The translations under genes and the position numbers were made by a program. Source: Photorhabdus heterorhabditis (GTDB taxonomy: Bacteria > Pseudomonadota > Gammaproteobacteria > Enterobacterales > Enterobacteriaceae). From it: DNA of 64,000 bases. Position 1 is the first letter of the stretch. Every line of letters begins with the position of its first letter. A model generated the notes under the pieces. The model made no database searches. It worked only from the letters and a program-made list of their open reading frames with translations, and was not told where the DNA came from. The stretch is taken from positions 1-64,000 of the forward strand of contig NZ_RCWA01000004.1 of the NCBI RefSeq assembly GCF_018448905.1, given 5' to 3'. This document shows, piece by piece, positions 1 to 64,000 of this stretch.

Positions 1-504
1 TAAAAGCCGGGGTTTGGTTAAGATAGCAGCAAAAACAGGGGGTTATATTTTAAAACAAAAAACAGGCCAATGTTATTATTCTGTTACAAAATATATAAAA
101 AATGCATTAATATTAATCATTTAATAATCAATGTTAATAATTTCAAAATAATTTCATTTTTTGTTTTAATTTTGTGATTTAGATCATATTTTTTATTTTA
201 ATTTCAGAATGAGAATACATTGAAATGTGACATTTATCGTTAACTAGTGATTGGGTATTACCTTTTATGATTAGGTTAGATGATGACTTTTAGCTCAGTT
301 GTCAGAACAGGCGCTATGTTATTGCGGATTTATCTATGCCAGTTTTGCTTCTTGTTAACTGTTCGGCCTGTCATTGTGCTCACTTTTTGAAGAGCATAAA
401 TGATGATTCTATGCAGTATGAAAAGCTTTCTTGACGTTGAGATGGACCTTGATTAATTTAAGGCAGTATTCGTTGTCGCGTAAGCGATCGTTAATGTTCC
501 CGCA

Positions 505-630
505 GTCTGAGAGGAATGCCTTCGGGTGACTGATTTCAATGCCATTGTAGCCTGAGAGGTGGCGTCTTCGGACGGTAAATCCGTTTATCCTTTGAAAACG
601 GGTATCACTAGCAATAGTGATGAAGGTGCA
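505..630 (+). ncRNA. Candidate structured RNA element, copy A
   Basis: This 126-nt segment recurs at 2301-2426 with exactly the same length and many substitutions. Three hairpins can be drawn: a CGTC-TTCG-GACG tetraloop stem near 563-574, a CCGTTT/AAAACGG stem near 581-602, and an ATCACT/AGTGAT stem near 604-621. The tetraloop stem keeps pairing between copies although its bases differ, and the third stem is fixed while its 6-nt loop differs. I do not recognise the family. Strand is chosen to match the flanking genes and is uncertain. Confidence 0.45.
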
Positions 631-806
631 ATTTCACAGACAATTTTCTGACTTGCCAGTATCATCAAGACAACAACCTGCGGGTTAATTTTGCTTTCTA
701 CGATTAGCTTGCCTGGGTGGTTTCGTTCAGCAGTCTGGATGATTGCTGCCAGCTTCGACAGGTTATTGGATATTTTGCGGACAACGCATTGGGTCCAGAA
801 GAAACC

Positions 807-853
807 GGCAGCGTCACTTGTTGGCGTGATAACGAAAACCAAGTGACGCTGCC
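807..853. repeat. Perfect 14-bp inverted repeat
   Basis: GGCAGCGTCACTTG at 807-820 is followed after 19 bases by its exact reverse complement at 840-853. No T-run follows, so it is not an obvious terminator. In an integrative element such a dyad could be a protein binding site or part of a recombination or transfer site; that is inference only. Confidence 0.75.
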
Positions 854-991
854 AGCGTACAACCTTCCAAACCACGTAATACAAGCTTTCCCCGCATCTT
901 TTACCTTCTGACCAATACGTAGTACACCGGTCGGAGGGTTTTAAGATCGCTATTCACCTTAACGTCTTGAGTAAAAAACAATCATGTTGAC

Positions 992-1023
992 GTTTTATAT
1001 TCAGAAGGTTTTATATTCAGAAG
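992..1023. repeat. 16-bp tandem duplication
   Basis: The 16-mer GTTTTATATTCAGAAG occurs twice head-to-tail at 992-1007 and 1008-1023 with no mismatch. It lies in noncoding DNA upstream of the first integrase and has no evident function. Confidence 0.85.
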
Positions 1024-1316
1024 AAGGAGAACAATCGACTCGGTATTGATGGCGACGTCAGTGAAAACTGGCGTTGGAGGTAGTTTGACAACGGTCAGGA
1101 CGGTGTAAACCGCGAACAGCTCAGAGAGCTGGGGTGCCTCGTAAGAACTCAACATTTCGCCACCCCGATGCACAGATATCAGTCGAGCCGCAGGAAGCGC
1201 AAATCAAACCGTGCCGTTGGGGTTGAGAGATGACATTCAGAATACCGTTTTGTATTGCCTGCCTCCGTCAGGTTACAAGCGGTGGTGTCGTGTGGGTTAA
1301 AAAGGAAATCGTTTGA

Positions 1317-2207
1317 ATGTCAAAGTTGAGTAAACAGTTAGTCACATTGGCTCGTCAGGCTGGCGGCAGTTTTAAAACCGTTTCAGACAGAATGAAAATA
1401 GCCAAACGTCTGGCAGAAAGCATGGCGATATTAAATATTCAAATCCGTGATATTAAGAATATGAAAATTAATCATATTGAAAAATATATCGATAGCCGAA
1501 AGTCAGAGAATATTTCAAAGCGCACGTTACAAAATGAGATGGCGGCTGTTCGGGCGATATTCGCTATGGCGGGAAGATCTCAATTAGCTAACCCTCATCA
1601 CGAACGGTTAAGTAATCATGCGCTCGGATTATCTGGCGCCAGCCGGGAGGGGACTAAGATGGCGATTTCGGATGAGCGTTATCACACGACGCTTGTTTTT
1701 GTCCGAGGGAAAGATGAAGGAGTGGCTGCGGCTATGCAACTTTCTCGTTATCTGGGGCTGCGAACGGAAGAAGCGGTTCAGGCGGCAAAGTCATTAAGAA
1801 CGTGGGAAAAAGCTTTATTGCGTGGGGATGAAAGAGTGAGGGTGGTGTTTGGGACAAAAGGGGGACGTCCCCGTGACACGACGGTGGTTGATCGGGATAA
1901 AGTGATCCAGGCCGTCAGGACGGCAATAAAGTATGCCAATAAAAATCAGGGATGTTTGATTGATAAGCCGAATTTACATTCGGCCATTGATCGTTACCGG
2001 AATATTGTCAGGGAAGCGGGGTTAACCGGAAAGTCTTCACCACACAGTTTGCGTTATGCTTATGCTGTTGAGGCCATAAATTATCATCTGTCAAAGGGAT
2101 TCAGCCGAAAAGAAGCGGAAGCGATGGTTTCAATGGATTTGGGACATGGGGATGGGCGCGGGCATTATGTTGCCCGTGTCTACAATAAACAGCAGGATGA
2201 CAATTAA
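1317..2207 (+). CDS. Tyrosine recombinase, Integrase_1-like
   Basis: A 296-residue integrase-domain protein that probably catalyses site-specific recombination of the element. Residues 1-100 look like a helical SAM-like core-binding domain. The C-terminal half carries recognisable tyrosine-recombinase pieces: an arginine box (LGLRTEEA), a HSLRYAYA box (HxxR), a LGHGDGRGHYVARVY segment with the late histidine, and a candidate nucleophilic tyrosine. The ATG is preceded by AAAAAGGAAA at suitable distance. The two 126-nt structured repeats lie about 690 bases upstream and 95 bases downstream. It is only distantly similar to the second integrase at 11686-12687, so the region may combine two elements. 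The family call is fairly secure; its att site is unknown. Confidence 0.8.
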   Translation: MSKLSKQLVTLARQAGGSFKTVSDRMKIAKRLAESMAILNIQIRDIKNMKINHIEKYIDSRKSENISKRTLQNEMAAVRAIFAMAGRSQLANPHHERLSNHALGLSGASREGTKMAISDERYHTTLVFVRGKDEGVAAAMQLSRYLGLRTEEAVQAAKSLRTWEKALLRGDERVRVVFGTKGGRPRDTTVVDRDKVIQAVRTAIKYANKNQGCLIDKPNLHSAIDRYRNIVREAGLTGKSSPHSLRYAYAVEAINYHLSKGFSRKEAEAMVSMDLGHGDGRGHYVARVYNKQQDDN

Positions 2208-2300
2208 TCAGCTTTTGAATTTAACTTGAATCGAAACCGCCCTGGGCTTAATATCAGTGCGTTAACTTGTTGTTTTCGGGCAACGGCCAATGTCAGATGA

Positions 2301-2426
2301 GTCTGAGACTGACGCTTTTGGGTGACTCGTCATAAAACCATTGTAACCTGAGAGATGGTGCCTTTGGGCGGTACACCCGTTTATCCTTTGAAAACGGGTA
2401 TCACTGATTACAGTGATGAAGGTGCA
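2301..2426 (+). ncRNA. Candidate structured RNA element, copy B
   Basis: Second copy of the 126-nt repeat at 505-630. The hairpin that reads CGTC/GACG in copy A reads TGCC/GGCG here, which keeps pairing through a T-A to C-G double change plus a wobble. The CCGTTT/AAAACGG and ATCACT/AGTGAT stems are unchanged, while the loop of the latter changes from AGCAAT to GATTAC. This pattern favours a selected RNA fold over a simple DNA duplication. Strand and family are unknown. Confidence 0.45.
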
Positions 2427-2519
2427 TTTTTAGTAACACACGGTGGCCTACTGGCTATCTGATGATCTCACCGCCGAGGGACAGAGTGAAGCCTGTTGTC
2501 TCTCTCATATCAACCACCT

Positions 2520-2586
2520 CCTGATGGGGAATACCTTTCCCTGAGGGATGAGGTTATTCCTCATTTTTTACATTTGAGGAAATATT
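2520..2586 (+). promoter_or_regulatory. Leader 1: competing stems over the ribosome binding site
   Basis: TTCCTCA (2557-2563) pairs with TGAGGAA (2575-2581), which contains the Shine-Dalgarno sequence of the gene starting at 2587. The overlapping TATTCC (2555-2560) can instead pair with GGAATA (2528-2533). The two pairings exclude each other, as in a translational switch. Confidence 0.5.
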
Positions 2587-2718
2587 ATGCACACTTTATC
2601 GTTATTCATTGAAATATCGGTGCAAGCTGTCCGGTTTGAAGCGCTGATTGGGCACAAAGTTAAGTCAGGGAGATTACCCCGGCTGGTGATGCTTATCAGG
2701 CATCCTGACAGGGATTGA
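2587..2718 (+). CDS. Small hypothetical protein, 43 aa
   Basis: A short ATG-started frame of 43 codons plus stop. I do not recognise the product. The case for a real gene is its position: it is first in a same-strand run of element genes, has a GAGGAA ribosome binding site at proper distance, and carries the same kind of stem-competing leader as its downstream neighbours. The peptide is mildly basic in its second half and has no membrane segment or cysteine motif. It could also be a leader peptide or a truncated remnant of a longer gene. Confidence 0.45.
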   Translation: MHTLSLFIEISVQAVRFEALIGHKVKSGRLPRLVMLIRHPDRD

Positions 2719-2769
2719 CCTGACGGATTTATTCACTTTGTATGATGTTCGTGATGGAACATCTTCCTT

Positions 2770-2825
2770 ACATTTCCCGGGGCTTGTCCCCGTCAAGGGC
2801 GGACTCCCGGTAACAGGAGTAGTTA
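2770..2825 (+). promoter_or_regulatory. Leader 2: competing stems over the ribosome binding site
   Basis: ACTCC (2803-2807) pairs with GGAGT (2816-2820), the Shine-Dalgarno of the gene at 2826. The overlapping CCCGG (2806-2810) can pair with CCGGG (2777-2781), which would free the ribosome binding site. Confidence 0.45.
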
Positions 2826-3047
2826 ATGCCTGCTTTTCATCCCCCCACTGATACGACAACCTTGTCGGCTTCAGAGAGGTTAACGCCGAAACAACGTTCA
2901 CTTATCCGCGATGTGATCCGTGATGAGCGTGACTGCCGAGATCGTGACGCACTCCTTAAACTTTTGGGCATGATAACGCTGTTCAAAATTGCGGGGATCC
3001 TGACGTTAGGTGTGCTGTTGCTGGTTTTCCAGTTGTTATGGGGATAA
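2826..3047 (+). CDS. Small membrane protein of the element, 73 aa
   Basis: Unrecognised family. Residues 1-45 are polar and charged, with a run of acidic and arginine-rich residues around 25-42. Residues about 47-72 form a single hydrophobic segment (ITLFKIAGILTLGVLLLVF), so this looks like a C-terminally anchored inner-membrane protein with a cytoplasmic N-terminus. The ribosome binding site GGAGT sits in the leader hairpin just upstream. The next gene starts 12 bases downstream, so 2826-3733 is likely one transcription unit. Small anchored proteins of this sort are common in integrative elements, but no function can be assigned. Confidence 0.6.
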   Translation: MPAFHPPTDTTTLSASERLTPKQRSLIRDVIRDERDCRDRDALLKLLGMITLFKIAGILTLGVLLLVFQLLWG

Positions 3048-3059
3048 AGGAGACGAACG

Positions 3060-3437
3060 ATGTTAATGATCTTTGTGACAGTACTTTGGAGCGTTATTCG
3101 TTGGATTTCGCTGTCGTTTTACCATGTTATGTCCCGGCTATTACGTCGAAGACAGGTGAGACTACCGGCAGCTCATACGCGAAGACACACGGTATATGCG
3201 GGTAAATGGCAACTTTCTGATGACGCGAAGTCGTGCGGGAGACCGGTGGTGGTCAGAGATAGACACAGCTACAAACCGGGTGTGGAGTTGCTGTATTTCG
3301 GTGAGGAGAGTCCGGAGCCGTTTTATGGCGAGCGGTACCTTATCGACGAAACGGAAGCGGTGGATTCGGCGCAACAGATGCTCACGCGTCTGTTGAGACA
3401 GCGTAGTTTGTCGAAGGCTTATGATGAGGCCGCATAA
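3060..3437 (+). CDS. Hypothetical membrane-anchored protein, 125 aa
   Basis: Unrecognised. The N-terminal 25 residues are hydrophobic (MLMIFVTVLWSVIRWISLSF) and followed by an arginine-rich stretch, which suggests a signal anchor with the rest facing the cytoplasm. The remainder is soluble-looking, with tyrosine- and glutamate-rich segments and a C-terminal helix rich in Leu, Arg and Ala. GGAGACGAACG upstream supplies a ribosome binding site. Its stop codon overlaps the ATG of the next gene by one base, so translation of the two is probably coupled. Another frame at 3196-3396 is a shadow. Confidence 0.55.
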   Translation: MLMIFVTVLWSVIRWISLSFYHVMSRLLRRRQVRLPAAHTRRHTVYAGKWQLSDDAKSCGRPVVVRDRHSYKPGVELLYFGEESPEPFYGERYLIDETEAVDSAQQMLTRLLRQRSLSKAYDEAA

Positions 3438-3733
3438 TGGTCAATGAGACGTTGACTGCCGTTACCCGGACGGTGATGCCGGCTGTGGCGATTGAGGAGC
3501 CCGTCTGGCTGCGAATGGTAAGTTATCCGTCTGCGCCAGAATATGAAACAGAACGGTTTCATCAACTGATTTACCAGGCATTCAAAGTCTGGTCAGCAGC
3601 CAAGCCGGGAACGTGTGAGGTGACGTTTGGTTTTTTCTGTTTGCCGCATGACGGCAACATGAAGGCCCTTTTATGGCAAGCGCTGCGGCTTAAACATCAA
3701 TCTGATCGGTTACTGATTGCATTGGACGCCTAA
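3437..3733 (+). CDS. Hypothetical protein, 98 aa
   Basis: Unrecognised soluble protein of 98 residues. The sequence contains a VTFGFFCLP segment and a KHQSDRLLIALDA C-terminus but no motif I can name. It overlaps the preceding gene by one base (TAATG arrangement), which suggests translational coupling and a shared job with it. It has no leader hairpin of its own, unlike the genes before and after this three-gene group. A Rho-independent terminator-like stem begins within 15 bases of its stop codon, in the leader of the next gene. Confidence 0.55.
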   Translation: MVNETLTAVTRTVMPAVAIEEPVWLRMVSYPSAPEYETERFHQLIYQAFKVWSAAKPGTCEVTFGFFCLPHDGNMKALLWQALRLKHQSDRLLIALDA

Positions 3734-3736
3734 TTT

Positions 3737-3809
3737 ATTGATTACCCTGACGGGGAAACCCGTGAGGGTTAACTCCGTCAGTCATTTTTTTACAACAGGA
3801 GTTAACCCT
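3737..3809 (+). promoter_or_regulatory. Leader 3: terminator stem versus ribosome-binding-site stem
   Basis: CTGACGG (3747-3753) pairs with CCGTCAG (3775-3781) and is closely followed by seven T, a terminator-like hairpin. The overlapping 11-mer GGGTTAACTCC (3766-3776) is the exact complement of GGAGTTAACCC (3798-3808), which contains the Shine-Dalgarno for the ATG at 3810. The two folds share bases 3775-3776 and are mutually exclusive. This is the clearest of the series. Confidence 0.6.
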
Positions 3810-4283
3810 ATGAGTACAATGACGACTAAAGAACACATTCGGGAACCGTCCCAGTCCCTGTCAGTGCAGGCGCTGGCTGAGCCTGAGATATTCAGGAAAA
3901 CCCGTAGCCGGTTTAATCAGTGGCTGCAGGCGCAATTCGACAATCACTATCACACGCTGAGAAATCATGGTTACCGCTGTTTTCTTGCTCGTCATCATCC
4001 GACAGAGCTTGAGCGTTACGATGAGGCATGCGAAGCCTTACGGCGTGAGGAATTTCACCGGTTCAGTGAGTTGCAGACGCTGGGGCTGTTCCTGTATCAA
4101 CAGGTTCAGCTAAAGGAGAAAAAACTCAGGCAGCGTCGTCGCTGGCTGTTGACCGGGATAGCATTGACGTCGCTGGTGACAGGCGTGTGTTTGATGCTTC
4201 ATGCTTACGAAGTTGACTTGTCTGTAGTTTATCACTGGCTGACCGCGTTACCGGCCAAAATAGCTAATTATTTCATGCGCTAA
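3810..4283 (+). CDS. Hypothetical tail-anchored protein, 157 aa
   Basis: Unrecognised. The first 110 residues are hydrophilic and helix-prone, with many Arg, His and Glu. Residues about 111-130 form one hydrophobic span (LLTGIALTSLVTGVCLMLHA) preceded by a KKLRQRRR basic cluster, then a weaker hydrophobic C-terminal tail. This suggests an inner-membrane anchor with the large domain in the cytoplasm. I chose the ATG at 3810 because the GGAG at 3798 lies at the right distance and the leader hairpin ends there; an upstream in-frame start at 3717 would read through the leader. A membrane-entry or exclusion role is conceivable but unsupported. Confidence 0.6.
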   Translation: MSTMTTKEHIREPSQSLSVQALAEPEIFRKTRSRFNQWLQAQFDNHYHTLRNHGYRCFLARHHPTELERYDEACEALRREEFHRFSELQTLGLFLYQQVQLKEKKLRQRRRWLLTGIALTSLVTGVCLMLHAYEVDLSVVYHWLTALPAKIANYFMR

Positions 4284-4349
4284 TTATTTATCCCCTGGGA
4301 GAGACGACTCCCTGTGGAAGGGTCTCTTCCTTAATTTTAGACAGGAAGG
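4284..4349 (+). promoter_or_regulatory. Leader 4: competing stems over the ribosome binding site
   Basis: GTCTCT (4322-4327) pairs with AGAGAC (4300-4305). The overlapping CTTCCT (4326-4331) pairs with AGGAAG (4343-4348), the Shine-Dalgarno of the gene at 4350. Same logic as the other leaders, with different sequence. Confidence 0.5.
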
Positions 4350-6314
4350 ATGATGACCCTTTATTACCTACCGGATGATATCTGCCGGTTAATAACCCGA
4401 CGTCTTACAGACAGCCTGGAAAGTGGATGGGCGCCCTGGCAAGCGGCCAGTGAGTACGGTTTGCCGCAGCATGCGCTGACCGGACAACCGTTTAGCGGTA
4501 TCAATGTGCTGTTGCTCTGGCAAACTATGTTGCAGCGGCAGCTGATATCTAACCGCTGGTTAACCGGTGATGAGTTAAGAGCGTTAGGCGGATGGGTGGT
4601 CAACGGTGAAAAACCGACAACCATCGTCCGTTACCGGCCTTCAATGTCGCTGATACGTGTTATTAATCTGGAACAATGTGAAGGACTGCCGGCAGAACTT
4701 CAACCCGGTTGTCCTTTACCTCCCCGTCCGGCTCCCGGTTTTGCCGCTGTTCAGCAACTGGTGACGGCCAGTGGGATCCCGGTGGTTCATCGGTCAGGCA
4801 TTGTGCCCGTTTACCGGCCATGGCATGATCGTATTGAGCTGCCTGTCCGGCGGGACTACGTTGAAGATTCACAATACTGGCATGACTTGTTGTATCAACT
4901 GGTTTATGCCACTGGCCATCCGTCCCGGTTAAACCGCTTTGGCCTGACAACCCGAAGTCAGTGGGATGAAGCCCGGGAACAATGGGTGACAGCATTGGGC
5001 GCGGCGTTTGTGGCGGCATTGACCGGTGTTCGGGGTAACCCGGTATATCCGGATAGGGTGGCACCTTGGGTACAGACTTTGGATTCAGATCCGTGGTGGT
5101 TATTTCAGGTGGCTAATGATGCCCGCCGTGCCATGGATTATTTGCAGCACCGAAAGCAACAGTTACCAACCCGTGTAGGGTTGTGGCAACAAATGGCGAC
5201 CGTACTGCTTAGCGAACATTATGGTCTGCCGCTGGATGACACGATGTTGGGATGTGATGCAGTTGTTCAGCGTCATATCGACGGTGGTATCACGCCGCTG
5301 ATGGCTATCAGTGCATTGGCACGAATATACGAGTGGGACCGGCGTGATCAGTCCGAAGGGCGGTTATTCCCGGAAGAATTGGGGCCGGCCAGTGAGGCAC
5401 TGGCATTGTTCTCCAGCCAGCCATCGTATCTGAACTATTATCGGGTACCGGTCACAGAACAGGCTGATACCGATGAACCGGATACGTTATTACAACCTGA
5501 GCGGTTGTCACCGCCGGTGGCGTCTGAGACGGGCAGTGAGGATGAAGATAATGACCCTTATTCTCCTGATGATAATGTGGTGGCGCTGCCATTGGCGGCA
5601 ACTTACCGGGAACCGAATCCACATAAACAGGCTTTTATCAGACTGTTTAACCAGATTGCACCCCATGAAAATCGCTGGCCGGTGTTCTGTGATTTTGTGC
5701 ATATGGCCGCCTGTTCATTGTATAACGCGCTGTTGCAAAATGAGGAATTTGAAGCGGACTATATGCAGCGGGTTAAACGTTATTCCCGTGAAGATGCATT
5801 CCGGCTGAGTCGTTTGCTGAGTGAAGTTATTATGGGTCTGGAGTATGAGGTCGGTGATTTTCTGGGGTCTATTTTTATGGCGCTGGAATTAGGTAATGAC
5901 CAGGCTGGTCAGTATCTTACGCCGTTTCCTGTCAGCCATATGATGGCCAAATTACAGCTGGCTGACGGTTTGCCAATGCTGAAATCCGGTGAGCGTGAAT
6001 ATATCACGGTGTCTGACCCGGCTTGTGGTGCCGGCGGGATGATTATTGCGATGCATCAGGCAATGCTGGAAGCGGGGTTTAATCCTCAGCAGCAGATGCT
6101 GGCGTTTTGTGTCGATATCGACCCGGTTGCCGCGATGATGACGTATATCCAGCTGTCGTTGCTGGGTGTCCCGGCCGTGGTCACGGTGGGCGATTCACTC
6201 ACTCATGTCATGTCTCAGCAAATGGTGACGCCAATGTACCATTTAGGCTGCTGGCAGTTCAAACGTCAGCGTCAGGAAGCTGAAAACGAAATAGCGATGC
6301 GTAAGGCTGGCTGA
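4350..6314 (+). CDS. ArdC-like / adenine-methylase-like fusion protein
   Basis: A 654-residue protein. Residues 1-200 resemble ArdC anti-restriction proteins: an N-terminal SGINVLLLW motif (49-57) and a zincin-like segment ending TGHPSRLNR (188-196). The usual HExxH zinc site is replaced by YQLVY (182-186), so peptidase activity is unlikely. After an acidic linker (about 370-410), residues 425-625 match the SAM-binding part of N-6 adenine methylases, with QYLTP (521-525), DPACGAGG (556-563) and CVDIDPVA (587-594). I find no NPPY/F catalytic motif before the C-terminus, so methyl transfer is doubtful. It may protect incoming element DNA by binding DNA or restriction enzymes; that is inference. 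The start could also be the second ATG. Confidence 0.7.
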   Translation: MMTLYYLPDDICRLITRRLTDSLESGWAPWQAASEYGLPQHALTGQPFSGINVLLLWQTMLQRQLISNRWLTGDELRALGGWVVNGEKPTTIVRYRPSMSLIRVINLEQCEGLPAELQPGCPLPPRPAPGFAAVQQLVTASGIPVVHRSGIVPVYRPWHDRIELPVRRDYVEDSQYWHDLLYQLVYATGHPSRLNRFGLTTRSQWDEAREQWVTALGAAFVAALTGVRGNPVYPDRVAPWVQTLDSDPWWLFQVANDARRAMDYLQHRKQQLPTRVGLWQQMATVLLSEHYGLPLDDTMLGCDAVVQRHIDGGITPLMAISALARIYEWDRRDQSEGRLFPEELGPASEALALFSSQPSYLNYYRVPVTEQADTDEPDTLLQPERLSPPVASETGSEDEDNDPYSPDDNVVALPLAATYREPNPHKQAFIRLFNQIAPHENRWPVFCDFVHMAACSLYNALLQNEEFEADYMQRVKRYSREDAFRLSRLLSEVIMGLEYEVGDFLGSIFMALELGNDQAGQYLTPFPVSHMMAKLQLADGLPMLKSGEREYITVSDPACGAGGMIIAMHQAMLEAGFNPQQQMLAFCVDIDPVAAMMTYIQLSLLGVPAVVTVGDSLTHVMSQQMVTPMYHLGCWQFKRQRQEAENEIAMRKAG

Positions 6315-6354
6315 TACACATTTTTAATTTAAGTCACCATTGGGTGGCCTCACA

Positions 6355-6412
6355 TTAACCTGATAGGGGATATCCCCTAAGGGGAAACCCCGTCAATCAC
6401 GAGATTTCCCTT
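6355..6412 (+). promoter_or_regulatory. Leader 5: stacked hairpins before the start codon
   Basis: AGGGGATATCCCCT (6365-6378) is a self-complementary hairpin. AAGGGGAAA (6379-6387) can pair with TTTCCCTT (6405-6412) directly before the ATG with one bulge. The ribosome binding site itself is weak here, so this member fits the series less well. Confidence 0.4.
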
Positions 6413-7324
6413 ATGTCTTTATTACGTTTTTATATCCGGCATCAATTCGTAGAACGAATGGGGCTGGCGCTGAATGATAACGCTATTTTCTGTCTGTTTC
6501 ATGAGTGCCAGGGAGACTACGTCAATACCCATGTAAAGTTTACCAAAGAGTTACTTTTGCCCGTCATGGATCATTTTTTGGACAGTTTGTATGAGGAGCT
6601 GGCAAACCGGGCTAGATGCAGAAATAGTGAACGTATCCTGACGTTATGGATACGGGGAATGGATGCGATATCTCATGTTTATCAGGATCCGATGCTGATG
6701 CCTTATACCCATCTGGACAGTAGTGGCCGTGTGGATACCCTTATCAGGCCAGATACCGCCGTGTTACTGAATTTGACGGCAGAGCAGTTTTTGTGTCTGA
6801 CGGCGCAGGATAATCTACCGGAAGATGAACAAATGGGGCTGGAACAGTTCAGCAAAACACAACAGTACTGGACACGTTTTATGGACTATCTGGATAAGCA
6901 GTTGACAGAAACGTGTCGGTATTGTTTTGAACGTTTGGGTCAATTTCTTCGTCACTTACAGGTTGAACCCCGTTTAATACGGCGTTTTTCCTTCTCTATC
7001 GGTTACATTGATGTATTCATGGGGCCACAGGATTTACACAATATTGAGGCAGAGGAATTTGAGTCAGGGTATCTCGAAGAGTATATCGATGATGTCTCTG
7101 ATGGACTGATGACACCCGTCCAGTTCCAGGTTGATGTGGTATATAAGAATGGTCGTGTGATAGAGAGTTTTCGATCAGATGTAGACATTGAAAATGTTAA
7201 TAACCCAACACTCAAGGATTATCGGAATGTGGTGGATGAGGCAATCACATGGGTACATGAGCAGTTTGTGCTGAAAACCCGTTTAGTGAGCCTGTTTTCG
7301 CCAGTACATAGGCTGGCAGTATAA
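6413..7324 (+). CDS. Hypothetical protein of the element, 303 aa
   Basis: Unrecognised. The 303 residues look like a soluble, mixed alpha-beta cytoplasmic protein with no signal peptide or membrane span. The middle (about 130-190) is rich in Gln, Leu and aromatic residues with helical periodicity. Residues about 210-235 are strongly acidic (EAEEFESGYLEEYIDD), followed by strand-like VQFQVDVVYKNGRV. The acidic patch could mimic DNA, as several anti-restriction proteins do, but this is speculation from composition and from the neighbouring ArdC-like gene. It carries its own leader hairpins and is transcribed with the rest of the cluster. Confidence 0.6.
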   Translation: MSLLRFYIRHQFVERMGLALNDNAIFCLFHECQGDYVNTHVKFTKELLLPVMDHFLDSLYEELANRARCRNSERILTLWIRGMDAISHVYQDPMLMPYTHLDSSGRVDTLIRPDTAVLLNLTAEQFLCLTAQDNLPEDEQMGLEQFSKTQQYWTRFMDYLDKQLTETCRYCFERLGQFLRHLQVEPRLIRRFSFSIGYIDVFMGPQDLHNIEAEEFESGYLEEYIDDVSDGLMTPVQFQVDVVYKNGRVIESFRSDVDIENVNNPTLKDYRNVVDEAITWVHEQFVLKTRLVSLFSPVHRLAV

Positions 7325-7334
7325 CTAAAATTTA

Positions 7335-7389
7335 ACCCATTGGGGGAAATGTTCCCTCAATGGGAACGTTTCTCCTCAGGAGAACGACG
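7335..7389 (+). promoter_or_regulatory. Leader 6: two hairpins, second over the ribosome binding site
   Basis: CCCATTG (7336-7342) pairs with CAATGGG (7358-7364), with an inner GGGGAA/TTCCC extension. Next, TCTCCT (7371-7376) pairs with AGGAGA (7378-7383), hiding the Shine-Dalgarno for the short frame at 7390. Confidence 0.5.
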
Positions 7390-7449
7390 ATGTTACTTTT
7401 TAAGGCGAAAGACCTGAAACCCGGTTACTGCATGACAAATGTGATCTGA
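7390..7449 (+). pseudogene. Short frame, possible gene remnant, 19 aa
   Basis: An ATG with a strong AGGAGA ribosome binding site and the same leader architecture as neighbouring genes opens a frame of only 19 codons, ending at a TGA at 7447. The peptide contains KDLKPGYCM, which looks like the start of a larger protein. The downstream DNA to 7520 gives no convincing continuation in another frame. I read this as the 5' remnant of a deleted or frameshifted gene; a genuine small peptide is possible. Confidence 0.35.
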
Positions 7450-7518
7450 AGGTGACGCTGACAGCCACACAAATTATCACACAATTTTACCCCTGATTGC
7501 CGGGATGCCGGCAGTCGT

Positions 7519-7584
7519 TTTCACCCTGACGGGCGTTATTTCCCGTCAGGGGGTAACGCCCGTATTTATTTCGGAGCGTTATTG
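7519..7584 (+). promoter_or_regulatory. Leader 7: three-arm competing stems
   Basis: CCCTGACGGG (7524-7533) pairs exactly with CCCGTCAGGG (7542-7551). CGGGCGTTA (7530-7538) pairs exactly with TAACGCCCG (7554-7562), excluding the first stem. TAACGC (7554-7559) also pairs with GCGTTA (7576-7581) just after the Shine-Dalgarno CGGAG. Three mutually exclusive folds within 60 bases are unlikely by chance. Confidence 0.55.
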
Positions 7585-7773
7585 ATGAAAAAGATTAAGA
7601 CCAAAACAGACCCAAAAACTGTTCGCAAGAATAAAGTCACCCGTCGTTATGGCAGGCGTTTCCGGCCTGATTTGTACCGGATGATGACGGTCAGGATTAT
7701 CGGGGCGTTTGGAAAAAGAAAGCGCCCTGATGTACAGGCCACAAAATTGTGGAGACCGGCTGTCCGGCTATAA
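7585..7773 (+). CDS. Small highly basic protein, 62 aa
   Basis: Unrecognised. Sixty-two residues with an extreme basic composition: Lys and Arg are spread through the whole length, including the clusters RKNKVTRRYGRRFR and KRKRP. There is no membrane segment. Such composition suggests nucleic-acid binding. CGGAG lies eight bases before the ATG at 7585; a TTG at 7582 is in frame but less likely. The gene has its own three-arm leader. A terminator-like hairpin follows at 7789-7813. Confidence 0.5.
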   Translation: MKKIKTKTDPKTVRKNKVTRRYGRRFRPDLYRMMTVRIIGAFGKRKRPDVQATKLWRPAVRL

Positions 7774-7788
7774 ATAACTCGGATGGGT

Positions 7789-7813
7789 CTATCCGAAAGC
7801 GGGATAGCTTTTT
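7789..7813 (+). terminator. Probable Rho-independent terminator
   Basis: CTATCC and GGGATAG flank a short loop, followed by CTTTTT. It lies just after the small basic protein gene. Confidence 0.55.
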
Positions 7814-7847
7814 CACATCGCTGAACTTATCACTTGCCTGTGGGGCA

Positions 7848-7879
7848 TTACCTTCACAGGGTATGCTCTGTGAAGGTAA
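7848..7879 (+). promoter_or_regulatory. Perfect 12-bp hairpin before the DUF1281-like gene
   Basis: TTACCTTCACAG (7848-7859) is exactly complementary to CTGTGAAGGTAA (7868-7879) across an 8-base loop. It ends seven bases before the AGAGG ribosome binding site. It lacks a T-run on the coding strand and therefore looks like a leader structure, not a terminator. Confidence 0.55.
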
Positions 7880-7898
7880 AAAAAGAGGATTTTTTACT

Positions 7899-8819
7899 AT
7901 GCCGAAGTGGTACGCTAATCGTTTGCATATCACGGGTCAACCTGACCAACTGGATGCGCTGCAACAATGGGCATTGGGAGACAAAACTCCCTATTACGGG
8001 CAGGCTATCCATCAAAGTATTAAGCTGTTTGTTGCGGGCTGTGCCGGTCTCCTGCAACCCACTGAAACGACAGATTACCCACTTTATCCGGCGCTGGTCG
8101 CGAAGGGGAAAGGAGGAAGCTCACCGGCAAACCGGGCGTTTGAGCACTGGCTGGCCTTGTTAAAAGATAATGTTGTGCTTGATGAAGTCACCAGCCAGCA
8201 GATTAACAGGCTATACCAACAAAGTAGTCTGGCCGCGCGAAAATGGGAGACGTTGCTCCCGGCAGCGCAGGAAACCATCATGGCGTTGTTTAACCAAAAG
8301 TCCCGTGACTGGTTCGGTCTGGTTGACTGGAACGGAGAACGTGACACGGAAATGCTGTGGTCTCATCTTGATGACCGGCTGACAGAGACGGTTCCGGGTG
8401 ACTTGTTTTTGCTGATACCGACCCGTCTTGCGAGTGAAATCAATGGATTTTGGGGCGGATTGTTAAAGGATCATGAGACGACTCATGAATTGTATATCCG
8501 ATTGTACGGTATGGCACAGCCGCGAGGTTATGACATAGCCTGGAAGCACCATGATGATGGCAGTCTGACCGGGCATTTTGACAAAACACCCCAGGAGCCG
8601 TGGTATGAAAAAGTTATAGCGCCTTTATCCAGGCAATATCACTGCCATATCACCCATTATTTTAAGGGTGTCAGTGGTTTTTGTGGTTATGACAAATACC
8701 GGAATGGGCAGAGGGAAACGGGTAGCATTGGTGAACTGGAATTTGGTGAGGAAGACGGTATCCGTAAAGTGATAGGGCCGGCCTACATTCTCGGCAATAT
8801 TTTACATGACGGATGTTAG
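7899..8819 (+). CDS. DUF1281 / YubB-like protein, 306 aa
   Basis: The protein begins MPKWYANRLHITGQ, typical of the DUF1281/YubB family (ferredoxin-like fold at the N-terminus) found on conjugative plasmids and integrative elements; its biochemical role is not known to me. Residues 1-100 carry this N-terminal region; the C-terminal part contains WYEKVIAPLSRQYHCHITHYF and FCGYDKYRNGQ, matching the conserved C-terminal block as I recall it. I chose the ATG at 7899 because AAAGAGG lies at the correct spacing and the family starts there; an open frame reaches upstream to 7749 but crosses the hairpin. Cytoplasmic, no membrane spans. Confidence 0.65.
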   Translation: MPKWYANRLHITGQPDQLDALQQWALGDKTPYYGQAIHQSIKLFVAGCAGLLQPTETTDYPLYPALVAKGKGGSSPANRAFEHWLALLKDNVVLDEVTSQQINRLYQQSSLAARKWETLLPAAQETIMALFNQKSRDWFGLVDWNGERDTEMLWSHLDDRLTETVPGDLFLLIPTRLASEINGFWGGLLKDHETTHELYIRLYGMAQPRGYDIAWKHHDDGSLTGHFDKTPQEPWYEKVIAPLSRQYHCHITHYFKGVSGFCGYDKYRNGQRETGSIGELEFGEEDGIRKVIGPAYILGNILHDGC

Positions 8820-8935
8820 TGCGCTGACAATGTATCCCGCAGGGAAATTTCTTGTGGTGAATTGACATAAAAAACAGGTTCAGGTTTGTCTGAGCATCCG
8901 ATAACACGACTGCCGGCGGATATGACACCGGCGAT

Positions 8936-8997
8936 TTACCCATTGGGGGAACATTTCCTCTGAGGGGGCGTGTTCCCCCTTTTCTCAGGAACACGTT
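8936..8997 (+). promoter_or_regulatory. Leader 8: three-arm competing stems
   Basis: GGGGGAACA (8945-8953) pairs exactly with TGTTCCCCC (8971-8979). The overlapping CGTGTTCC (8969-8976) pairs exactly with GGAACACG (8988-8995), which contains the Shine-Dalgarno of the broken gene that starts near 8998. The leader is intact although the gene it serves is broken. Confidence 0.55.
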
Positions 8998-9689
8998 TTG
9001 TCTGTATTGATTAATCATAAAAAAGCCTTTATGGCTTGATTGAATGAAACGGCTCGTTACCCTCATCGCTACCGGGTATTTGGCGATTTTGTGCCGTGTG
9101 CGGCAATCAGTCTGCATAATGCTTTTTGCACAGACAGTGAGTTGGAGCAGCAGTATTTGCAAATCATAAAACATCATGAACCGGAAGATGTGACCTGGCT
9201 GTCTCAACTGCTTGTGCATGTCATAAAGGTATTGGAACGCGAATCCCACGATTTTCTTGGCGGCATTTTCATGGAGATGAATCTGGGTAGCAAACATCTG
9301 AAGCAATTCTTCACACCCTGGCATATTAGCCGGGTGATGGCAAACATGCAGTTGAGTGACATTCGGCAATTTTTAGCGAAGCATCCCTTTTTCACCTTAT
9401 ACGAGCCTGCCTGTAGCACGGGTTGTATGGTTATTGTGATGGCAGAAGAATTGAAAGCCTCAGGTTATGTTCCTGTCCGGCATATGTGGGTATCCTGCGT
9501 TGATATTGACGTCGTAGCCGCTTCCATGGCGTATATCCTTCTCTGCTGGGGATACCCGGCGAGGTGGTGATAGGTAATGCGCTGACAAATGAACGTCATC
9601 GGGTTATGTATACCCCGGTACACTGGCTGGAAAACTGGCCGTGTTGTCTCAGGAAAAATCGTAAGCAGCATGAAGTTCAAACGGTTTGA
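8998..9689 (+). pseudogene. Broken paralogue of the adenine-methylase-like domain
   Basis: This stretch aligns codon for codon with residues 427 onward of the ArdC/methylase fusion at 4350-6314: HKKAF matches HKQAF, DFLGGIFM matches DFLGSIFM, EPACSTGCM matches DPACGAGGM and CVDIDVVA matches CVDIDPVA. An in-frame TGA (9037-9039) interrupts it early. A one-base deletion near 9540 shifts the frame; restoring one T gives LLSLLGIPGEVVIGNAL, matching the paralogue, and the shifted frame ends at 9687-9689. The intact piece 9040-9570 would need a TTG start with no good ribosome binding site. The original start was probably the TTG at 8998 after CAGGAACACG. It lacks the ArdC half. Confidence 0.75.
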
Positions 9690-10089
9690 GACACTTGATT
9701 AAGCAAATTCCGGCTCCTGGGCCGGAGTTTTTATCCACAAAACAGGACGGAGATGAGAAATAAACCGAGTGAGGTTATTTTGTTCATCCCTGACACGTTT
9801 TAGTCTGAATCGATAGTGCTTCCCAGATTGCACTGGACACACTCTATATTTCCTCTTTAATCCTTTCTTGCATGATCCATCATTGAATAAAATTCTTGCC
9901 TTTTGTATTTATCATGACTGATTCAACGAAAGAACCGGATACCCGCTTCGTTTACCCGTGATTGCATTGGAAACGTTTGAATTATTGCGTACGGTTTTCA
10001 TTGATTAATTTTTATTCCCGGGAAAAGAGTTTTGCCTTGTCCCTGCCAGAGGATGTATTAGGGTTTTGGGAAAAAAAAGGAGAATAATC
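9690..10089. other. Noncoding gap in the element
   Basis: A terminator lies at 9709-9732. The remaining 350 bases show no open frame with a ribosome binding site and no repeat I can recognise; they may be degenerate gene remains. Confidence 0.5.
9709..9732 (+). terminator. Rho-independent terminator
   Basis: TCCGGC and GCCGGA arms (9709-9714 and 9721-9726) followed by GTTTTTA. It closes the cargo gene run that ends with the broken methylase-like gene. Confidence 0.7.
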
Positions 10090-11607
10090 GTGTTGAAAAA
10101 AATTAAAATCCTGTTGGCGGGAACATCCGCAGGAAAAAAGTCACTTCCCCAACCCACCTCCATCCCAGAAACGGTCAAAGCAGGCTACTTTTTGCCGTCT
10201 GAATCCAGACTGTTGCTTGATACCGCCCGGCGACGGCAGTGTTTACAGTGTCTGTGGGACAATAGCGCATTACCCCAAACACACTATCAGACGTTATGGC
10301 TGGCCCCGTTACATGAATATGTTGCATTGATGCAACAACTTCCGGCAGCACCGCAGGGGCCTTATGCCCACCCAGGTGGCTTGATTGATGTGACTCTGCA
10401 ATGTACTGCGTTTGCGGTACGTCTGGCAAAAGGACAGATGTTACCGCCGGGGGTAGCCCCTGAGACGCAGGCAGAACAAAGTGTGATATGGAACACGGTG
10501 GTGTTTTACGCTGCGTTATTTCATTTTTTACCTGTTTTGGCCCAGTTTGACGGGGAACTGGATGAAGGCCAACCCTGGTACCCGGGATTGGTTGTGCCGC
10601 AGGGGCCGTATCGTTTCCGGTTCAAAATTCCTCCCGTGGAGACGAGGGTTGCCTGTCATTTCGGGGGGTTACTCGCCGGACGATTGCTGCCGGCTAAGGC
10701 GTTGACCTGGCTGGCGTCAGTACCTAATGCCTTGTCTTCGCTGTTCTGTATTTTATCCGGTGACATGAAGGAAGATGACGCAATCAATCAGATAATGACA
10801 GAAGCTTTGAATAAAGCGGGTGCACCGACAATATCAGAAATATTCTCTGTCACGGCAGCATCACCGCAAATTATTGTTTCAGGCAATCCCGAGGTTTCTG
10901 CTACGCCTTTATCAACCGCAATAGACAGTGTTCTGCCTTCTCAGAGACGACAGGAAGATAACCCGATGACTGAAATTGTTTCATCAGCCGTGAGGCCGGT
11001 TGATGAGATCCCTTCTGCTGTCATGACAGTCGCGCCGGAGCAGGGGATGCCGTCGGATGGGAGCACGCAACAGCTATTGTCATTAATGGGGATGAATGTG
11101 ACGGGCACAGTGACAGAACAGGTTATGGCCAGTGAAGCGGAAATCGTACCGCCATACACATCAGCGCCTTCACAACACGCGGTTCAGGCAACATGGCAGA
11201 ACGAAAATGTTATTGAGACATCCTGTATTGGCGAGCAATTCTGGGACTGGTTGTCCGCTGGATTAAGGCATGGGGTGATGACCATTAATACTCCGGAAGC
11301 CCGGATACATCTGGTCAGTGGTTTTGTGTTTGTGAGCGCGCCAGCCATTTTCTTCCAGTTTCTCGGTGAGAAGAAGCAGGCGGATGGCAAAGAAGTTAGC
11401 CAAAAATGGAAACGGGTACAAACCGCATTCGAGCGGCTGGGACGACATCGAGTCAGTCGTGGAAAGTGTTTTTGTTGTTGTCATCTTTATGATTCGGCTG
11501 ATCGGACTGGCTCCTATCAACGTGTTCATGGCTACTTAATCAAAAACACGTTGCTTTATCGTGACCGTTCTGTACCAGAAGATAGCCCTTTTCTCATGAT
11601 TTCATGA
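10090..11607 (+). CDS. TraI_2 / MobH-type relaxase-like protein
   Basis: A 505-residue protein related to the TraI_2 (MobH) proteins that act as relaxase or are found at the integrase end of integrative conjugative elements. Residues about 30-260 match the N-terminal domain, including PLHEYVALMQQLPAAPQGPYAHPGGL. The conserved GLLDH-type motif reads GLIDV here, so one expected metal-ligand histidine is missing. A variable linker (about 265-380) leads to the C-terminal TraI_2_C domain, with FWDWLSAGLRHG and a final RLGRHR to GYLIKNTLLY block. I chose the GTG at 10090, after AAAAAGGAGA; the frame stays open upstream to 10066. Next comes an integrase and tRNA-Phe, as in ICEs of this class. Confidence 0.7.
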   Translation: MLKKIKILLAGTSAGKKSLPQPTSIPETVKAGYFLPSESRLLLDTARRRQCLQCLWDNSALPQTHYQTLWLAPLHEYVALMQQLPAAPQGPYAHPGGLIDVTLQCTAFAVRLAKGQMLPPGVAPETQAEQSVIWNTVVFYAALFHFLPVLAQFDGELDEGQPWYPGLVVPQGPYRFRFKIPPVETRVACHFGGLLAGRLLPAKALTWLASVPNALSSLFCILSGDMKEDDAINQIMTEALNKAGAPTISEIFSVTAASPQIIVSGNPEVSATPLSTAIDSVLPSQRRQEDNPMTEIVSSAVRPVDEIPSAVMTVAPEQGMPSDGSTQQLLSLMGMNVTGTVTEQVMASEAEIVPPYTSAPSQHAVQATWQNENVIETSCIGEQFWDWLSAGLRHGVMTINTPEARIHLVSGFVFVSAPAIFFQFLGEKKQADGKEVSQKWKRVQTAFERLGRHRVSRGKCFCCCHLYDSADRTGSYQRVHGYLIKNTLLYRDRSVPEDSPFLMIS

Positions 11608-11685
11608 GAAAGCATCTTTAATAACAATATGTTATTTTCTGCGCCCCGCAATGGGTTTTTAAATTGATGAAGTGAGGAAGTAGAG

Positions 11686-12687
11686 ATGGACAGTATGACC
11701 TGGGATAACCTGCTGGATGAGTATTTCTTTGCCAAAATGTTGCGGCCGGATACGGAGTCAAGTTATCGCAAGGTGGTGAATACCTTCCAGGTGTTTGCAG
11801 GTGTGGATAATCGGCCTGCTCAAGTGACCCGACAACAGGTGCTGGCGTGGCGCAGATATGTGTTGCATCAGTCTGGCCTGAAAGGTGTGACCTGGAACAG
11901 TAAGATTGCGCATATGCGGGCGGTGTTTAATTTTGCGATAGAAGAAAAAATACTGCCCCAAACGGAAAACCCATTTAATGGTGTGGTGGTCAATGCGAAC
12001 AAAAATAAAAAGAAAACATTGACCAAAAAACAACTGACAGCCTTGTATCTCACGATGGGGCAATTTGAAGAGCGGGAGCGACAGGCAGGGGATAACCATC
12101 GTGCCCGCTGTGCATTATATCCGACCTGGTACTGGCTGACGGTACTGGATACGTTGCGTTATACCGGGATGCGGCAAAATCAGTTATTACATATCCGGTT
12201 GGGGGATATTGACCTGCATGAGCGTCGGATTATTCTTTGCTCCGAGGGGAGTAAGAACCATTATGAACATCAGGTGCCAGTGGTGAAATGGCTGTATCCG
12301 CGACTGGAGATTTTGCTGGAACGTGCTCAGGCTGCTGGGGCAAAATTGAGTGATCCCCTGTTTTGTGTGAACTATTTTACCACCAAAATAGACAGAGGAA
12401 GTGAAACCGACCAGTTACAGACGATAAAATCATTCTTTCGGCGCTTATCAAAGGAGTGTGGATTTGATGTGGGCCCACACCGTTTCCGGCATACCCTGGC
12501 AACTGAACTGATGAAAGCGCCTGATCGTAATTTACAAATGGTACGCGGATTACTGGGGCACCGCAGTATTGCCACGACGATGGAATATATTGATATCAAT
12601 CTGGAGACTGCCGGGCGCGCGTTGGAGCGTGAATTAATGCTGTATATCGATGTTGAACCAGAGAGAGGCGAAATGTTAACCGGATAA
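11686..12687 (+). CDS. Tyrosine recombinase, phage-integrase family
   Basis: A 333-residue site-specific recombinase, likely the integrase acting at the adjacent tRNA-Phe. Residues 1-100 form a SAM-like core-binding domain (YFFAKMLRPDTESSYRKVV). The catalytic domain shows Arg in LRYTGMRQNQLL (about 161-172), a HRFRHTLATEL box (HxxR) and LLGHRSIATTMEYID with the late His and nucleophilic Tyr. All expected catalytic positions appear present, so it is probably functional. Its stop codon lies 390 bases from the 3' end of the tRNA. AGTGAGGAAGTAGAG upstream provides the ribosome binding site. A terminator follows at 12732-12762. GC content is higher than in the AT-rich islands elsewhere in the window. 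Confidence 0.9.
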   Translation: MDSMTWDNLLDEYFFAKMLRPDTESSYRKVVNTFQVFAGVDNRPAQVTRQQVLAWRRYVLHQSGLKGVTWNSKIAHMRAVFNFAIEEKILPQTENPFNGVVVNANKNKKKTLTKKQLTALYLTMGQFEERERQAGDNHRARCALYPTWYWLTVLDTLRYTGMRQNQLLHIRLGDIDLHERRIILCSEGSKNHYEHQVPVVKWLYPRLEILLERAQAAGAKLSDPLFCVNYFTTKIDRGSETDQLQTIKSFFRRLSKECGFDVGPHRFRHTLATELMKAPDRNLQMVRGLLGHRSIATTMEYIDINLETAGRALERELMLYIDVEPERGEMLTG

Positions 12688-13075
12688 AACAAAATATCTT
12701 CGCTGTTGCCTGGACTTGTTTTGTCTGTACAAATTCCCTGTTGCAAGATAGGGAATTTTTTTGAGCTGATACAATCACCCGTAATTAACTTTCTTCTGAT
12801 CAATTAAATTAGGATAGTTGAGTAACCAACATACAACATCGTGTTAATTAATTCATTGATTTTGGTTTGGATGGCTTGACAGCTGCAATAGAACTTGTAA
12901 GTATTGCATTCCAGCGCAAAATGGACGCCTAAATTCTTAGGCATCCTAGCTTGGTAACCCTTATGTTCAGTTCAATATCGAAATACTGAAAAGCTAAACT
13001 AACCACAGTTATACATTCGGGTTCTTGTATTGGTCGCCCGTTAAGTTTTTATCTCCCAACAAGCGCACTTTGAAT
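12688..13075. other. Element end next to tRNA-Phe
   Basis: Noncoding. It holds the integrase terminator (12732-12762) and a short GCCTAA/TTAGGC hairpin near 12927-12945. An integration crossover would be expected in the tRNA 3' end at its right border. I looked for a second copy of the tRNA 3' segment on the element side and did not see one within the window, so the other end is probably outside it. Confidence 0.5.
12732..12762 (+). terminator. Rho-independent terminator after the integrase
   Basis: AATTCCCT (12732-12739) pairs with AGGGAATT (12750-12757) and is followed by a T-run. Confidence 0.85.
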
Positions 13076-13151
13076 TGGTGCCCGGAGGCGGAATCGAACC
13101 ACCGACACGAGGATTTTCAATCCTCTGCTCTACCGACTGAGCTATCCGGGC
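13076..13151 (-). tRNA. tRNA-Phe (GAA)
   Basis: A 76-nt cloverleaf on the minus strand. The acceptor arm is GCCCGGA paired with TCCGGGC, followed by discriminator A and an encoded CCA (13076-13078). The anticodon loop reads TTGAAAA with anticodon GAA; the T-arm contains GGTTCGATTCC. The equivalent E. coli tRNA-Phe (pheU) also sits beside yjdC and dsbD. Its 3' end faces the integrase-bearing element, the usual arrangement for tRNA-targeted integration. Confidence 0.97.
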
Positions 13152-13279
13152 AACGGGGCGCATTAAACCGTATTCAGCCTAAGTCGTCAATGTCTTTCTG
13201 ATAAAAAATGATAAAAGTCGGTTGATTGCTTCCTTTTTGCCCGCCATTTGTGTGGTTATTCATCTCAGGCTGATTTTTG

Positions 13280-13852
13280 TTAACTTAATGCGCCATTTTT
13301 GCGACATTGGGCAATATTCAAAACATCTTCTGCCAGCAGTTTTGCTGTGGCGATATCATTAATATCCCGTTTGACCAATAGCTTACTCAGGCAACCCTCC
13401 AGAATGAGTTCCATCTGTTTGGCAACCTGTTCGCCATCTTCGATATCCAGTTGCTGCAATAGCTCGATGGTATAACGGGAGGAACTTTGTTTCTGTAATT
13501 CCGCTAATTGATGAATAGGGTGGTCAGGTTTAGGAAATGCACTACAGGCCGCGATAAATAAACAACCCGGATAACGTTTCTCTTTTACTTTTTCATCAAG
13601 CGCTGTATAGCGAGCTAACAGTTTTTGTTCTGGCGTCAGAATTTCATCCAGTAACATTTGTCGTTGCCAGACATCGATTTGTTGACCGTGATAACGTAGA
13701 CAGTCATAAAGTAGTGCTTCCCGATCGGGCCAGAACTGCTTTAGATACTCAATGTCCATGTTAAGTGAACCAAGAAGCGTTTCAGTGGTGGCGGATAAGC
13801 CATGTTGCTCCAGCAAAGTTAAGACGTGACTAAGAATTTGCTCTCGTTGCAC
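13280..13852 (-). CDS. yjdC: TetR-family regulator YjdC
   Basis: A 190-residue putative transcriptional repressor, the length of E. coli YjdC. The N-terminal 60 residues form the TetR-type helix-turn-helix; the central block YPGCLFIAACSAFPKPDHPIH and the KQMELILEGCLS stretch match YjdC closely. I chose the GTG at 13852, whose product begins like E. coli MQRE and which has AAGGAGA in front; an ATG 20 codons upstream would overlap the dsbD coding region. It follows dsbD by 16 bases on the same strand, so the two are probably co-transcribed. Ligand and targets are unknown. Confidence 0.9.
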   Translation of the reverse strand: MQREQILSHVLTLLEQHGLSATTETLLGSLNMDIEYLKQFWPDREALLYDCLRYHGQQIDVWQRQMLLDEILTPEQKLLARYTALDEKVKEKRYPGCLFIAACSAFPKPDHPIHQLAELQKQSSSRYTIELLQQLDIEDGEQVAKQMELILEGCLSKLLVKRDINDIATAKLLAEDVLNIAQCRKNGALS

Positions 13853-13868
13853 GGTGTTCTCCTTCAGA

Positions 13869-15605
13869 TCATTTTTGTAGATGCTGCAAATGCTCATTAA
13901 AGCGGGTTGCATTCATAAAGCCGTTTATCCGTGAATCAGGGATCTCTTTTCCCTGAGAGTCAAAAAATAGAATAGTGGGTAATCCTCGTACACTGAATGT
14001 TTCCAATAGTTGTTTTTGTTGCGGGCTGTTATTCGTGACATTAGCCTGTAACAGTAGGGTATCACTCAGCTGTGATTGAACTTGCGGATCGCTGAAAGTA
14101 TATTTTTCAAACTCCTTACAGGCGACACACCAGTCAGCATAAAAATCAAGCATAATGGTTTTATGGCTGTTTTGTGCCATTATATGTTCGAATTCTTGCC
14201 AGTTATTTATCTGGCGGAAATTGAGGCTATGTTGTGGCTGTTGTGTAACCGATGTATTCCAAAACCAATCTTGCAAGGGGCGGCTAGCTATCAGCATTAG
14301 AATTAATAATATCAGTTGCATGACTCTGATCCAGCTATTTTGACTTCTGAGTGTCAGAGCAAATCCCCATCCCAGGAAGCAGATTGCCAGCAGGCTCCAT
14401 AACCGTATTCCCCATGTATCTCCGACAACTCTTTCCAATAGGAAAACAGGTAATGCAAGAATAATGAAGCCAAAAGCTTCTTTAACATACTGCATCCAAG
14501 GACCGCTGCGTGGTAGGAGTTTATGACCAAACATGGTGATAGCAATGAGCGGTAATCCCATACCTAAAGCATAGAGGTAAAGGGTTATGCCACCTGCCAC
14601 TGTATTACCACTTTGAGCAATGTAGAGCAGAATGGCGCTTAAAGGAGCGGTAGTGCAAGGAGAACAAATTAATCCTGCTAATGCACCCATTGCGAAGACA
14701 CCGAAGAATGAGCCGCTTTTTTGTTGATTACTCCAGTTGACCAGGCGGGTCTGAACAGAGGAAGGCAGTTGCAGAGAATAAAGGCCGAACATCGATAGTG
14801 CCAGCAGAATAAACAATACTGACAAACCTATTAGTACATATGGATGTTGTAGTGCAGCCTGAAACTGTAGACCCGCTGCTGCGACAATCAGCCCAAGCAA
14901 GGTGTAAGTGATTGCCATTCCTTGAACATAGCTTAGTGCTAACCAAAAGATCTGTTTCAGGTTTTTAGGGTGCTGGCTGCCAAGAATAATGCTGGAGATC
15001 AGTGGGTACATTGGCAATACACAAGGTGTAAAGGCGATACCGATACCAATTAAAATTGCCCAGAGTGGTGAAAAAGGTAAATTTTGTTGATTTTGTTGAT
15101 CATTTGATGTGCTTTCTGATGTTTTCTGAACAGGTTCAGTTTGTATTACGTTGGCTGTTTCTGATGGAATAACTGCATTCAATGGAACAAGACGGGTTTC
15201 AGGTGGATAGCAGTATCCCGCTGCTGCGCAGCCTTGATAAGTGACAACAATATTGGATTTATCATTTGCTTCTGTAATAGGAACATTGATAGCCAGTTGC
15301 TGGAAATAAACTTCGGTTTCGCCAAAGAATTCATCTTGATGAGCGGTACCTTGTGGCAGGGTGATTTTACCTAGTGTGGCTTGTTGTGGCTCGACACGAA
15401 ATTGTTTGCGGTAAAGGTAATAGCCCGGTTTGATTTGCCAGTTTAATGTTAGTTTGTCGCCTTTTTGCTGAAAATCAAACATGAAGGCTTGATCTGCCGG
15501 CAAATACAGGTTTTGCCCCGGTTGTTCAAATAACGCATTGACTGTCAATGGTGTAAAGAGAGTGCTGCAAAATAGCAAAAACAGCATAAAAGTATGTTTA
15601 ATCAT
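13869..15605 (-). CDS. dsbD: Thiol:disulfide interchange protein DsbD
   Basis: Inner-membrane reductase of 578 residues that moves electrons from cytoplasmic thioredoxin to periplasmic DsbC and related partners. A cleavable signal peptide (cut likely after VNA) precedes the N-terminal periplasmic domain with the [10 protein letters not shown] cysteine pair. The central membrane domain has about eight spans and the paired cysteines in [10 protein letters not shown] and SPCTTAP. The C-terminal thioredoxin-like domain carries the active site WCVACK. Length fits the family (E. coli 565). Order tRNA-Phe, yjdC, dsbD matches E. coli, but cutA, which precedes dsbD there, is missing. Confidence 0.97.
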
Positions 15606-15734
15606 AAAGGTAACGATCGCTAATGGAATGAAACAGATTTAGCACTATAACTGATGGTTGTCAGACCAGAAAGTGTTCTGGTTAAGATTGGAGCAATAAT
15701 TAAAGAATTGCAGAGAAAACATATCTTTTAGCGG

Positions 15735-15762
15735 AAAATTGCAGGGACGGTATACGTCCCTG
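15735..15762 (-). terminator. Probable dcuA terminator
   Basis: Read on the minus strand, CAGGGACG pairs with CGTCCCTG and is followed by CAATTTTCC, a modest T-run. It lies about 25 bases after the dcuA stop. Confidence 0.6.
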
Positions 15763-15784
15763 AATTGAGCTGTTGTTGGCAGAA

Positions 15785-17086
15785 TTAGAGGATTATACCG
15801 CCGAATAAGAAGCCGAAAGCAACCGCCAGAGCAACTCCAATGGTGCCAGGGATAAAGAACGGATGGTTAAATACGAAACGGCCGATACGGGTAGTTCCGG
15901 TGTCATCCATCTGAACCGCAGCAACCAGCGTTGGATAAGTAGGCAAAATGAATAACCCGGAAACCGCAGAGAAAGAAGCGATTGCGGTCAGTGGTGTAAC
16001 GTTCAGAGCCAGCGCCATCGGCATCAGTGCTTTTGCTGTTGCTGCTTGGGAATAGAGCAGGGCAGAACAGAAGAAGAAGATGACGGCCAGTAACCAAGGC
16101 TGAGATTGGATTAAGCCACCAGCTGTGTCTTTAATCCAATCAATATTTGCTTGTACAAAAGTATCACCTAGCCATGCAACACCCAGAATACAGATACATG
16201 CGCTCATACCTGCTTTAAAAGTGCTGGAATTGAGGATGGCATCAGTATCAACTGAACAAAACATAGTAGTGATAGTTGCTACACTCAGCATGATAATCAG
16301 AATGGCGTTGGTGGTGCTCATCAGTGGTGTTTCAACCAGACCGATACTTGGGCTGTTGACGATAGCGTAAATAACAACACCAATAACGCCTAACAGGAAC
16401 AGCAGAACAGAAGCTTTGGCTCTTGGTTTAACTTCAATCTGTTTGCTGCCGCGCAGAGTGACCAGGTTTTCTTGCAGACGTTTCAGATAAACAGGGTCGT
16501 CAGATAGTTTGGAATTAAATACCCAGGAGATAATAAAGGACATCAGAACGATAGCAGCAAAAGTCGATGGCAACAGAACCATCAGCAGGTGGATATAGCT
16601 GACGCCGTGGCCTTCCATCAGAGAGGACATATAAACGACTGCCGCGGAAATAGGTGAGGCGGTAATACCAATTTGGGCTGCTACAACTGCGGTGGAAAGT
16701 GGGCGGCATGGTTTAATGCCTTGCTCTTTTGCAACTTCAGCAATAACAGGCAGTGCTGACAGAGAGATATTACCTGTACCAGCAAACAGCGTTAGGAAAT
16801 AGGTAACAATGGGGGCAAGGATAGTGATGTACTTTGGATTCTTGCGTAAAAGTTTTTCGGTTTGTTGAACCAGATAATCCAGACCACCAGCAACTTGCAT
16901 TGCAGAGATTGCGGCGATAACTGCCATAATGATGGAAATAACATCAAATGGAATATGCCCTGGTGTAACCCCCATTGCTGACAGCACTAGAACGCCAAGA
17001 CCACCGGCAAACCCAATGCCGATCCCCCCTAATTTTGCACCAAGGAAGATGGCCAGCAGAACGATAATCAATTCTACGGCTAACAT
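15785..17086 (-). CDS. dcuA: Anaerobic C4-dicarboxylate transporter DcuA
   Basis: A 433-residue inner-membrane carrier that exchanges aspartate, fumarate, malate and succinate, feeding fumarate respiration and aspartate metabolism. The sequence is hydrophobic throughout, with about ten membrane segments, and begins MLAVELIIVLLAIFLGAKLGGIGIG as in the Dcu family. The length equals E. coli DcuA (433). AAGGAG precedes the ATG. It normally follows aspA directly, but here about 1.3 kb of duplicated aspA end, transporter relic and an ERIC element separate the two genes, so co-transcription is doubtful. Confidence 0.97.
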   Translation of the reverse strand: MLAVELIIVLLAIFLGAKLGGIGIGFAGGLGVLVLSAMGVTPGHIPFDVISIIMAVIAAISAMQVAGGLDYLVQQTEKLLRKNPKYITILAPIVTYFLTLFAGTGNISLSALPVIAEVAKEQGIKPCRPLSTAVVAAQIGITASPISAAVVYMSSLMEGHGVSYIHLLMVLLPSTFAAIVLMSFIISWVFNSKLSDDPVYLKRLQENLVTLRGSKQIEVKPRAKASVLLFLLGVIGVVIYAIVNSPSIGLVETPLMSTTNAILIIMLSVATITTMFCSVDTDAILNSSTFKAGMSACICILGVAWLGDTFVQANIDWIKDTAGGLIQSQPWLLAVIFFFCSALLYSQAATAKALMPMALALNVTPLTAIASFSAVSGLFILPTYPTLVAAVQMDDTGTTRIGRFVFNHPFFIPGTIGVALAVAFGFLFGGIIL

Positions 17087-17109
17087 AATATTTACTCCTT
17101 AAGTTAAGA

Positions 17110-17430
17110 TAATTAAAGATTTGAAAATTTTAGGTTAATATTTTGTGCGTGTAGGGAAGTAAAAAGGCACGCTATCCAGTTGGAGTTGCGTGCTTTAATT
17201 ATTAAGATCTATTTATTGTTATGAATATTTTATTAGTCATAAAAACGTTTCGCTTTATACGCTAATTGCTTCAGATTTTCTACTGAAAAGATATAATCTA
17301 ACTGAGCTTCACTTAGTAAACTATGTTCTACCACAATTTTTCTTGCATTTTTACTAGTCTTAACGCAAATATTACAATAAATTAGTACCATTATTATAGG
17401 AATACTCACAATGAATTGCACGATATAATC
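17110..17430 (-). pseudogene. Relic of the aspA 3' end and its terminator
   Basis: The 45 C-terminal codons of aspA are recognisable: [25 protein letters not shown] against [24 protein letters not shown] in the intact gene at 18361-19785. The relic includes the downstream terminator (AAGGCACGC / GCGTGC, near 17164-17195) and trailing noncoding sequence, which also match the intact copy (18241-18360). The similarity fades upstream of about 17400. The open frame 17233-17421 is therefore a decayed duplicate with no start signal. Confidence 0.8.
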
Positions 17431-17582
17431 TGAATCGATGAAAGTACCTTAAATGGTTTTGCAGAATGATTTACTTCTCAAAATTAGAAGAAATTTACGA
17501 CAACATTATTGGCTGGTATTTGGTCATCCATCATTATCAATAAATTGGGGTCGTTACCAACCATTGCTATTATCAGTAATTT

Positions 17583-18043
17583 TTATGTTTCCTGGTTAAT
17601 CATCACCATTGCAAGGGGCACAGTAACAATAGTAAGCGCTGTGCTTAACATCACTGAAAGCGCTGCTTTTTCAGGATGGACATTTAGATTGTTTGCGATA
17701 ATAGCTATATTACCGGCCATAGGAGTGGATAGCATGAAAGTGATAACAACCAATACATCATGGGGTGTATTAGCTATGTAATGGAAAAAGCATAGCCCAA
17801 GAATAGGGTAGATAAGGTGTTTCCATAACGATGTAAAAAACGAAAATTTCCAATCAATTTTCATTTTGTAAATAGAAGATAGGATTATTCCAATAACCAT
17901 CATGCCTAGAATGCTATAAGCGTCTTTAAAGTTATCTAGTGTAGATACGAATATTGGATGTAGTGTTGTGCTACTACTTTTTAATACAATTCCTAATATG
18001 GCTGCGTAAATAATGGGTAATTTTATGATTTTCGCTATGCTTT
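17583..18043 (-). pseudogene. Truncated AEC-family (auxin efflux carrier-like) transporter
   Basis: On the minus strand the frame reads AKIIKLPIIYAAILGIVLK, then LGMMVIGIILSSIYK, YPILGLCFFHY and VVITFMLSTPMAGNIAIIA, matching the C-terminal half of AEC-family permeases such as malonate or YfdV-like carriers. The N-terminal half is absent: a TAA stop lies upstream in frame near 18043 and an ERIC element begins 40 bases further on. The longest in-frame ATG piece (17583-17903, 106 codons) lacks a ribosome binding site. It lies between the aspA relic and the intact aspA and may be a remnant of what was inserted there. Confidence 0.7.
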
Positions 18044-18083
18044 ACTTGGTGGTGAAATGTCCTTTGGCAGTAATAAAATAACC

Positions 18084-18212
18084 TATACCCTTCATCTTTC
18101 AAGTTGCTGCTTTGTTGGCTGCGTTCACTTACCCCAGTCACATCGTTATCTATGCTCCTGGGGATGCGTTCACTTGCCGCCGCGCTGCAAATTGAAATTT
18201 ATTTTGGGTATA
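18084..18212. repeat. ERIC element, full length
   Basis: About 129 bases with imperfect ends TATACCC and GGGTATA and the central CCCCAG/CTGGGG palindrome typical of enterobacterial repetitive intergenic consensus (IRU) elements. It lies upstream of the AEC relic. Confidence 0.9.
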
Positions 18213-18289
18213 TAGTGAATCTACCTATCATAATAAATAATAAACTGAAAATTTTAGGTTAGTACTTTGTATTTTTACATGTAGGGAAA

Positions 18290-18326
18290 TAAAAAGGCAC
18301 GCTATCTAGTTGAGTTGCGTGCCTTA
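18290..18326 (-). terminator. aspA terminator
   Basis: On the minus strand AAGGCACGC pairs with GCGTGCCTT and is followed by TTTATTT. A decayed copy of the same hairpin lies at about 17164-17195. Confidence 0.85.
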
Positions 18327-18360
18327 TTGCTAATAGCTATTTTTTTATGATATTCAACAA

Positions 18361-19785
18361 TTAATCGTCAAAACGTTTTGCTTTATAAGCTGGGCGTTTC
18401 AGGTTTTCTACAGAGAAGATGTCATCTAACTCAGCGTTGGTCAGTAGACCACGTTCTAGTACGACGTCACGAACACTTTTACCGGTTTCAGCACAGATCC
18501 TACCGACGATGTCACCATTGTGGTGACCGATGAATGGGTTCAGATAAGTGACGATACCGATTGAGTTGAATACGAAGTTTTCGCAAACCTCTTTGTTAGC
18601 TGTGATACCACTAACGCATTTTTCTACCAGGTTGCGGCAGGCATTACTTAGCAGGGAGATAGATTCAAACATGGCCTGACCGATAGCAGGCTCCATCACG
18701 TTTAACTGTAACTGGCCTGCTTCAGATGCCATAGTGACACAAATATCGTTACCAATGACTTTGAAACAAACTTGATTCACAACTTCTGGAATAACAGGGT
18801 TAACTTTTGCTGGCATGATAGAAGAACCGGCTTGCAATTCTGGCAAGTTGATTTCGTTCAGGCCAGCACGAGGACCAGAAGAGAGCAAACGCAGGTCATT
18901 ACAAATTTTAGACAGTTTAACCGCTAGGCGCTTCAAAGCGCCGTGAACCATGACATAAGCACCACAGTCAGAGGTTGCTTCAATCAGATCTTCAGCGGGT
19001 ATGCAAGGCAGCCCGGAGACTTCAGCCAGTTTTTCAACTGCCAGTTTCTGATAGCCTGGTGCAGTGTTAAGACCGGTACCGATAGCGGTAGCACCAAGGT
19101 TAACTTCTAACAACAGTTGAGAAGTCCGGCTCAGATTTTTAACTTCTTCTTTCAGCAGGATGGAGAATGCGTTGAATTCTTGTCCTAGCGTCATAGGTAC
19201 AGCATCCTGTAACTGGGTACGACCCATTTTCAGAATGTCATCAAATTCTTTGGCTTTTTTATTGAAGCCAGCGATGAGCAGTTCAAGAGACTCAATTAGT
19301 TTCAGGATCGAGTTATAAACAGCAATACGAAAACCGGTTGGGTAGGCATCGTTAGTTGACTGACTTTTATTCAGATGGTCATTTGGGTTGAGGTATTCAT
19401 ATTCACCCTTTTTGTGGCCTAATAGTTCCAAGCCGATGTTTGCCAGAACCTCGTTAGTGTTCATATTGAGTGAAGTACCAGCCCCCCCCTGAAACACATC
19501 AACCGGGAACTGGTCCATGCATTTACCCGCCTTGAGCACTTCATCACATGCTTTGACAATGATATCGGCAATTTTTTTGGGGATGGTTTGCAATTCTTTG
19601 TTAGCTAAAGCCGCCGCTTTTTTTACCATCACCATGCCACGGATAAATTCTGGTACATCATTAATAGTGTTGTTACTGATGTAGAAGTTTTCAATCGCAC
19701 GTAAGGTATGAACACCGTAATAGGCTTCAGCAGGAACTTCTCGTTTACCTAACAGGTCTTCTTCGATACGAATGTTGTTTGACAT
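18361..19785 (-). CDS. aspA: Aspartate ammonia-lyase (aspartase)
   Basis: Cytoplasmic tetrameric enzyme of 474 residues that converts L-aspartate to fumarate and ammonia. It carries the fumarase/aspartase signature [11 protein letters not shown] with the catalytic serine loop, the substrate-binding [10 protein letters not shown] block and TSTN-type sequence ([10 protein letters not shown]). The length is close to E. coli AspA (478). The ATG follows AGAAGGTTCTC, a weak ribosome binding site. A consensus CRP site (19979-19994) lies about 190 bases upstream, consistent with known cAMP-CRP control of aspA in E. coli. The product supplies fumarate for the frd enzyme encoded nearby. Confidence 0.97.
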
Positions 19786-20165
19786 GAGAACCTTCTTATT
19801 AGATGACGTTTTTACTGTCTAATTATGCGTTTGTTAAATAATTATGTTGCCAACAGCAATAGTTGTGATATGAATTCTTCATCACCAGATTGCTGGCGTG
19901 ATCATATGCTGGTTAGCAATAAATGCATTGAATCTGGATCACTTTATAGTGGTAATTTGCTGAACATGATTCTATATATGTGATGTAAATCACAATTGTA
20001 TGCCTAATCCGTAAAATCTTCATAGGATTGAAAATGATAGTTATGATCCCAATTACTAATCTCTATAAACTGAAAAAAATGCTAATTTGGTTGTCCCTTG
20101 GATCTTGTTGATATGATTTATTCAGGATACAACCTCTCCAGCTAAATCAATTGAAGGAGAATCAA
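19786..20165. other. Divergent aspA-fxsA control region
   Basis: No gene. It holds the CRP-like site at 19979-19994 and must contain promoters for aspA (left) and fxsA (right). I did not find a convincing FNR site. Confidence 0.6.
19979..19994. promoter_or_regulatory. CRP binding site
   Basis: TGTGATGTAAATCACA matches the TGTGA-N6-TCACA consensus in both half sites. It lies between aspA and fxsA and probably serves aspA. Confidence 0.75.
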
Positions 20166-20654
20166 GTGCGTTGGTTGCCATTTATCCTGATATTTTTACT
20201 TATCTATATTGAGTCAACTTTATTTGTACGTGTCGCATCTGAATTAGGGGTATTGCTAACTCTGTTACTGGTGTTGTTTACTTCCTGTGTCGGTATCTCT
20301 TTGGTACGTAATCAGGGAGTAAAGAACTTTATTCAGCTCCAGCAGAAATTAGTTGCCGGAGAAAGCCCTGCGGTAGAAATGATAAAGAGTGTGTCTCTTG
20401 TACTGGCCGGTTTTCTGCTACTGCTTCCTGGTTTTTTTACTGATTTCCTCGGGTTGCTGTTGTTACTGCCTCCTGTTCAGAAAACGCTGGTGATGAAACT
20501 GATGCCACATATTAATTTCTATCGTCCTCATAATAGAAATGGGTTCAAACAGGGCGGTAACACCTTTGAAGGGGAATACGAGCGCAAGCAAGATGATTCC
20601 TCCCATACATTGAACGACCATAAACGTGATGATGATGAACATAAACCTCGTTGA
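20166..20654 (+). CDS. fxsA: Membrane protein FxsA
   Basis: A 162-residue inner-membrane protein of the FxsA family; in E. coli, overproduction relieves phage T7 exclusion by the F plasmid. It starts VRWLPFILIFLLIYIE, equal to the E. coli start MRWLP, so I take the GTG at 20166, which has GAAGGAGA five bases upstream. There are three or four hydrophobic segments in the first 110 residues, including GFLLLLPGFFTDFLGLLLLLPP, and a hydrophilic tail rich in His, Asp and Lys. It lies between aspA and groES as in E. coli. Confidence 0.93.
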   Translation: MRWLPFILIFLLIYIESTLFVRVASELGVLLTLLLVLFTSCVGISLVRNQGVKNFIQLQQKLVAGESPAVEMIKSVSLVLAGFLLLLPGFFTDFLGLLLLLPPVQKTLVMKLMPHINFYRPHNRNGFKQGGNTFEGEYERKQDDSSHTLNDHKRDDDEHKPR

Positions 20655-20729
20655 TAAGAAAGTATTTTTTCTAATCACAGGGGTTTTTTCTGCGGGTAAG
20701 AAAAGAATAAAATATTTTTCTTGCCTGCC

Positions 20730-20759
20730 CTTGAAGTGTCATAAATAAGTCCCCATTTA
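20730..20759 (+). promoter_or_regulatory. Sigma-32 heat-shock promoter of groES-groEL
   Basis: CTTGAA (20730-20735) and CCCCATTTA (20751-20759) are separated by 15 bases, matching the RpoH consensus. It lies about 80 bases upstream of the groES start. The cognate sigma factor gene rpoH is at 50073-50930. Confidence 0.9.
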
Positions 20760-20760
20760 A

Positions 20761-21135
<375 letters not shown>

Positions 21136-21186
21136 TTGTTGAAGCGTAAGTGTTGCGCTTAGATCTTCTTAACTGAACGAATTTAA

Positions 21187-22845
<1,659 letters not shown>

Positions 22846-22896
22846 TAGCCGTTCAGTCGCCGGTATTGAACCCTCAATACGCGATATGAATATCAG

Positions 22897-22925
22897 ACGG
22901 GCGGAGTAATCTGCCCGTTTTTTTT
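22897..22925 (+). terminator. groESL terminator
   Basis: ACGGGC and GCCCGT arms around GGAGTAATCT, followed by a run of T. Confidence 0.9.
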
Positions 22926-22936
22926 ATATTTATGTG

Positions 22937-23018
22937 TATACCCTTCATCTTTAAAGTTGTTGTTTTGTTGGCTGCGTTCACTTGCCGCCGCACTGCAACT
23001 TGAAATCTATTGGGTATA
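22937..23018. repeat. ERIC element, 82-bp short form
   Basis: Both ends are intact (TATACCC and GGGTATA) but the central palindrome is missing. The junction GCGTTCACTTGCCGCC fits loss of 45 bases between two 11-bp direct repeats (TGCGTTCACTT) present in full-length copies. Confidence 0.88.
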
Positions 23019-23550
23019 TTGGGGATAAATCAAAATTCAGAGTGATGATTAATGGATATATTTCGGAATTTTTATTTATGCTAGATGTGGTATATTTATT
23101 TCTCTCCACTGGAGTTTTTGTGTTTTTGCCACCAGATAATAAAAAAAGGAAATAATAATTCCTTGCGGATATATAGGTAATAGATTGTTAAATCAAGATT
23201 ATTCTTATGCTAACTATCTAAAAAGTCATCAGTTATTATCATAGTATATTATTATATTTTTATGTCGTTCTAATATTATCTTTTTTATTCATTTTTTTGT
23301 TGTAATTGATAAAATCTTTTATGTTATCTTTAATAAGCCAGTTTTTGTAACATCAACTTTGAAGTTTTTCATGTTATTTATTTAGCTATTTTTCTCTATT
23401 TTTACTGAATTTTTCCTGATATAAAAAGCTTTTAGCCCGAATATTTCATTGCAAGGATTCAGTTATAAATTATTTGCTTTGCGATATTGGTGTGTAACAA
23501 GGTATATTGATGATTAATTGTCGAATTTTCAACAATAAATGAGGGAAAAC
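23019..23550. other. AT-rich noncoding gap before yjeI
   Basis: About 530 very AT-rich bases with no plausible coding frame. I see no clear motif apart from generic promoter-like T and A runs. Confidence 0.55.
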
Positions 23551-23892
23551 ATGCGAATTAAAGTTTTGTTCAGTGCTTCAGCATTGTTACTGTTAGCAGG
23601 ATGTACCGCCACTAACCAATTAACTTCCAGTGGCTCACAGATTCGTTTTGTTGATACTAAGCCAGGCAGCGAGTGTCAGTTATTAGGTGAAGTGACAGGC
23701 ATTCAAAGTAACTGGATTGGTGTAAGTAATGAAAGCAGCTCAATGCGCGGTGCAGCTAATGATTTGCGTAATAAAGCCGCAGCTATGGGCGGAAATGTGA
23801 TTTATGGTGTAACCAGCCCAAGTGAAAGTCTATTATCAAGCTTTGCTCCATTAGACAGTAAAATGGTTGGTCAAGTTTATAAATGTCAGTAA
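23551..23892 (+). CDS. yjeI: DUF4156 lipoprotein YjeI
   Basis: A 113-residue putative lipoprotein of the DUF4156 family. A lipoprotein signal peptide ends in LLLLAGC, so the mature protein begins at Cys18 of my chosen start. The mature part has the family pattern of a cysteine-bearing segment near GSECQLLGEVTG and a C-terminal KC. The ATG at 23551 is preceded by GAGGG at five bases; the upstream in-frame ATG at 23539 overlaps that ribosome binding site. The position between groEL and epmB matches E. coli yjeI. Function unknown. A terminator follows at 23914. Confidence 0.88.
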   Translation: MRIKVLFSASALLLLAGCTATNQLTSSGSQIRFVDTKPGSECQLLGEVTGIQSNWIGVSNESSSMRGAANDLRNKAAAMGGNVIYGVTSPSESLLSSFAPLDSKMVGQVYKCQ

Positions 23893-23913
23893 TGGTATTC
23901 AGGTTTTGAATGG

Positions 23914-23949
23914 CATGCCCGGTAAGAAAGTACCCGGGCATGAGTTTTT
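23914..23949 (+). terminator. yjeI terminator
   Basis: CATGCCCGG and CCCGGGCATG arms followed by AGTTTTT. It lies between convergent yjeI and epmB; the A/T flanks would allow use mainly from the yjeI side. Confidence 0.8.
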
Positions 23950-23950
23950 G

Positions 23951-24979
23951 TCACTTTTGCTTTAATCCCAAATCTAATGGTGTTTTACTCGATTCTCCAC
24001 CGATTTCTCTCGCTAGGCGTGGCACTAAGTAACCTGAAACTTTTGTCAGTAATTCCCGGATAATTTCTCTGGCTTCCTCATCACTTACCATAAAGTGAGC
24101 GGCACCTTGCACTTTATCGAGTACATGAATGTAGTAAGGCAAAATTCCTGCATCAAATAGAGCGTTGCTCAGATCAGCTAGCGTATCAGAATGATTATTG
24201 ACACCACGTAATAGCACACTTTGGTTCAGTAACGTAATGCCTGCGCGTTTCAGTAACATCATGCTGTTTCGTAAAGATTGATCGATTTCATTAGCATGAT
24301 TGATGTGTGTCACCATGATCACCTGTAATCTTGATTGGGCCAGCCGATTGCAAAGCGTAGTTGTGATCCGAGCAGGAATAACCACGGGTAGACGGGTGTG
24401 AATACGCAGTCGTTTGATATGAGAAATCTTTTCCAGGTTGCTGATCAGCCAATCCAATTCGTGATCTTTTGCCATTAATGGATCGCCGCCAGAGAAAATG
24501 ATCTCATCAAGCTCAGGATGTTGTTGAATGTAATTTAATGCTTGCTGCCAGTTGCGTTTATTACCTTTGTTATCCTCATATGGGAAATGACGACGGAAAC
24601 AATAACGGCAGTTAACCGCGCATCCTCCTTTAACCAGCAATAATGCGCGGTTACGGTATTTATGTAACAAACCGGGAACAGCACTGCGTTGTTCATCCAG
24701 AGGATCGGTAGAAAAACTGGGTGCAATGTTGAACTCTTCCGCTGCTGTTATGACTTGTAGTAACAGTGGATCATAAGGATCGCCTGCTTGCATACGGGCA
24801 GCAAAAGCTCTGGGTACCCGTAGTGGAAACAGGCGACGTGCGCGGCTTCCTTTGGTCAACTCCGGGTGTTCATGTAAAGATAATAATTGTAATAATTCAT
24901 CAGGATCAGTAATAACATCTGTAAGTTGTTTCAACCAGTCTTCTCTGATGACGATCTTTGGGGTTATAATGTGCGCCAT
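23951..24979 (-). CDS. epmB: EF-P (R)-beta-lysine mutase EpmB
   Basis: A 342-residue radical-SAM, PLP-dependent lysine 2,3-aminomutase that makes (R)-beta-lysine for modification of elongation factor P. The iron-sulfur motif CAVNCRYC supplies Cys120, Cys124 and Cys127. A SGGDPL motif follows, and the PLP lysine is expected in the C-terminal KTPLDLG region. The length is the same as E. coli YjeK (342). It is divergent from its substrate gene efp across about 40 bases, and its partner ligase epmA lies downstream of frd at 32687. Confidence 0.97.
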   Translation of the reverse strand: MAHIITPKIVIREDWLKQLTDVITDPDELLQLLSLHEHPELTKGSRARRLFPLRVPRAFAARMQAGDPYDPLLLQVITAAEEFNIAPSFSTDPLDEQRSAVPGLLHKYRNRALLLVKGGCAVNCRYCFRRHFPYEDNKGNKRNWQQALNYIQQHPELDEIIFSGGDPLMAKDHELDWLISNLEKISHIKRLRIHTRLPVVIPARITTTLCNRLAQSRLQVIMVTHINHANEIDQSLRNSMMLLKRAGITLLNQSVLLRGVNNHSDTLADLSNALFDAGILPYYIHVLDKVQGAAHFMVSDEEAREIIRELLTKVSGYLVPRLAREIGGESSKTPLDLGLKQK

Positions 24980-25018
24980 TTTTTGGCTAAGCCATTTTGT
25001 TTAAATTAGAGGGTCTCC

Positions 25019-25585
25019 ATGGCTACTTATAGTACCAATGAATTCCGTTCAGGTCTTAAAATCATGTTAGATGGCGAACCGTGCGCTATCCTTGAGAGTG
25101 AATTCGTAAAGCCGGGTAAAGGCCAGGCGTTTGCCCGCGTTCGTATCCGCAAGCTAATTTCCGGTAAACTGTTAGAAAAAACTTTCAAATCTACTGACTC
25201 TGTAGAATCTGCTGATGTGATGGATATGAACCTAGCTTACCTGTATAACGATGGTGAGTTCTGGCACTTCATGAACAACGAAACCTTTGAGCAGTTAGCT
25301 GCTGATGAAAAAGCAGTTGGCGAAAACGCGAAATGGTTGGTTGAACAGGCGGAATGTATCCTGACGCTGTGGAATGGTCAGCCTATCTCTGTAACTCCAC
25401 CAAACTTTGTTGAATTGGAAATCACTGATACCGATCCAGGTTTGAAAGGTGACACTGCTGGTACAGGTGGTAAACCCGCAACTCTGAGTACTGGCGCTGT
25501 GGTTAAAGTACCTCTGTTCGTACAAATCGGCGAAGTGATCAAAGTAGATACCCGTTCTGGTGAATACGTTTCCCGTGTGAAATAA
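25019..25585 (+). CDS. efp: Elongation factor P
   Basis: A 188-residue tRNA-shaped translation factor that relieves ribosome stalling at polyproline stretches. The three beta-barrel domains are complete. The modification loop KPGKGQAF places the target lysine at residue 34, the site of beta-lysylation by EpmA and EpmB, both encoded in this window. AGAGGGTCTCC gives the ribosome binding site. It is divergent from epmB. A terminator follows at 25610. Confidence 0.98.
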
Positions 25586-25609
25586 CCGTTGACGGCAACG
25601 GGATTTAGT

Positions 25610-25646
25610 AAAAACCGCAGTTTTGGCAACAGGCTGCGGTTTTTCT
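25610..25646 (+). terminator. efp terminator
   Basis: AAAACCGCAG and CTGCGGTTTT arms with a 13-base loop, ending in T-run. Confidence 0.9.
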
Positions 25647-25761
25647 TAATTGATGAGCAATGTGTAAGGGATAAGCTTTATATCTCTGGATTATCGTAAA
25701 ATCGCGCTATTGATACCGTGATTTTACGCAATTATAATCTGCTTTCACTTCTAATGGTTAT

Positions 25762-25820
25762 CTAGGACGACCTAGGTATACTGCCGTTTCTTGGGGACGA
25801 CCCCGCAACTCTAGGGGACG
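25762..25820 (+). promoter_or_regulatory. Guanidine-II (mini-ykkC) riboswitch
   Basis: Two small hairpins each present an ACGA loop: CTAGG-ACGA-CCTAG (25762-25775) and GGGG-ACGA-CCCC (25793-25804). The second ends nine bases before the AGGGGAC ribosome binding site of the downstream SMR exporter gene. Two ACGR-looped stems before an SMR gene is the defining arrangement of the guanidine-II class, which responds to guanidinium. Confidence 0.92.
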
Positions 25821-25825
25821 TTGAT

Positions 25826-26140
25826 ATGTCCTGGTTTATTCTTGTTATTGCTGGTTTATTTGAAATCGTCTGGGCGGTAGGTCTGAAATACACGCATGGT
25901 TTCACTCGCTTAATGCCAAGTCTTATGACAGTCAGTGCTATAGCGCTTAGTATGGGATTGCTTGCGTATGCAATGAGGGGATTACCTGTAGGTACAGCCT
26001 ATGCCGTGTGGACTGGAATAGGCGCAGTGGGTACTGCCATTTTTGGTATCATCGTGTTGGGTGAATCTGCGAGTATCGCCAGAATATTGAGCCTCGTTCT
26101 GATTGTTTCTGGTATTATTGGTCTGAAATTGACCAGTTAA
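25826..26140 (+). CDS. gdx: Guanidinium exporter Gdx (SugE)
   Basis: A 104-residue small multidrug resistance (SMR) family protein with four membrane helices that exports guanidinium in exchange for protons as a dual-topology dimer. The essential membrane glutamate is in [16 protein letters not shown] (Glu13), and the motif matches the SugE/Gdx branch, not EmrE. The guanidine-II riboswitch immediately upstream supports the substrate. The position between efp and frd matches E. coli sugE. The ribosome binding site AGGGGAC directly follows the riboswitch. Confidence 0.96.
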
Positions 26141-26237
26141 TTTTAAACTGCACTCCAAAGGCTTGGGTGAAGAGTAAATAATCTCGGATGGTAGCCTAAG
26201 AGCCTTCACATATGAAAGTCACTTAAAGTAAAGGATA

Positions 26238-26364
26238 TATACCCGTTATCTTTCAAGCTGCTGCTTTGTTGGCTGCGTTTACTTACCCCAGTCACATAGT
26301 TATCTATGCTCCTAGGGGGGCGTTCACTTGCCGTCGCGATCCATCTTGAAATCCATTGGGTATA
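26238..26364. repeat. ERIC element, full length 127 bp
   Basis: Canonical length with TATACCC and GGGTATA ends and central CCCCAG ... CTAGGGG. Lies between convergent gdx and frdD. Confidence 0.92.
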
Positions 26365-26429
26365 GATCTGAAAAGGTACTGATAAGTTAAAGGCCGGGGT
26401 TGATTGGCCTTTAACTCATTACAGTTCGA

Positions 26430-26783
26430 TTACAGTGTGAAAACCCCGATAGTAGCAATAACACTCAGAATTGCTGCCATGCCGTAGAAGACCCATTTAC
26501 CCGCAGGGATATGAATTTTCAAGTCATGCATACCGTGGTGGATACGATGTAAACCGCACCATAGCGGCAGAATGATCATCAGCAATAAGAAAGCACGGCC
26601 AATGAAGCTCTGGCAGAAGATCAGGATTCGCTCATAGCTTAATGCTGTTGGTGCTATTCCCAATGGTAAAAGGATTGCTATCAGTAAAATAATGGCTGGG
26701 GTTACAATTGCGCCCCACATACCGCCAGCACCAAATAATCCCCAGAAAATCGGTTCATCGGAACGTTTAGGTATTTGATTCAT
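26430..26783 (-). CDS. frdD: Fumarate reductase membrane subunit D
   Basis: A 117-residue inner-membrane anchor with three helices that, with FrdC, binds menaquinol and attaches the FrdAB catalytic dimer to the membrane. It begins [23 protein letters not shown], matching the conserved start of FrdD. The length is near E. coli (119). It is the last gene of frdABCD on the minus strand, 16 bases after frdC, and AGGGAGGATC provides the ribosome binding site. Confidence 0.96.
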
Positions 26784-26799
26784 CAGATCCTCCCTGGGA

Positions 26800-27192
26800 T
26801 TAAAGTAAGGCTATGCCTAAGATGATAGCGGTGACGATAATGGTAATAGTCCATAGCAGCTTGATCACAGGTTCAGGCCCCATCTTTTCACCTTTTATCA
26901 CTACGTTAGCTGCTTTGGGTGCCAGTTCAAACCAAGTTTTGGTATGCAGTAGAGCGCCCAGTAGAGTGATGAGGTTAATCAGTAAGATCACGGGATTTTG
27001 CAGGAATGCGACAAATCCATCCCAGCTCTGTGTGCCACCTTTCAGAGCGAATACACCGTATATCAATAAGATACTGAACCACACCGTAGTAACCGCAGTA
27101 CTTTCACGGAGAATATAGAAGCGGTAAAAGCCCAGTTTTTGCCACCAGTTGGGAGCTATACTGCGAACATAAGGTTTACGTTTGGTCATCAT
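26800..27192 (-). CDS. frdC: Fumarate reductase membrane subunit C
   Basis: A 130-residue membrane anchor subunit with three hydrophobic helices. It starts [19 protein letters not shown], characteristic of FrdC, and contains the quinol-pocket glutamate region [13 protein letters not shown]. Length is near E. coli's (131). The ATG may be the second methionine, giving MTKRKPY. The gene lies 15 bases downstream of frdB and is followed by frdD, in operon order. Confidence 0.96.
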
Positions 27193-27207
27193 TGTATATT
27201 TCTCCCC

Positions 27208-27942
27208 TTACTGTGGTTTCAGCATGGCGATCATGAAGTCTTTAGCACTTTCGATCTTGCCTTGTTGAATTGCAGCGGCCGGATCGACATGTTTCGGGCA
27301 AACTTCAGAACAATAGCCAACGAAAGTACAGCTCCATACGCCATTTTGGCTGTTAAGTTGCGGCATACGCTCTTTCTTACCGCGGTCACGATTGTCAAGA
27401 TTGTAACGATGAGCCAGAGTGATCGCCGCTGGGCCGATAAATTCAGGGTTCAAACCAAATTGAGGGCAAGCGGCATAGCACAAGCCGCAGTTGATACAGC
27501 CGGAAAACTGATGGTATTTTTCCATCTGTGCTGGAGTTTGAATATTCGGACCTTCAGACGGTTTACGGTCGTTTCCGATGATGTATGGCTTGATGGCTTC
27601 CAGGCTTTCAATGAAGTGAGTCATATCAACGACCAAATCACGCTCAATAGGGAAGTTAGCCAATGCTTCAATTTTCATGCCCTGTGGATAATCACGTAGG
27701 AAGGTTTTACAGGCCAATTTGGGCACACGCTCAACCATCATACCGCAAGAGCCACAGATAGCCATACGGCAGGACCAGCGGTAAGAGAGGTCGGGAGCCA
27801 GATTGTCTTTAATGTAACCTAACGCATCAAGCAGGGAGGTTTGATCATCGTAAGGAACTTCATAGGCTATAAAATGGGGCTCATGGTCACTTTCCGGGTT
27901 ATAGCGCATGACCTCCATTCTCAGGGTTTTCATATCAGCCAT
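27208..27942 (-). CDS. frdB: Fumarate reductase iron-sulfur subunit
   Basis: A 244-residue electron-transfer subunit linking the quinol site in FrdCD to the flavin of FrdA. The [2Fe-2S] ligands appear in [10 protein letters not shown], and the [4Fe-4S] and [3Fe-4S] ligands in [12 protein letters not shown] and [18 protein letters not shown] chose the ATG at 27942 ([11 protein letters not shown]), which equals the E. coli start and has AAGGAG at proper spacing; a frame 14 codons longer would read inside frdA. It overlaps the frdA end by 8 bases, so translation is probably coupled. Confidence 0.97.
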
Positions 27943-29731
27943 TCGCCTGCTCCTTATGCTCTTTCTCTTGTGCTGCGGCTTCACCGCCGTACACGCGTTT
28001 TGCTGGAGTAGATTTGGTAATTTTTACGTTGCTATATTTTAGGCCAGGTGTGCTGTCAGGCTTATAGAAAGCCAACGTATGTTTCAGGAAGTTTTCATCA
28101 TCACGTTCGGTACAACCTTCATCCAGACGTTGATGTGCACCACGGGATTCTTTTCGGTTGATTGCAGAGTGAATCATACATTCGGCGACTTCCAGACCGA
28201 AACCAAGTTCAATGGTATATAGCAGATCAGTGTTGAATACACTGGTGTTATCAGTAATCTGAACGTGTTTAAAGCGATCTTTTAGCTCGGCAATCTTATC
28301 AACAGTTTTCTGCATTAATTCAGGGGTACGGTAGATACCGCAGCCTTCTTCCATAGAAAGCCCCAATTCATTGCGGATCTTAGACCAACTTTCAGTACCT
28401 TTTTGTTTTAGCAGATTGTTAAGACGCGCTATGACATCATGTGCTTGAGTATCCAGTGCATGATTGTTAGCCGACGTTGCCTGCTGAGCGTGTTTCACGG
28501 CTTCTTCACCCGCCAGACGGCCAAAGACCACTAGTTCAGCCAAAGAGTTGGAACCAAGGCGGTTTGCACCATGTAGACCAACAGAAGAACATTCGCCAAC
28601 AGCAAACAGTCCTTTAATACGGGTTTCACACTTCTGGTCAGTTTCGATACCGCCCATGGTGTAATGTGCGGTAGGGCGAACCGGAATGGGTTCTTTCACC
28701 GGATCAACGCCAACATACGCTTTTGCCAGTTCACAAATAAAGGGCAGGCGCTCAAGTAATTTCTTCTCACCTAGATGGCGTAGATCCAGATAAACCACAT
28801 CGCCACGTTGAGTCGAAATTGTACGACCGGCACGCCATTCATGCCAAAAAGCTTGAGAAACTTTGTCACGGGGACCTAGTTCCATATATTTGTTTTCAGG
28901 TTTGCCTAATGGAGTTTCAGGGCCGAGGCCATAATCTTGTAAATAGCGGTAGCCATCTTTGTTGACCAGAATTCCACCTTCACCACGACAACCTTCTGTC
29001 ATTAGGATACCGGAACCTGGCAGGCCGGTTGGATGGTACTGAACAAATTCCATATCACGTAGTGGTACACCATGACGGAATGCCATGCCCATGCCATCAC
29101 CAGTCACGATACCGCCGTTAGTATTGTAACGGTATACGCGACCTGCCCCACCGGTTGCCATAATAACGGCATTGGCCCGGATTTGAATTTTGGTGCCTTC
29201 CATCATATTTAGTGCAACTAAGCCACGAGCTTGTCCTTCATCTACTAGGATGTCGAGGACAAAATGTTCGTCAAAACGTTGAATCTGCGGGTACTTAAGA
29301 GAGGTCTGGAATAGGGTATGTAGCATATGGAAGCCAGTTTTATCCGCCGCAAACCAGGTACGTTCTATCTTCATACCACCGAAACGACGCACGTTGACGG
29401 AACCATCTTCTCTACGGCTCCATGGGCAGCCCCATTGCTCCAGTTGGATCATTTCTGTCGGGCAATGTTCGACAAAGTATTCAACGACATCTTGTTCACA
29501 CAGCCAGTCACCACCGGATACCGTGTCATTGAAATGGAAATCATAGGAGTCGTGAGCTTGAGTGACTGCGGCTGATCCGCCTTCTGCTGCCACCGTGTGG
29601 CTACGCATTGGGTAGACTTTTGAGATCAAAGCAATCTTCATTTGAGGATTGGCCTCAGCGGCGGCAATTGCCGCCCGTAGACCTGCGCCCCCGGCTCCGA
29701 TAATAGCGAGATCGGCATTAAAGGTTTGCAC
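27935..29731 (-). CDS. frdA: Fumarate reductase flavoprotein subunit
   Basis: A 598-residue catalytic subunit with covalently bound FAD that reduces fumarate to succinate in anaerobic respiration. The N-terminal dinucleotide fold is [19 protein letters not shown]; the flavinylation histidine is in [14 protein letters not shown]; the substrate-binding HPTGLPGSG and the [15 protein letters not shown] block are present. The start is a GTG at 29731 after TGGAGAAG. It heads the frdABCD operon. Fumarate would come from aspA and DcuA, both encoded nearby. An ERIC pair lies upstream. Confidence 0.97.
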
Positions 29732-29958
29732 TGTGCTTCTCCATTGTTCAAGTGAAATGAGTCAGTAATCAAAAGCGTTATAACTATCCATAAATGTTGT
29801 TGTTATTGTTTATCATATGGCAGGATTCTGTAGATAAAATCTGTGCTTTGACGATTAAGGATAGTTATTTGTTACTTTTTTGTCTGGGATTAAGTATAGC
29901 GAATTGCAAATGGGGGAAATTTGATATGAAAGGGGGTTTTGTTGGATTTGATTATGAA

Positions 29959-30152
29959 TATACCCGTTATCTTTCAAGTTGCCTCTTGGTGGGCGGCACT
30001 CACTCACCCCGGTCACATCGTTATCTATACCTTTCATCTTTCAAGCTGCTGCTTTGTTGGCTGCGTTCACTTACCCCAGTCACATCGTTATCTATGCTCC
30101 TGGGGATGCGTTCTCTTGCCGCCGCGATCCATCTTGAAATCCATAAGGTATA
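29959..30152. repeat. Truncated ERIC abutting a full ERIC
   Basis: A first copy begins TATACCCG at 29959 and stops at its central ATCGTTATC, where a complete second copy begins (TATACC at 30026) and runs to GGTATA at 30152. The two are in the same orientation, so either one inserted into the other or recombination fused them. Confidence 0.85.
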
Positions 30153-30534
30153 TATTGATCTAAAACAAAAATTGGCCCTTTTTTCTTTGCATTCATCTTA
30201 AGGATTAATTGTTTAGATATTTTAATTGATTCTATTATCCAGAATTGGGTTGTAGAGTGATAACCTAGAGAGGGAGTATTAATTGATTTGATGATATAAT
30301 ACTATGAAAGTTTAATGATATTCGAAAGTAGTATTTTTAAAATAATATGATTGTCAACTAAATATATAAAATAAATAATCAGTTATTTTAATTAGTTAAT
30401 TCAGGATGGTTGTTAAAATTATTAATTATATTTTATAGTTGTTTTTATTGATTGTTAATTATTATTCTGAATTTAAGATTAAAAAGTTATGAGCAGAGAG
30501 GGAATATCTGTGATTATTTATCTTGAAGCTGTAA

Positions 30535-30616
30535 GATAAAGATAAAGATAAAGATAAAGATAAAGATAAAGATAAAGATAAAGATAAAGATAAAGATAAA
30601 GATAAAGATAAAGATA
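30535..30616. repeat. (GATAAA)n tandem array, about 14 copies
   Basis: The hexamer GATAAA is repeated without interruption for about 82 bases. It lies in noncoding DNA between frdA and the first trefoil gene. Perfect short arrays of this kind tend to vary in copy number through slippage. Confidence 0.95.
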
Positions 30617-30715
30617 TATTTTTCCATTAAATACTAGTTGTCTATGATTATTTTTATATTTTAAAATGATAACGATAATTTAATGAAAATTAATTTTCAT
30701 AGGCATTATTTTTGT

Positions 30716-30744
30716 AGTGGTCGGATAAAACTGACCACTTTTTA
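30716..30744 (+). terminator. Terminator-like hairpin related to those after the trefoil genes
   Basis: AGTGGTC (30716-30722) pairs with GACCACT (30733-30739) and a T-run follows. Its core resembles the hairpins at 31492-31520 and 32407-32435, yet no gene is visible upstream. Confidence 0.7.
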
Positions 30745-30913
30745 TTTTTAAATATATTTATAGTGTGCTGTTATTTTAATTTTAAATAACAATATTACTT
30801 GAAATAAATATAAAATATATTTTATTATTTAAAGATAATATTAGTTGTATATATTCAACAAAGAGATTTTATACCCAATAGTGATAGTAAAAAATGGAGT
30901 ATTAATATGATGT

Positions 30914-30995
30914 TATACCCTTCATCTTTCAAGCTGCTGCTTTGTTGGATGCGTTCACTTGCCGCCGCACTGCAACTTGAAATCTATTGGGTATA
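30914..30995. repeat. ERIC element, 82-bp short form
   Basis: Same internal 45-base loss as the copy at 22937. It sits within the 5' region of the first trefoil gene, about 40 bases before its start; the second trefoil gene has similar upstream sequence without an ERIC. Confidence 0.88.
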
Positions 30996-31036
30996 TATAA
31001 TTAATTCAATTGAATATATATGAACAGGATAATATT

Positions 31037-31453
31037 ATGGAATTATTAAGCGGTACTATCGCATTACAGGCAGATAATGGGCTGTTTTTGAGTCGAATTG
31101 ATCGGGGAGGGGGCGGAATTGATTTTATTGAAGCGAATAAATCTACTGTTGATATTTACTCAAAATATTATTTAACAAAGATTAACTCTAATAAAATAGC
31201 GCTTCGTGCAAATAATGGTCTCTATTTAAGTCGATTTTCTCTGGTTTGTGGTGATTATATTGTTGCTGTGAGATCGAGTGTTGATATTTATTCTGTTTTT
31301 ACAGTAGAGTATATCGATAATAATATGATAGCCCTGTGTGCCGATAATGGTAAATATCTTAGTCGGATCAATTCAGGAGGTATTTTTAGCTATATTAAAC
31401 CGGATAGAGACGATGTGGATATACATTGCCAGTTTAAGGTAATAAAACTATGA
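31037..31453 (+). CDS. Fascin-like beta-trefoil protein, copy 1
   Basis: A 138-residue protein made of three homologous segments, each with an ALxADNGxYLSR motif: IALQADNGLFLSR (about 7-19), IALRANNGLYLSR (53-65) and IALCADNGKYLSR (100-112). Three such repeats in 138 residues indicate a single beta-trefoil of the fascin/actin-crosslinking-like type. There is no signal peptide. In bacteria such domains often bind sugars or host proteins, but the target here is unknown. I chose the ATG at 31037 because it aligns with the start of the paralogue at 31964; the ribosome binding site AACAGGAT is weaker than the paralogue's. AT-rich, likely acquired. Confidence 0.7.
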   Translation: MELLSGTIALQADNGLFLSRIDRGGGGIDFIEANKSTVDIYSKYYLTKINSNKIALRANNGLYLSRFSLVCGDYIVAVRSSVDIYSVFTVEYIDNNMIALCADNGKYLSRINSGGIFSYIKPDRDDVDIHCQFKVIKL

Positions 31454-31491
31454 ATGGTTAAACAGTGATTCTTGTTTATATTAATTTATTG

Positions 31492-31520
31492 GTGGTCAGG
31501 TAAATCTGATCACTGTTTTA
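31492..31520 (+). terminator. Hairpin after trefoil copy 1
   Basis: GTGGTCAG (31492-31499) pairs with CTGATCAC (31506-31513) with one wobble, followed by TGTTTTA. Confidence 0.65.
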
Positions 31521-31552
31521 ATATATCAGATGAAAAGATTAATTATTGCTTG

Positions 31553-31636
31553 TATACCTGTTATCTTTCAAGTTGCCTATTTGTTGGCTGCGTTCACACA
31601 CCCCGGTCACAGAGTTATTGAAATCTATTGGGTATA
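31553..31636. repeat. ERIC element, truncated
   Basis: Begins TATACCTG and ends GGGTATA, but the right half up to TTGAAATC is missing. The deletion differs from the 82-bp forms. Confidence 0.8.
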
Positions 31637-31963
31637 AATAATTCATAATGTGTTTTTAGTGTTATTGATAACATTATAATTAATCAAATTAAATTATTCT
31701 TCACTTTTATTATAATATCTTATTTTTTTAATTTAAATATGATAATTATCTCTTGTTATTTTATAAATGACAGTGTGGATTGAATTATGATTTTCTCTAA
31801 TATTAAGAATAAAGATGAAATATATCTTGTTGTTTAACAATAATGGTATATATTCAATAAAGGAATTTTATTTTCATAGGAATAGAAAGTTGATATGGTG
31901 TTTAAATGATATTTTATAAGTAATTAATTTAAGAAATTAAATATATTTAAACAGGAGGATGTC

Positions 31964-32377
31964 ATGGCATTACCTGATCATACTATCGCATTGCAAGCAG
32001 ATAATGGACTCTATTTGAGTAGATTCAGTCAGGGGAAAATTAATTACATTCAGGCTGGTAGATATACTATTGGTGCTTCTTCCCGGTATATCGTGGAACT
32101 ATTTGATGCTCATACGATGGCGCTTCGGGCAGACAATGGGCTATATTTGAGTCGGATTCTTCGACCTAGCGGTAGTTATATTGAAGCTGCAAAATCAAGT
32201 ATTGATGTTTATTCTAAGTTTACTGTAGAAGATGTCGAAGCTAATGTGGTAGCTTTGCGTGCAGATAATGGAAAATATCTAAGTCGGATCAATATAAAAG
32301 GTATTAATTATATTAAACCGGATAAGACCTATATAGACGCGTATTGTCACTTTAAATTGATAACGCTGTTAGAGTAA
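31964..32377 (+). CDS. Fascin-like beta-trefoil protein, copy 2
   Basis: A 137-residue paralogue of the gene at 31037, with the same three repeats: IALQADNGLYLSR, MALRADNGLYLSR and VALRADNGKYLSR, and a matching C-terminus (YIKPDK ... FKLI). The motifs are closer to consensus than in copy 1, which has Cys and Asn replacements. A strong ribosome binding site, AGGAGGA, lies seven bases before the ATG. No signal peptide. The two genes form a tandem pair, each with its own terminator-like hairpin, so they are probably transcribed separately. The function is not known to me. Confidence 0.72.
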   Translation: MALPDHTIALQADNGLYLSRFSQGKINYIQAGRYTIGASSRYIVELFDAHTMALRADNGLYLSRILRPSGSYIEAAKSSIDVYSKFTVEDVEANVVALRADNGKYLSRINIKGINYIKPDKTYIDAYCHFKLITLLE

Positions 32378-32406
32378 ATCGTGATCTTGATTGGCTCGGG
32401 CTTTGT

Positions 32407-32435
32407 CGTGGTCAGGTAAAATCGATCACGTTCCA
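32407..32435 (+). terminator. Hairpin after trefoil copy 2
   Basis: CGTGGTC (32407-32413) pairs with GATCACG (32424-32430). The T-run is poor (TTCC), so termination may be weak. Confidence 0.5.
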
Positions 32436-32466
32436 ACGGTAATATTTTGGCGATAACTAATAGTTA

Positions 32467-32548
32467 TATACCCAATAGATTTCAAATTGCAGCACGGCGG
32501 CAAGTGAACGCAGCCAACAAAGCAGCAACTTGAAAGATGAAGGGTATA
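32467..32548. repeat. ERIC element, 82-bp short form, reversed
   Basis: Reads in the opposite orientation to the copies at 22937 and 30914 but has the same 45-base internal loss. Confidence 0.88.
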
Positions 32549-32686
32549 TGTCTGGATGTTACGAATCTATTGTAGTTTTGATTTAGAAAAAATTAAGTCG
32601 TTCCGAGATGATCAGACGGTAATGATTTGTCTGATATGTGTGATGCAGGTAGACTGCACGTTTTGTTTTATTTTGGAGTCATTTAC

Positions 32687-33664
32687 ATGAGCGACACAGC
32701 AAACTGGCAACCAAGTGCTCCTATCGCTAACTTGTTGAAACGAGCGACTATTTTAGCTGAAATACGACGCTTTTTCGCAGATCGCGGGGTATTGGAAGTC
32801 GAAACACCGGCTATGGGGCAGTCTACAGTGACTGATATCCACTTGTTTCCTTTTCAGACAGAGTTTGTTGGTCCTGGTGCTTCAGATGGTATGACTCTTT
32901 ATCTGATGACAAGCCCAGAATACCACATGAAACGTCTACTGGCGGCAGGAAGTGGTTCTATTTACCAGCTCAGTCGCAGTTTCCGTAATGAGGAAGCGGG
33001 CCGTTATCATAATCCTGAATTTACCATGTTGGAATGGTACCGGCCTCACTATGATATGTACCGCTTGATAAATGAGGTGGATGACTTACTTCAGCAGATA
33101 CTTGACTGCGAAAGTGCGGAATTACTCTCTTATCAGCAAGCTTTCTTGCGTTATCTGGATATTGACCCATTGTCCGCAGAGAAAGAAAAATTGCGTGAAG
33201 TTGCCGCCAAACTGGATCTGAGCAATATTGCTGATACAGAGGAAGATCGGGATACTTTATTGCAACTTTTGTTTACCGTCGGCGTTGAGCCGCATATCGG
33301 TATTGAAAAGCCAACTTTTATTTACCATTTCCCGGCTTCTCAGGCTTCTTTGGCTGAAATCAGCAAAGAAGATCACCGGGTTGCAGAGCGTTTTGAGGTC
33401 TATTTCAAAGGTGTTGAATTGGCAAATGGCTTCCGGGAATTGACTGATGGTGATGAACAACGTCAGCGTTTTGAACAGGATAATCGTAAACGCGTAGAGC
33501 TGGGTTTACCTGTGCGTCCAGTTGATGAAAATTTGCTTGGCGCTCTGAAACAGGGAATGCCTGAGTGTGCAGGTGTGGCGCTTGGCGTTGATCGTTTGGT
33601 AATGCTGGCTTTAGGGGCAGAAAAGCTCAGTGATGTTATTGCTTTTTCGGTAAGTAAGGCATAA
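32687..33664 (+). CDS. epmA: EF-P--(R)-beta-lysine ligase EpmA
   Basis: A 325-residue class II lysyl-tRNA synthetase paralogue that activates (R)-beta-lysine and attaches it to Lys34 of EF-P. It lacks the anticodon-binding domain. Class II motifs are visible: [28 protein letters not shown] and the C-terminal [15 protein letters not shown]. The ATG at 32687 gives [13 protein letters not shown], parallel to E. coli, and has TTTTGGAG before it; a longer frame to 32627 is rejected. Length equals the E. coli protein (325). It is normally divergent from frdA, but here the trefoil region separates them. Confidence 0.97.
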
Positions 33665-33677
33665 TTATTAAACGATA

Positions 33678-33700
33678 GGGCGCTGATTGAAGCGCCCGTT
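33678..33700. terminator. Terminator shared by epmA and glpQ
   Basis: GGGCGCT and AGCGCCC arms with GTTT on the plus side. It lies between convergent epmA and glpQ. Confidence 0.7.
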
Positions 33701-33705
33701 TGCAT

Positions 33706-34776
33706 CTACTTATGCTGTTTTTGCAGGAATTTCACACCTAAATCAGGGAAATCGGTGAATGCGCCGTCTACATCCGCCTGATTATAAATGATATCGAAAA
33801 GCTGATCGCCATTGGTGGCGTATTTAGGCAGTTTATCAACCCGAATGGAGTATGGGTGGACTTCTACATTGTTAGCGTGAGCATCTTTCACCATACCAGT
33901 TAATTTAATATTGGTTGGTGTAGAACTCTCATCCACAATCATATGGTAATCAGGACCAATGCCATCAGCATATTCTGCTATTTTTTTCATTGCTCCTGGT
34001 TTAAACATCCAGTCATAGCTGTAATTTATCCAGTTACCGTTTGGTTTTTGTTCATAGGTTTCATTCCAGTTGGTATAAGCAATAAGTTGAACCAGCTTTA
34101 AATCCATTCCCAGTTTGGGTTCCAACACGTTTTTGATGCGTTTAAGTTCGTTGGCATCGAAACATTGCAAATAGACTTTATCGCTTTTCTTGGTGTAGCC
34201 ATATTCTTTCAACACTGTCAGTACCTTAGTGGAAATATCTTTACCTTCCTGCTGGTGGAACCACGGTGCTTTGATTTCAGGGTAGATACCAATGTTTTTG
34301 CCAGTAGATTTGTTCAGCCCCTGAATAAACTCGATCTCTTCTTGAAAAGTGTGAATTCGGAAATCAGATTTCCACATCGGAAAACGATGGGTATAGGTCT
34401 GTACACGCTTGTTATTTTTAATCTCGAAGCCTTCCGTGAATTTCAATGACTTGATTTCAGACAAGGTGAAATCGATGGCATAGTAACGTCCGTCTTGACG
34501 AGCATGGTTAGGGAATTTATCTGCAACGTCAGTTACGCGATCAAGGTAGTGATCATGAAGTACCACCAACTCATTATCTTTAGTCATAACCAAATCTTGT
34601 TCCAAATAATCGGCACCTTCAGCATAAGCCATAGCCTTAGCAGGTAAGGTGTGTTCAGGTAAATATCCGCTTGCGCCGCGATGGGCGATCACAATCTTAT
34701 CTGCCGCTTGAACTATGCCTGACATAGAGGATGCTAAAATAATGCCCGTTACCATGGTTTTTATTGGAGTTCGCAT
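33706..34776 (-). CDS. glpQ: Periplasmic glycerophosphodiester phosphodiesterase GlpQ
   Basis: A 356-residue periplasmic enzyme that hydrolyses glycerophosphodiesters to glycerol-3-phosphate and an alcohol. The signal peptide MRTPIKTMVTGIILASS... is likely cleaved after VQA. The GDPD motif is present in IAHRGASGYLPEHT with the first catalytic His, followed by EQDLVMTKD and LHDHYLDR. Length is near E. coli GlpQ (358). It lies 140 bases downstream of glpT on the same strand, so glycerol-3-phosphate released by GlpQ can be imported by GlpT. Confidence 0.97.
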   Translation of the reverse strand: MRTPIKTMVTGIILASSMSGIVQAADKIVIAHRGASGYLPEHTLPAKAMAYAEGADYLEQDLVMTKDNELVVLHDHYLDRVTDVADKFPNHARQDGRYYAIDFTLSEIKSLKFTEGFEIKNNKRVQTYTHRFPMWKSDFRIHTFQEEIEFIQGLNKSTGKNIGIYPEIKAPWFHQQEGKDISTKVLTVLKEYGYTKKSDKVYLQCFDANELKRIKNVLEPKLGMDLKLVQLIAYTNWNETYEQKPNGNWINYSYDWMFKPGAMKKIAEYADGIGPDYHMIVDESSTPTNIKLTGMVKDAHANNVEVHPYSIRVDKLPKYATNGDQLFDIIYNQADVDGAFTDFPDLGVKFLQKQHK

Positions 34777-34916
34777 ATGTGTTTCTCCGTTTTAGTAATG
34801 AGATTGTTGTGCTGTGTTAACCATGTTTCTTAGCTGAAATGAAAGATTAAAAAACCGTAGCATAAACAATGCTACAGTTTAATTATAAGTGATATACCAT
34901 GATTTGGTGGGAGTAA

Positions 34917-36269
34917 TTAGCTGTGCTGACGGGCTAATTCTTGTTTGTACTTGTTTTCGTTAATCATAACAATCAACAATAGAATAACAGACAAGGCACT
35001 TCCGCCTATCATAACCATAAAGCCACCGTCCCAGTCGAAGAAGTCAACGGTGTAACCGACAATGGCACTAGCCGCAACTGAGCCACCTAAGTAACCGAAC
35101 AAGCCAGTGAAGCCAGCGGCTGTTCCCGCAGCTTTTTTAGGGGCTAGTTCAAGAGCGTGCAGGCCGATCAGCATAACTGGACCATAGATCAGGAAGCCAA
35201 TAACCAGCATACAAGCCATATCTACATTTGGGTTACCAGCCGGGTTCAGCCAGAATACAATCGTTGCGATAGTGACCAGGGTCATAAAGAAGACGCCGGT
35301 TGCACCTCGGTTGCCTCTAAATACTTTGTCTGACATCCAGCCACACAGTAGAGTGCCTGGAATACCTGCATATTCGTACAGGAAGTAAGCCCATGAAGAT
35401 TTGTCTAACGCAAAGTGTTTGGCTTCACGCAGATAGGTTGGTGACCAGTCAAGAATACCGTAACGCAGCAAGTAAACGAACACGTTGGCAATGGCAATCA
35501 TCCACAGCAGTTTGTTCGGCAATATATACTGCATAAAAATCTGTTTGGCGGTTAATTCTTTTTCGTCTTTTTCTGTGTAGTCAGGTGGATAATCGTTTTT
35601 ATACTCTTCAACTGGTGGCAGGCCACAAGATTGTGGTGTGTCACGCATTAGAGCAAATGCGATCAGAGCAACCAAGATTGCAGCGAAAGCGGGCATATAA
35701 AGTGCCGCTTTCCAGTCATTGAACCACGCCATACCTAGCAGGAACAGTAACGGTGGCAAACCACCACCGACATTATGTGCGCAGTTCCAGATAGAAACGA
35801 TACCGCCACGTTCTTTCTGTGACCACCAGTGAACCATAGTACGGCCACAAGGAGGCCAACCCATACCCTGGAACCAACCACATAGGAACAGCAGCACGAA
35901 CATGACAGCAATACTGGAAGTTGCCCAGGGTACGAAACCCATGAATAGCATAACAACCGCCGCGAGAATCAGACCGGCTGGTAAGAAGACCCGAGGGTTG
36001 GAACGATCGGATACAGAACCCATGATGAATTTGGAGAAGCCGTATGCGATAGAGATCCCTGATAGTGCGAAACCGAGATCACCTTTGGAAAAACCTTGCT
36101 CAACCAGATAAGGCATTGCCAGAGCAAAGTTCTTCCTTACCAGATAATAAGCGGCATAACCAAAGAAAATCCCCATAAAAATTTGCCAGCGTAGACGGCG
36201 ATAGACTGGATCTATCTGTGTTGTTGGCAGTCGGGGCTTATGAAGCGCCGGCTTGAAAATACTTAACAT
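34917..36269 (-). CDS. glpT: Glycerol-3-phosphate:phosphate antiporter GlpT
   Basis: A 450-residue MFS-fold inner-membrane antiporter of the organophosphate:phosphate family, importing glycerol-3-phosphate in exchange for phosphate. The N-terminal [25 protein letters not shown] segment includes the conserved Arg (R45 in E. coli) of the substrate site. About twelve membrane segments are visible. Length is close to E. coli GlpT (452). A consensus CRP site lies about 230 bases upstream (36502-36517), in line with the cAMP-CRP control known for glpTQ. The protein also typically admits fosfomycin. Confidence 0.97.
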
Positions 36270-36764
36270 ATTTTGCCTCCGATGGCTTATCTAGTTATAT
36301 GAACAACTTACCGGTTGACTAATGCCACCGGATGGGAAAACGAAAATTTTTGTAAGTAGTTATTTTCTATAACGAAAATTATGATAATCGAAATAACCCA
36401 ATCTAATCTGTGAGATAAGACTCAGTTGTTAAAGGTGTTTTGCCCAAGCAACAATTCTGAGTGATTTGTTAACTTTTTAAAACGTACTTTACCAATGAAA
36501 TTGTGACTGGCGTCACAATAACGAGCTTTACTTAATTGTTGGTGAGCGTTTTTAGTTCGTTTTTGTTCTTTTTCAAACAAAGACCACAGTTTTTATGCAT
36601 ATTTTGTTGCTGGATATCTATCCTGACAGACATTGGGAGCTTCTCAATTGATAGCGAATGAATAATCGATTTTGACGATAAACAGACTGCTTTGACGGTA
36701 TACTAATGATCTGCCAGACTCATAATTTATACAGTTGTATAGCTGATATACAAGTGGAGGAACC
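36270..36764. other. glpT / DUF29 divergent intergenic region
   Basis: About 500 bases without a gene. It has the CRP site (36502-36517) for glpT and, at its right end, a block upstream of the first DUF29 gene that is repeated before the second one. Confidence 0.55.
36502..36517. promoter_or_regulatory. CRP binding site of glpTQ
   Basis: TGTGACTGGCGTCACA matches TGTGA-N6-TCACA in both half sites. It lies upstream of glpT. Confidence 0.75.
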
Positions 36765-37196
36765 ATGACGACACGTTATGATAGCGACTTTTATGGTTGG
36801 ACTCAGGAGCAAGCTGGCTTGCTTCGTTCCGGCAATTTGAGCCAGTTAGACACGGAAAACCTTTTGGAGGAGATCGAAAGCATGGGGAATAGCCAAAGAA
36901 ACGAGTTGGAATCTCGTCTTGAGTTGCTGTTTCTTCACCTTCTAAAATGGCAGTTCCAATCTGAACGGCAAGGGCGAAGCTGGAAACTTACGATTGAAGA
37001 GCAGAGAAGAAAAATAGCCCGTCGTTTTAAAAGAAGTCCTAGCTTAAAATCAGAACTTAGTGAAATGCTATTTGATGCCTATGGTGATGCTATGATTGCC
37101 GCTGAACGGGAAACTAATATTAGGCGTCGTGTATTCCCTGAAACTTGTCCCTGGACGTTTGAACAAATAATGGATGAGAATTTCTGGCCTGAATGA
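36765..37196 (+). CDS. DUF29 family protein, copy 1
   Basis: A 143-residue protein of the DUF29 family, typically small, helical and of unknown role. It shows the family hallmarks: YDSDFYGWTQEQAGLLR at the start, LDTENLLEEIESMG, a SRLELLFLHLLKWQFQ helix and the C-terminal PETCPWTFEQIMD. GTGGAGGAACC precedes the ATG. About 90 bases of upstream DNA (from TTTGACGGTAT) are repeated before copy 2, so gene and promoter were duplicated as a unit. A terminator follows at 37219. Confidence 0.85.
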   Translation: MTTRYDSDFYGWTQEQAGLLRSGNLSQLDTENLLEEIESMGNSQRNELESRLELLFLHLLKWQFQSERQGRSWKLTIEEQRRKIARRFKRSPSLKSELSEMLFDAYGDAMIAAERETNIRRRVFPETCPWTFEQIMDENFWPE

Positions 37197-37218
37197 TTTC
37201 GATAAATTTGTTTATCTG

Positions 37219-37249
37219 ACGCACTGTGGTTTTGAGCAGTGCGTTTTTT
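37219..37249 (+). terminator. Terminator after DUF29 copy 1
   Basis: ACGCACTG and CAGTGCGT arms followed by six T. Confidence 0.85.
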
Positions 37250-37341
37250 GTCTCTCGTTTTTGACGGTATGTTAATAATCTGACAGACTCATCGATTATA
37301 TAATTGTATAGCTGATATGCCATATGCCAAGTGGAGGAGCC

Positions 37342-37773
37342 ATGACAACACGTTATAATAGCGACTTTTATGGTTGGACTCAGGAGCAGGCAAACCTCAT
37401 CCGTTCCGGCCACATTGATATGCTGGACACTGAAAATCTTTTGGAGGAGATTGAGGCTATGGGGCGTAGTGAGCGACGGGAATTCGAATCGCGTCTCGAA
37501 GTTTTAATCGCTCATTTACTGAAATGGAAATACCAACCTGTAAGGCGAAGTCGTAGTTGGACATTAACGATTAATGTTCAGCGTAAAAAAGTGAATCGTT
37601 GTTTGAAGGAAAGCCCCAGTCTAAAGCACCGACTCGTTGAATCGTTCAGAGATGCTTATGATGACGCTGTATTACTCGCGTCAAAAGAGACTGGCATGAT
37701 GGAAGATGCTTTTCCTGAAACCTGTCCCTGGACGTTTCAACAAATAATAGATAATGATTTCTGGCCTGAATAA
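37342..37773 (+). CDS. DUF29 family protein, copy 2
   Basis: A 143-residue paralogue of the gene at 36765, sharing YNSDFYGWTQEQ, LDTENLLEEIEAMG, HLLKWKYQ and FPETCPWTFQQIID. Divergence is concentrated in the middle and in surface positions, so the duplication is not recent. I chose the ATG at 37342, after GTGGAGGAGC, to match copy 1; the frame is open to 37324. Its terminator hairpin (near 37799-37821) resembles that of copy 1 but lacks a T-run. Function unknown. Confidence 0.85.
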   Translation: MTTRYNSDFYGWTQEQANLIRSGHIDMLDTENLLEEIEAMGRSERREFESRLEVLIAHLLKWKYQPVRRSRSWTLTINVQRKKVNRCLKESPSLKHRLVESFRDAYDDAVLLASKETGMMEDAFPETCPWTFQQIIDNDFWPE

Positions 37774-37798
37774 CCCTGATGAACTTGTTTCTTATCTG

Positions 37799-37821
37799 AC
37801 GCACTGACTTTGATCAGTGCG
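37799..37821 (+). terminator. Hairpin after DUF29 copy 2
   Basis: ACGCACTGA and TCAGTGCGT arms form a perfect 9-bp stem. Only weak T content follows (TACTG). Confidence 0.5.
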
Positions 37822-37835
37822 TTACTGTGGTTGTC

Positions 37836-37862
37836 AAAAAAAGCGGACAATTTGCCCGCTTC
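37836..37862 (-). terminator. gldA terminator
   Basis: On the minus strand AAGCGG pairs with CCGCTT around GCAAATTGT, followed by a T-run. Confidence 0.75.
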
Positions 37863-37870
37863 TTCCAGTC

Positions 37871-38971
37871 TTAATACAGCCAGTCGCGTCCCATTCGGTC
37901 AGCAGCCAGAATAGCGGCGTACACTTTTTCCGGTGTAACTTCAAAAGGCATGTTGTGAATAGTTTCGCCTTCAGCGCAACTGGCTTTCGCTACTGCCATC
38001 ACTTTTTCTTTCAGTTTTTCGCCGTCTTTCACGCCAAGCTGATCCAGAGTGACAGGTAGCCCTACTTGTACACAGAAATCGAGCACAGTATCTAATTCTT
38101 CATTTGGACTGTTTTCCAACACGAGTTGGACTATTACTCCGAAAGCAACTTTTTCGCCGTGGTACATATGGTGGCACTCTTCCAATACGGTAAAGCCATT
38201 GTGTACGGAATGTGCGGCGGCTATACCTGTATTTTCAAATCCCAGACCACTTAGGTAAATGCTGGCTTCGATAACATTTTCTACCGCCGGCGTACTGACC
38301 CCTGCGTCAACGGCCAATTTTGCTTTATAACCCTCTTCTAACAAGGTTTCGTAACATAGATGGGCAAGAGCCATTGCTGTGCGGGATATCCCGCCACCTG
38401 TCATTCTCGGTTTATGGGCAGTGTTACAGCTGCGGGCTTCAAAATAGGTAGCCAGTGAGTCTCCAATTCCGGCAACCAGAAAGCGGGTTGGTGCTTTGGC
38501 GATAAGAGCAGTATCTACCAGTATAATATCTGGGTTTGTTGGGAAAAAGAGATAATCTTCATATTCGCCATCATCAGTATAAATAACAGATAGAGCACTG
38601 GTTGGGGCATTAGTGGAGGAGATAGTGGGTGCAATTAGAATAGGTAGCTTGGATTCGTAGGCAACCACTTTTGCCGTATCCTGTACTTTACCGCCACCGA
38701 TACCAATAACCGCTTGGCACTCATTTTTTTTTAGAATGTCAGACAGACGTTGAATCTCATTACGGCTACATTCACCACCAAACACTTCAAAATGGCTAGT
38801 AATATCATATTCTTCTAGGCTGTTATGAACGGTATCTCCTACCAATTTCATTGCTGAGTTACCCATAATAACGAACACATGGTCGGCAATGGTTTTTGTG
38901 TATTTACCAATGGAGAGCAGGGCGTCAGGCCCCTGAATATATTTGGATGGGGCTTGGATAACTTTCAGCAT
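37871..38971 (-). CDS. gldA: Glycerol dehydrogenase GldA
   Basis: A 366-residue NAD-dependent, zinc-containing iron-type alcohol dehydrogenase that oxidises glycerol to dihydroxyacetone. The nucleotide site is in IGIGGGKVQDTAK; zinc ligands include the Asp in AGIGDSLATYFEA and the His residues in AAAHSVHNGF and CHHMYHGEKVAFG. Length matches E. coli GldA (367). I took the ATG at 38971 (MLKVIQAPSKYIQG), which matches the family start and has AAGGAG; the frame is open nine codons further. It stands alone between the DUF29 genes and yhhQ. Confidence 0.95.
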   Translation of the reverse strand: MLKVIQAPSKYIQGPDALLSIGKYTKTIADHVFVIMGNSAMKLVGDTVHNSLEEYDITSHFEVFGGECSRNEIQRLSDILKKNECQAVIGIGGGKVQDTAKVVAYESKLPILIAPTISSTNAPTSALSVIYTDDGEYEDYLFFPTNPDIILVDTALIAKAPTRFLVAGIGDSLATYFEARSCNTAHKPRMTGGGISRTAMALAHLCYETLLEEGYKAKLAVDAGVSTPAVENVIEASIYLSGLGFENTGIAAAHSVHNGFTVLEECHHMYHGEKVAFGVIVQLVLENSPNEELDTVLDFCVQVGLPVTLDQLGVKDGEKLKEKVMAVAKASCAEGETIHNMPFEVTPEKVYAAILAADRMGRDWLY

Positions 38972-39197
38972 AGAAATACTCCTTTTGTGGAAATTCAATG
39001 CCTGTTTACCACATAAATTTTCTTGGCAAACAGAGAAACGGGTTTCGAATGAAAAAAGTACTTATTTACTCAACTGGTTAACACTATATGATAAAAAGTA
39101 ATGATCAGTTACGGATAAAAAAACTGTTATACCCGTTTTATAGAGGGAAATGTGCATTTTTTTGATCTACGCCCGATATCTACCGGGCATATAAGGA

Positions 39198-39866
39198 TCA
39201 GCGAACCTGGATATGAGAGTGATCAGCCTGATAAGCAAAAAAGTACTTTAGAATCAAATTCAGTAAAATACCGTAAGCTGGTAGGAAAAATAATAAGCAG
39301 ATTAATAGCTTGAAGCAGTAATCAACTAATCCAATCTCGACCCAGTTTGCGGCCATAAAAGCATCGGTACTGCGGTAAAAGGCAATAAAGAAGAAAGTTA
39401 GAGTATCAAGTAAGTTGCCGAAGAACATTGCCGCTGCTGGGGCAATCCACCAGTTACGTTTTCGCCGCAGACGGTTAAAGACGTAGACATCCAGTACTTG
39501 CCCAAGCAAATAGGCCATAAAACTGGCGCAAGCGATACGAGCAACAAATAGATTGAATTCAGACAACGCAGTGAACCCTTGCCATATTCCCTGAAAAAAC
39601 AGGGCAGAAATAACATAAGAGATCAGTAAAGCTGGGATCATAACGGTGATAATGATTCGTCTTGCAAGTGACGCATGATAGATACGAACAGTTAAATCTG
39701 TTGCAAGGAAAATAAATGGGAAAGTAAATGCTCCCCAAGTGGTATAGAAACCAAAGATAGAAATAGGTAATTGCACCAGATAATTACTGGAAATAATAAT
39801 CAGGATATGAAATAACGAAAGCCAAATCAAAGCAGCTGTTCGCTGTGATGTCGTAAATGAAAGCAT
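39198..39866 (-). CDS. yhhQ: Queuosine precursor transporter YhhQ
   Basis: A 222-residue inner-membrane protein of the vitamin uptake-like (VUT/ECF-like, COG1738) family that takes up 7-cyano- or 7-aminomethyl-7-deazaguanine for queuosine synthesis. About six membrane helices are visible. Characteristic stretches are the TWGAFTFPFIFLATDLTVRIY block and FGNLLDTLTFFFIAF. Length matches E. coli YhhQ (221). It is divergent from tusA, as in E. coli. I checked the leader for a preQ1 riboswitch and could not make a convincing one. Confidence 0.95.
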   Translation of the reverse strand: MLSFTTSQRTAALIWLSLFHILIIISSNYLVQLPISIFGFYTTWGAFTFPFIFLATDLTVRIYHASLARRIIITVMIPALLISYVISALFFQGIWQGFTALSEFNLFVARIACASFMAYLLGQVLDVYVFNRLRRKRNWWIAPAAAMFFGNLLDTLTFFFIAFYRSTDAFMAANWVEIGLVDYCFKLLICLLFFLPAYGILLNLILKYFFAYQADHSHIQVR

Positions 39867-40012
39867 ATTGTACCTTTTTGGATAATGGGGTGAGGGAACC
39901 CAATGAAATACCTGCCGCTTTAACTGACGGCGCCGCGCATGATACGTCGGTTGTACATAAAATCAAGATGCTTGCCTGTAAAGTTCATTTTTGGATAGCC
40001 TTTTTATAATAT

Positions 40013-40153
40013 ATACCTTATGGATTTCAAGATGGATCGCGACGGCAAGGGAGCGAATCCCCGGGAGCAGAGATAACTATGTCATAGAGAACTCTGTGAC
40101 CGGGGTGAGTGAGTGCAGCCAACAAAGAGGCAACTTGAAAGATAACGGGTATA
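40013..40153. repeat. ERIC element, long variant
   Basis: Full TATACC ... GGGTATA element of 141 bases, about 14 longer than canonical because of extra sequence around the centre. It ends 39 bases before the tusA start and so probably lies within the tusA promoter or leader. Confidence 0.88.
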
Positions 40154-40192
40154 ATCAACTTTCATCAGTTGCTTGGAATTACAGAGATAGTT

Positions 40193-40441
40193 ATGCCAGA
40201 TGTTTTTGCCAACCCAGATAAAACCCTTGATACACAGGGGCTTCGTTGCCCTGAGCCTGTGATGATGGTACGGAAAACCGTGCGTCATATGGAAGCAGGG
40301 CAGATGTTACTCATTCTTGCAGATGATCCGGCGACTACACGCGATATTCCCAGTTTCTGCCGTTTTATGGAGCATCAGCTTGTTGCGCAAGAAACGGAAC
40401 AAATGCCTTATCGCTATTTGGTTCGGAAAACAGAGAGTTAA
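40193..40441 (+). CDS. tusA: Sulfur carrier protein TusA
   Basis: An 82-residue cytoplasmic sulfur carrier that passes persulfide sulfur from IscS to TusBCD for 2-thiolation of tRNA wobble uridine. The active cysteine is in [17 protein letters not shown], the CPxP signature. The ATG at 40193 gives [10 protein letters not shown], matching E. coli MTDLFSSPDH; the eight codons upstream to 40169 are excluded on that basis. The ribosome binding site (CAGAGAT) is weak. It lies next to zntA and divergent from yhhQ, as in E. coli. Confidence 0.96.
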
Positions 40442-40530
40442 CTTTGGGCATGAAAGGGATTTATTATTTGTTGATGTAAATGCTCTTGGTAATTGGTTTT
40501 ATTGACTTGGTCTGTGGCAACAAGCCAAGA

Positions 40531-40562
40531 ATATGGGGTAGCTTTTGGGATAAACCCCATAT
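40531..40562. terminator. Hairpin between tusA and zntA
   Basis: ATATGGGGT and ACCCCATAT arms form a perfect stem between the convergent genes. CCTTTA follows on the plus side, so termination strength is uncertain. Confidence 0.55.
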
Positions 40563-40606
40563 CCTTTAAGAAGTTGAGGACTGGCATTAATCGTAAAATG
40601 GTTTTG

Positions 40607-42880
40607 TTATTTCACTTTAATTCTCAGTAACCTTACTGCGTTTGCCGTTACCAGAGCTGTAGCGCCAGAATCAGCTAATACTGCCATCCACAGGCCAGTG
40701 ATACCGAGTAGACTAGTGATAAGGAAAATCCCTTTTAGTCCTAGTGCAATAGCTATATTTTGGCGGATATTATTATGAGTTGCGCGAGACAGGGCGATTA
40801 TTTCTGATAAACCTGTCAGACGGTTGTGGGTCAATGCTGCATCTGCGGTTTCTAATGCAACATCAGTCCCACTCCCCATTGCGACACCGATACTGGACGC
40901 TTTCATTGCTGGTGCATCATTAATGCCGTCACCAACCATCATTGTGCTGTGGTTTTTATTCAATTCCATGATAACGTTGACTTTATCTTCTGGCATTAAC
41001 CCAGCACGGAAATCCATTCCTAACTGACTGGCAATTGCAGTTGCAGCACGTGGGTTATCACCTGTCAGCATCACTGATTTGATACCCTGACTTTTCAGTA
41101 AATGGATGGCATCTATCGCATCTTGACGTAATGTGTCTTGCATAGCGATAAGTCCAATGAATTGCTCGTTATGCATCACGGCAACAACAGTTTTTCCACC
41201 ATCTTCCAACTGAATAATTTTTTGTTTCCAATCATCAGATAAAGTATTCTCCGGCAGCTTGCCCGGTGTACTGACTAAGATGCGTTTACCCTCTAATTGA
41301 CCTTCAACACCGATACCTGCCAGTGCTTTACGATGTTCAGCTTCAATCACATTAACGTTTTTACTTTTTGCATGTTGCAAAATAGCTTTAGCCAGTGGGT
41401 GATGGGAGCCACTTTCCACGGCAGAGGCCAGAGCTAATAGCTGAGATTCACTGATATTCTCCGCTGACTGTATATCAGTGACTTGTGGCTTGCCGGCTGT
41501 CAGCGTACCTGTTTTATCAAAAGCGATAGTTGTGATTCGACCGAGTTGTTCCAGTGCAGCACCGCCTTTAATTAGTGCACCACGGCGGGTTGCTGCAGCC
41601 AGGGCAGAGGTGATTGCGGCTGGTGTAGAAATTACCAATGCGCAAGGACAACCAATTAGTAACAGAGTAAGACCACGGTAGATCCAAGTTTCCCACGGTT
41701 GGCTGAATACAGTAGGTGGAATAATGATAACCAATGCAGAGAACAGCATAATCAACGGAGTATAAATCCGGCTGAAACGGTCAACAAAGCGCTCAATAGG
41801 GGCGCGGCGTTCTTCTGCTTCTTCAATCAGTTGCAGGATGCGATCAATGGCATTGTTACCTTGTTCAGACAATACTTTCATTTGTACTGAACGATCTACG
41901 GACAAACAACCTGCCGGAACTTTTTCTCCCTGCATGCGTTCAACCGGGATGGATTCTCCTGTCAGGGCACTTTCATCAAAGCTGGCGAATGAGTTGAGTA
42001 ATTCTGCATCGGTTGGTAAACGTCCCCCCGGTGCAATTTCAATAATATCGCCAGGGCGAAGATCGGCGACCGGAACAGTTTTTCTTTCACCATTTTTTAC
42101 CAACAGAGCCTCTTCTGGAACTAACGCCATTAAAGCACTAACCCCTCGACGCGCACGGCCAGCAGCATAAGATTCTAGCATTTCACCAAGCATAAACAGC
42201 AGGAGTACCATTGCCGCTTCAGCGGTGGCGTCAATAAACAGTGCACCGATTGCAGCAACGCTCATTAGTGTTTCAATGGCAAATGGTGTACCTGATCGTA
42301 TGAGCTTCCAGGCTTTGCTAACAATAGGTACCAATCCAATCAAGGTGGTGATAATAAAGGCAATGCGGCCAAATGGGGCATTGACATTGGAGATTCCCCA
42401 GCTTAGTAGCATCATCAGTGAAAGAATGGCGATTGGTGCAAATTCTTTCCAGCGGCTGCCTTTTGGTGCTTTCTGATTTGCATTTGGGGTGTGAAGTTTA
42501 AATCCAGCTTGGTTGACAGCTTGGATGACTGTTGAACGTATATCTGTATCGGCATCTACAACCAGTTTTTCAGTTGCAAACAGGACCTTGACTTGTTTCA
42601 CTTCTGGAATTCTTCTGACTGCCGTTTCAATTTTACGTGCACAGCTTGCGCAATCCATACCATTCACAACCCAACTAAAACGCTGGCTTGCCAAAAGCTC
42701 GGGTATCAGTGTTTCTTGTGTATCATGGGAATGACTGTGCTCATGTGAACAGGCCCCATCATGTTTATGTGAATGTTCACTAACATGTTGAGCTTGCTCT
42801 GTGCAGGCGGTAGTCGTACAACAGCTTCCATGATGATGGTTATGTTGATGGGTGTTATTTTTGTTTGAATTTGAGTACAT
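40607..42880 (-). CDS. zntA: Zinc/cadmium/lead-exporting P-type ATPase ZntA
   Basis: A 757-residue PIB-type ATPase that expels Zn2+, Cd2+ and Pb2+ across the inner membrane. The first 55 residues are unusually rich in His and Cys (HNHHHGSCC, HEHSHSHD), a likely extra metal-binding tail. The heavy-metal-associated domain carries GMDCASC (Cys77, Cys80). The membrane metal site CPC is in IGCPCALV, the phosphorylation site is DKTGTLT, and the SHHPLA HP motif and GDGINDAPA hinge are present. A MerR-type operator with a 20-bp spacer lies upstream (42921-42952). The zntR gene is not in the window. Confidence 0.97.
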   Translation of the reverse strand: MYSNSNKNNTHQHNHHHGSCCTTTACTEQAQHVSEHSHKHDGACSHEHSHSHDTQETLIPELLASQRFSWVVNGMDCASCARKIETAVRRIPEVKQVKVLFATEKLVVDADTDIRSTVIQAVNQAGFKLHTPNANQKAPKGSRWKEFAPIAILSLMMLLSWGISNVNAPFGRIAFIITTLIGLVPIVSKAWKLIRSGTPFAIETLMSVAAIGALFIDATAEAAMVLLLFMLGEMLESYAAGRARRGVSALMALVPEEALLVKNGERKTVPVADLRPGDIIEIAPGGRLPTDAELLNSFASFDESALTGESIPVERMQGEKVPAGCLSVDRSVQMKVLSEQGNNAIDRILQLIEEAEERRAPIERFVDRFSRIYTPLIMLFSALVIIIPPTVFSQPWETWIYRGLTLLLIGCPCALVISTPAAITSALAAATRRGALIKGGAALEQLGRITTIAFDKTGTLTAGKPQVTDIQSAENISESQLLALASAVESGSHHPLAKAILQHAKSKNVNVIEAEHRKALAGIGVEGQLEGKRILVSTPGKLPENTLSDDWKQKIIQLEDGGKTVVAVMHNEQFIGLIAMQDTLRQDAIDAIHLLKSQGIKSVMLTGDNPRAATAIASQLGMDFRAGLMPEDKVNVIMELNKNHSTMMVGDGINDAPAMKASSIGVAMGSGTDVALETADAALTHNRLTGLSEIIALSRATHNNIRQNIAIALGLKGIFLITSLLGITGLWMAVLADSGATALVTANAVRLLRIKVK

Positions 42881-43198
42881 GGGCTCCCCCTTACAGAGTT
42901 AATTCACATATGATGACTAAACTCTACACTTTGGAGCCTACTCCAGAGTCAAATAAAAAAGAGAAAATAAATTGGTAAATTGTGCAACTAAGTGTTGACA
43001 CTGATTTTCATCTGCAATATCGGCTTCATGATGCAAAGCTCTTTTGTGAGTGTATTTTTACGTTGAAAAGGTAAATACAGTTATAGTTATTATCCTTGAT
43101 AATATTTTTATTGACTTATTTTTTATTATGTGAAATAAGTGAATTGTTGTGAATTTGTTAATGATATTTATCAATATTCTTGTTTCGGGAGGGGAAAA
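42881..43198. other. zntA / mcc divergent intergenic region
   Basis: Contains the ZntR-type promoter at its left end. The right 200 bases are very AT-rich and mark the edge of the microcin-like cassette; they should contain the mcc promoter, but I cannot fix a -35/-10 pair with confidence. Confidence 0.5.
42921..42952 (-). promoter_or_regulatory. ZntR-type promoter/operator of zntA
   Basis: Read on the minus strand, TTGACT and TAGAGT are separated by 20 bases containing the near-dyad CTGGAGTAGGCTCCAAAG. Over-long spacing with a dyad in the spacer is diagnostic of MerR-family activation, and the bases resemble the E. coli zntA operator. Confidence 0.85.
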
Positions 43199-43222
43199 AT
43201 GATCAGTATCGCTTCTAACTAA
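43199..43222 (+). CDS. mccA: Heptapeptide precursor MISIASN, MccA-like
   Basis: A seven-codon gene, ATG ATC AGT ATC GCT TCT AAC TAA, encoding MISIASN. It has the strongest ribosome binding site in the area (GGGAGGGG, five bases before the ATG). In the microcin C system MccA is the heptapeptide MRTGNAN, and MccB converts its C-terminal Asn to a nucleotide-linked form; this peptide has the same length and the same terminal Asn. A hairpin and then a mccB-like gene follow at once. No other start upstream of the mccB-like gene shows both a Shine-Dalgarno and an Asn-terminated peptide. The assignment rests on context, as the sequence differs at most positions from MRTGNAN. Confidence 0.75.
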   Translation: MISIASN

Positions 43223-43245
43223 TTGCGTCAATAATGATTATGTCT

Positions 43246-43275
43246 TATGCCGTAGAAGATTATTTCTACGGCATA
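43246..43275 (+). promoter_or_regulatory. Intergenic hairpin between mccA and mccB
   Basis: TATGCCGTAGAA (43246-43257) is the perfect 12-bp complement of TTCTACGGCATA (43264-43275) with a 6-base loop. No T-run follows. In the E. coli mcc operon a hairpin in the same place limits read-through and yields abundant mccA transcript; this one probably serves the same end by stabilising or partly terminating the short mRNA. Confidence 0.75.
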
Positions 43276-43304
43276 GTACCGAACATATAAATAGAGGGGG
43301 GGTT

Positions 43305-44360
43305 ATGGTTAAGATTGCTAGATATATTCAAGCTGGAAGGTTTGAATCTGGTGGGATTTTTGGCGTAGGTTCTAATCAAGTACTCATACCACAGAAGAAG
43401 CGATTTGAATCTTTAGTTAAAATCGCTTCTTTTTTAAAAAGAGAAACGGATAGTGATAACCTCTATGAATACATAAAGAATAACGTTAGTGGTGTAAGTG
43501 AGGATGATATAAATTTCTCCCTTTCTCTTTTTAGGGAGAAAAATTCACTGATGAGTTCTTCATATTTTAACTCTGATGATAGGTATAGTAGAAACGTACT
43601 CTATTATCATTACTTAGGTGCTAACTCTAAAGAAGTTCAGGAAAAAATAAGTAAATCAAAAGTTACCATTATAGGATGTGGGGGGATAGGGAATCATATT
43701 TCATATCTTTTGGCGACCTCTGGAGTTGGTACTATATCTATAGTTGATAGTGATATAATTGAGATAAGTAATTTAACTCGGCAAGTCTTATTTTCGGAAA
43801 AAGATGTTAATTTTCTTAAAATTGACATATTAGAAAGAGAGTTATTAAAAAGAAATTCAGAGCTAAATGTAAAGAAGGTGAATTTAGAGATAAAACATAA
43901 GGATGATTTGTCTAAAATAGAAAAATCTGACCTTTTTATTGTATCCGCTGATACTCCATTTGAACTTATTAATTGGGTTAATGATTATTGTTTTGAAAAA
44001 AAACAACCTTATTTAAACGTTGGGTATATAAATGACATATCTGTTATAGGTCCTTTTGTCATTCCAGGAGAAACAGCTTGTTTCAGTTGTTCTAAGGTAG
44101 TGCCTGATTACGCCTGTGATGATGAACTACAAGATAATTTGGCAACAATAAATTCTGATTTCAAAGCTGCTACTTTCCCCAGTGTCAATGGGGTAGCTGC
44201 TTCATATGCTTTTGGGGATGTTATGAAATTCTTAGGTGGGTATGGTGAAATACTTAGCAAGAATAGAAGAATTGGAATTCACTCTCGTAAAATAAAAATA
44301 GAAACACAAGAAATACCTAAAAATGAAAGGTGTAATATATGTGGTCTTCAACCAAAATAA
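43305..44360 (+). CDS. mccB: MccB-like peptide adenylating enzyme (ThiF/E1 family)
   Basis: A 351-residue enzyme, nearly the length of E. coli MccB (350). Residues 1-105 form an N-terminal region without E1 homology, matching the peptide-clamp domain of MccB. Residues 118-310 are the ThiF/E1 adenylation domain: IIGCGGIGN (122-130), SDIIEISNLTRQ (149-160) with the conserved Asp, Asn, Arg and Gln. The structural zinc cysteines are CFSC (259, 262) and CNIC (343, 346). Known MccB uses two ATP to turn the terminal Asn of the heptapeptide into an isoasparagine N-P-linked AMP. Ribosome binding site AGAGGGGGGG. It overlaps the next gene by 22 bases. AT-rich, unlike its chromosomal neighbours. Confidence 0.88.
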   Translation: MVKIARYIQAGRFESGGIFGVGSNQVLIPQKKRFESLVKIASFLKRETDSDNLYEYIKNNVSGVSEDDINFSLSLFREKNSLMSSSYFNSDDRYSRNVLYYHYLGANSKEVQEKISKSKVTIIGCGGIGNHISYLLATSGVGTISIVDSDIIEISNLTRQVLFSEKDVNFLKIDILERELLKRNSELNVKKVNLEIKHKDDLSKIEKSDLFIVSADTPFELINWVNDYCFEKKQPYLNVGYINDISVIGPFVIPGETACFSCSKVVPDYACDDELQDNLATINSDFKAATFPSVNGVAASYAFGDVMKFLGGYGEILSKNRRIGIHSRKIKIETQEIPKNERCNICGLQPK

Positions 44361-45520
44361 TAATAACATATTCTGTTATTTTTAATTCTTTGAGGATGCT
44401 CATTGGCGCTACTTCATCGATTTATCTTTTAAGCAAAGGCGTATCTCTTGTTGATCTTGGTTTAATGAAGACCATGCAGGCCTGCGTTTTTTTTATATTG
44501 GATATACCAACGTCTTATCTTGCTGATAGGATCAGCCGAAAATATGCGATATCTCTTTCTGTCTTCTTTGGTGGAGCTTGGCTTGTTTTAACGGGGGTTT
44601 CATCCCATTTATATGGTTTTTATCTGGCCGAATTTTTTAACGCAATTTCTTTGACGATAATAGGTGGAACATATAATTCATACTTGATTGATGTATATAA
44701 ATCAGAGGGTGGTAAAGACACTCATCGGATACTGGGAATTAACGGTAAATATCATTATATGTCTATGGCTATTGCTGCTATGATTGGCGCTGCAATAGGT
44801 GATATAGGTTCACGATGGATATGGATTCTTGCTGGAATAGGTAGTTTTATATTGATGTTTTTTTCCTTTTTTCTTCCTGAATCAAAGGTTAAATTAGTCA
44901 ATGGGAAAAAATCAGGGTTAATGAATGATATAAAGGAGATATATTCTCTTTTAATTAAAGGGAGTAAAGACTTCTTATTCGTATTTTTCGCTGTCGTTTC
45001 AAATATAGTGTATTTTCAAATATTACTCCAATATTGGCAACCTTATGCTTTTTATGGATTTTCTGGTGGAGTTAAAGGTTCTTTGTCATATGGAATATTA
45101 TTTGTTTTTATTCTTATGTCTCAATCTGTCGCAGGATGGATCATCAGTAAAATCAGTGACAATAGAAAACTGATTTGGTTTGGCTTACTTTTGATGTTTG
45201 TTTCCACAGGAATATGCCTGTTAGGCGGGGAGAGTTATCCATACTTAATACCTGTAGCCTTAATTTTTATGTTTGGTAGTAATCAATATCTAACAATGGG
45301 GCTGAGAGCCGTTTATCATGGCTATTTTGATGCCAGTTTGAGGTCAACATTTGACTCTTTATTATCGACATTTGCACGCTTAATCGTTTTGATACTTTTT
45401 CCGGTGGTTGCATATCTTACGGAAATTTTTGGATGGCAAATAATGTCATATTCACTCATTATTTTGTCTTCAATGGTTATTTATCTTTATGTGTTTAGCC
45501 TGAAATTATCGCTCAGGTAA
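44339..45520 (+). CDS. mccC: MFS exporter, MccC-like
   Basis: A 393-residue major facilitator protein with about twelve membrane segments. The first transmembrane block reads SLRMLIGATSSIYLLSKGVS and the motif-A-like loop is DIPTSYLADRISRKYA, with a LADRISRK signature typical of drug exporters. MccC of microcin C operons is an MFS exporter of about 400 residues placed directly after mccB, as here. The ATG lies inside mccB, with AAAGG nine bases upstream, so the two are translationally coupled. It would export the nucleotide-peptide and, with no other immunity gene visible, may be the only self-protection in the cluster. Confidence 0.82.
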   Translation: MWSSTKIIITYSVIFNSLRMLIGATSSIYLLSKGVSLVDLGLMKTMQACVFFILDIPTSYLADRISRKYAISLSVFFGGAWLVLTGVSSHLYGFYLAEFFNAISLTIIGGTYNSYLIDVYKSEGGKDTHRILGINGKYHYMSMAIAAMIGAAIGDIGSRWIWILAGIGSFILMFFSFFLPESKVKLVNGKKSGLMNDIKEIYSLLIKGSKDFLFVFFAVVSNIVYFQILLQYWQPYAFYGFSGGVKGSLSYGILFVFILMSQSVAGWIISKISDNRKLIWFGLLLMFVSTGICLLGGESYPYLIPVALIFMFGSNQYLTMGLRAVYHGYFDASLRSTFDSLLSTFARLIVLILFPVVAYLTEIFGWQIMSYSLIILSSMVIYLYVFSLKLSLR

Positions 45521-45653
45521 ACACACTAAGGATCTCTTCCAACGCAGAATTAAAATAAGCGGGTGGCTATAAACGAATGGTGGCATCTATTATGCTTATT
45601 TCGTTTTCTCCAGTTTGCTTGTGACTACAAGTGAGCATTTCCCGCTAATTGGT

Positions 45654-45917
45654 TTATTTTTTTAGCTGCTTTTTCTGCATTGCCAATAGCTCAAAGACAC
45701 CAAAAAAGAAAATCTTTGTTTGCATCAAGCCAGAAAGTTTTTGGTCTTTGGGCTGACTGGATTTTAGAAGTAGCATCTGAAATGCATGCATGACTACCGT
45801 GAAAATCATGGCGATATCCATAAAATACTTCAATGGTTTTGGAAATGGATGGATTAGGTTAAATATCAAAAATCCCCAAACGCAGACCATTAATAGTTTT
45901 CCCAGTTGAATAAACAT
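45654..45917 (-). CDS. yhhL: DUF1145 membrane protein YhhL
   Basis: An 87-residue predicted inner-membrane protein of the DUF1145 family, with two or three hydrophobic segments (LGKLLMVCVWGFLIFNL, FMDIAMIFTVVMHAFQ) and a basic C-terminus. The length matches E. coli YhhL (89). It starts 20 bases after the rsmD stop, on the same strand, and the pair is probably one transcript, as in E. coli. Function unknown. The mcc cassette sits just downstream, where E. coli has yhhM and yhhN. Confidence 0.88.
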   Translation of the reverse strand: MFIQLGKLLMVCVWGFLIFNLIHPFPKPLKYFMDIAMIFTVVMHAFQMLLLKSSQPKDQKLSGLMQTKIFFFGVFELLAMQKKQLKK

Positions 45918-45937
45918 CAGTGTGCTCCCAAAGATAA

Positions 45938-46522
45938 TTATGCGGGTAAGTAACGAATATAAAGCCGATATGCGACTTGTCCGGCAACTTTTTCACGATG
46001 AAGTTGCCAGTTAGCAGGAACATCTGCCGCTGCTGATTCGGATTCGGCCTCAACATAGATCCAACTTTTATCGGCTAACCAACCCTGCTGTTCCAATAAT
46101 TTTATGGTTTTGGCAAGCATTCCTTGACGGAAAGGTGGATCAAGGAAAATCACATCACAGGGTGTCCCCGGTTGAGATAAATAGTTTAATGCGCTGTCGT
46201 TAATAATTTCGGCATTTTTGGCGCCGAGAAGAGCCAGATTAGCAGAAAGTTGTTTTGCTATATTTCGTTCATATTCAATAAGTATCGCTTGTTTTGCATA
46301 ACGGGAAAGTGCTTCTAACCCAAGAGCTCCGCTTCCTGCATAACAATCCAGGCAGCGCGCTTCCTGAATCACTGGAGCCAGCCAGTTAAACAGAGTTTCT
46401 CTAACGCGATCTGTAGTTGGGCGTAATCCGGGGCTATTCGGTACAGGCAATTTCCGGCTTCGCCATTTTCCACCAATAAGGCGGATTTGTCCCATAGATT
46501 GTTGTTGTGATTTTTTTGCCAT
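45938..46522 (-). CDS. rsmD: 16S rRNA (guanine-966 N2)-methyltransferase RsmD
   Basis: A 194-residue SAM-dependent methyltransferase that modifies G966 in the small ribosomal subunit. The SAM-binding motif I is LDCYAGSGALGLEALSR, and the catalytic N/DPPF motif reads VIFLDPPFRQG. The N-terminal GGKWRSRKLPVP is typical of the family. The length is near E. coli RsmD (198). It is divergent from ftsY across about 230 bases, as in E. coli. The start follows AAGTTACATAA, a weak ribosome binding site; the second ATG is possible. Confidence 0.96.
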   Translation of the reverse strand: MAKKSQQQSMGQIRLIGGKWRSRKLPVPNSPGLRPTTDRVRETLFNWLAPVIQEARCLDCYAGSGALGLEALSRYAKQAILIEYERNIAKQLSANLALLGAKNAEIINDSALNYLSQPGTPCDVIFLDPPFRQGMLAKTIKLLEQQGWLADKSWIYVEAESESAAADVPANWQLHREKVAGQVAYRLYIRYLPA

Positions 46523-46751
46523 AATTTATGTAACTTAATAATTTGTCATCAGATAAACCGATAACGTACTTTTAAAGGTGCCATGAAAGTGTCGAATAAG
46601 AAAAGACTTGTTAAACTTTGCTGGCGTTAATTTACCACGGAATTCGTGATTGATATGTGTTGCGTTACTATGAAAATGTTAGACTGCATCTAATTTCGTT
46701 ATTATTCACTGTTATAACGCCATGATTTAACCTTGAGGAGTGTAGTGGCTG

Positions 46752-48221
46752 ATGGCAAAAGAGAAAAAAAGAGGCTTTTTCTCCTGGTTCGGGCGTGGTC
46801 GTCAGGAAGAACAGCAAAAAGAAGAACAATTGGCCGTAGAGCAAGCGGAACAACAGCGTCTTGCTGAGGAAGCGGCAAGATTAGCCGCAGAGCAGGCAGA
46901 ACAACAGCGTCTTACTGAGGAAGCGGCAAGATTAGCCGCAGAGCAGGCAAAGCAACAGCGTCTTGCTGAGGAAGCGGCAAGATTAGCCGCAGAGCGGGCA
47001 GAGCAACAACGTCTTGCTCAGGAAGCGGCAAGATTGGCCGCAGAACAGGCAGAGCAACAGCGTCTTACTGAGGAAGCGGCAAGATTGGCCGCAGAACAGG
47101 CAGAGCAACAGCGTCTTGCTGAGGAAGCGGCAAGATTAGCCGCAGAGCAGGCAGAGCAACAGCGTCTTGCTGAGGAAGCGGCAAGGTTAGCCGAAGAGCA
47201 GGCAGAGCAACAGCGTCTTGCTGAGGAAGCGGCAAGGTTAGCCGCAGAACAGGCGGAACAGCCAAAGCCAGTTGTATCAAAGGAACAGGAACGCCCGACT
47301 AAGGAAGGATTTTTCACGCGTTTGAAACGTAGTTTGGTTAAAACTCGTCAAAATCTAGGGTCCGGTTTTCTCAGCTTGTTCAGTGGTAAAAAGATCGATG
47401 ATGATCTATTCGATGAATTGGAAGAACAATTGTTGATTGCTGATGTTGGTGTCGATACTACTCGCAAAATCATTGGCAGCTTGACGGCCCATGCTAGCCG
47501 TAAAGAGCTGAAAGATGCGGAAGCGTTGTATGCCAAATTAAAAGAAGAGATGTCTGGTATTCTAGCTAAAGTTGATAAGCCACTGGATATTGAAGGAAAA
47601 ACACCGTATGTCATTCTGATGGTTGGTGTTAATGGTGTTGGTAAAACTACAACGATCGGTAAATTGGCACGTCAGTTTCAGGCACAAGGTAAATCTGTCA
47701 TGTTGGCGGCTGGGGATACTTTCCGTGCAGCCGCAGTTGAACAGTTACAGGTGTGGGGGGAACGCAATCATATTTCTGTGGTAGCGCAACATACCGGTGC
47801 TGATCCGGCTTCTGTGATTTTCGATGCTATGCAATCAGCTAAAGCTAAAGGTGTAGATATATTGATTGCAGATACCGCAGGCCGTTTGCAAAATAAATCT
47901 CACTTGATGGAAGAGTTGAAGAAAATTGTTCGGGTGATGAAAAAACTGGACGAAGATGCTCCACATGAAATTATGCTGACATTGGATGCCAGTACCGGTC
48001 AGAATGCGATAAGTCAGGCTAAACTGTTCCATGAAGCGGTTGGGCTGACAGGTATCTCATTGACAAAATTGGATGGTACTGCCAAAGGTGGTGTGATTTT
48101 CGCCATTGCTGATCAGTTTGAAATTCCTATCCGTTATATTGGTGTTGGTGAAGGCATTGAAGATCTACGGCCATTTAAGGCAGACGACTTTATAGAGGCT
48201 CTTTTTGCCCGAGAGGATTAA
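46752..48221 (+). CDS. ftsY: Signal recognition particle receptor FtsY
   Basis: A 489-residue GTPase that docks SRP-ribosome complexes at the inner membrane for co-translational insertion. The N-terminal MAKEKKRGFFSWFGRG is the membrane-targeting amphipathic start. Residues 30-165 are eight near-perfect 17-residue repeats (EQAEQQRLAEEAARLAA), replacing the usual irregular acidic A domain. The NG domain follows: GVNGVGKTTTIGKLA (P-loop), DTAGR, TKLDGTAKGG. GAGGAG lies 11 bases before the ATG. It heads the ftsY-ftsE-ftsX operon. Confidence 0.97.
   Translation: MAKEKKRGFFSWFGRGRQEEQQKEEQLAVEQAEQQRLAEEAARLAAEQAEQQRLTEEAARLAAEQAKQQRLAEEAARLAAERAEQQRLAQEAARLAAEQAEQQRLTEEAARLAAEQAEQQRLAEEAARLAAEQAEQQRLAEEAARLAEEQAEQQRLAEEAARLAAEQAEQPKPVVSKEQERPTKEGFFTRLKRSLVKTRQNLGSGFLSLFSGKKIDDDLFDELEEQLLIADVGVDTTRKIIGSLTAHASRKELKDAEALYAKLKEEMSGILAKVDKPLDIEGKTPYVILMVGVNGVGKTTTIGKLARQFQAQGKSVMLAAGDTFRAAAVEQLQVWGERNHISVVAQHTGADPASVIFDAMQSAKAKGVDILIADTAGRLQNKSHLMEELKKIVRVMKKLDEDAPHEIMLTLDASTGQNAISQAKLFHEAVGLTGISLTKLDGTAKGGVIFAIADQFEIPIRYIGVGEGIEDLRPFKADDFIEALFARED
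46839..47246 (+). repeat. Eight in-frame 51-bp repeats in ftsY
   Basis: Eight consecutive 51-base units encode the 17-residue unit with few substitutions (Thr for Ala, Arg or Lys variants). High similarity at the DNA level suggests ongoing expansion and contraction. The predicted product is a long, charged alpha-helix. Confidence 0.93.
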
Positions 48222-48227
48222 TTACCG

Positions 48228-48893
48228 ATGATTCGCTTTGAACAGGTCAGTAAAGCTTATCTGGGGGGACGACAAGCCCTGCAAGGGGTGAATTTTCATT
48301 TGCGTCCTGCGGAAATGGCATTTTTGATTGGTCACTCAGGAGCAGGTAAAAGTACCTTGCTGAAACTCATCTGTGGTATTGAGCGACCAAGCGCTGGACA
48401 TATCTGGTTTGCAGGTCATGATATCAGTCGGTTAAAAAGCCGTGAAGTTCCTTTCCTCCGCCGTCAGATTGGTATGATCTTCCAGGATCATCACCTGCTG
48501 TTGGATCGAACGGTATACGATAATGTAGCAATGCCACTTATCATTTCTGGTGCGAGTTCTGAAGATATCCGTCGCCGAACTTCTGCTGCATTAGATAAGG
48601 TTGGTTTACTGGACAAAGCGAAGAATTTCCCGATTCAACTCTCGGGTGGTGAGCAGCAACGTGTTGGCATTGCCCGTGCGGTTGTGAATAAGCCGACTGT
48701 TTTATTGGCGGATGAACCAACAGGTAACCTTGATGGTGAGTTGTCAGAAGGCATTTTGCGGCTATTTGAAGAATTTAATCGGGTAGGGGTAACAGTGCTG
48801 ATGGCGACTCATGATATGGCACTGATTGATAGGAGAAAATATCGTATTCTGACGCTGAGCCAAGGCCGTATGACGGGGGAGCATCATGGTTAA
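48228..48893 (+). CDS. ftsE: Cell division ATP-binding protein FtsE
   Basis: A 221-residue ABC ATPase that, with FtsX, couples the divisome to peptidoglycan amidase activation. Walker A is [11 protein letters not shown], the signature is [14 protein letters not shown] and Walker B is [12 protein letters not shown]. The length is near that of E. coli FtsE (222). It begins six bases after ftsY and its 3' end overlaps ftsX by 8 bases, indicating a translationally coupled operon. Confidence 0.97.
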
Positions 48894-49860
48894 AAATGTG
48901 CGTAAGGTCGCAGGAAAAGTAACAAGATCGAAAAGCAAAACTCTGCTAGGGGGATGGCGTGAACAATGGCGTTATGCTTGGATGAATGCACTGACCGATA
49001 TGCTGCGTCAGCCGCTGGCAACTTTGCTGACGATTATGGTTATTGCGATTTCTCTGACATTACCCAGCGTTTGTTACATTGTATGGAAGAACGTTAGCCA
49101 GGCTGCGGAAAAATGGTACCCTACTCCGCAATTGACGGTTTATCTCGATAAATCACTAGATGATAACAGCGTCCAGAAATTGATAAGTGAACTGAAAGCG
49201 CTCGATGGGGTGGATAATGTTAATTATCTTTCACGCCAGGAAGCCATGACCGAGTTTCGTACTTGGTCTGGTTTTGGCAGCGCTCTGGATATGTTGGAAG
49301 AGAATCCATTACCCGCTGTTGCTATCATTACACCGAAAATTGATTTCCAGAGTTCACAGACTCTGACGACATTGCGTGACAGCGTTTCTCAGGTCAAAGG
49401 CATTGAAGAAGTTCGGATGGATGACAGCTGGTTTGCTCGTCTGGCGGCGTTGACGGGCCTTGTCGGTCAAATTGCGACAGTGATCGGTATTCTGATGGTA
49501 GTGGCATTGTTTTTGGTCATCGGTAATAGTGTACGCCTCAGTATTTTCAGTCACCGTGATACGATTAATGTGATGAAGTTGATTGGTGCAACTGATGGTT
49601 TTATTTTGCGTCCATTCCTTAATGGTGGTGCTTTGTTAGGGGGACTTGGGGCAATTTTGTCATTAATACTCTCTGCCTTATTGGTGTGGAAGCTCTCTGA
49701 TGTTGTAACACAGGTTGCCAGCGTGTTTGGTACGACGTTTAATTTATATGGACTTTCATGGGATGAATCCTTATTGCTAGTTCTTATCTCTGCCATGATT
49801 GGTTGGGTAGCCGCTTGGCTAGCGACAACTCAGCATTTGCGCCACTTTACGCCAGAATAA
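48886..49860 (+). CDS. ftsX: Cell division protein FtsX
   Basis: A 324-residue inner-membrane partner of FtsE that activates EnvC and its amidases at the septum. It has a basic cytoplasmic N-terminus ([22 protein letters not shown]), a first membrane span ([22 protein letters not shown]), a periplasmic domain (about 80-195) and three further spans. This layout is that of FtsX. The ATG lies inside ftsE. The length is somewhat shorter than E. coli's 352, mostly at the N-terminus; a further upstream start is not available in frame with a ribosome binding site. Confidence 0.96.
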
Positions 49861-50072
49861 AGTTACTTGCATAAATATAAAACAATCTGTTATTTTTTGT
49901 TCCGTAACTTCACAGTGGATATTGTCTGTACTGAAATTATGACTACTTCGCGCATCTGTAACTTGAATATGCACATTCTGGTGATAGACTGTACCGCTGT
50001 GTGTTGAGCATTAGTTCATATACACTGATGTAATCTATCCTAACGATTTGAGCCTTATTTGAGAGGATTTGA

Positions 50073-50930
50073 ATGGCCAAAGAAATGCAAACCTTAGCGT
50101 TAGTTCCTCAAGGAAGTCTAGAGGGCTATATCCGCGCCTCTAATACCTATCCGATGCTGACAGCAGAGGAAGAGAAGGAACTGGCTGAAAGGCTGCATTA
50201 CCAGGGAGATCTGGATGCAGCTAAGAAGCTGATTCTATCTCACCTGCGCTTCGTTGTTCATGTCGCTCGCAGCTATGCTGGTTATGGTTTGCCTCAGGCA
50301 GATTTAATTCAGGAAGGGAACATTGGCTTGATGAAAGCAGTACGTCGTTTTAACCCGGAGGTGGGGGTACGTCTGGTTTCTTTTGCTGTTCACTGGATTA
50401 AAGCTGAAATCCATGAGTATGTGCTGCGTAACTGGCGTATTGTAAAAGTTGCAACAACTAAAGCGCAGCGTAAGCTGTTTTTCAATCTGCGCAAAACTAA
50501 ACAGCGTCTGGGTTGGTTCAATCAAGACGAAGTGGAGATGGTTGCCAAAGAACTTGGTGTAACCAGTAAAGATGTACGTGAGATGGAATCTCGTATGTCA
50601 GCGCAGGATATGGCATTTGATATGTCTGCCGATGATGATAATCAGGAAGGGCAGCCGGTTGCTCCTGTTCTGTATCTTCAGGATAAAGCGTCTGATTTTG
50701 CAGACGGCATCGAAGAGGACAACTGGGAAAACCATGCTGCTGATAAATTATCAGTGGCAATAGAAGGTTTAGATGAGCGCAGTCAGGATATTATCCGTTG
50801 TCGCTGGTTGGATGATGATAATAAATCTACCTTGCAAGAACTGGCTGATAAGTACGGTGTTTCTGCTGAGCGCGTACGTCAGCTTGAAAAAAATGCCATG
50901 AAAAAACTGCGGGTAGCGATTGAGGCGTAA
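50073..50930 (+). CDS. rpoH: Heat-shock sigma factor RpoH (sigma-32)
   Basis: A 285-residue RNA polymerase sigma factor for heat-shock genes, including the groESL promoter in this window. Region 2 reads [33 protein letters not shown]; the RpoH box [10 protein letters not shown] is present, and region 4 ends [15 protein letters not shown]. The length is near E. coli (284). GAGAGGATTTG precedes the ATG. In E. coli the 5' mRNA acts as a thermometer; the first codons here (GCCAAAGAAATG) resemble that region, but I have not folded it. A terminator follows. Confidence 0.98.
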
Positions 50931-50964
50931 ATAAATTTAATGTCTTTATAATGAGTAAGTTAAA

Positions 50965-50991
50965 GGGCGATAATGATTTATCGCCTTTTTT
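50965..50991 (+). terminator. rpoH terminator
   Basis: GGCGATAA and TTATCGCC arms with a 3- to 4-base loop, followed by six T. Confidence 0.92.
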
Positions 50992-51030
50992 GTTCCTATT
51001 TTTCAGTGCCTTCAACCCTGAGTGAATCGT

Positions 51031-52170
51031 ATGAAAATTGTGATTGCACCTGATTCATTTAAAGAAAGTCTCAGTGCTTCGCAGGTCGCTGAAGCAATAG
51101 AACAGGGATTTCGTGAAATTTATCCACAAGCCGAATATATCAAATTACCCATGGCTGATGGTGGTGAAGGAACGGTTGAATCAATGGTAGCAGCCATGAA
51201 TGGGCAGGTTATCCATCTGTCTGTTACTGGGCCGTTAAATCAGCCAGTGGATAGCTTTTTCGGTATTCTGGGTGATGAAAGAACGGCTGTTATTGAAATG
51301 GCCGCCGCTTCTGGCTTACATCTGGTTCCAATGGAAAAGCGTAATCCACTGATAACCACGACTTATGGTACAGGTGAGCTGATACTGGCTGCTTTAGATA
51401 AAGGTGTCAGAAAGATAATTTTGGGGATTGGGGGCAGTGCGACTAATGATGGTGGTGCCGGTATGATGCAGGCACTGGGGGTTCATCTGCTTGATATTAG
51501 TGGTAAAGAACTCAAGGCTGGAGGTGCAGCATTAAGCCAGCTTGCTGAAATTGATCTCTCTGGTTTGGATTCCCGTTTGAGTCATACTGAAATTATCGTC
51601 GCCTGTGATGTGATTAACCCGCTATGTGGTAAGTTGGGTGCATCGGCTATTTTTGGTCCCCAGAAAGGGGCGACACCAGAGATGGTGAAAGAGTTAGATG
51701 CTGGTTTACGTCATTATGGTGAAAAAATTGAATTCTTGACAGAAACCAGGGTCATGGATGTACCCGGTGCAGGAGCAGCAGGTGGTATGGGGGCTTCTTT
51801 ACTTGGTTGGCTGAACGCTAAATTGCAACCGGGAATTGATATTGTTATCTCCACTCTAAAGCTGGAAGAAGCACTACAGGGGGCTAATCTGGTTATTACT
51901 GGCGAAGGTCGGATAGACAGCCAGACTATTTATGGTAAAACGCCAATTGGTGTTGCCCGTATCGCCAAAAAATATGCCATCGCAACTATTGCATTGGTTG
52001 GCGGTATGAGTAAAGACTACAGTATTGTTCATGATCATGGATTGGATGCTGTTTTCTCAATTATGCCCGGCGTTTGTTCTCTTTCTGATGCTCTTGCTTG
52101 CGGGCATGAAAATTTACGAGTGACTGCCCGCAATGTGGCTGTTGTCTGGAAAATGGGTCAATTAGAGTAA
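51031..52170 (+). CDS. Glycerate kinase (GlxK/GarK family)
   Basis: A 379-residue cytoplasmic enzyme that phosphorylates D-glycerate to 2-phosphoglycerate. It begins MKIVIAPDSFKESLSA and contains MADGGEGTVE, LGIGGSATNDGGAGMMQALG and GPQKGAT, all hallmarks of the GlxK/GarK family. I chose the ATG at 51031 over a GTG at 51022 because the family starts at MKIVIAPD; the ribosome binding site is weak (CCTGAG). Whether it corresponds to GlxK or GarK cannot be told from sequence. Its 3' end overlaps the convergent panM gene by 13 bases. Confidence 0.93.
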   Translation: MKIVIAPDSFKESLSASQVAEAIEQGFREIYPQAEYIKLPMADGGEGTVESMVAAMNGQVIHLSVTGPLNQPVDSFFGILGDERTAVIEMAAASGLHLVPMEKRNPLITTTYGTGELILAALDKGVRKIILGIGGSATNDGGAGMMQALGVHLLDISGKELKAGGAALSQLAEIDLSGLDSRLSHTEIIVACDVINPLCGKLGASAIFGPQKGATPEMVKELDAGLRHYGEKIEFLTETRVMDVPGAGAAGGMGASLLGWLNAKLQPGIDIVISTLKLEEALQGANLVITGEGRIDSQTIYGKTPIGVARIAKKYAIATIALVGGMSKDYSIVHDHGLDAVFSIMPGVCSLSDALACGHENLRVTARNVAVVWKMGQLE

Positions 52171-52556
52171 CAATTTGACCTGGCATCATAATGAAAACCA
52201 CAGACGCTCATAAAACTTTTTAATGCTGGCTCGTTGGCATCTGGGAAACCGTCAAGACTGAGCTTCCACCGCTTAACGGCAGGATGGCGGGCTTTTATTT
52301 CATTTATCAAATATAAACCTATTCCCCGGCGACGTGTTATTTCACGGACACATAAATCTTCAAGCAGACCGAATTGATTACTAAGCGTAATTTTTACTGC
52401 GGCTAGTAATCTGTCATTAAAACGGGCAGCGAACAACTCATTCCCATTTCTTAGGCAGATTTGCCATTGTTCAGGGGGTTGCTGAGGCCAAATTTTCCCC
52501 AGATCAATCATATCTTGTGCTGATAAAACAGTAAGTTGCTCGATAGTTAATTTCAT
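52158..52556 (-). CDS. panM: PanD maturation factor PanM (PanZ)
   Basis: A 132-residue GNAT-fold protein that binds acetyl-CoA and triggers self-cleavage of PanD into active aspartate decarboxylase, linking CoA level to pantothenate synthesis. Characteristic parts are VLSAQDMIDLGKIWP, the acetyl-CoA-binding RRRGIGLYLINEI and WKLSLDGFPDANEPALKSFM. Length is near E. coli YhhK (127). In E. coli it also lies close to the liv genes. It overlaps the glycerate kinase gene tail-to-tail. Confidence 0.92.
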   Translation of the reverse strand: MKLTIEQLTVLSAQDMIDLGKIWPQQPPEQWQICLRNGNELFAARFNDRLLAAVKITLSNQFGLLEDLCVREITRRRGIGLYLINEIKARHPAVKRWKLSLDGFPDANEPALKSFMSVCGFHYDARSNCYSN

Positions 52557-53067
52557 GGTTTTTCTATATCAATTGTAGATGAATAGATAGGCAGTGTGTT
52601 GTGCAACTGCTTTATACTCGTATCTTTCAAGTTGCTTCTTTGTTGGCTGCACTCACTCACCCCGGTCACAGAGTTCGCTATGCTCCCGGGGATTCGCTCC
52701 CTTGCCGTCGCGATCCATCTTGAAATCCATTGGGTATATACGTTACTGGAAAAATGTTTTTAACGACCTCGATCTTTCGAATTAAAGATTGCCTTACTAA
52801 TATTTAACCAGAATATCACACTATGTTTTGTCTAAATTCCAACCATCTTCGGTGGTATTTTATTCTGTAGATAATGCTTTTAGCTACCTTGTTAATTTGA
52901 TTTTAAGCATGAAATGCTATTTTAATGACATGAAAAATAAAGTCTTATTAACAAAAATTACTTTATCTAATCATCAATCACAAAAGGTCATAATTTACAG
53001 CCAGATAATGAAAGATTTTAAAGGCAAACACAATAAATAAGACCAATAACAATACGGGGATAAATAA
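52557..53067. other. panM / livJ intergenic region
   Basis: About 500 bases with an ERIC element (52613-52738) and AT-rich DNA. A frame at 52828-53040 has no ribosome binding site and no family resemblance. The liv promoter should lie here. Confidence 0.55.
52613..52738. repeat. ERIC element, full length
   Basis: About 126 bases from TATACTC to GGGTATA with the central palindrome CCCCGG ... CCGGGG intact. Confidence 0.9.
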
Positions 53068-54180
53068 ATGAATATCATAACAGGTAAAGCATTATTAGCA
53101 GGTTGTATTGCCATGGTGATGAGCCATTCACTATGGGCAAAAGAGATCAAGGTAGCGATTGTCGGAGCGATGTCTGGGCCCGTTGCTCAGTATGGTGATA
53201 TGGAATTTACTGGTGCACGTCAGGCGATTGCAGATATTAATGCCAAAGGTGGCATTAACGGCAATAAGCTGGTGGGTGTTGAATATGATGATGCCTGTGA
53301 TCCGAAACAGGCAGTGGCAGTCGCTAACAAGGTGATTAATGACAACATTCGTTATGTTATTGGTCATCTGTGTTCTTCGTCTACTCAGCCAGCATCTGAT
53401 ATCTATGAAGATGAAGGCGTCATTATGATTACGCCAGCAGCGACTAATGCCGATCTGACGACCCGTGGCTACCAAATGATTCTGCGTACTACAGGGTTGG
53501 ATTCTGATCAGGGACCAACAGCGGCGAAATATATCGCTGAAAAGATCAAACCTCAGCGTTTGGCGATTGTTCATGATAAACAGCAATATGGCGAAGGGTT
53601 AGCGCGTTCTGTTCTCGACAAATTGAAAAAAGCAGGAGTCAATATTGTACTGTTTGAAGGCGTTACTGCGGGTGATAAAGATTTCTCAGTATTAGTCGCC
53701 CGTCTGAAAAAAGAGAACGTGGATTTTGTCTATTTCGGTGGCTATTACCCTGAAATGGGGCAAATTCTGCGTCAGGCTAAGCAGGCCGGTTTGAATATTC
53801 GCTTTATGGGACCAGAAGGTGTAGGTAATTCTTCGTTGTCCAATATCGCCAGTGAGGCTTCTGAAGGAATGTTAGTAACACTACCTAAGCGTTACGATCA
53901 GGTTCCAGTGAACAAGACGGTTGTTGATGCGATCAAAGGTAAGAAAGAAGATCCAACAGGGCCATTCGTCTGGACAACTTATGCTGCCATTCAATCTCTG
54001 ACAACCGCAATGAGCCGTACCGGTAGCATGGAACCTATTGATTTAGTAAAAAATCTAAAAACTAATCCAGTAGATACTGTAATGGGAACACTGAGCTGGA
54101 ATGAGGCGGGTGACTTGAAAGGATTCGAGTTCGGTATTTTTGAATGGCATGCAGATGGTTCTTCTACCTCTGTGAAGTAA
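53068..54180 (+). CDS. livJ: Branched-chain amino acid binding protein (LivJ/LivK)
   Basis: A 370-residue periplasmic binding protein that captures Leu, Ile and Val for the LivHMGF importer. The signal peptide ends near LWA, and the mature protein begins [20 protein letters not shown], typical of LivJ/LivK. The first disulfide pair (CDPKQ ... HLCSSS) is conserved. E. coli has two such proteins (367 and 369 residues); only one is present here, so LivJ versus LivK is a naming choice. ACGGGGA before the ATG is the ribosome binding site. A hairpin (54199) separates it from livH, which allows more binding protein than permease. Confidence 0.95.
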
Positions 54181-54198
54181 AGTCATTTTAATGGCCGT

Positions 54199-54221
54199 CA
54201 GCCCCTGTTTGTCAGGGGCTG
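54199..54221 (+). terminator. Attenuating hairpin between livJ and livH
   Basis: CAGCCCCTG and CAGGGGCTG arms around TTTGT form a perfect 9-bp stem with no strong T-run, suited to partial termination or mRNA stabilisation. Confidence 0.7.
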
Positions 54222-54242
54222 CTATTCCAGAGGTATCAAGGT

Positions 54243-55169
54243 ATGTCAGAGCAATTTCTCTATTTCTTACAACAGATGTTAAATGGAGTTACTCTGGGTA
54301 GCACTTATGCATTGATTGCCATTGGTTATACGATGGTTTACGGCATAATTGGGATGATTAACTTTGCTCATGGCGAAGTTTATATGATTGGCAGTTATGT
54401 CTCTTTTATTGTGATTGCGGCCCTGATGATGATGGGCATCGATCTAGGTTGGTTACTGGTTACCGCTGCTTTTTTTGCATCAATTGTTATTGCCAGCGCT
54501 TATGGCTGGAGTATTGAACGGGTAGCTTACAGACCTGTTCGTCACTCTAAGCGCCTGATTGCTCTGATTTCCGCAATTGGAATGTCTATTTTCCTGCAAA
54601 ACTATGTCAGTTTGTCACAAGGTTCCCGTGATTTGGCACTGCCAAGTCTGATTGCCGGACAGTGGGTATTGGGTGAAAGTGATGGATTTTCTGCCAGTAT
54701 TACTGCAATGCAACTGACTATCTGGATAGTTACATTTCTTGCCATGCTGGTACTGACGATGTTTATCCGCTATTCCCGTATGGGACGCGCTTGTCGTGCT
54801 TGCGCGGAAGATTTGAAAATGGCCAGTTTGTTAGGAATCAATACTGATAAAGTCATTTCTTTAACCTTTGTTATTGGCGCAGCAATGGCTGCGGTAGCGG
54901 GTGTTTTGCTGGGACAGTTCTACGGTGTGATAAATCCGTATATTGGTTTTATGGCAGGAATGAAAGCCTTCACCGCAGCCGTGTTGGGGGGGATTGGCAG
55001 TATTCCGGGGGCAATGATTGGCGGCTTGATCTTGGGAATTTCTGAAGCTCTGACTTCTGCTTATCTGAGCACGGAATATAAAGATGTGGTTTCCTTTGCC
55101 CTGCTTATTATTGTGTTGTTGTTTATGCCTACCGGGATCTTAGGCCGTCCGGAGGTAGAAAAAGTATGA
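54243..55169 (+). CDS. livH: Branched-chain amino acid permease LivH
   Basis: A 308-residue inner-membrane subunit of the Liv importer, with about eight membrane helices. It starts [45 protein letters not shown], a diagnostic LivH opening. The EAA-like cytoplasmic loop is in [17 protein letters not shown]. The length is the same as E. coli LivH (308). Its last four bases (ATGA) overlap the livM start, so expression is translationally coupled. Confidence 0.97.
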
Positions 55170-56452
55170 AATATGCCAATTGGATTAATGCCATTATCGC
55201 CTCAGTCGCTTTATTTGTGCTGTCTGTTTTTATGATGGGGATGCAGTTGTCACTGGATGGTACGCAGTTAGTCGTTCATCGTGCTGATGAAGTGCGCTGG
55301 ATATGGATTGGTATCGGCTGTACGGTTGTTTTTCTGTTCCAGTTATTGCGTCCAGTTGTTCAGCAGACGATGAAAAAAATACCACTTAAAAGCCGAGTCC
55401 TACCTGATTTCGATGGCTCAACTAAAGGGCAAAAACGACTGGCGGCATTGATCATTATTGCCGCCATTGTTTGGCCGTTTGTGGTTTCTCGGGGTAGCGT
55501 CGATATTGCTACGCTGACATTAATTTATGTCATGTTGGGATTGGGCTTGAATGTAGTGGTTGGCTTGTCAGGGTTGCTGGTGCTTGGATATGCTGGTTTT
55601 TATGCTATCGGTGCTTATACCTATGCTTTACTCAGTCACTATTACGGGTTGGGATTTTGGCAAAGCTTGCCATTGGCAGGGCTAACCGCTGCTTTATCCG
55701 GGCTGTTATTAGGTTTTCCCGTATTGAGATTGAGGGGTGACTATCTGGCTATTGTTACACTCGGTTTTGGTGAGATTGTTCGCATTTTACTGTTGAATAA
55801 TACTGAAATGACAGGTGGCCCAAATGGCATCAGCCAGATCCCCAAACCTACTTTCTTCGGATTGGAATTTAACCGCAGTGTGAAAGAGGGAGGCTGGGAT
55901 ACTTTCCATAACTTCTTTGGTTGGAAATACGATCCAAGTGACCGAGTCATCTTCCTGTATCTGGTCGTGTTGCTGTTAGTGATAGTCACGATATTTATTA
56001 TCAATAGATTGTTGCGTATGCCATTGGGGCGCGCGTGGGAAGCACTACGTGAAGATGAAATTGCTTGCCGTTCTTTGGGGATTAGCCCAACTCGTATCAA
56101 ACTGGCTGCATTTACCATCAGTGCTACATTTGCTGGTTTTGCTGGCACGCTATTTGCGGCCCGGCAAGGTTTCGTTAGCCCAGAATCTTTTACTTTTGCT
56201 GAATCTGCTTTCGTGTTGGCTATTGTGGTACTCGGAGGAATGGGTTCGCAAACTGCGGTGATACTGGCGGCAATTCTGCTAGTGGTGTCTCGTGAGATGA
56301 TGCGTGATCTAAATGCTTACAGCATGCTGTTGCTAGGGGCAATGATGGTACTGATGATGGTTTGGCGCCCGCAAGGGTTGCTACCAATGAAACGCCGTGA
56401 TGTTAGGTTGAAACAGCAGGAAAGCCACGTACAGGAAGGAGAACGGGGATGA
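55166..56452 (+). CDS. livM: Branched-chain amino acid permease LivM
   Basis: A 428-residue second membrane subunit. The first 120 residues form an N-terminal extension with two or three helices seen in enterobacterial LivM; the core has about eight helices, with [27 protein letters not shown] and [13 protein letters not shown] (the ATPase-contact loop). The length is near E. coli (425). It overlaps livH by four bases at the start and livG by four at the end. Confidence 0.97.
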
Positions 56453-57222
56453 GTGCAACATCATTATTGCGGGTTTCTGATCTGACCATGCGCTTTGGTG
56501 GTTTGCTGGCTGTCAACAATGTTGCTCTGATACTTAATCAGGGTGAAATTGTTTCTCTCATTGGGCCTAATGGTGCAGGAAAAACCACGATCTTTAATTG
56601 TTTGACTGGGTTTTACCGTCCGACTAGCGGAACCATAAAATTGCGGGAAAAACATCTGGAAGGGTTATCTGGGCAGGAAATTGCCCGTATGGGAGTGGTT
56701 AGAACATTCCAGCATGTACGATTGTTCCGTGAAATGACTGTGATTGAAAATCTATTGGTAGCGCAGCATCAGCATTTGAAAAGTAGTCTCCTGGCCGGGC
56801 TTTTTAAAACGCCAGCGTTCTGCCGTGCAGAATCTGAGGCTGTAGATCGGGCAGTAATTTGGTTGAAACGGATTGGTTTATTATCACTGGCAAATAGACT
56901 GGCAGGTAATCTGGCATATGGTCAGCAACGGCGTTTGGAAATTGCACGCTGTATGGTGACACATCCCGAAGTTCTAATGTTGGATGAGCCAGCGGCGGGT
57001 TTGAACCCGAAAGAGACAGAGGAACTTAATGCCTTGATTGATGGACTCAGAAAATATCATCAGGTTTCCGTGTTGCTGATTGAGCACGATATGAAACTGG
57101 TGATGGGGATTTCAGATCGCATTTATGTTGTTAATCAGGGAATACCTTTGGCACAAGGACGGCCAGAAGAGATTCGTAATAATCCGGATGTTATCCGGGC
57201 ATATCTGGGTGAGGTGTATTAA
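56449..57222 (+). CDS. livG: Branched-chain amino acid transport ATPase LivG
   Basis: A 257-residue ABC ATPase of the Liv importer. Walker A is GPNGAGKTT, the signature region is [14 protein letters not shown] (the variant typical of LivG) and Walker B is [11 protein letters not shown]; the switch histidine is in [11 protein letters not shown]. Length is close to E. coli (255). It overlaps livM by four bases and is followed after two bases by livF. Confidence 0.97.
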
Positions 57223-57224
57223 TC

Positions 57225-57926
57225 ATGTTGGAATTTAAGCAGGTATCTGCCCATTATGGAAAAATTCAGGCGCTGCATCAGGTTAGCTTGAATATTCAGC
57301 AGGGAGAAATCGTCACTCTGATAGGTGCAAATGGTGCAGGAAAAACAACCTTGCTCAGTACATTATGTGGTGCACCCAGAGCGACGGAAGGTTCCATTAT
57401 TTTTCGAGGCAAGGATGTCACTCAATGGCCGACAGCGCGTATTATGCGTGAAGACATTGCCATTACTCCAGAGGGACGCAGAATATTTGCCCGTATGACG
57501 GTGGAAGAAAATTTGGTAATGGGCGGTTTTTTTGCTGACAAAACGCAATATCAGCAACGTATTGAACGGGTTTATGATTTGTTTCCTCGCTTACAGGAAA
57601 GACGCAGCCAACGGGCTGGAACGATGTCCGGCGGTGAACAGCAAATGTTGGCAATTGGTCGCGCTTTGATGAGTCAGCCACAGTTATTGTTACTGGATGA
57701 ACCTTCATTGGGGCTGGCACCGATAATTATCATTCAGATTTTCGATACTATTCAGCAATTGCGGGAAGAGGGAATGACAATCTTTCTGGTTGAGCAGAAT
57801 GCAAATCAGGCGCTAAAACTGGCTGACCGGGGATATGTACTAGAAAACGGTAAGATTGTACTGGAAGACAGCGGTTCTGCATTACTGACTAATGAAGCGG
57901 TGAGAAATGCGTATTTGGGGGGATAG
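57225..57926 (+). CDS. livF: Branched-chain amino acid transport ATPase LivF
   Basis: A 233-residue ABC ATPase, partner of LivG. Walker A is GANGAGKTTLL, the signature MSGGEQQMLAIGRAL and Walker B LLLLDEPSLGLAP. Length is near E. coli (237). It is the last gene of livJHMGF; no clean terminator is visible after it, although a 7-bp GGCCCCA/TGGGGCC hairpin lies about 85 bases downstream. Confidence 0.97.
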   Translation: MLEFKQVSAHYGKIQALHQVSLNIQQGEIVTLIGANGAGKTTLLSTLCGAPRATEGSIIFRGKDVTQWPTARIMREDIAITPEGRRIFARMTVEENLVMGGFFADKTQYQQRIERVYDLFPRLQERRSQRAGTMSGGEQQMLAIGRALMSQPQLLLLDEPSLGLAPIIIIQIFDTIQQLREEGMTIFLVEQNANQALKLADRGYVLENGKIVLEDSGSALLTNEAVRNAYLGG

Positions 57927-58275
57927 GGACATATTTTTTTCGCATGATAAGGAATATCAGATGGTTGATTATCCTTGTAGTGCTGGAAAGGTTATTTCTC
58001 CCAAGGTGATGGCCCCATTAATGATGCTTTAGGTTGGGGCCAAGGCAACTAGTGTGGCTCCAAATGCTTTGAAATCTTCCTCATTTAAATGCAAAAAGCG
58101 TTGGGCTGGCAGAATGTTTTAAGCTTCCCGACCAGCAATAGCTAAAATATATAGTTAAAATTATTTTGCTATTAAGTTAATTTTCTATTATCAGAAATAG
58201 AATGTTTTTAAAAATATGATTGTGTATAAGATATAACTAATTTTCAATAATAACGTTGTTAATGTGGATATAACA

Positions 58276-58402
58276 TATACCCAATGGATTTCAAGATGGA
58301 TCGCGACGGCAAGGGAACGAATCCCCGGGAGCATAGATAACTCTGTGACTGGGGGGAGTGAGTGCAGCCAACAAAGAGGCAACTTGAAAGATAACGGGTA
58401 TA
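58276..58402. repeat. ERIC element, full length 127 bp, left of pirAB
   Basis: Complete TATACCC ... GGGTATA element. It is in the opposite orientation to the ERIC at 60675-60801 on the other side of pirAB. Confidence 0.92.
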
Positions 58403-58657
58403 AATATATCTCCAGAATACTGGGCTGTTTTATTTATTATCATTTAAATATTGTGAGTGGATTATTATCGCTCTCTAAATAAAGTTAAATTTATAAAGTG
58501 AAAAATAGAATTATATAGCACTGTAGTAACCAAGATTAACATTGTAAATTCAGTGAATAACATAATAGTAATAATTTTAATGTTTTTTTATATATTGTTT
58601 GTGTCTCGTATTATTTCAATAATTCCTAAATAATAGTAATTGCATTGAAGCATGGTG

Positions 58658-58685
58658 TTGACACGAACTATATTTCTGCTATATT
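58658..58685 (+). promoter_or_regulatory. Candidate sigma-70 promoter for pirAB
   Basis: TTGACA (58658-58663) and TATATT (58680-58685) are 16 bases apart. The resulting leader to the pirA start would be about 245 bases. Confidence 0.45.
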
Positions 58686-58936
58686 TTTATATCATTGCGA
58701 TTTTTTTTAGATATATCATCATTAATGATTGATTTATAGTATGGATATTTTAATGTTCTGGTAAGTTATGGTGGTATGTGAAGTCCACATAATAATCGGG
58801 GAATTAAGTTTCAAAGGTAATAGTGGTTCTATACTGGTTAAAGCGCGTCTTTAATTAAGTGGTAATACTGTTTTTTTGAAAATATTTATATGTAAGTTGA
58901 GTGAGTTTTATTTAAATTTTAATGAGGAAAATAAAT

Positions 58937-59338
58937 ATGTCTAGAATAACCATTGTTATTGATTCAGATGAACAGAAAGCAGAGAATTATTCTAATTCTC
59001 CTGTTCCGGTACGTAAAGACTTTAATACAGTTGCTATTTTGAGTGATCTGACTATATCACCTCATTCTAGTGTAGAAGTATTTAGAATAGATACACCAGT
59101 AATTCCAGAATCCAGAAGATCTCTGAGAGTTGTAAATACGGGGTTGGCAAGTAGTGTTACGGCTAAATTTTATTGGTCTCATAGTTTTACCTCTGAATGG
59201 TTTGAGTCTGGTTCTATGGATGTAGGATTAGGCGAAGATAAGGTATTAAATGTGCCTAGCAACTCTTTTTATTATAGTAAATTCATTATCTATAATAACA
59301 CGGATAAAGTTGCTTATGTTACGGCAAATTTGGTTTAA
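58937..59338 (+). CDS. pirA: Insecticidal binary toxin component PirA
   Basis: A 133-residue component of the Photorhabdus insect-related (Pir) binary toxin, which kills insect larvae with PirB; homologues cause shrimp necrosis disease in Vibrio. The family is a beta-sandwich resembling the receptor- or sugar-binding part of Cry toxins. The segments SRRSLRVVNTGLASSVTAKFYW and FYYSKFIIYNNTDKVAYVT match the PirA pattern. No signal peptide. I chose the ATG at 58937 (MSRITIVIDSDEQ), with GAGGAAAA before it; an ATG five codons upstream lies in that ribosome binding site. pirB starts 29 bases later. Confidence 0.9.
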   Translation: MSRITIVIDSDEQKAENYSNSPVPVRKDFNTVAILSDLTISPHSSVEVFRIDTPVIPESRRSLRVVNTGLASSVTAKFYWSHSFTSEWFESGSMDVGLGEDKVLNVPSNSFYYSKFIIYNNTDKVAYVTANLV

Positions 59339-59367
59339 ATATCTTATTTTAATTGAAGGGTTTGATT

Positions 59368-60627
59368 ATGCAGACAGAAAATGTTTTAGACATAAGAACT
59401 ATTGTAGCTAATGAATATACTGTAAAAACGAGTGCATTAGAGTGGGATGTTACTGATATTGTAAAAAATGCAATCATAGGGGGAATATCCTTTATACCTT
59501 CGGTTGGTCCTGCTATATCTTTTTTAGTCGGTTTATTCTGGCCTCAATCGAAAGAAAATATATGGGAAGGGATTGTCAAGCAAATTGAGAGGATGATAGA
59601 GGAATCTGCATTAAAGACGATTAAAGGTATCCTTGCTGGTGATATTGCCTATATACAAGAGAGGATGGCAACCGTTGCTGAACTTCTTGAGAAACATCCA
59701 GGATCTGAAGAAGCGCGGAGTGCTTTTAATAATCTGGCAGAAAATATAGATGGTTATCATAAGAAATTTAATAATTTTTCGGATGATATTAACTATCAGA
59801 TATTACCCATGTTTTCTACTACGGTTATGATGCAGATAACATATTGGGTTGCAGGTTTAGAGAAAAAAGATGAAATAGGGCTTAGTGATATTGATATTGA
59901 AAAAGTTCGAGGATTAATTAAAAAGACAGTAGAGCAGGCTAATAGTTATATTAATAATATATATGATAGAGAGCTTAATGATGCTCTTAATAATTCGACG
60001 GCTAATACTGTTGCAAACAATGTTATGTCTGTTCATGGTCACTGTCGTTTACATGGAATTGAATATATCAGTATTTGGAATAAATTAAGTGAAGCTGAGT
60101 CTGTAAATAACAGAATCTATGTTGATGTTTTAAGTTATTCAACTTTCTTTGACCGTCAAACAGCAAAAGCCAGAATTCAGGCATTGACGCCAGAGAAAGA
60201 TATGACTCCACCTCTCAAACCGGCTCTTAATGGAGAAAATAGAAGAAAGATAAATTCGCTAATGGGACATATTGTACGCATTGGAGGCGCTCCGAGAGTA
60301 GGAGGGCTGACAGTTGTATTCGATGATGGTAGTCGACATCAATTAGGTACAATCTCTGGTGAGACGACATCTATTTCTCTGGATGGTAGTCGAATTACCA
60401 GTTTGGAAGTATGGGGCAATGGTGCTGTTGATAAAGCCATCTTTACTTTGAATGATGGCCGTTCGTTGTCATTTGGCGAACCCGGAACATCTAAATATCG
60501 GAAATTTTATGTTGGTGAAAGTCACTACATTTCAGGGATCTATTTGTCCAGTGATTACAGCCCATTAGCAGGTCAGGCAGCAAATATTGCTGTATCTTAT
60601 CAGCTGATAAATGAGGATAAAAAATAA
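59368..60627 (+). CDS. pirB: Insecticidal binary toxin component PirB
   Basis: A 419-residue partner of PirA. The N-terminal half (about 25-230) is helical and resembles the pore-forming domain of Cry delta-endotoxins, with a hydrophobic hairpin NAIIGGISFIPSVGPAISFL. The C-terminal half (about 290-415) is beta-rich, with repeated glycine and aromatic positions (LTVVFDDGSRHQLGTISG). Length and arrangement match known PirB proteins. The ATG at 59368 has GAAGGG before it; the frame is open from a TTG at 59353. No secretion signal is apparent. AT-rich, with an ERIC on each side. Confidence 0.92.
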   Translation: MQTENVLDIRTIVANEYTVKTSALEWDVTDIVKNAIIGGISFIPSVGPAISFLVGLFWPQSKENIWEGIVKQIERMIEESALKTIKGILAGDIAYIQERMATVAELLEKHPGSEEARSAFNNLAENIDGYHKKFNNFSDDINYQILPMFSTTVMMQITYWVAGLEKKDEIGLSDIDIEKVRGLIKKTVEQANSYINNIYDRELNDALNNSTANTVANNVMSVHGHCRLHGIEYISIWNKLSEAESVNNRIYVDVLSYSTFFDRQTAKARIQALTPEKDMTPPLKPALNGENRRKINSLMGHIVRIGGAPRVGGLTVVFDDGSRHQLGTISGETTSISLDGSRITSLEVWGNGAVDKAIFTLNDGRSLSFGEPGTSKYRKFYVGESHYISGIYLSSDYSPLAGQAANIAVSYQLINEDKK

Positions 60628-60674
60628 TAGCTTTTAATAAGTATATTTTATGTACGTAGAATGTTATTAGCTTT

Positions 60675-60801
60675 TATACCCTTCATCTTTCAAGCTGCTG
60701 CTTTGTTGGCTGCGTTTACTTACCCCAGTCACATAGTTATCTATGCTCCTGGGGATGCGTTCACTTGCCGCCGCACTGCAACTTGAAATCTATTGGGTAT
60801 A
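60675..60801. repeat. ERIC element, full length 127 bp, right of pirAB
   Basis: Complete element, inverted relative to the one at 58276-58402. It lies between pirB and the convergent AraC-type regulator gene. Confidence 0.92.
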
Positions 60802-60909
60802 TTTAATTATCTGCTTTATTTGATGCACTTGCCGATGTCTATGTTCATATGGTGAATAGTTCTTTTGATGTCGGCAATTTTTTGTATATTATCTCAATAA
60901 CTACTTGCC

Positions 60910-61689
60910 TCAATAACTACGTTCCTTATAAGCAGACATATATTCTCTCGGTGGTTGCCCGGTCATTTTCTTGAAAAAGATGATAAAAGCGCTATCGCTG
61001 GAAAATTCTAATTCATTAGCGACAGATGACAAATTACTCTGTTTCGCCAGTAATTCTATAGATTTGATCAAACGCCACTGTTGGCGCCATTGTTGATAAC
61101 TGAGTCCTGTTTCCCGGCGAAATATCCGACTGATAGTTTTCTCACTGGCTCCGATATTCATTGCCAGTATTTTGAGCTGTGGTGGCAGTGTTGTTATAGG
61201 GATGCAGGATAAACGACGATCGAAAGGGAGTGGTAATAATGTAGGCTCTCTCTTTGCCAGATGGATTTCGTCAAGACAAACGGCTAACAGGTTAGCCGCA
61301 GGTCCATCTAACCAATCTGTATTAAAAGGTGACAGTGCTATTCGCTCTAATACTTCACGTAACAGAGGTGTAACTTCCAATACTTCAACGTTTTCTGCTA
61401 AACATCCGATCCGATTTACATCTAGATAAATCGAGCGATACCCGACGGATTCTTTTATCTCAGCTCTATGAGTAATACGCGGTGGAATCCAAGCAACCCG
61501 AGTCGGTGGAAGTATGCATAAGTGATCTGCCAGGGTGATATTAATGCACCCTTGCTGGGTAAATAATAATTGTCCCATTTCATGTTGATGAGGTCCTGAA
61601 TCATGCTGGCCTAGTTCAGCTGCAATCCCTATTACTGGTACTTCAAGGCTGTCAGGATCAAAACTATCATCACGGGAAAGCCATGCCAT
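60910..61689 (-). CDS. AraC-family transcriptional regulator
   Basis: A 259-residue regulator with an N-terminal cupin-type ligand-binding domain (HQHEMGQLLFTQQGCINITL) and a C-terminal double helix-turn-helix of the AraC type (LAMNIGASEKTISRIFRRETGLSYQQWR, then VANELEFSSDSAFIIFFKKMTGQPPREY). I chose the ATG at 61689 (MAWLSRDDS) as the natural family start; a TTG at 61740 would add 17 residues, and neither has a good ribosome binding site. It is divergent from an MFS exporter gene, its likely target. The inducer is unknown. Confidence 0.85.
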   Translation of the reverse strand: MAWLSRDDSFDPDSLEVPVIGIAAELGQHDSGPHQHEMGQLLFTQQGCINITLADHLCILPPTRVAWIPPRITHRAEIKESVGYRSIYLDVNRIGCLAENVEVLEVTPLLREVLERIALSPFNTDWLDGPAANLLAVCLDEIHLAKREPTLLPLPFDRRLSCIPITTLPPQLKILAMNIGASEKTISRIFRRETGLSYQQWRQQWRLIKSIELLAKQSNLSSVANELEFSSDSAFIIFFKKMTGQPPREYMSAYKERSY

Positions 61690-61792
61690 ATTAATGTCCG
61701 ATTTAATAAATAAATTGTCTTTATTATTATAATAAGACAATTGAGAGCATGCTAATTTACGTTTTATTGTCTAACTGATTAAGAAAAATACA

Positions 61793-62956
61793 ATGCAACG
61801 TAAACCTGGACTTGCGCTGGCAACAGCGTTGATGATGTTTCCACAAATTGTAGAAACCATTTATAGCCCGGCATTAACCAATATCGCAAAGGAATTTAAA
61901 GTTAGCGCCGAGCAGGCTGCTCAAACTCTATCTTTGTATTTTTTTGCATTTGCTATCGGTGTGGTCATTTGGGGGCGTATGTGCGATCTCATCGGCAGAC
62001 GGCCAACGCTGTTGGGTGGGTTGTTACTCTATAGCTGTGCTTCGCTAATGGCACTACTCAGCAGCCAGTTTGAGTTATTACTGGCCGCCAGAATGTTATC
62101 TGCGTTTGGTGCTGCCGTAGGTTCGGTAGGGACTCAAACAATGCTGAGAGATTCTTACCAGAGAAGTGAACTGGCTCGGGTGTTTTCTATTATGGGAATA
62201 GCCTTAGCAATAAGCCCGGCAATTGGCATGATAAGTGGTTCTATTTTGGTACACTTCTGGGGATATAAAGGCGTCTTTTTTGGTTTGTCTTTACTCGCGG
62301 TATTATTATCAGGCTGGTCTGTCATTCATTTACCTGAAACCCGCCCGACAGCAGTGGTGAAAGTACCACTAATAAGTACTTTAATTATCATGCTTAAGGA
62401 TCTAGCAATTTGGTGCAATGCGCTGTTGATAGCTCTCTTTAACCTGTGTTTGTTTAGTTATTATCAATTAGCCCCATTTAATTTTGAGCGGTTAGGATTC
62501 TCTCCTGAGATGTTTGGTTACACGGGATTATTTTTGGCATTGGGAGTAGGAATTGGTGCTTGGTTGAATAAATTCTTGCTGAAAAAAGAATGGAATTCAT
62601 CAAATTTAGTGCTGCTTTCTTCTGTCATTGTTCTTGTCGGTGGAGGATTGATAATGGCTATGGAAGTTACCTGGCTATTTATTTTACCTATGATTTTGGT
62701 TGTTGTGGCCTACGGAATTGCGATTCCTAACATCCTATCTTCTGCATTGATCAATTATACGGATAGATTGGGAACCGCAGGGGCATTATTGGGTTTACTT
62801 TACTATTTGATGTTGGGGGGCGGTTTGATGCTAACTGGTTGGTACCAACGCTTCGGTGTTGTCTTGGTATATTGTGGTTGTTTTATTTTATTGCTAGCGG
62901 TAAGTAATTATTTGAGGCTGGTAAAATCTGGAAATAACCGGTCAGTGATGAAATGA
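61793..62956 (+). CDS. MFS multidrug exporter, Bcr/CflA-like
   Basis: A 387-residue major facilitator protein with twelve membrane segments, probably a drug:proton antiporter. Motif A is in GRMCDLIGRRPTLLGG, and the N-terminal MMFPQIVETIYSPALTNIAKEF matches the Bcr/CflA/EmrD group. It is divergent from the AraC gene across about 100 bases, the common regulator-exporter arrangement. The ribosome binding site (AAGAAAAATAC) is poor. The substrate cannot be told from sequence. Confidence 0.88.
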   Translation: MQRKPGLALATALMMFPQIVETIYSPALTNIAKEFKVSAEQAAQTLSLYFFAFAIGVVIWGRMCDLIGRRPTLLGGLLLYSCASLMALLSSQFELLLAARMLSAFGAAVGSVGTQTMLRDSYQRSELARVFSIMGIALAISPAIGMISGSILVHFWGYKGVFFGLSLLAVLLSGWSVIHLPETRPTAVVKVPLISTLIIMLKDLAIWCNALLIALFNLCLFSYYQLAPFNFERLGFSPEMFGYTGLFLALGVGIGAWLNKFLLKKEWNSSNLVLLSSVIVLVGGGLIMAMEVTWLFILPMILVVVAYGIAIPNILSSALINYTDRLGTAGALLGLLYYLMLGGGLMLTGWYQRFGVVLVYCGCFILLLAVSNYLRLVKSGNNRSVMK

Positions 62957-63054
62957 CCTGATGTCAGGAGAACTTCGAATCATGAGTGAATAGTTAGTAG
63001 AATAGATAAAGATTTTATATTCTGCGGCTCCTTTTGCTGTATATAACAGGTAGC

Positions 63055-63093
63055 AAAAAAAGACACTTCAACAAAGTAAAAGTGTCTTTTTTT
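63055..63093. terminator. Bidirectional terminator near fis
   Basis: AAAAAAGACACTT and AAGTGTCTTTTTTT arms form a long stem flanked by A and T runs. It serves the fis end (minus strand) and possibly the MFS gene. Confidence 0.92.
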
Positions 63094-63113
63094 AGTAAGT
63101 TAACTGATTTCTA

Positions 63114-63410
63114 TCAGTTCATACCGTATTTTTTCAATTTCTTACGCAGTGTACCACGGTTGATGCCCATCATCAGAGCAGCACGTGTTTGGTTGCCACG
63201 GGTATATTGCATCACCATGTCCAACAATGGTTGTTCCACTTCAGCCAGTACCAACTCATACAGGTCATTAACATCTTGACCATTCAGTTGAGCAAAATAG
63301 TTCTTCAGTGCTTGTTTAACTGAGTCACGCAAAGGTTTTTGAGTTACCTGATCTTGTGAATTTACAGTAGCAACGGTTAGTACGTCAGAATTTACGCGTT
63401 GTTCGAACAT
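63114..63410 (-). CDS. fis: Nucleoid-associated protein Fis
   Basis: A 98-residue DNA-binding dimer that controls rRNA transcription, recombination and nucleoid structure in fast growth. The sequence is nearly that of E. coli Fis (98 residues): it starts [16 protein letters not shown] and ends with the helix-turn-helix [25 protein letters not shown]. The ATG at 63410 is the known family start; 11 more codons are open upstream but would overlap the control region. It lies 25 bases after dusB on the same strand, the conserved dusB-fis operon. Confidence 0.98.
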
Positions 63411-63435
63411 AGTTCTGTCAGCTCTTTTCTTTATA

Positions 63436-64000
63436 TTACGCAAAATTTTCGAAATATGCCTTCAACACCTCCAGCTGTTCGCTGGCATCCTCTATGGTGT
63501 TAAATGTGCGCCGGAACTGGTCATCAGGAGCATGTTCCCGGAGATACCAAGATACATGCTTACGTGCGATACGGGCTCCCTTGCTTGGACCATAAAAGTC
63601 GTGCAATTCCCGTACATGCTCGTTCATTAAACGCTGCACTTCGCCAATTGGCATCGGTGGCAGCAGTTCCCCTGTTTCCAGATAGTGCTGGATTTCCCGG
63701 AAGATCCAGGGTCTTCCCTGAGCAGCGCGGCCTATCATCAGGGCATCAGCCCCGGTGTATTCAAGCACTGCTCTGGCCTTAAGCGGGTCAGTAATGTCAC
63801 CATTGGCAATAACCGGGATGGCAACAGTCTGCTTAACTGTCCGAATATTGTCATACTCTGCTTTTCCGTTAAACAGACAGGTACGAGTCCTGCCGTGAAT
63901 CGTTAGAGCCTGAATACCACAATGCTCGGCCAATTGGGCAATTTTTACACAGTTTCGTTCTTCTGGCGACCATCCAGTGCGAATTTTCAGCGTAACAGGA
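63436..64000 (-). CDS. dusB: tRNA-dihydrouridine synthase B (3' part; runs off the window)
   Basis: FMN-dependent enzyme that reduces uridine in tRNA. The visible 187 codons carry the C-terminal two-thirds: [33 protein letters not shown] (with the catalytic-site GRTR), [10 protein letters not shown] and [15 protein letters not shown] (phosphate binding). The coding frame stays open to the window edge, so the 5' part lies beyond 64000; the internal ATG at 63933 is not the start. It is the first gene of the dusB-fis operon. Confidence 0.96.

Follow-up and report, generated by a model that had tools for sequence, protein, structure and literature searches.

The closest described system to the locus presented here is microcin C7/C51 of Escherichia coli (plasmid MccC7-H22, NC_010257.1), in which a seven-codon mccA gene with a strong Shine-Dalgarno sequence and a terminal Asn codon is followed by a hairpin, the enzyme gene mccB and an MFS pump gene. 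The precursors of mcc clusters are mostly 7 aa long, with Met and Asn at their ends (PMC6495379 section 6). Minimal mccABC sets are also known and are expected to suffice (PMC6495379 section 4; PMC9239234 section 5).

A microcin C-type operon between zntA and yhhL

We analyzed a window of 64,000 nucleotides of Photorhabdus heterorhabditis (contig NZ_RCWA01000004.1), in which an earlier note had read a seven-codon gene, a hairpin, a ThiF-family ORF and an MFS ORF as a microcin C-type operon. All of these elements were recovered in place, in the order mccA, hairpin, mccB and mccC (43199-45520, + strand), which is the order of the E. coli system and brings together the same three functions as the minimal mccABC clusters of other bacteria (PMC6495379, PMC9239234). 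The block is AT-rich, as had been noticed, with a GC content of 29-36% (500-nt windows, starts 43000-45250) compared to 38-55% well outside it (within 38000-52000). It lies on the chromosome, unlike the E. coli operon, and its proposed neighbours were identified as ZntA (NF008262) and a DUF1145 protein (PF06611/NF008158), the latter being yhhL by position. A sigma-70 promoter scan found 13 promoters against 14.4 expected from shuffles, and therefore no promoter is claimed. Overall, the operon is a further microcin C-type system, of a type already known but with a different peptide, MISIASN, in place of MRTGNAN. By analogy with E. coli, we consider it highly probable that this minimal mccABC operon would make an adenylated heptapeptide acting as a Trojan-horse antibiotic. 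In the literature covered (PMC6495379 without a supplementary table that may list Photorhabdus), we found neither this host genus nor this peptide.

The heptapeptide gene and its hairpin

A Shine-Dalgarno sequence, GGGAGGGG (43187..43194, +), read directly from the sequence, precedes mccA (43199..43222, +), whose seven codons run from the ATG at 43199 to the TAA ending at 43222 and encode MISIASN, the usual form of such precursors with Met first, Asn last and a strong Shine-Dalgarno. The 424 nt before mccB were shuffled 3000 times with dinucleotide composition preserved, and a seven-codon ATG frame ending in Asn occurred in 79 of these shuffles when the Shine-Dalgarno was ignored and in none when it was required. 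A search of other Photorhabdus genomes, as the earlier note had proposed, recovered alleles of the frame. P. khanii and P. thracensis also encode MISIASN, while MISMTSN in P. tasmaniensis and MISIVSN in genome G296 differ from it at codons 4-5 only, and the start codon is lost in P. australis. The frame is kept in four of the five relatives with a broken mccB, and the opposite situation, a frame lost beside a kept enzyme, was not seen. By alignment, a Shine-Dalgarno of the same kind is present in 5/6 alleles of the locus. Among five alleles, the frame is without indels and its nonsynonymous changes are confined to those two codons, with 6/24 variable columns compared to 23/100 upstream (plus 8 gap columns) and 8/24 downstream. 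Since the frame varies no more slowly than its flanks, it is supported by its form and not by slower change. This form, M-I-S-x-x-S-N, is seen again at a second Photorhabdus locus (MISSGSN), which likewise comprises a hairpin, an mccB and a pump gene.

The perfect 12-bp hairpin reported previously is indeed present between mccA and mccB (43246..43275, +), its arms (43246-43257 and 43264-43275) pairing at 12/12 positions. It was more stable than most shuffles (z -2.45), 9/500 being equally good. In the aligned copies of P. khanii, P. thracensis and P. tasmaniensis, the only differences in the stem are changes to G-U pairs, and all seven operons folded, E. coli among them, have a hairpin at this place. 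The window hairpin has no U-tract and was not listed by a terminator scan; the E. coli hairpin is likewise without a U-tract. By analogy, it corresponds to the terminator hairpin between mccA and mccB in E. coli, where termination is induced by ribosome binding to mccA (PMC6495379 section 9), and would be expected to act in the same way. Within mccB itself, a further hairpin followed the pattern of a terminator, with a T-run (43395-43437). We weighed it as a possible second signal but dropped it, since by eye the stem is disrupted in P. tasmaniensis.

The MccB enzyme and the MccC pump

The mccB gene (43305..44360, +) encodes an E1/ThiF-type protein of 351 aa, predicted by homology to be a peptide adenylyltransferase. 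Its best PDB match was E. coli MccB (317.9 bits, 8.6e-94), with which it shares 45% identity. In the tree, the enzymes of the window, G300, E. coli and Borrelia form one clade with a support of 99/99, apart from MoeB/ThiF; this tree was built after removal of the fragments own_L003 and own_L006, and it did not contain PaaA, any broken mccB copy or the split enzyme of B. garinii. Alignment and phylogeny thus bear out the earlier assignment to MccB. The P-loop GCGGIGNH, NLTRQ, VSAD and two CxxC pairs are kept, and the announced zinc CxxC pairs and MccB-like N-terminal extension are both there. Because this N-terminal peptide-binding part is identical to E. coli MccB at just 15/82 positions, a specificity of the enzyme for MISIASN is only assumed. 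A structure prediction of P0001 from a single sequence (mean pLDDT 33.8) was not used.

The Pfam and NCBIfam names obtained for the enzyme are generic (ThiF/MoeB only), as would suit an E1 protein of a MoeB/ThiF/HesA or PaaA-type pathway beside an accidental seven-codon frame. The best 25 of 26 NCBIfam families all scored under their cut-offs, including TIGR02356 ThiF (109 bits, cut-off 275) and NF004281 MoeB (99.8 bits, cut-off 266). PaaA, the pantocin A enzyme, is also E1-like with an N-terminal recognition domain according to PMC12250964, but it reached 61 bits against the window enzyme and MoeB 65 bits, compared to 318 for MccB. With the tree also pointing to MccB, and a frame that was never matched by the shuffles with a Shine-Dalgarno and recurs in the same form at the second locus, we give this explanation almost no credit. 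A peptide-cytidylate of the Yersinia/Bacillus type is a somewhat less remote alternative to a peptide-adenylate, as E. coli MccB accepts several NTPs in vitro (PMC12250964), and we still regard it as quite improbable. The precursors of that type are longer (PMC6495379 section 6), and an added carboxymethylating MccB domain is present (PMC12250964), whereas the window precursor has 7 aa and the profile search showed ThiF as the sole domain of the enzyme. We infer AMP rather than modified CMP because of this short precursor and single domain.

The overlapping MFS exporter that had been described was found as an ORF of 393 aa, mccC (44339..45520, +), which overlaps the end of mccB by 22 nt and matches PF07690 (3.4e-18); export is predicted by homology. 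The protein is a distant relative of E. coli MccC, with just 26% identity in a single comparison (E 6e-15). Among plasmid proteins, E. coli MccC (59 bits) was outscored by matches from six records of Pantoea agglomerans, which reached up to 145 bits at about 30% identity. These best matches are not mcc-linked, and the one Pantoea agglomerans record inspected is without an MccB-like gene.

Distribution, mccB loss and probable movement in Photorhabdus

Among 13 Photorhabdus genomes, the mcc locus between zntA and yhhL is present in the window strain and five relatives (P. khanii, P. thracensis, P. tasmaniensis, P. australis and G296), and a yhhN-type ORF occupies the site in the other seven. The second operon (MISSGSN) was found elsewhere in two genomes, G300 and G299. 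It resembles the window operon in its MccB (56%), MFS protein (46%), hairpin and MISxxSN peptide, but differs in its surroundings, which comprise lipase paralogues (the one examined being Lipase_3) and genes that by eye resemble rhlE/dusC, and, in G300, in a GNAT gene immediately downstream of the pump. Searches for relatives outside Photorhabdus matched 2/295 family genomes at 1e-30, namely the window and a congener, and 1/369 class genomes at 1e-35, again the window. Of 72,556 plasmid records, 38 matched at 1e-20, none of them reaching 60% identity.

Two genomes, the window strain and G300, have an intact mccB gene, and it is broken by distinct lesions in six genomes, namely all five relatives at the zntA-yhhL locus and one of the two at the second locus (G299, frameshift). 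By contrast, the pump is full-length and open in all eight. In P. tasmaniensis, two decayed extra pump fragments, L069 (residues 276-393) and L070 (residues 94-144, with a stop), lie beside the full-length pump. Pump dN/dS values are 0.08-0.22 for 15 pairs at the zntA-yhhL locus, and the one pair at the second locus gives 0.20. We considered whether these low ratios prove that selection acted once mccB was lost, and rejected this, since the mccB remnants have hardly changed either (no synonymous change in P. thracensis over 136 codons compared; dN/dS of 0.00-0.21 in the other four). The losses therefore look recent and the low pump ratio may predate them, so that selection to retain the pump is plausible but unproven.

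Identity to P. thracensis is 95-100% inside a block of 42950..45700 (no strand assigned; approximate borders, 250-nt resolution) where aligned, whereas it is 82-93% in the flanks. From this comparison, the mcc block appears to have moved between Photorhabdus species.

Candidate immunity functions

Unlike the E. coli operon, the window operon has no mccD, mccE or mccF among the neighbouring ORFs, so that it is not a full mccABCDEF set, and no linked immunity gene was found. MccF gave no match in the 13 Photorhabdus genomes, either by protein (without a positive control) or by PF02016 (control positive in E. coli), and the MccG family gave none in the window genome. Relatives of MccE in the genome search were partial and standalone only; MccE- and RimL-related acetyltransferases are candidate immunity enzymes in this genome.

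Discussion

On the model of the E. coli system, the ribosome would repeatedly make formyl-MISIASN from a short transcript stopping at the hairpin, MccB would activate the terminal Asn and link it to AMP through a stable N-P bond, and MccC would pump the product out of the cell. In a sensitive bacterium, the peptide would be trimmed off and the leftover aspartamide-adenylate would block aspartyl-tRNA synthetase. A different uptake or target range, which the earlier note had suggested as possible given a peptide other than MRTGNAN, is purely speculative; the note's microcin C-type interpretation as such is well supported.

With mccB lost in all five relatives sharing the locus, the operon may matter little, or be silent in the window strain too. 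It could then be decaying, intact by sequence and yielding no active product, with the pump hitch-hiking, and the broken mccB at the second locus and the pump fragments of P. tasmaniensis agree with this. However, the window strain retains mccA, hairpin, mccB and mccC in intact form, the dN/dS of mccB between the window and P. khanii is 0.14, and the block appears to have been exchanged recently with a thracensis-like lineage; decay is in our view unlikely. Tentatively, and with rather more chance of being wrong than right, the mcc operon may be a mobile antibiotic-plus-resistance cassette. Intact copies would be exchanged at zntA-yhhL, and recipients would repeatedly lose the enzyme while keeping, in most cases, mccA, along with the mccB 3' end and the pump. 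The pump would shield non-producers from the peptide-nucleotides of their neighbours, and producers and resistant non-producers would coexist in the genus.

If the cassette reading is true, MccC-type pumps would be expected also in resistance-only settings. A Pantoea agglomerans plasmid may be such a case, as it pairs an MccC-related pump with a fusion of acetyltransferase and Asx-synthetase and has no MccB-like gene nearby. The broken synthesis genes next to open pump genes in Photorhabdus form a natural test of protection by the pump alone. The minimal operon also bears on the question, asked in PMC9239234 (section 5), of whether hosts of three-gene mcc operons are protected by standalone immunity enzymes. 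With MISIASN, MISMTSN, MISIVSN and MISSGSN, a Photorhabdus peptide family whose products are predicted joins the microcin C-type antibiotics.

A microcin C-type operon between zntA and yhhL

The earlier note had described a seven-codon frame with a Shine-Dalgarno sequence and a terminal Asn. We found this frame, mccA, at 43199-43222, encoding MISIASN, with GGGAGGGG (43187-43194) four bases 5' of its start codon. The perfect 12-bp hairpin reported 3' of mccA was confirmed, 23 nt separating the mccA stop codon from its start, as were the E1 gene mccB (43305-44360, 351 codons) and the MFS gene mccC overlapping it (44339-45520, 393 codons). The block is AT-rich as claimed (GC 29-36%). Its placement between zntA and yhhL also held, with zntA on one side and, on the other, a DUF1145 gene and then a Cons_hypoth95 gene, which we take by position to be yhhL and rsmD. 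When the 424 nt 5' of mccB were shuffled, a seven-codon frame ending in Asn appeared in 79/3000 shuffles irrespective of the Shine-Dalgarno sequence, and in 0/3000 together with one. A terminator-like stem with a T-run was also seen at 43395-43437, within the start of mccB; the P. tasmaniensis copy lacks the stem.

The enzyme was MccB-like, as proposed. Three MccB sequences top its PDB list (phmmer, 8.6e-94 to 2.4e-93, 316.5-317.9 bits), followed by MoeB at 65 bits, and 157/348 columns are identical between it and the MccB encoded on E. coli plasmid MccC7-H22. A tree built from 11 proteins places it in one clade (99/99) with the enzyme of a second Photorhabdus genome (G300), E. coli MccB and a long-branched Borrelia nietonii homologue, and the MoeB/ThiF-type proteins of the window genome fall outside; the sole other well-supported fork joins two of the latter. 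Conserved in the alignment are GCGGIGNH, NLTRQ, VSAD and two CxxC pairs (four cysteines), motifs that have roles in MccB. Identity to E. coli MccB reaches 96/175 over residues 86-260 and 15/82 over residues 1-85, which are expected to bind the peptide; this low identity would fit a different peptide. A further MccB-like ThiF fragment (L003, G000:C3:191636-192301; 32% identical) with an internal stop is present in the window genome.

Overall, the block is, as judged from its sequence, an intact, minimal microcin C-type operon. The literature searches made gave no mention of MISIASN; Table S1 and the tree labels of PMC6495379 may include Photorhabdus, and the Photorhabdus passage of a microcin review deals with lumicins.

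Peptide alleles and hairpin

The same frame, sought in other Photorhabdus genomes as the earlier note had suggested, was found at the zntA-yhhL locus in P. khanii and P. thracensis (both MISIASN), in P. tasmaniensis (MISMTSN) and in the genome G296 (MISIVSN); in P. australis, the start codon is gone and the Shine-Dalgarno sequence altered. Among the five alleles without P. australis, the frame is free of indels and nonsynonymous differences are confined to codons 4 and 5. With 6/24 variable columns, against 23/100 upstream and 8/24 downstream, the frame does not clearly evolve more slowly than the sequence around it. Ser occupies position 3 in all Photorhabdus alleles seen.

The mccA-mccB hairpin was present in 7/7 operons folded, E. 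coli among them (z -2.45 to -5.00, 500 shuffles each), and by eye a U-tract followed it in 0/7. A passage of PMC6495379 describes, for E. coli, that a ribosome on mccA brings about termination at the hairpin.

Self-protection and related gene sets

The operon contains no immunity gene. MccF-like proteins gave no match in the 13 Photorhabdus genomes, either by a protein search run without a positive control or via PF02016 with a positive E. coli control. For S51 (MccG-type, PF03575; E. coli control positive), no match was obtained in the window genome, and matches above the cut-off were present in P. khanii and P. thracensis. Relatives of parts of MccE occur in 13/13 genomes, each having a 197-aa GNAT frame that matches MccE residues ~481-581; an additional GNAT matches residues 419/420-587 in the window genome (31%), P. 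australis and G296. Passages of PMC6795089 and PMC10926693 report that RimL confers microcin C resistance. The additional GNAT of the window genome (G000:C3:48165-48710) scored 48.5 bits against the RimL model, under the cut-off of 184. It is present in 3/13 genomes, the window and its two flank-nearest relatives, a distribution explained by shared descent.

Among plasmids, the window pump matched best to six Pantoea agglomerans records (~30% identity), which rank ahead of the E. coli MccC genes. In the record inspected (NZ_CP134735.1, locus L089 2308-5131), a 531-aa protein lies directly 5' of the MccC-related pump, which shares 24% with E. coli MccC over 180 columns. In this protein, a GNAT domain is fused to a domain resembling class II Asp/Asn/Lys-tRNA synthetases or asparagine synthetase A, and tblastn of the 9 kb inspected, with window and E. 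coli MccB as queries, gave no hit. The pair may serve for resistance alone, directed against a mimic of Asp-adenylate; it can also be read as belonging to a different antibiotic cluster. Separately, MccB-like and MFS genes were seen on the spirochaete plasmids lp89 of Borrelia nietonii (L075, ~2850-5180) and lp25 of Borreliella garinii (L074, ~2830-5175), where the annotation splits the B. garinii enzyme into two ORFs; seven-codon Met...Asn frames with Shine-Dalgarno sequences, MRGKTLN and MLGKNFN, stand 5' of these MccB-like genes.

Distribution and exchange within the genus

Across 13 Photorhabdus genomes, the operon or its remains occupy the zntA-yhhL site in six: the window genome, P. khanii (G138/L009), P. 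thracensis (G304/L010), P. tasmaniensis (G303/L011), P. australis (G297/L012) and G296. P. tasmaniensis has its operon on one contig and the yhhL end of the site on another, with a decayed MFS gene piece adjoining yhhL. A second type, encoding MISSGSN and having its own hairpin, lies elsewhere in two genomes (G299, G300), and five have neither. Its proteins are 56% (MccB) and 46% (MFS) identical to those of the window, and a GNAT gene directly follows the pump in G300, where the operon adjoins several lipase paralogues (L071 3843-12771; one tested, Lipase_3). In 7/7 genomes without the first type, a 208-aa ORF fills the zntA-yhhL site; one is YhhN (PF07947) and the other six are near-identical by eye. 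The operon thus takes the position that yhhN has in the rest of the genus. Elsewhere in the window, a 51-bp tandem repeat (46829-47254, 8.4 copies, 93% matches) lies in the N-terminal part of the ftsY-like ORF 46752-48221; by eye, related genomes have repeats of this kind too.

We then profiled identity along 38200-48200, where aligned. Outside the block, the window is closest to P. australis and G296 (86-98%, mostly 90-96%), compared to 72-94%, mostly 82-91%, for P. khanii, P. thracensis (82-93%) and P. tasmaniensis. From ~42950 to 45700, identity reaches 95-100% with P. thracensis, 90-99% with P. khanii and 86-95% with P. tasmaniensis, against 84-96% with P. australis and G296. Constraint on the proteins does not explain this likeness, since rsmD shows a synonymous divergence of 0.51 between the window and P. 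thracensis, and the pump gene one of 0.043. These profiles indicate that the block was swapped between lineages and that the borders of the swap lie a short way beyond the operon. The flank-nearest species have mccB deleted; the window copy is intact and of the thracensis/khanii type.

Recurrent loss of mccB beside an open pump

Among the eight genomes with either operon type, mccB is intact only in the window and G300, and a full-length open pump ORF is present in 8/8, P. tasmaniensis having two decayed pump fragments besides. In P. khanii (a draft genome), codon 30 of mccB is an in-frame stop, and the G299 gene has a frameshift. Deletions with differing end points affect mccB of P. thracensis, P. 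tasmaniensis, P. australis and G296, and by eye the G296 copy also carries a repeat-like insert. All four deletions retain the 3' end of mccB, where the pump starts. By gene length alone, the chance of all six lesions hitting mccB and sparing the full-length pump would be P = 0.011, a value computed after the pattern was seen and assuming independent lesions. The mccB remnants are hardly decayed, suggesting that the losses are recent; the low dN/dS of the pump can therefore not be ascribed to the period since mccB was lost. By eye, a dispersed repeat-like element similar to the G296 insert (~39991-40221 of the window; loci L020 and L058) also seems to lie 5' of a tusA-like ORF in the window and beside yhhN in the genome G301.

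The more interesting part is the history of the operon in the genus, with two operon types, exchange between species and recurrent recent loss of mccB beside an open pump.
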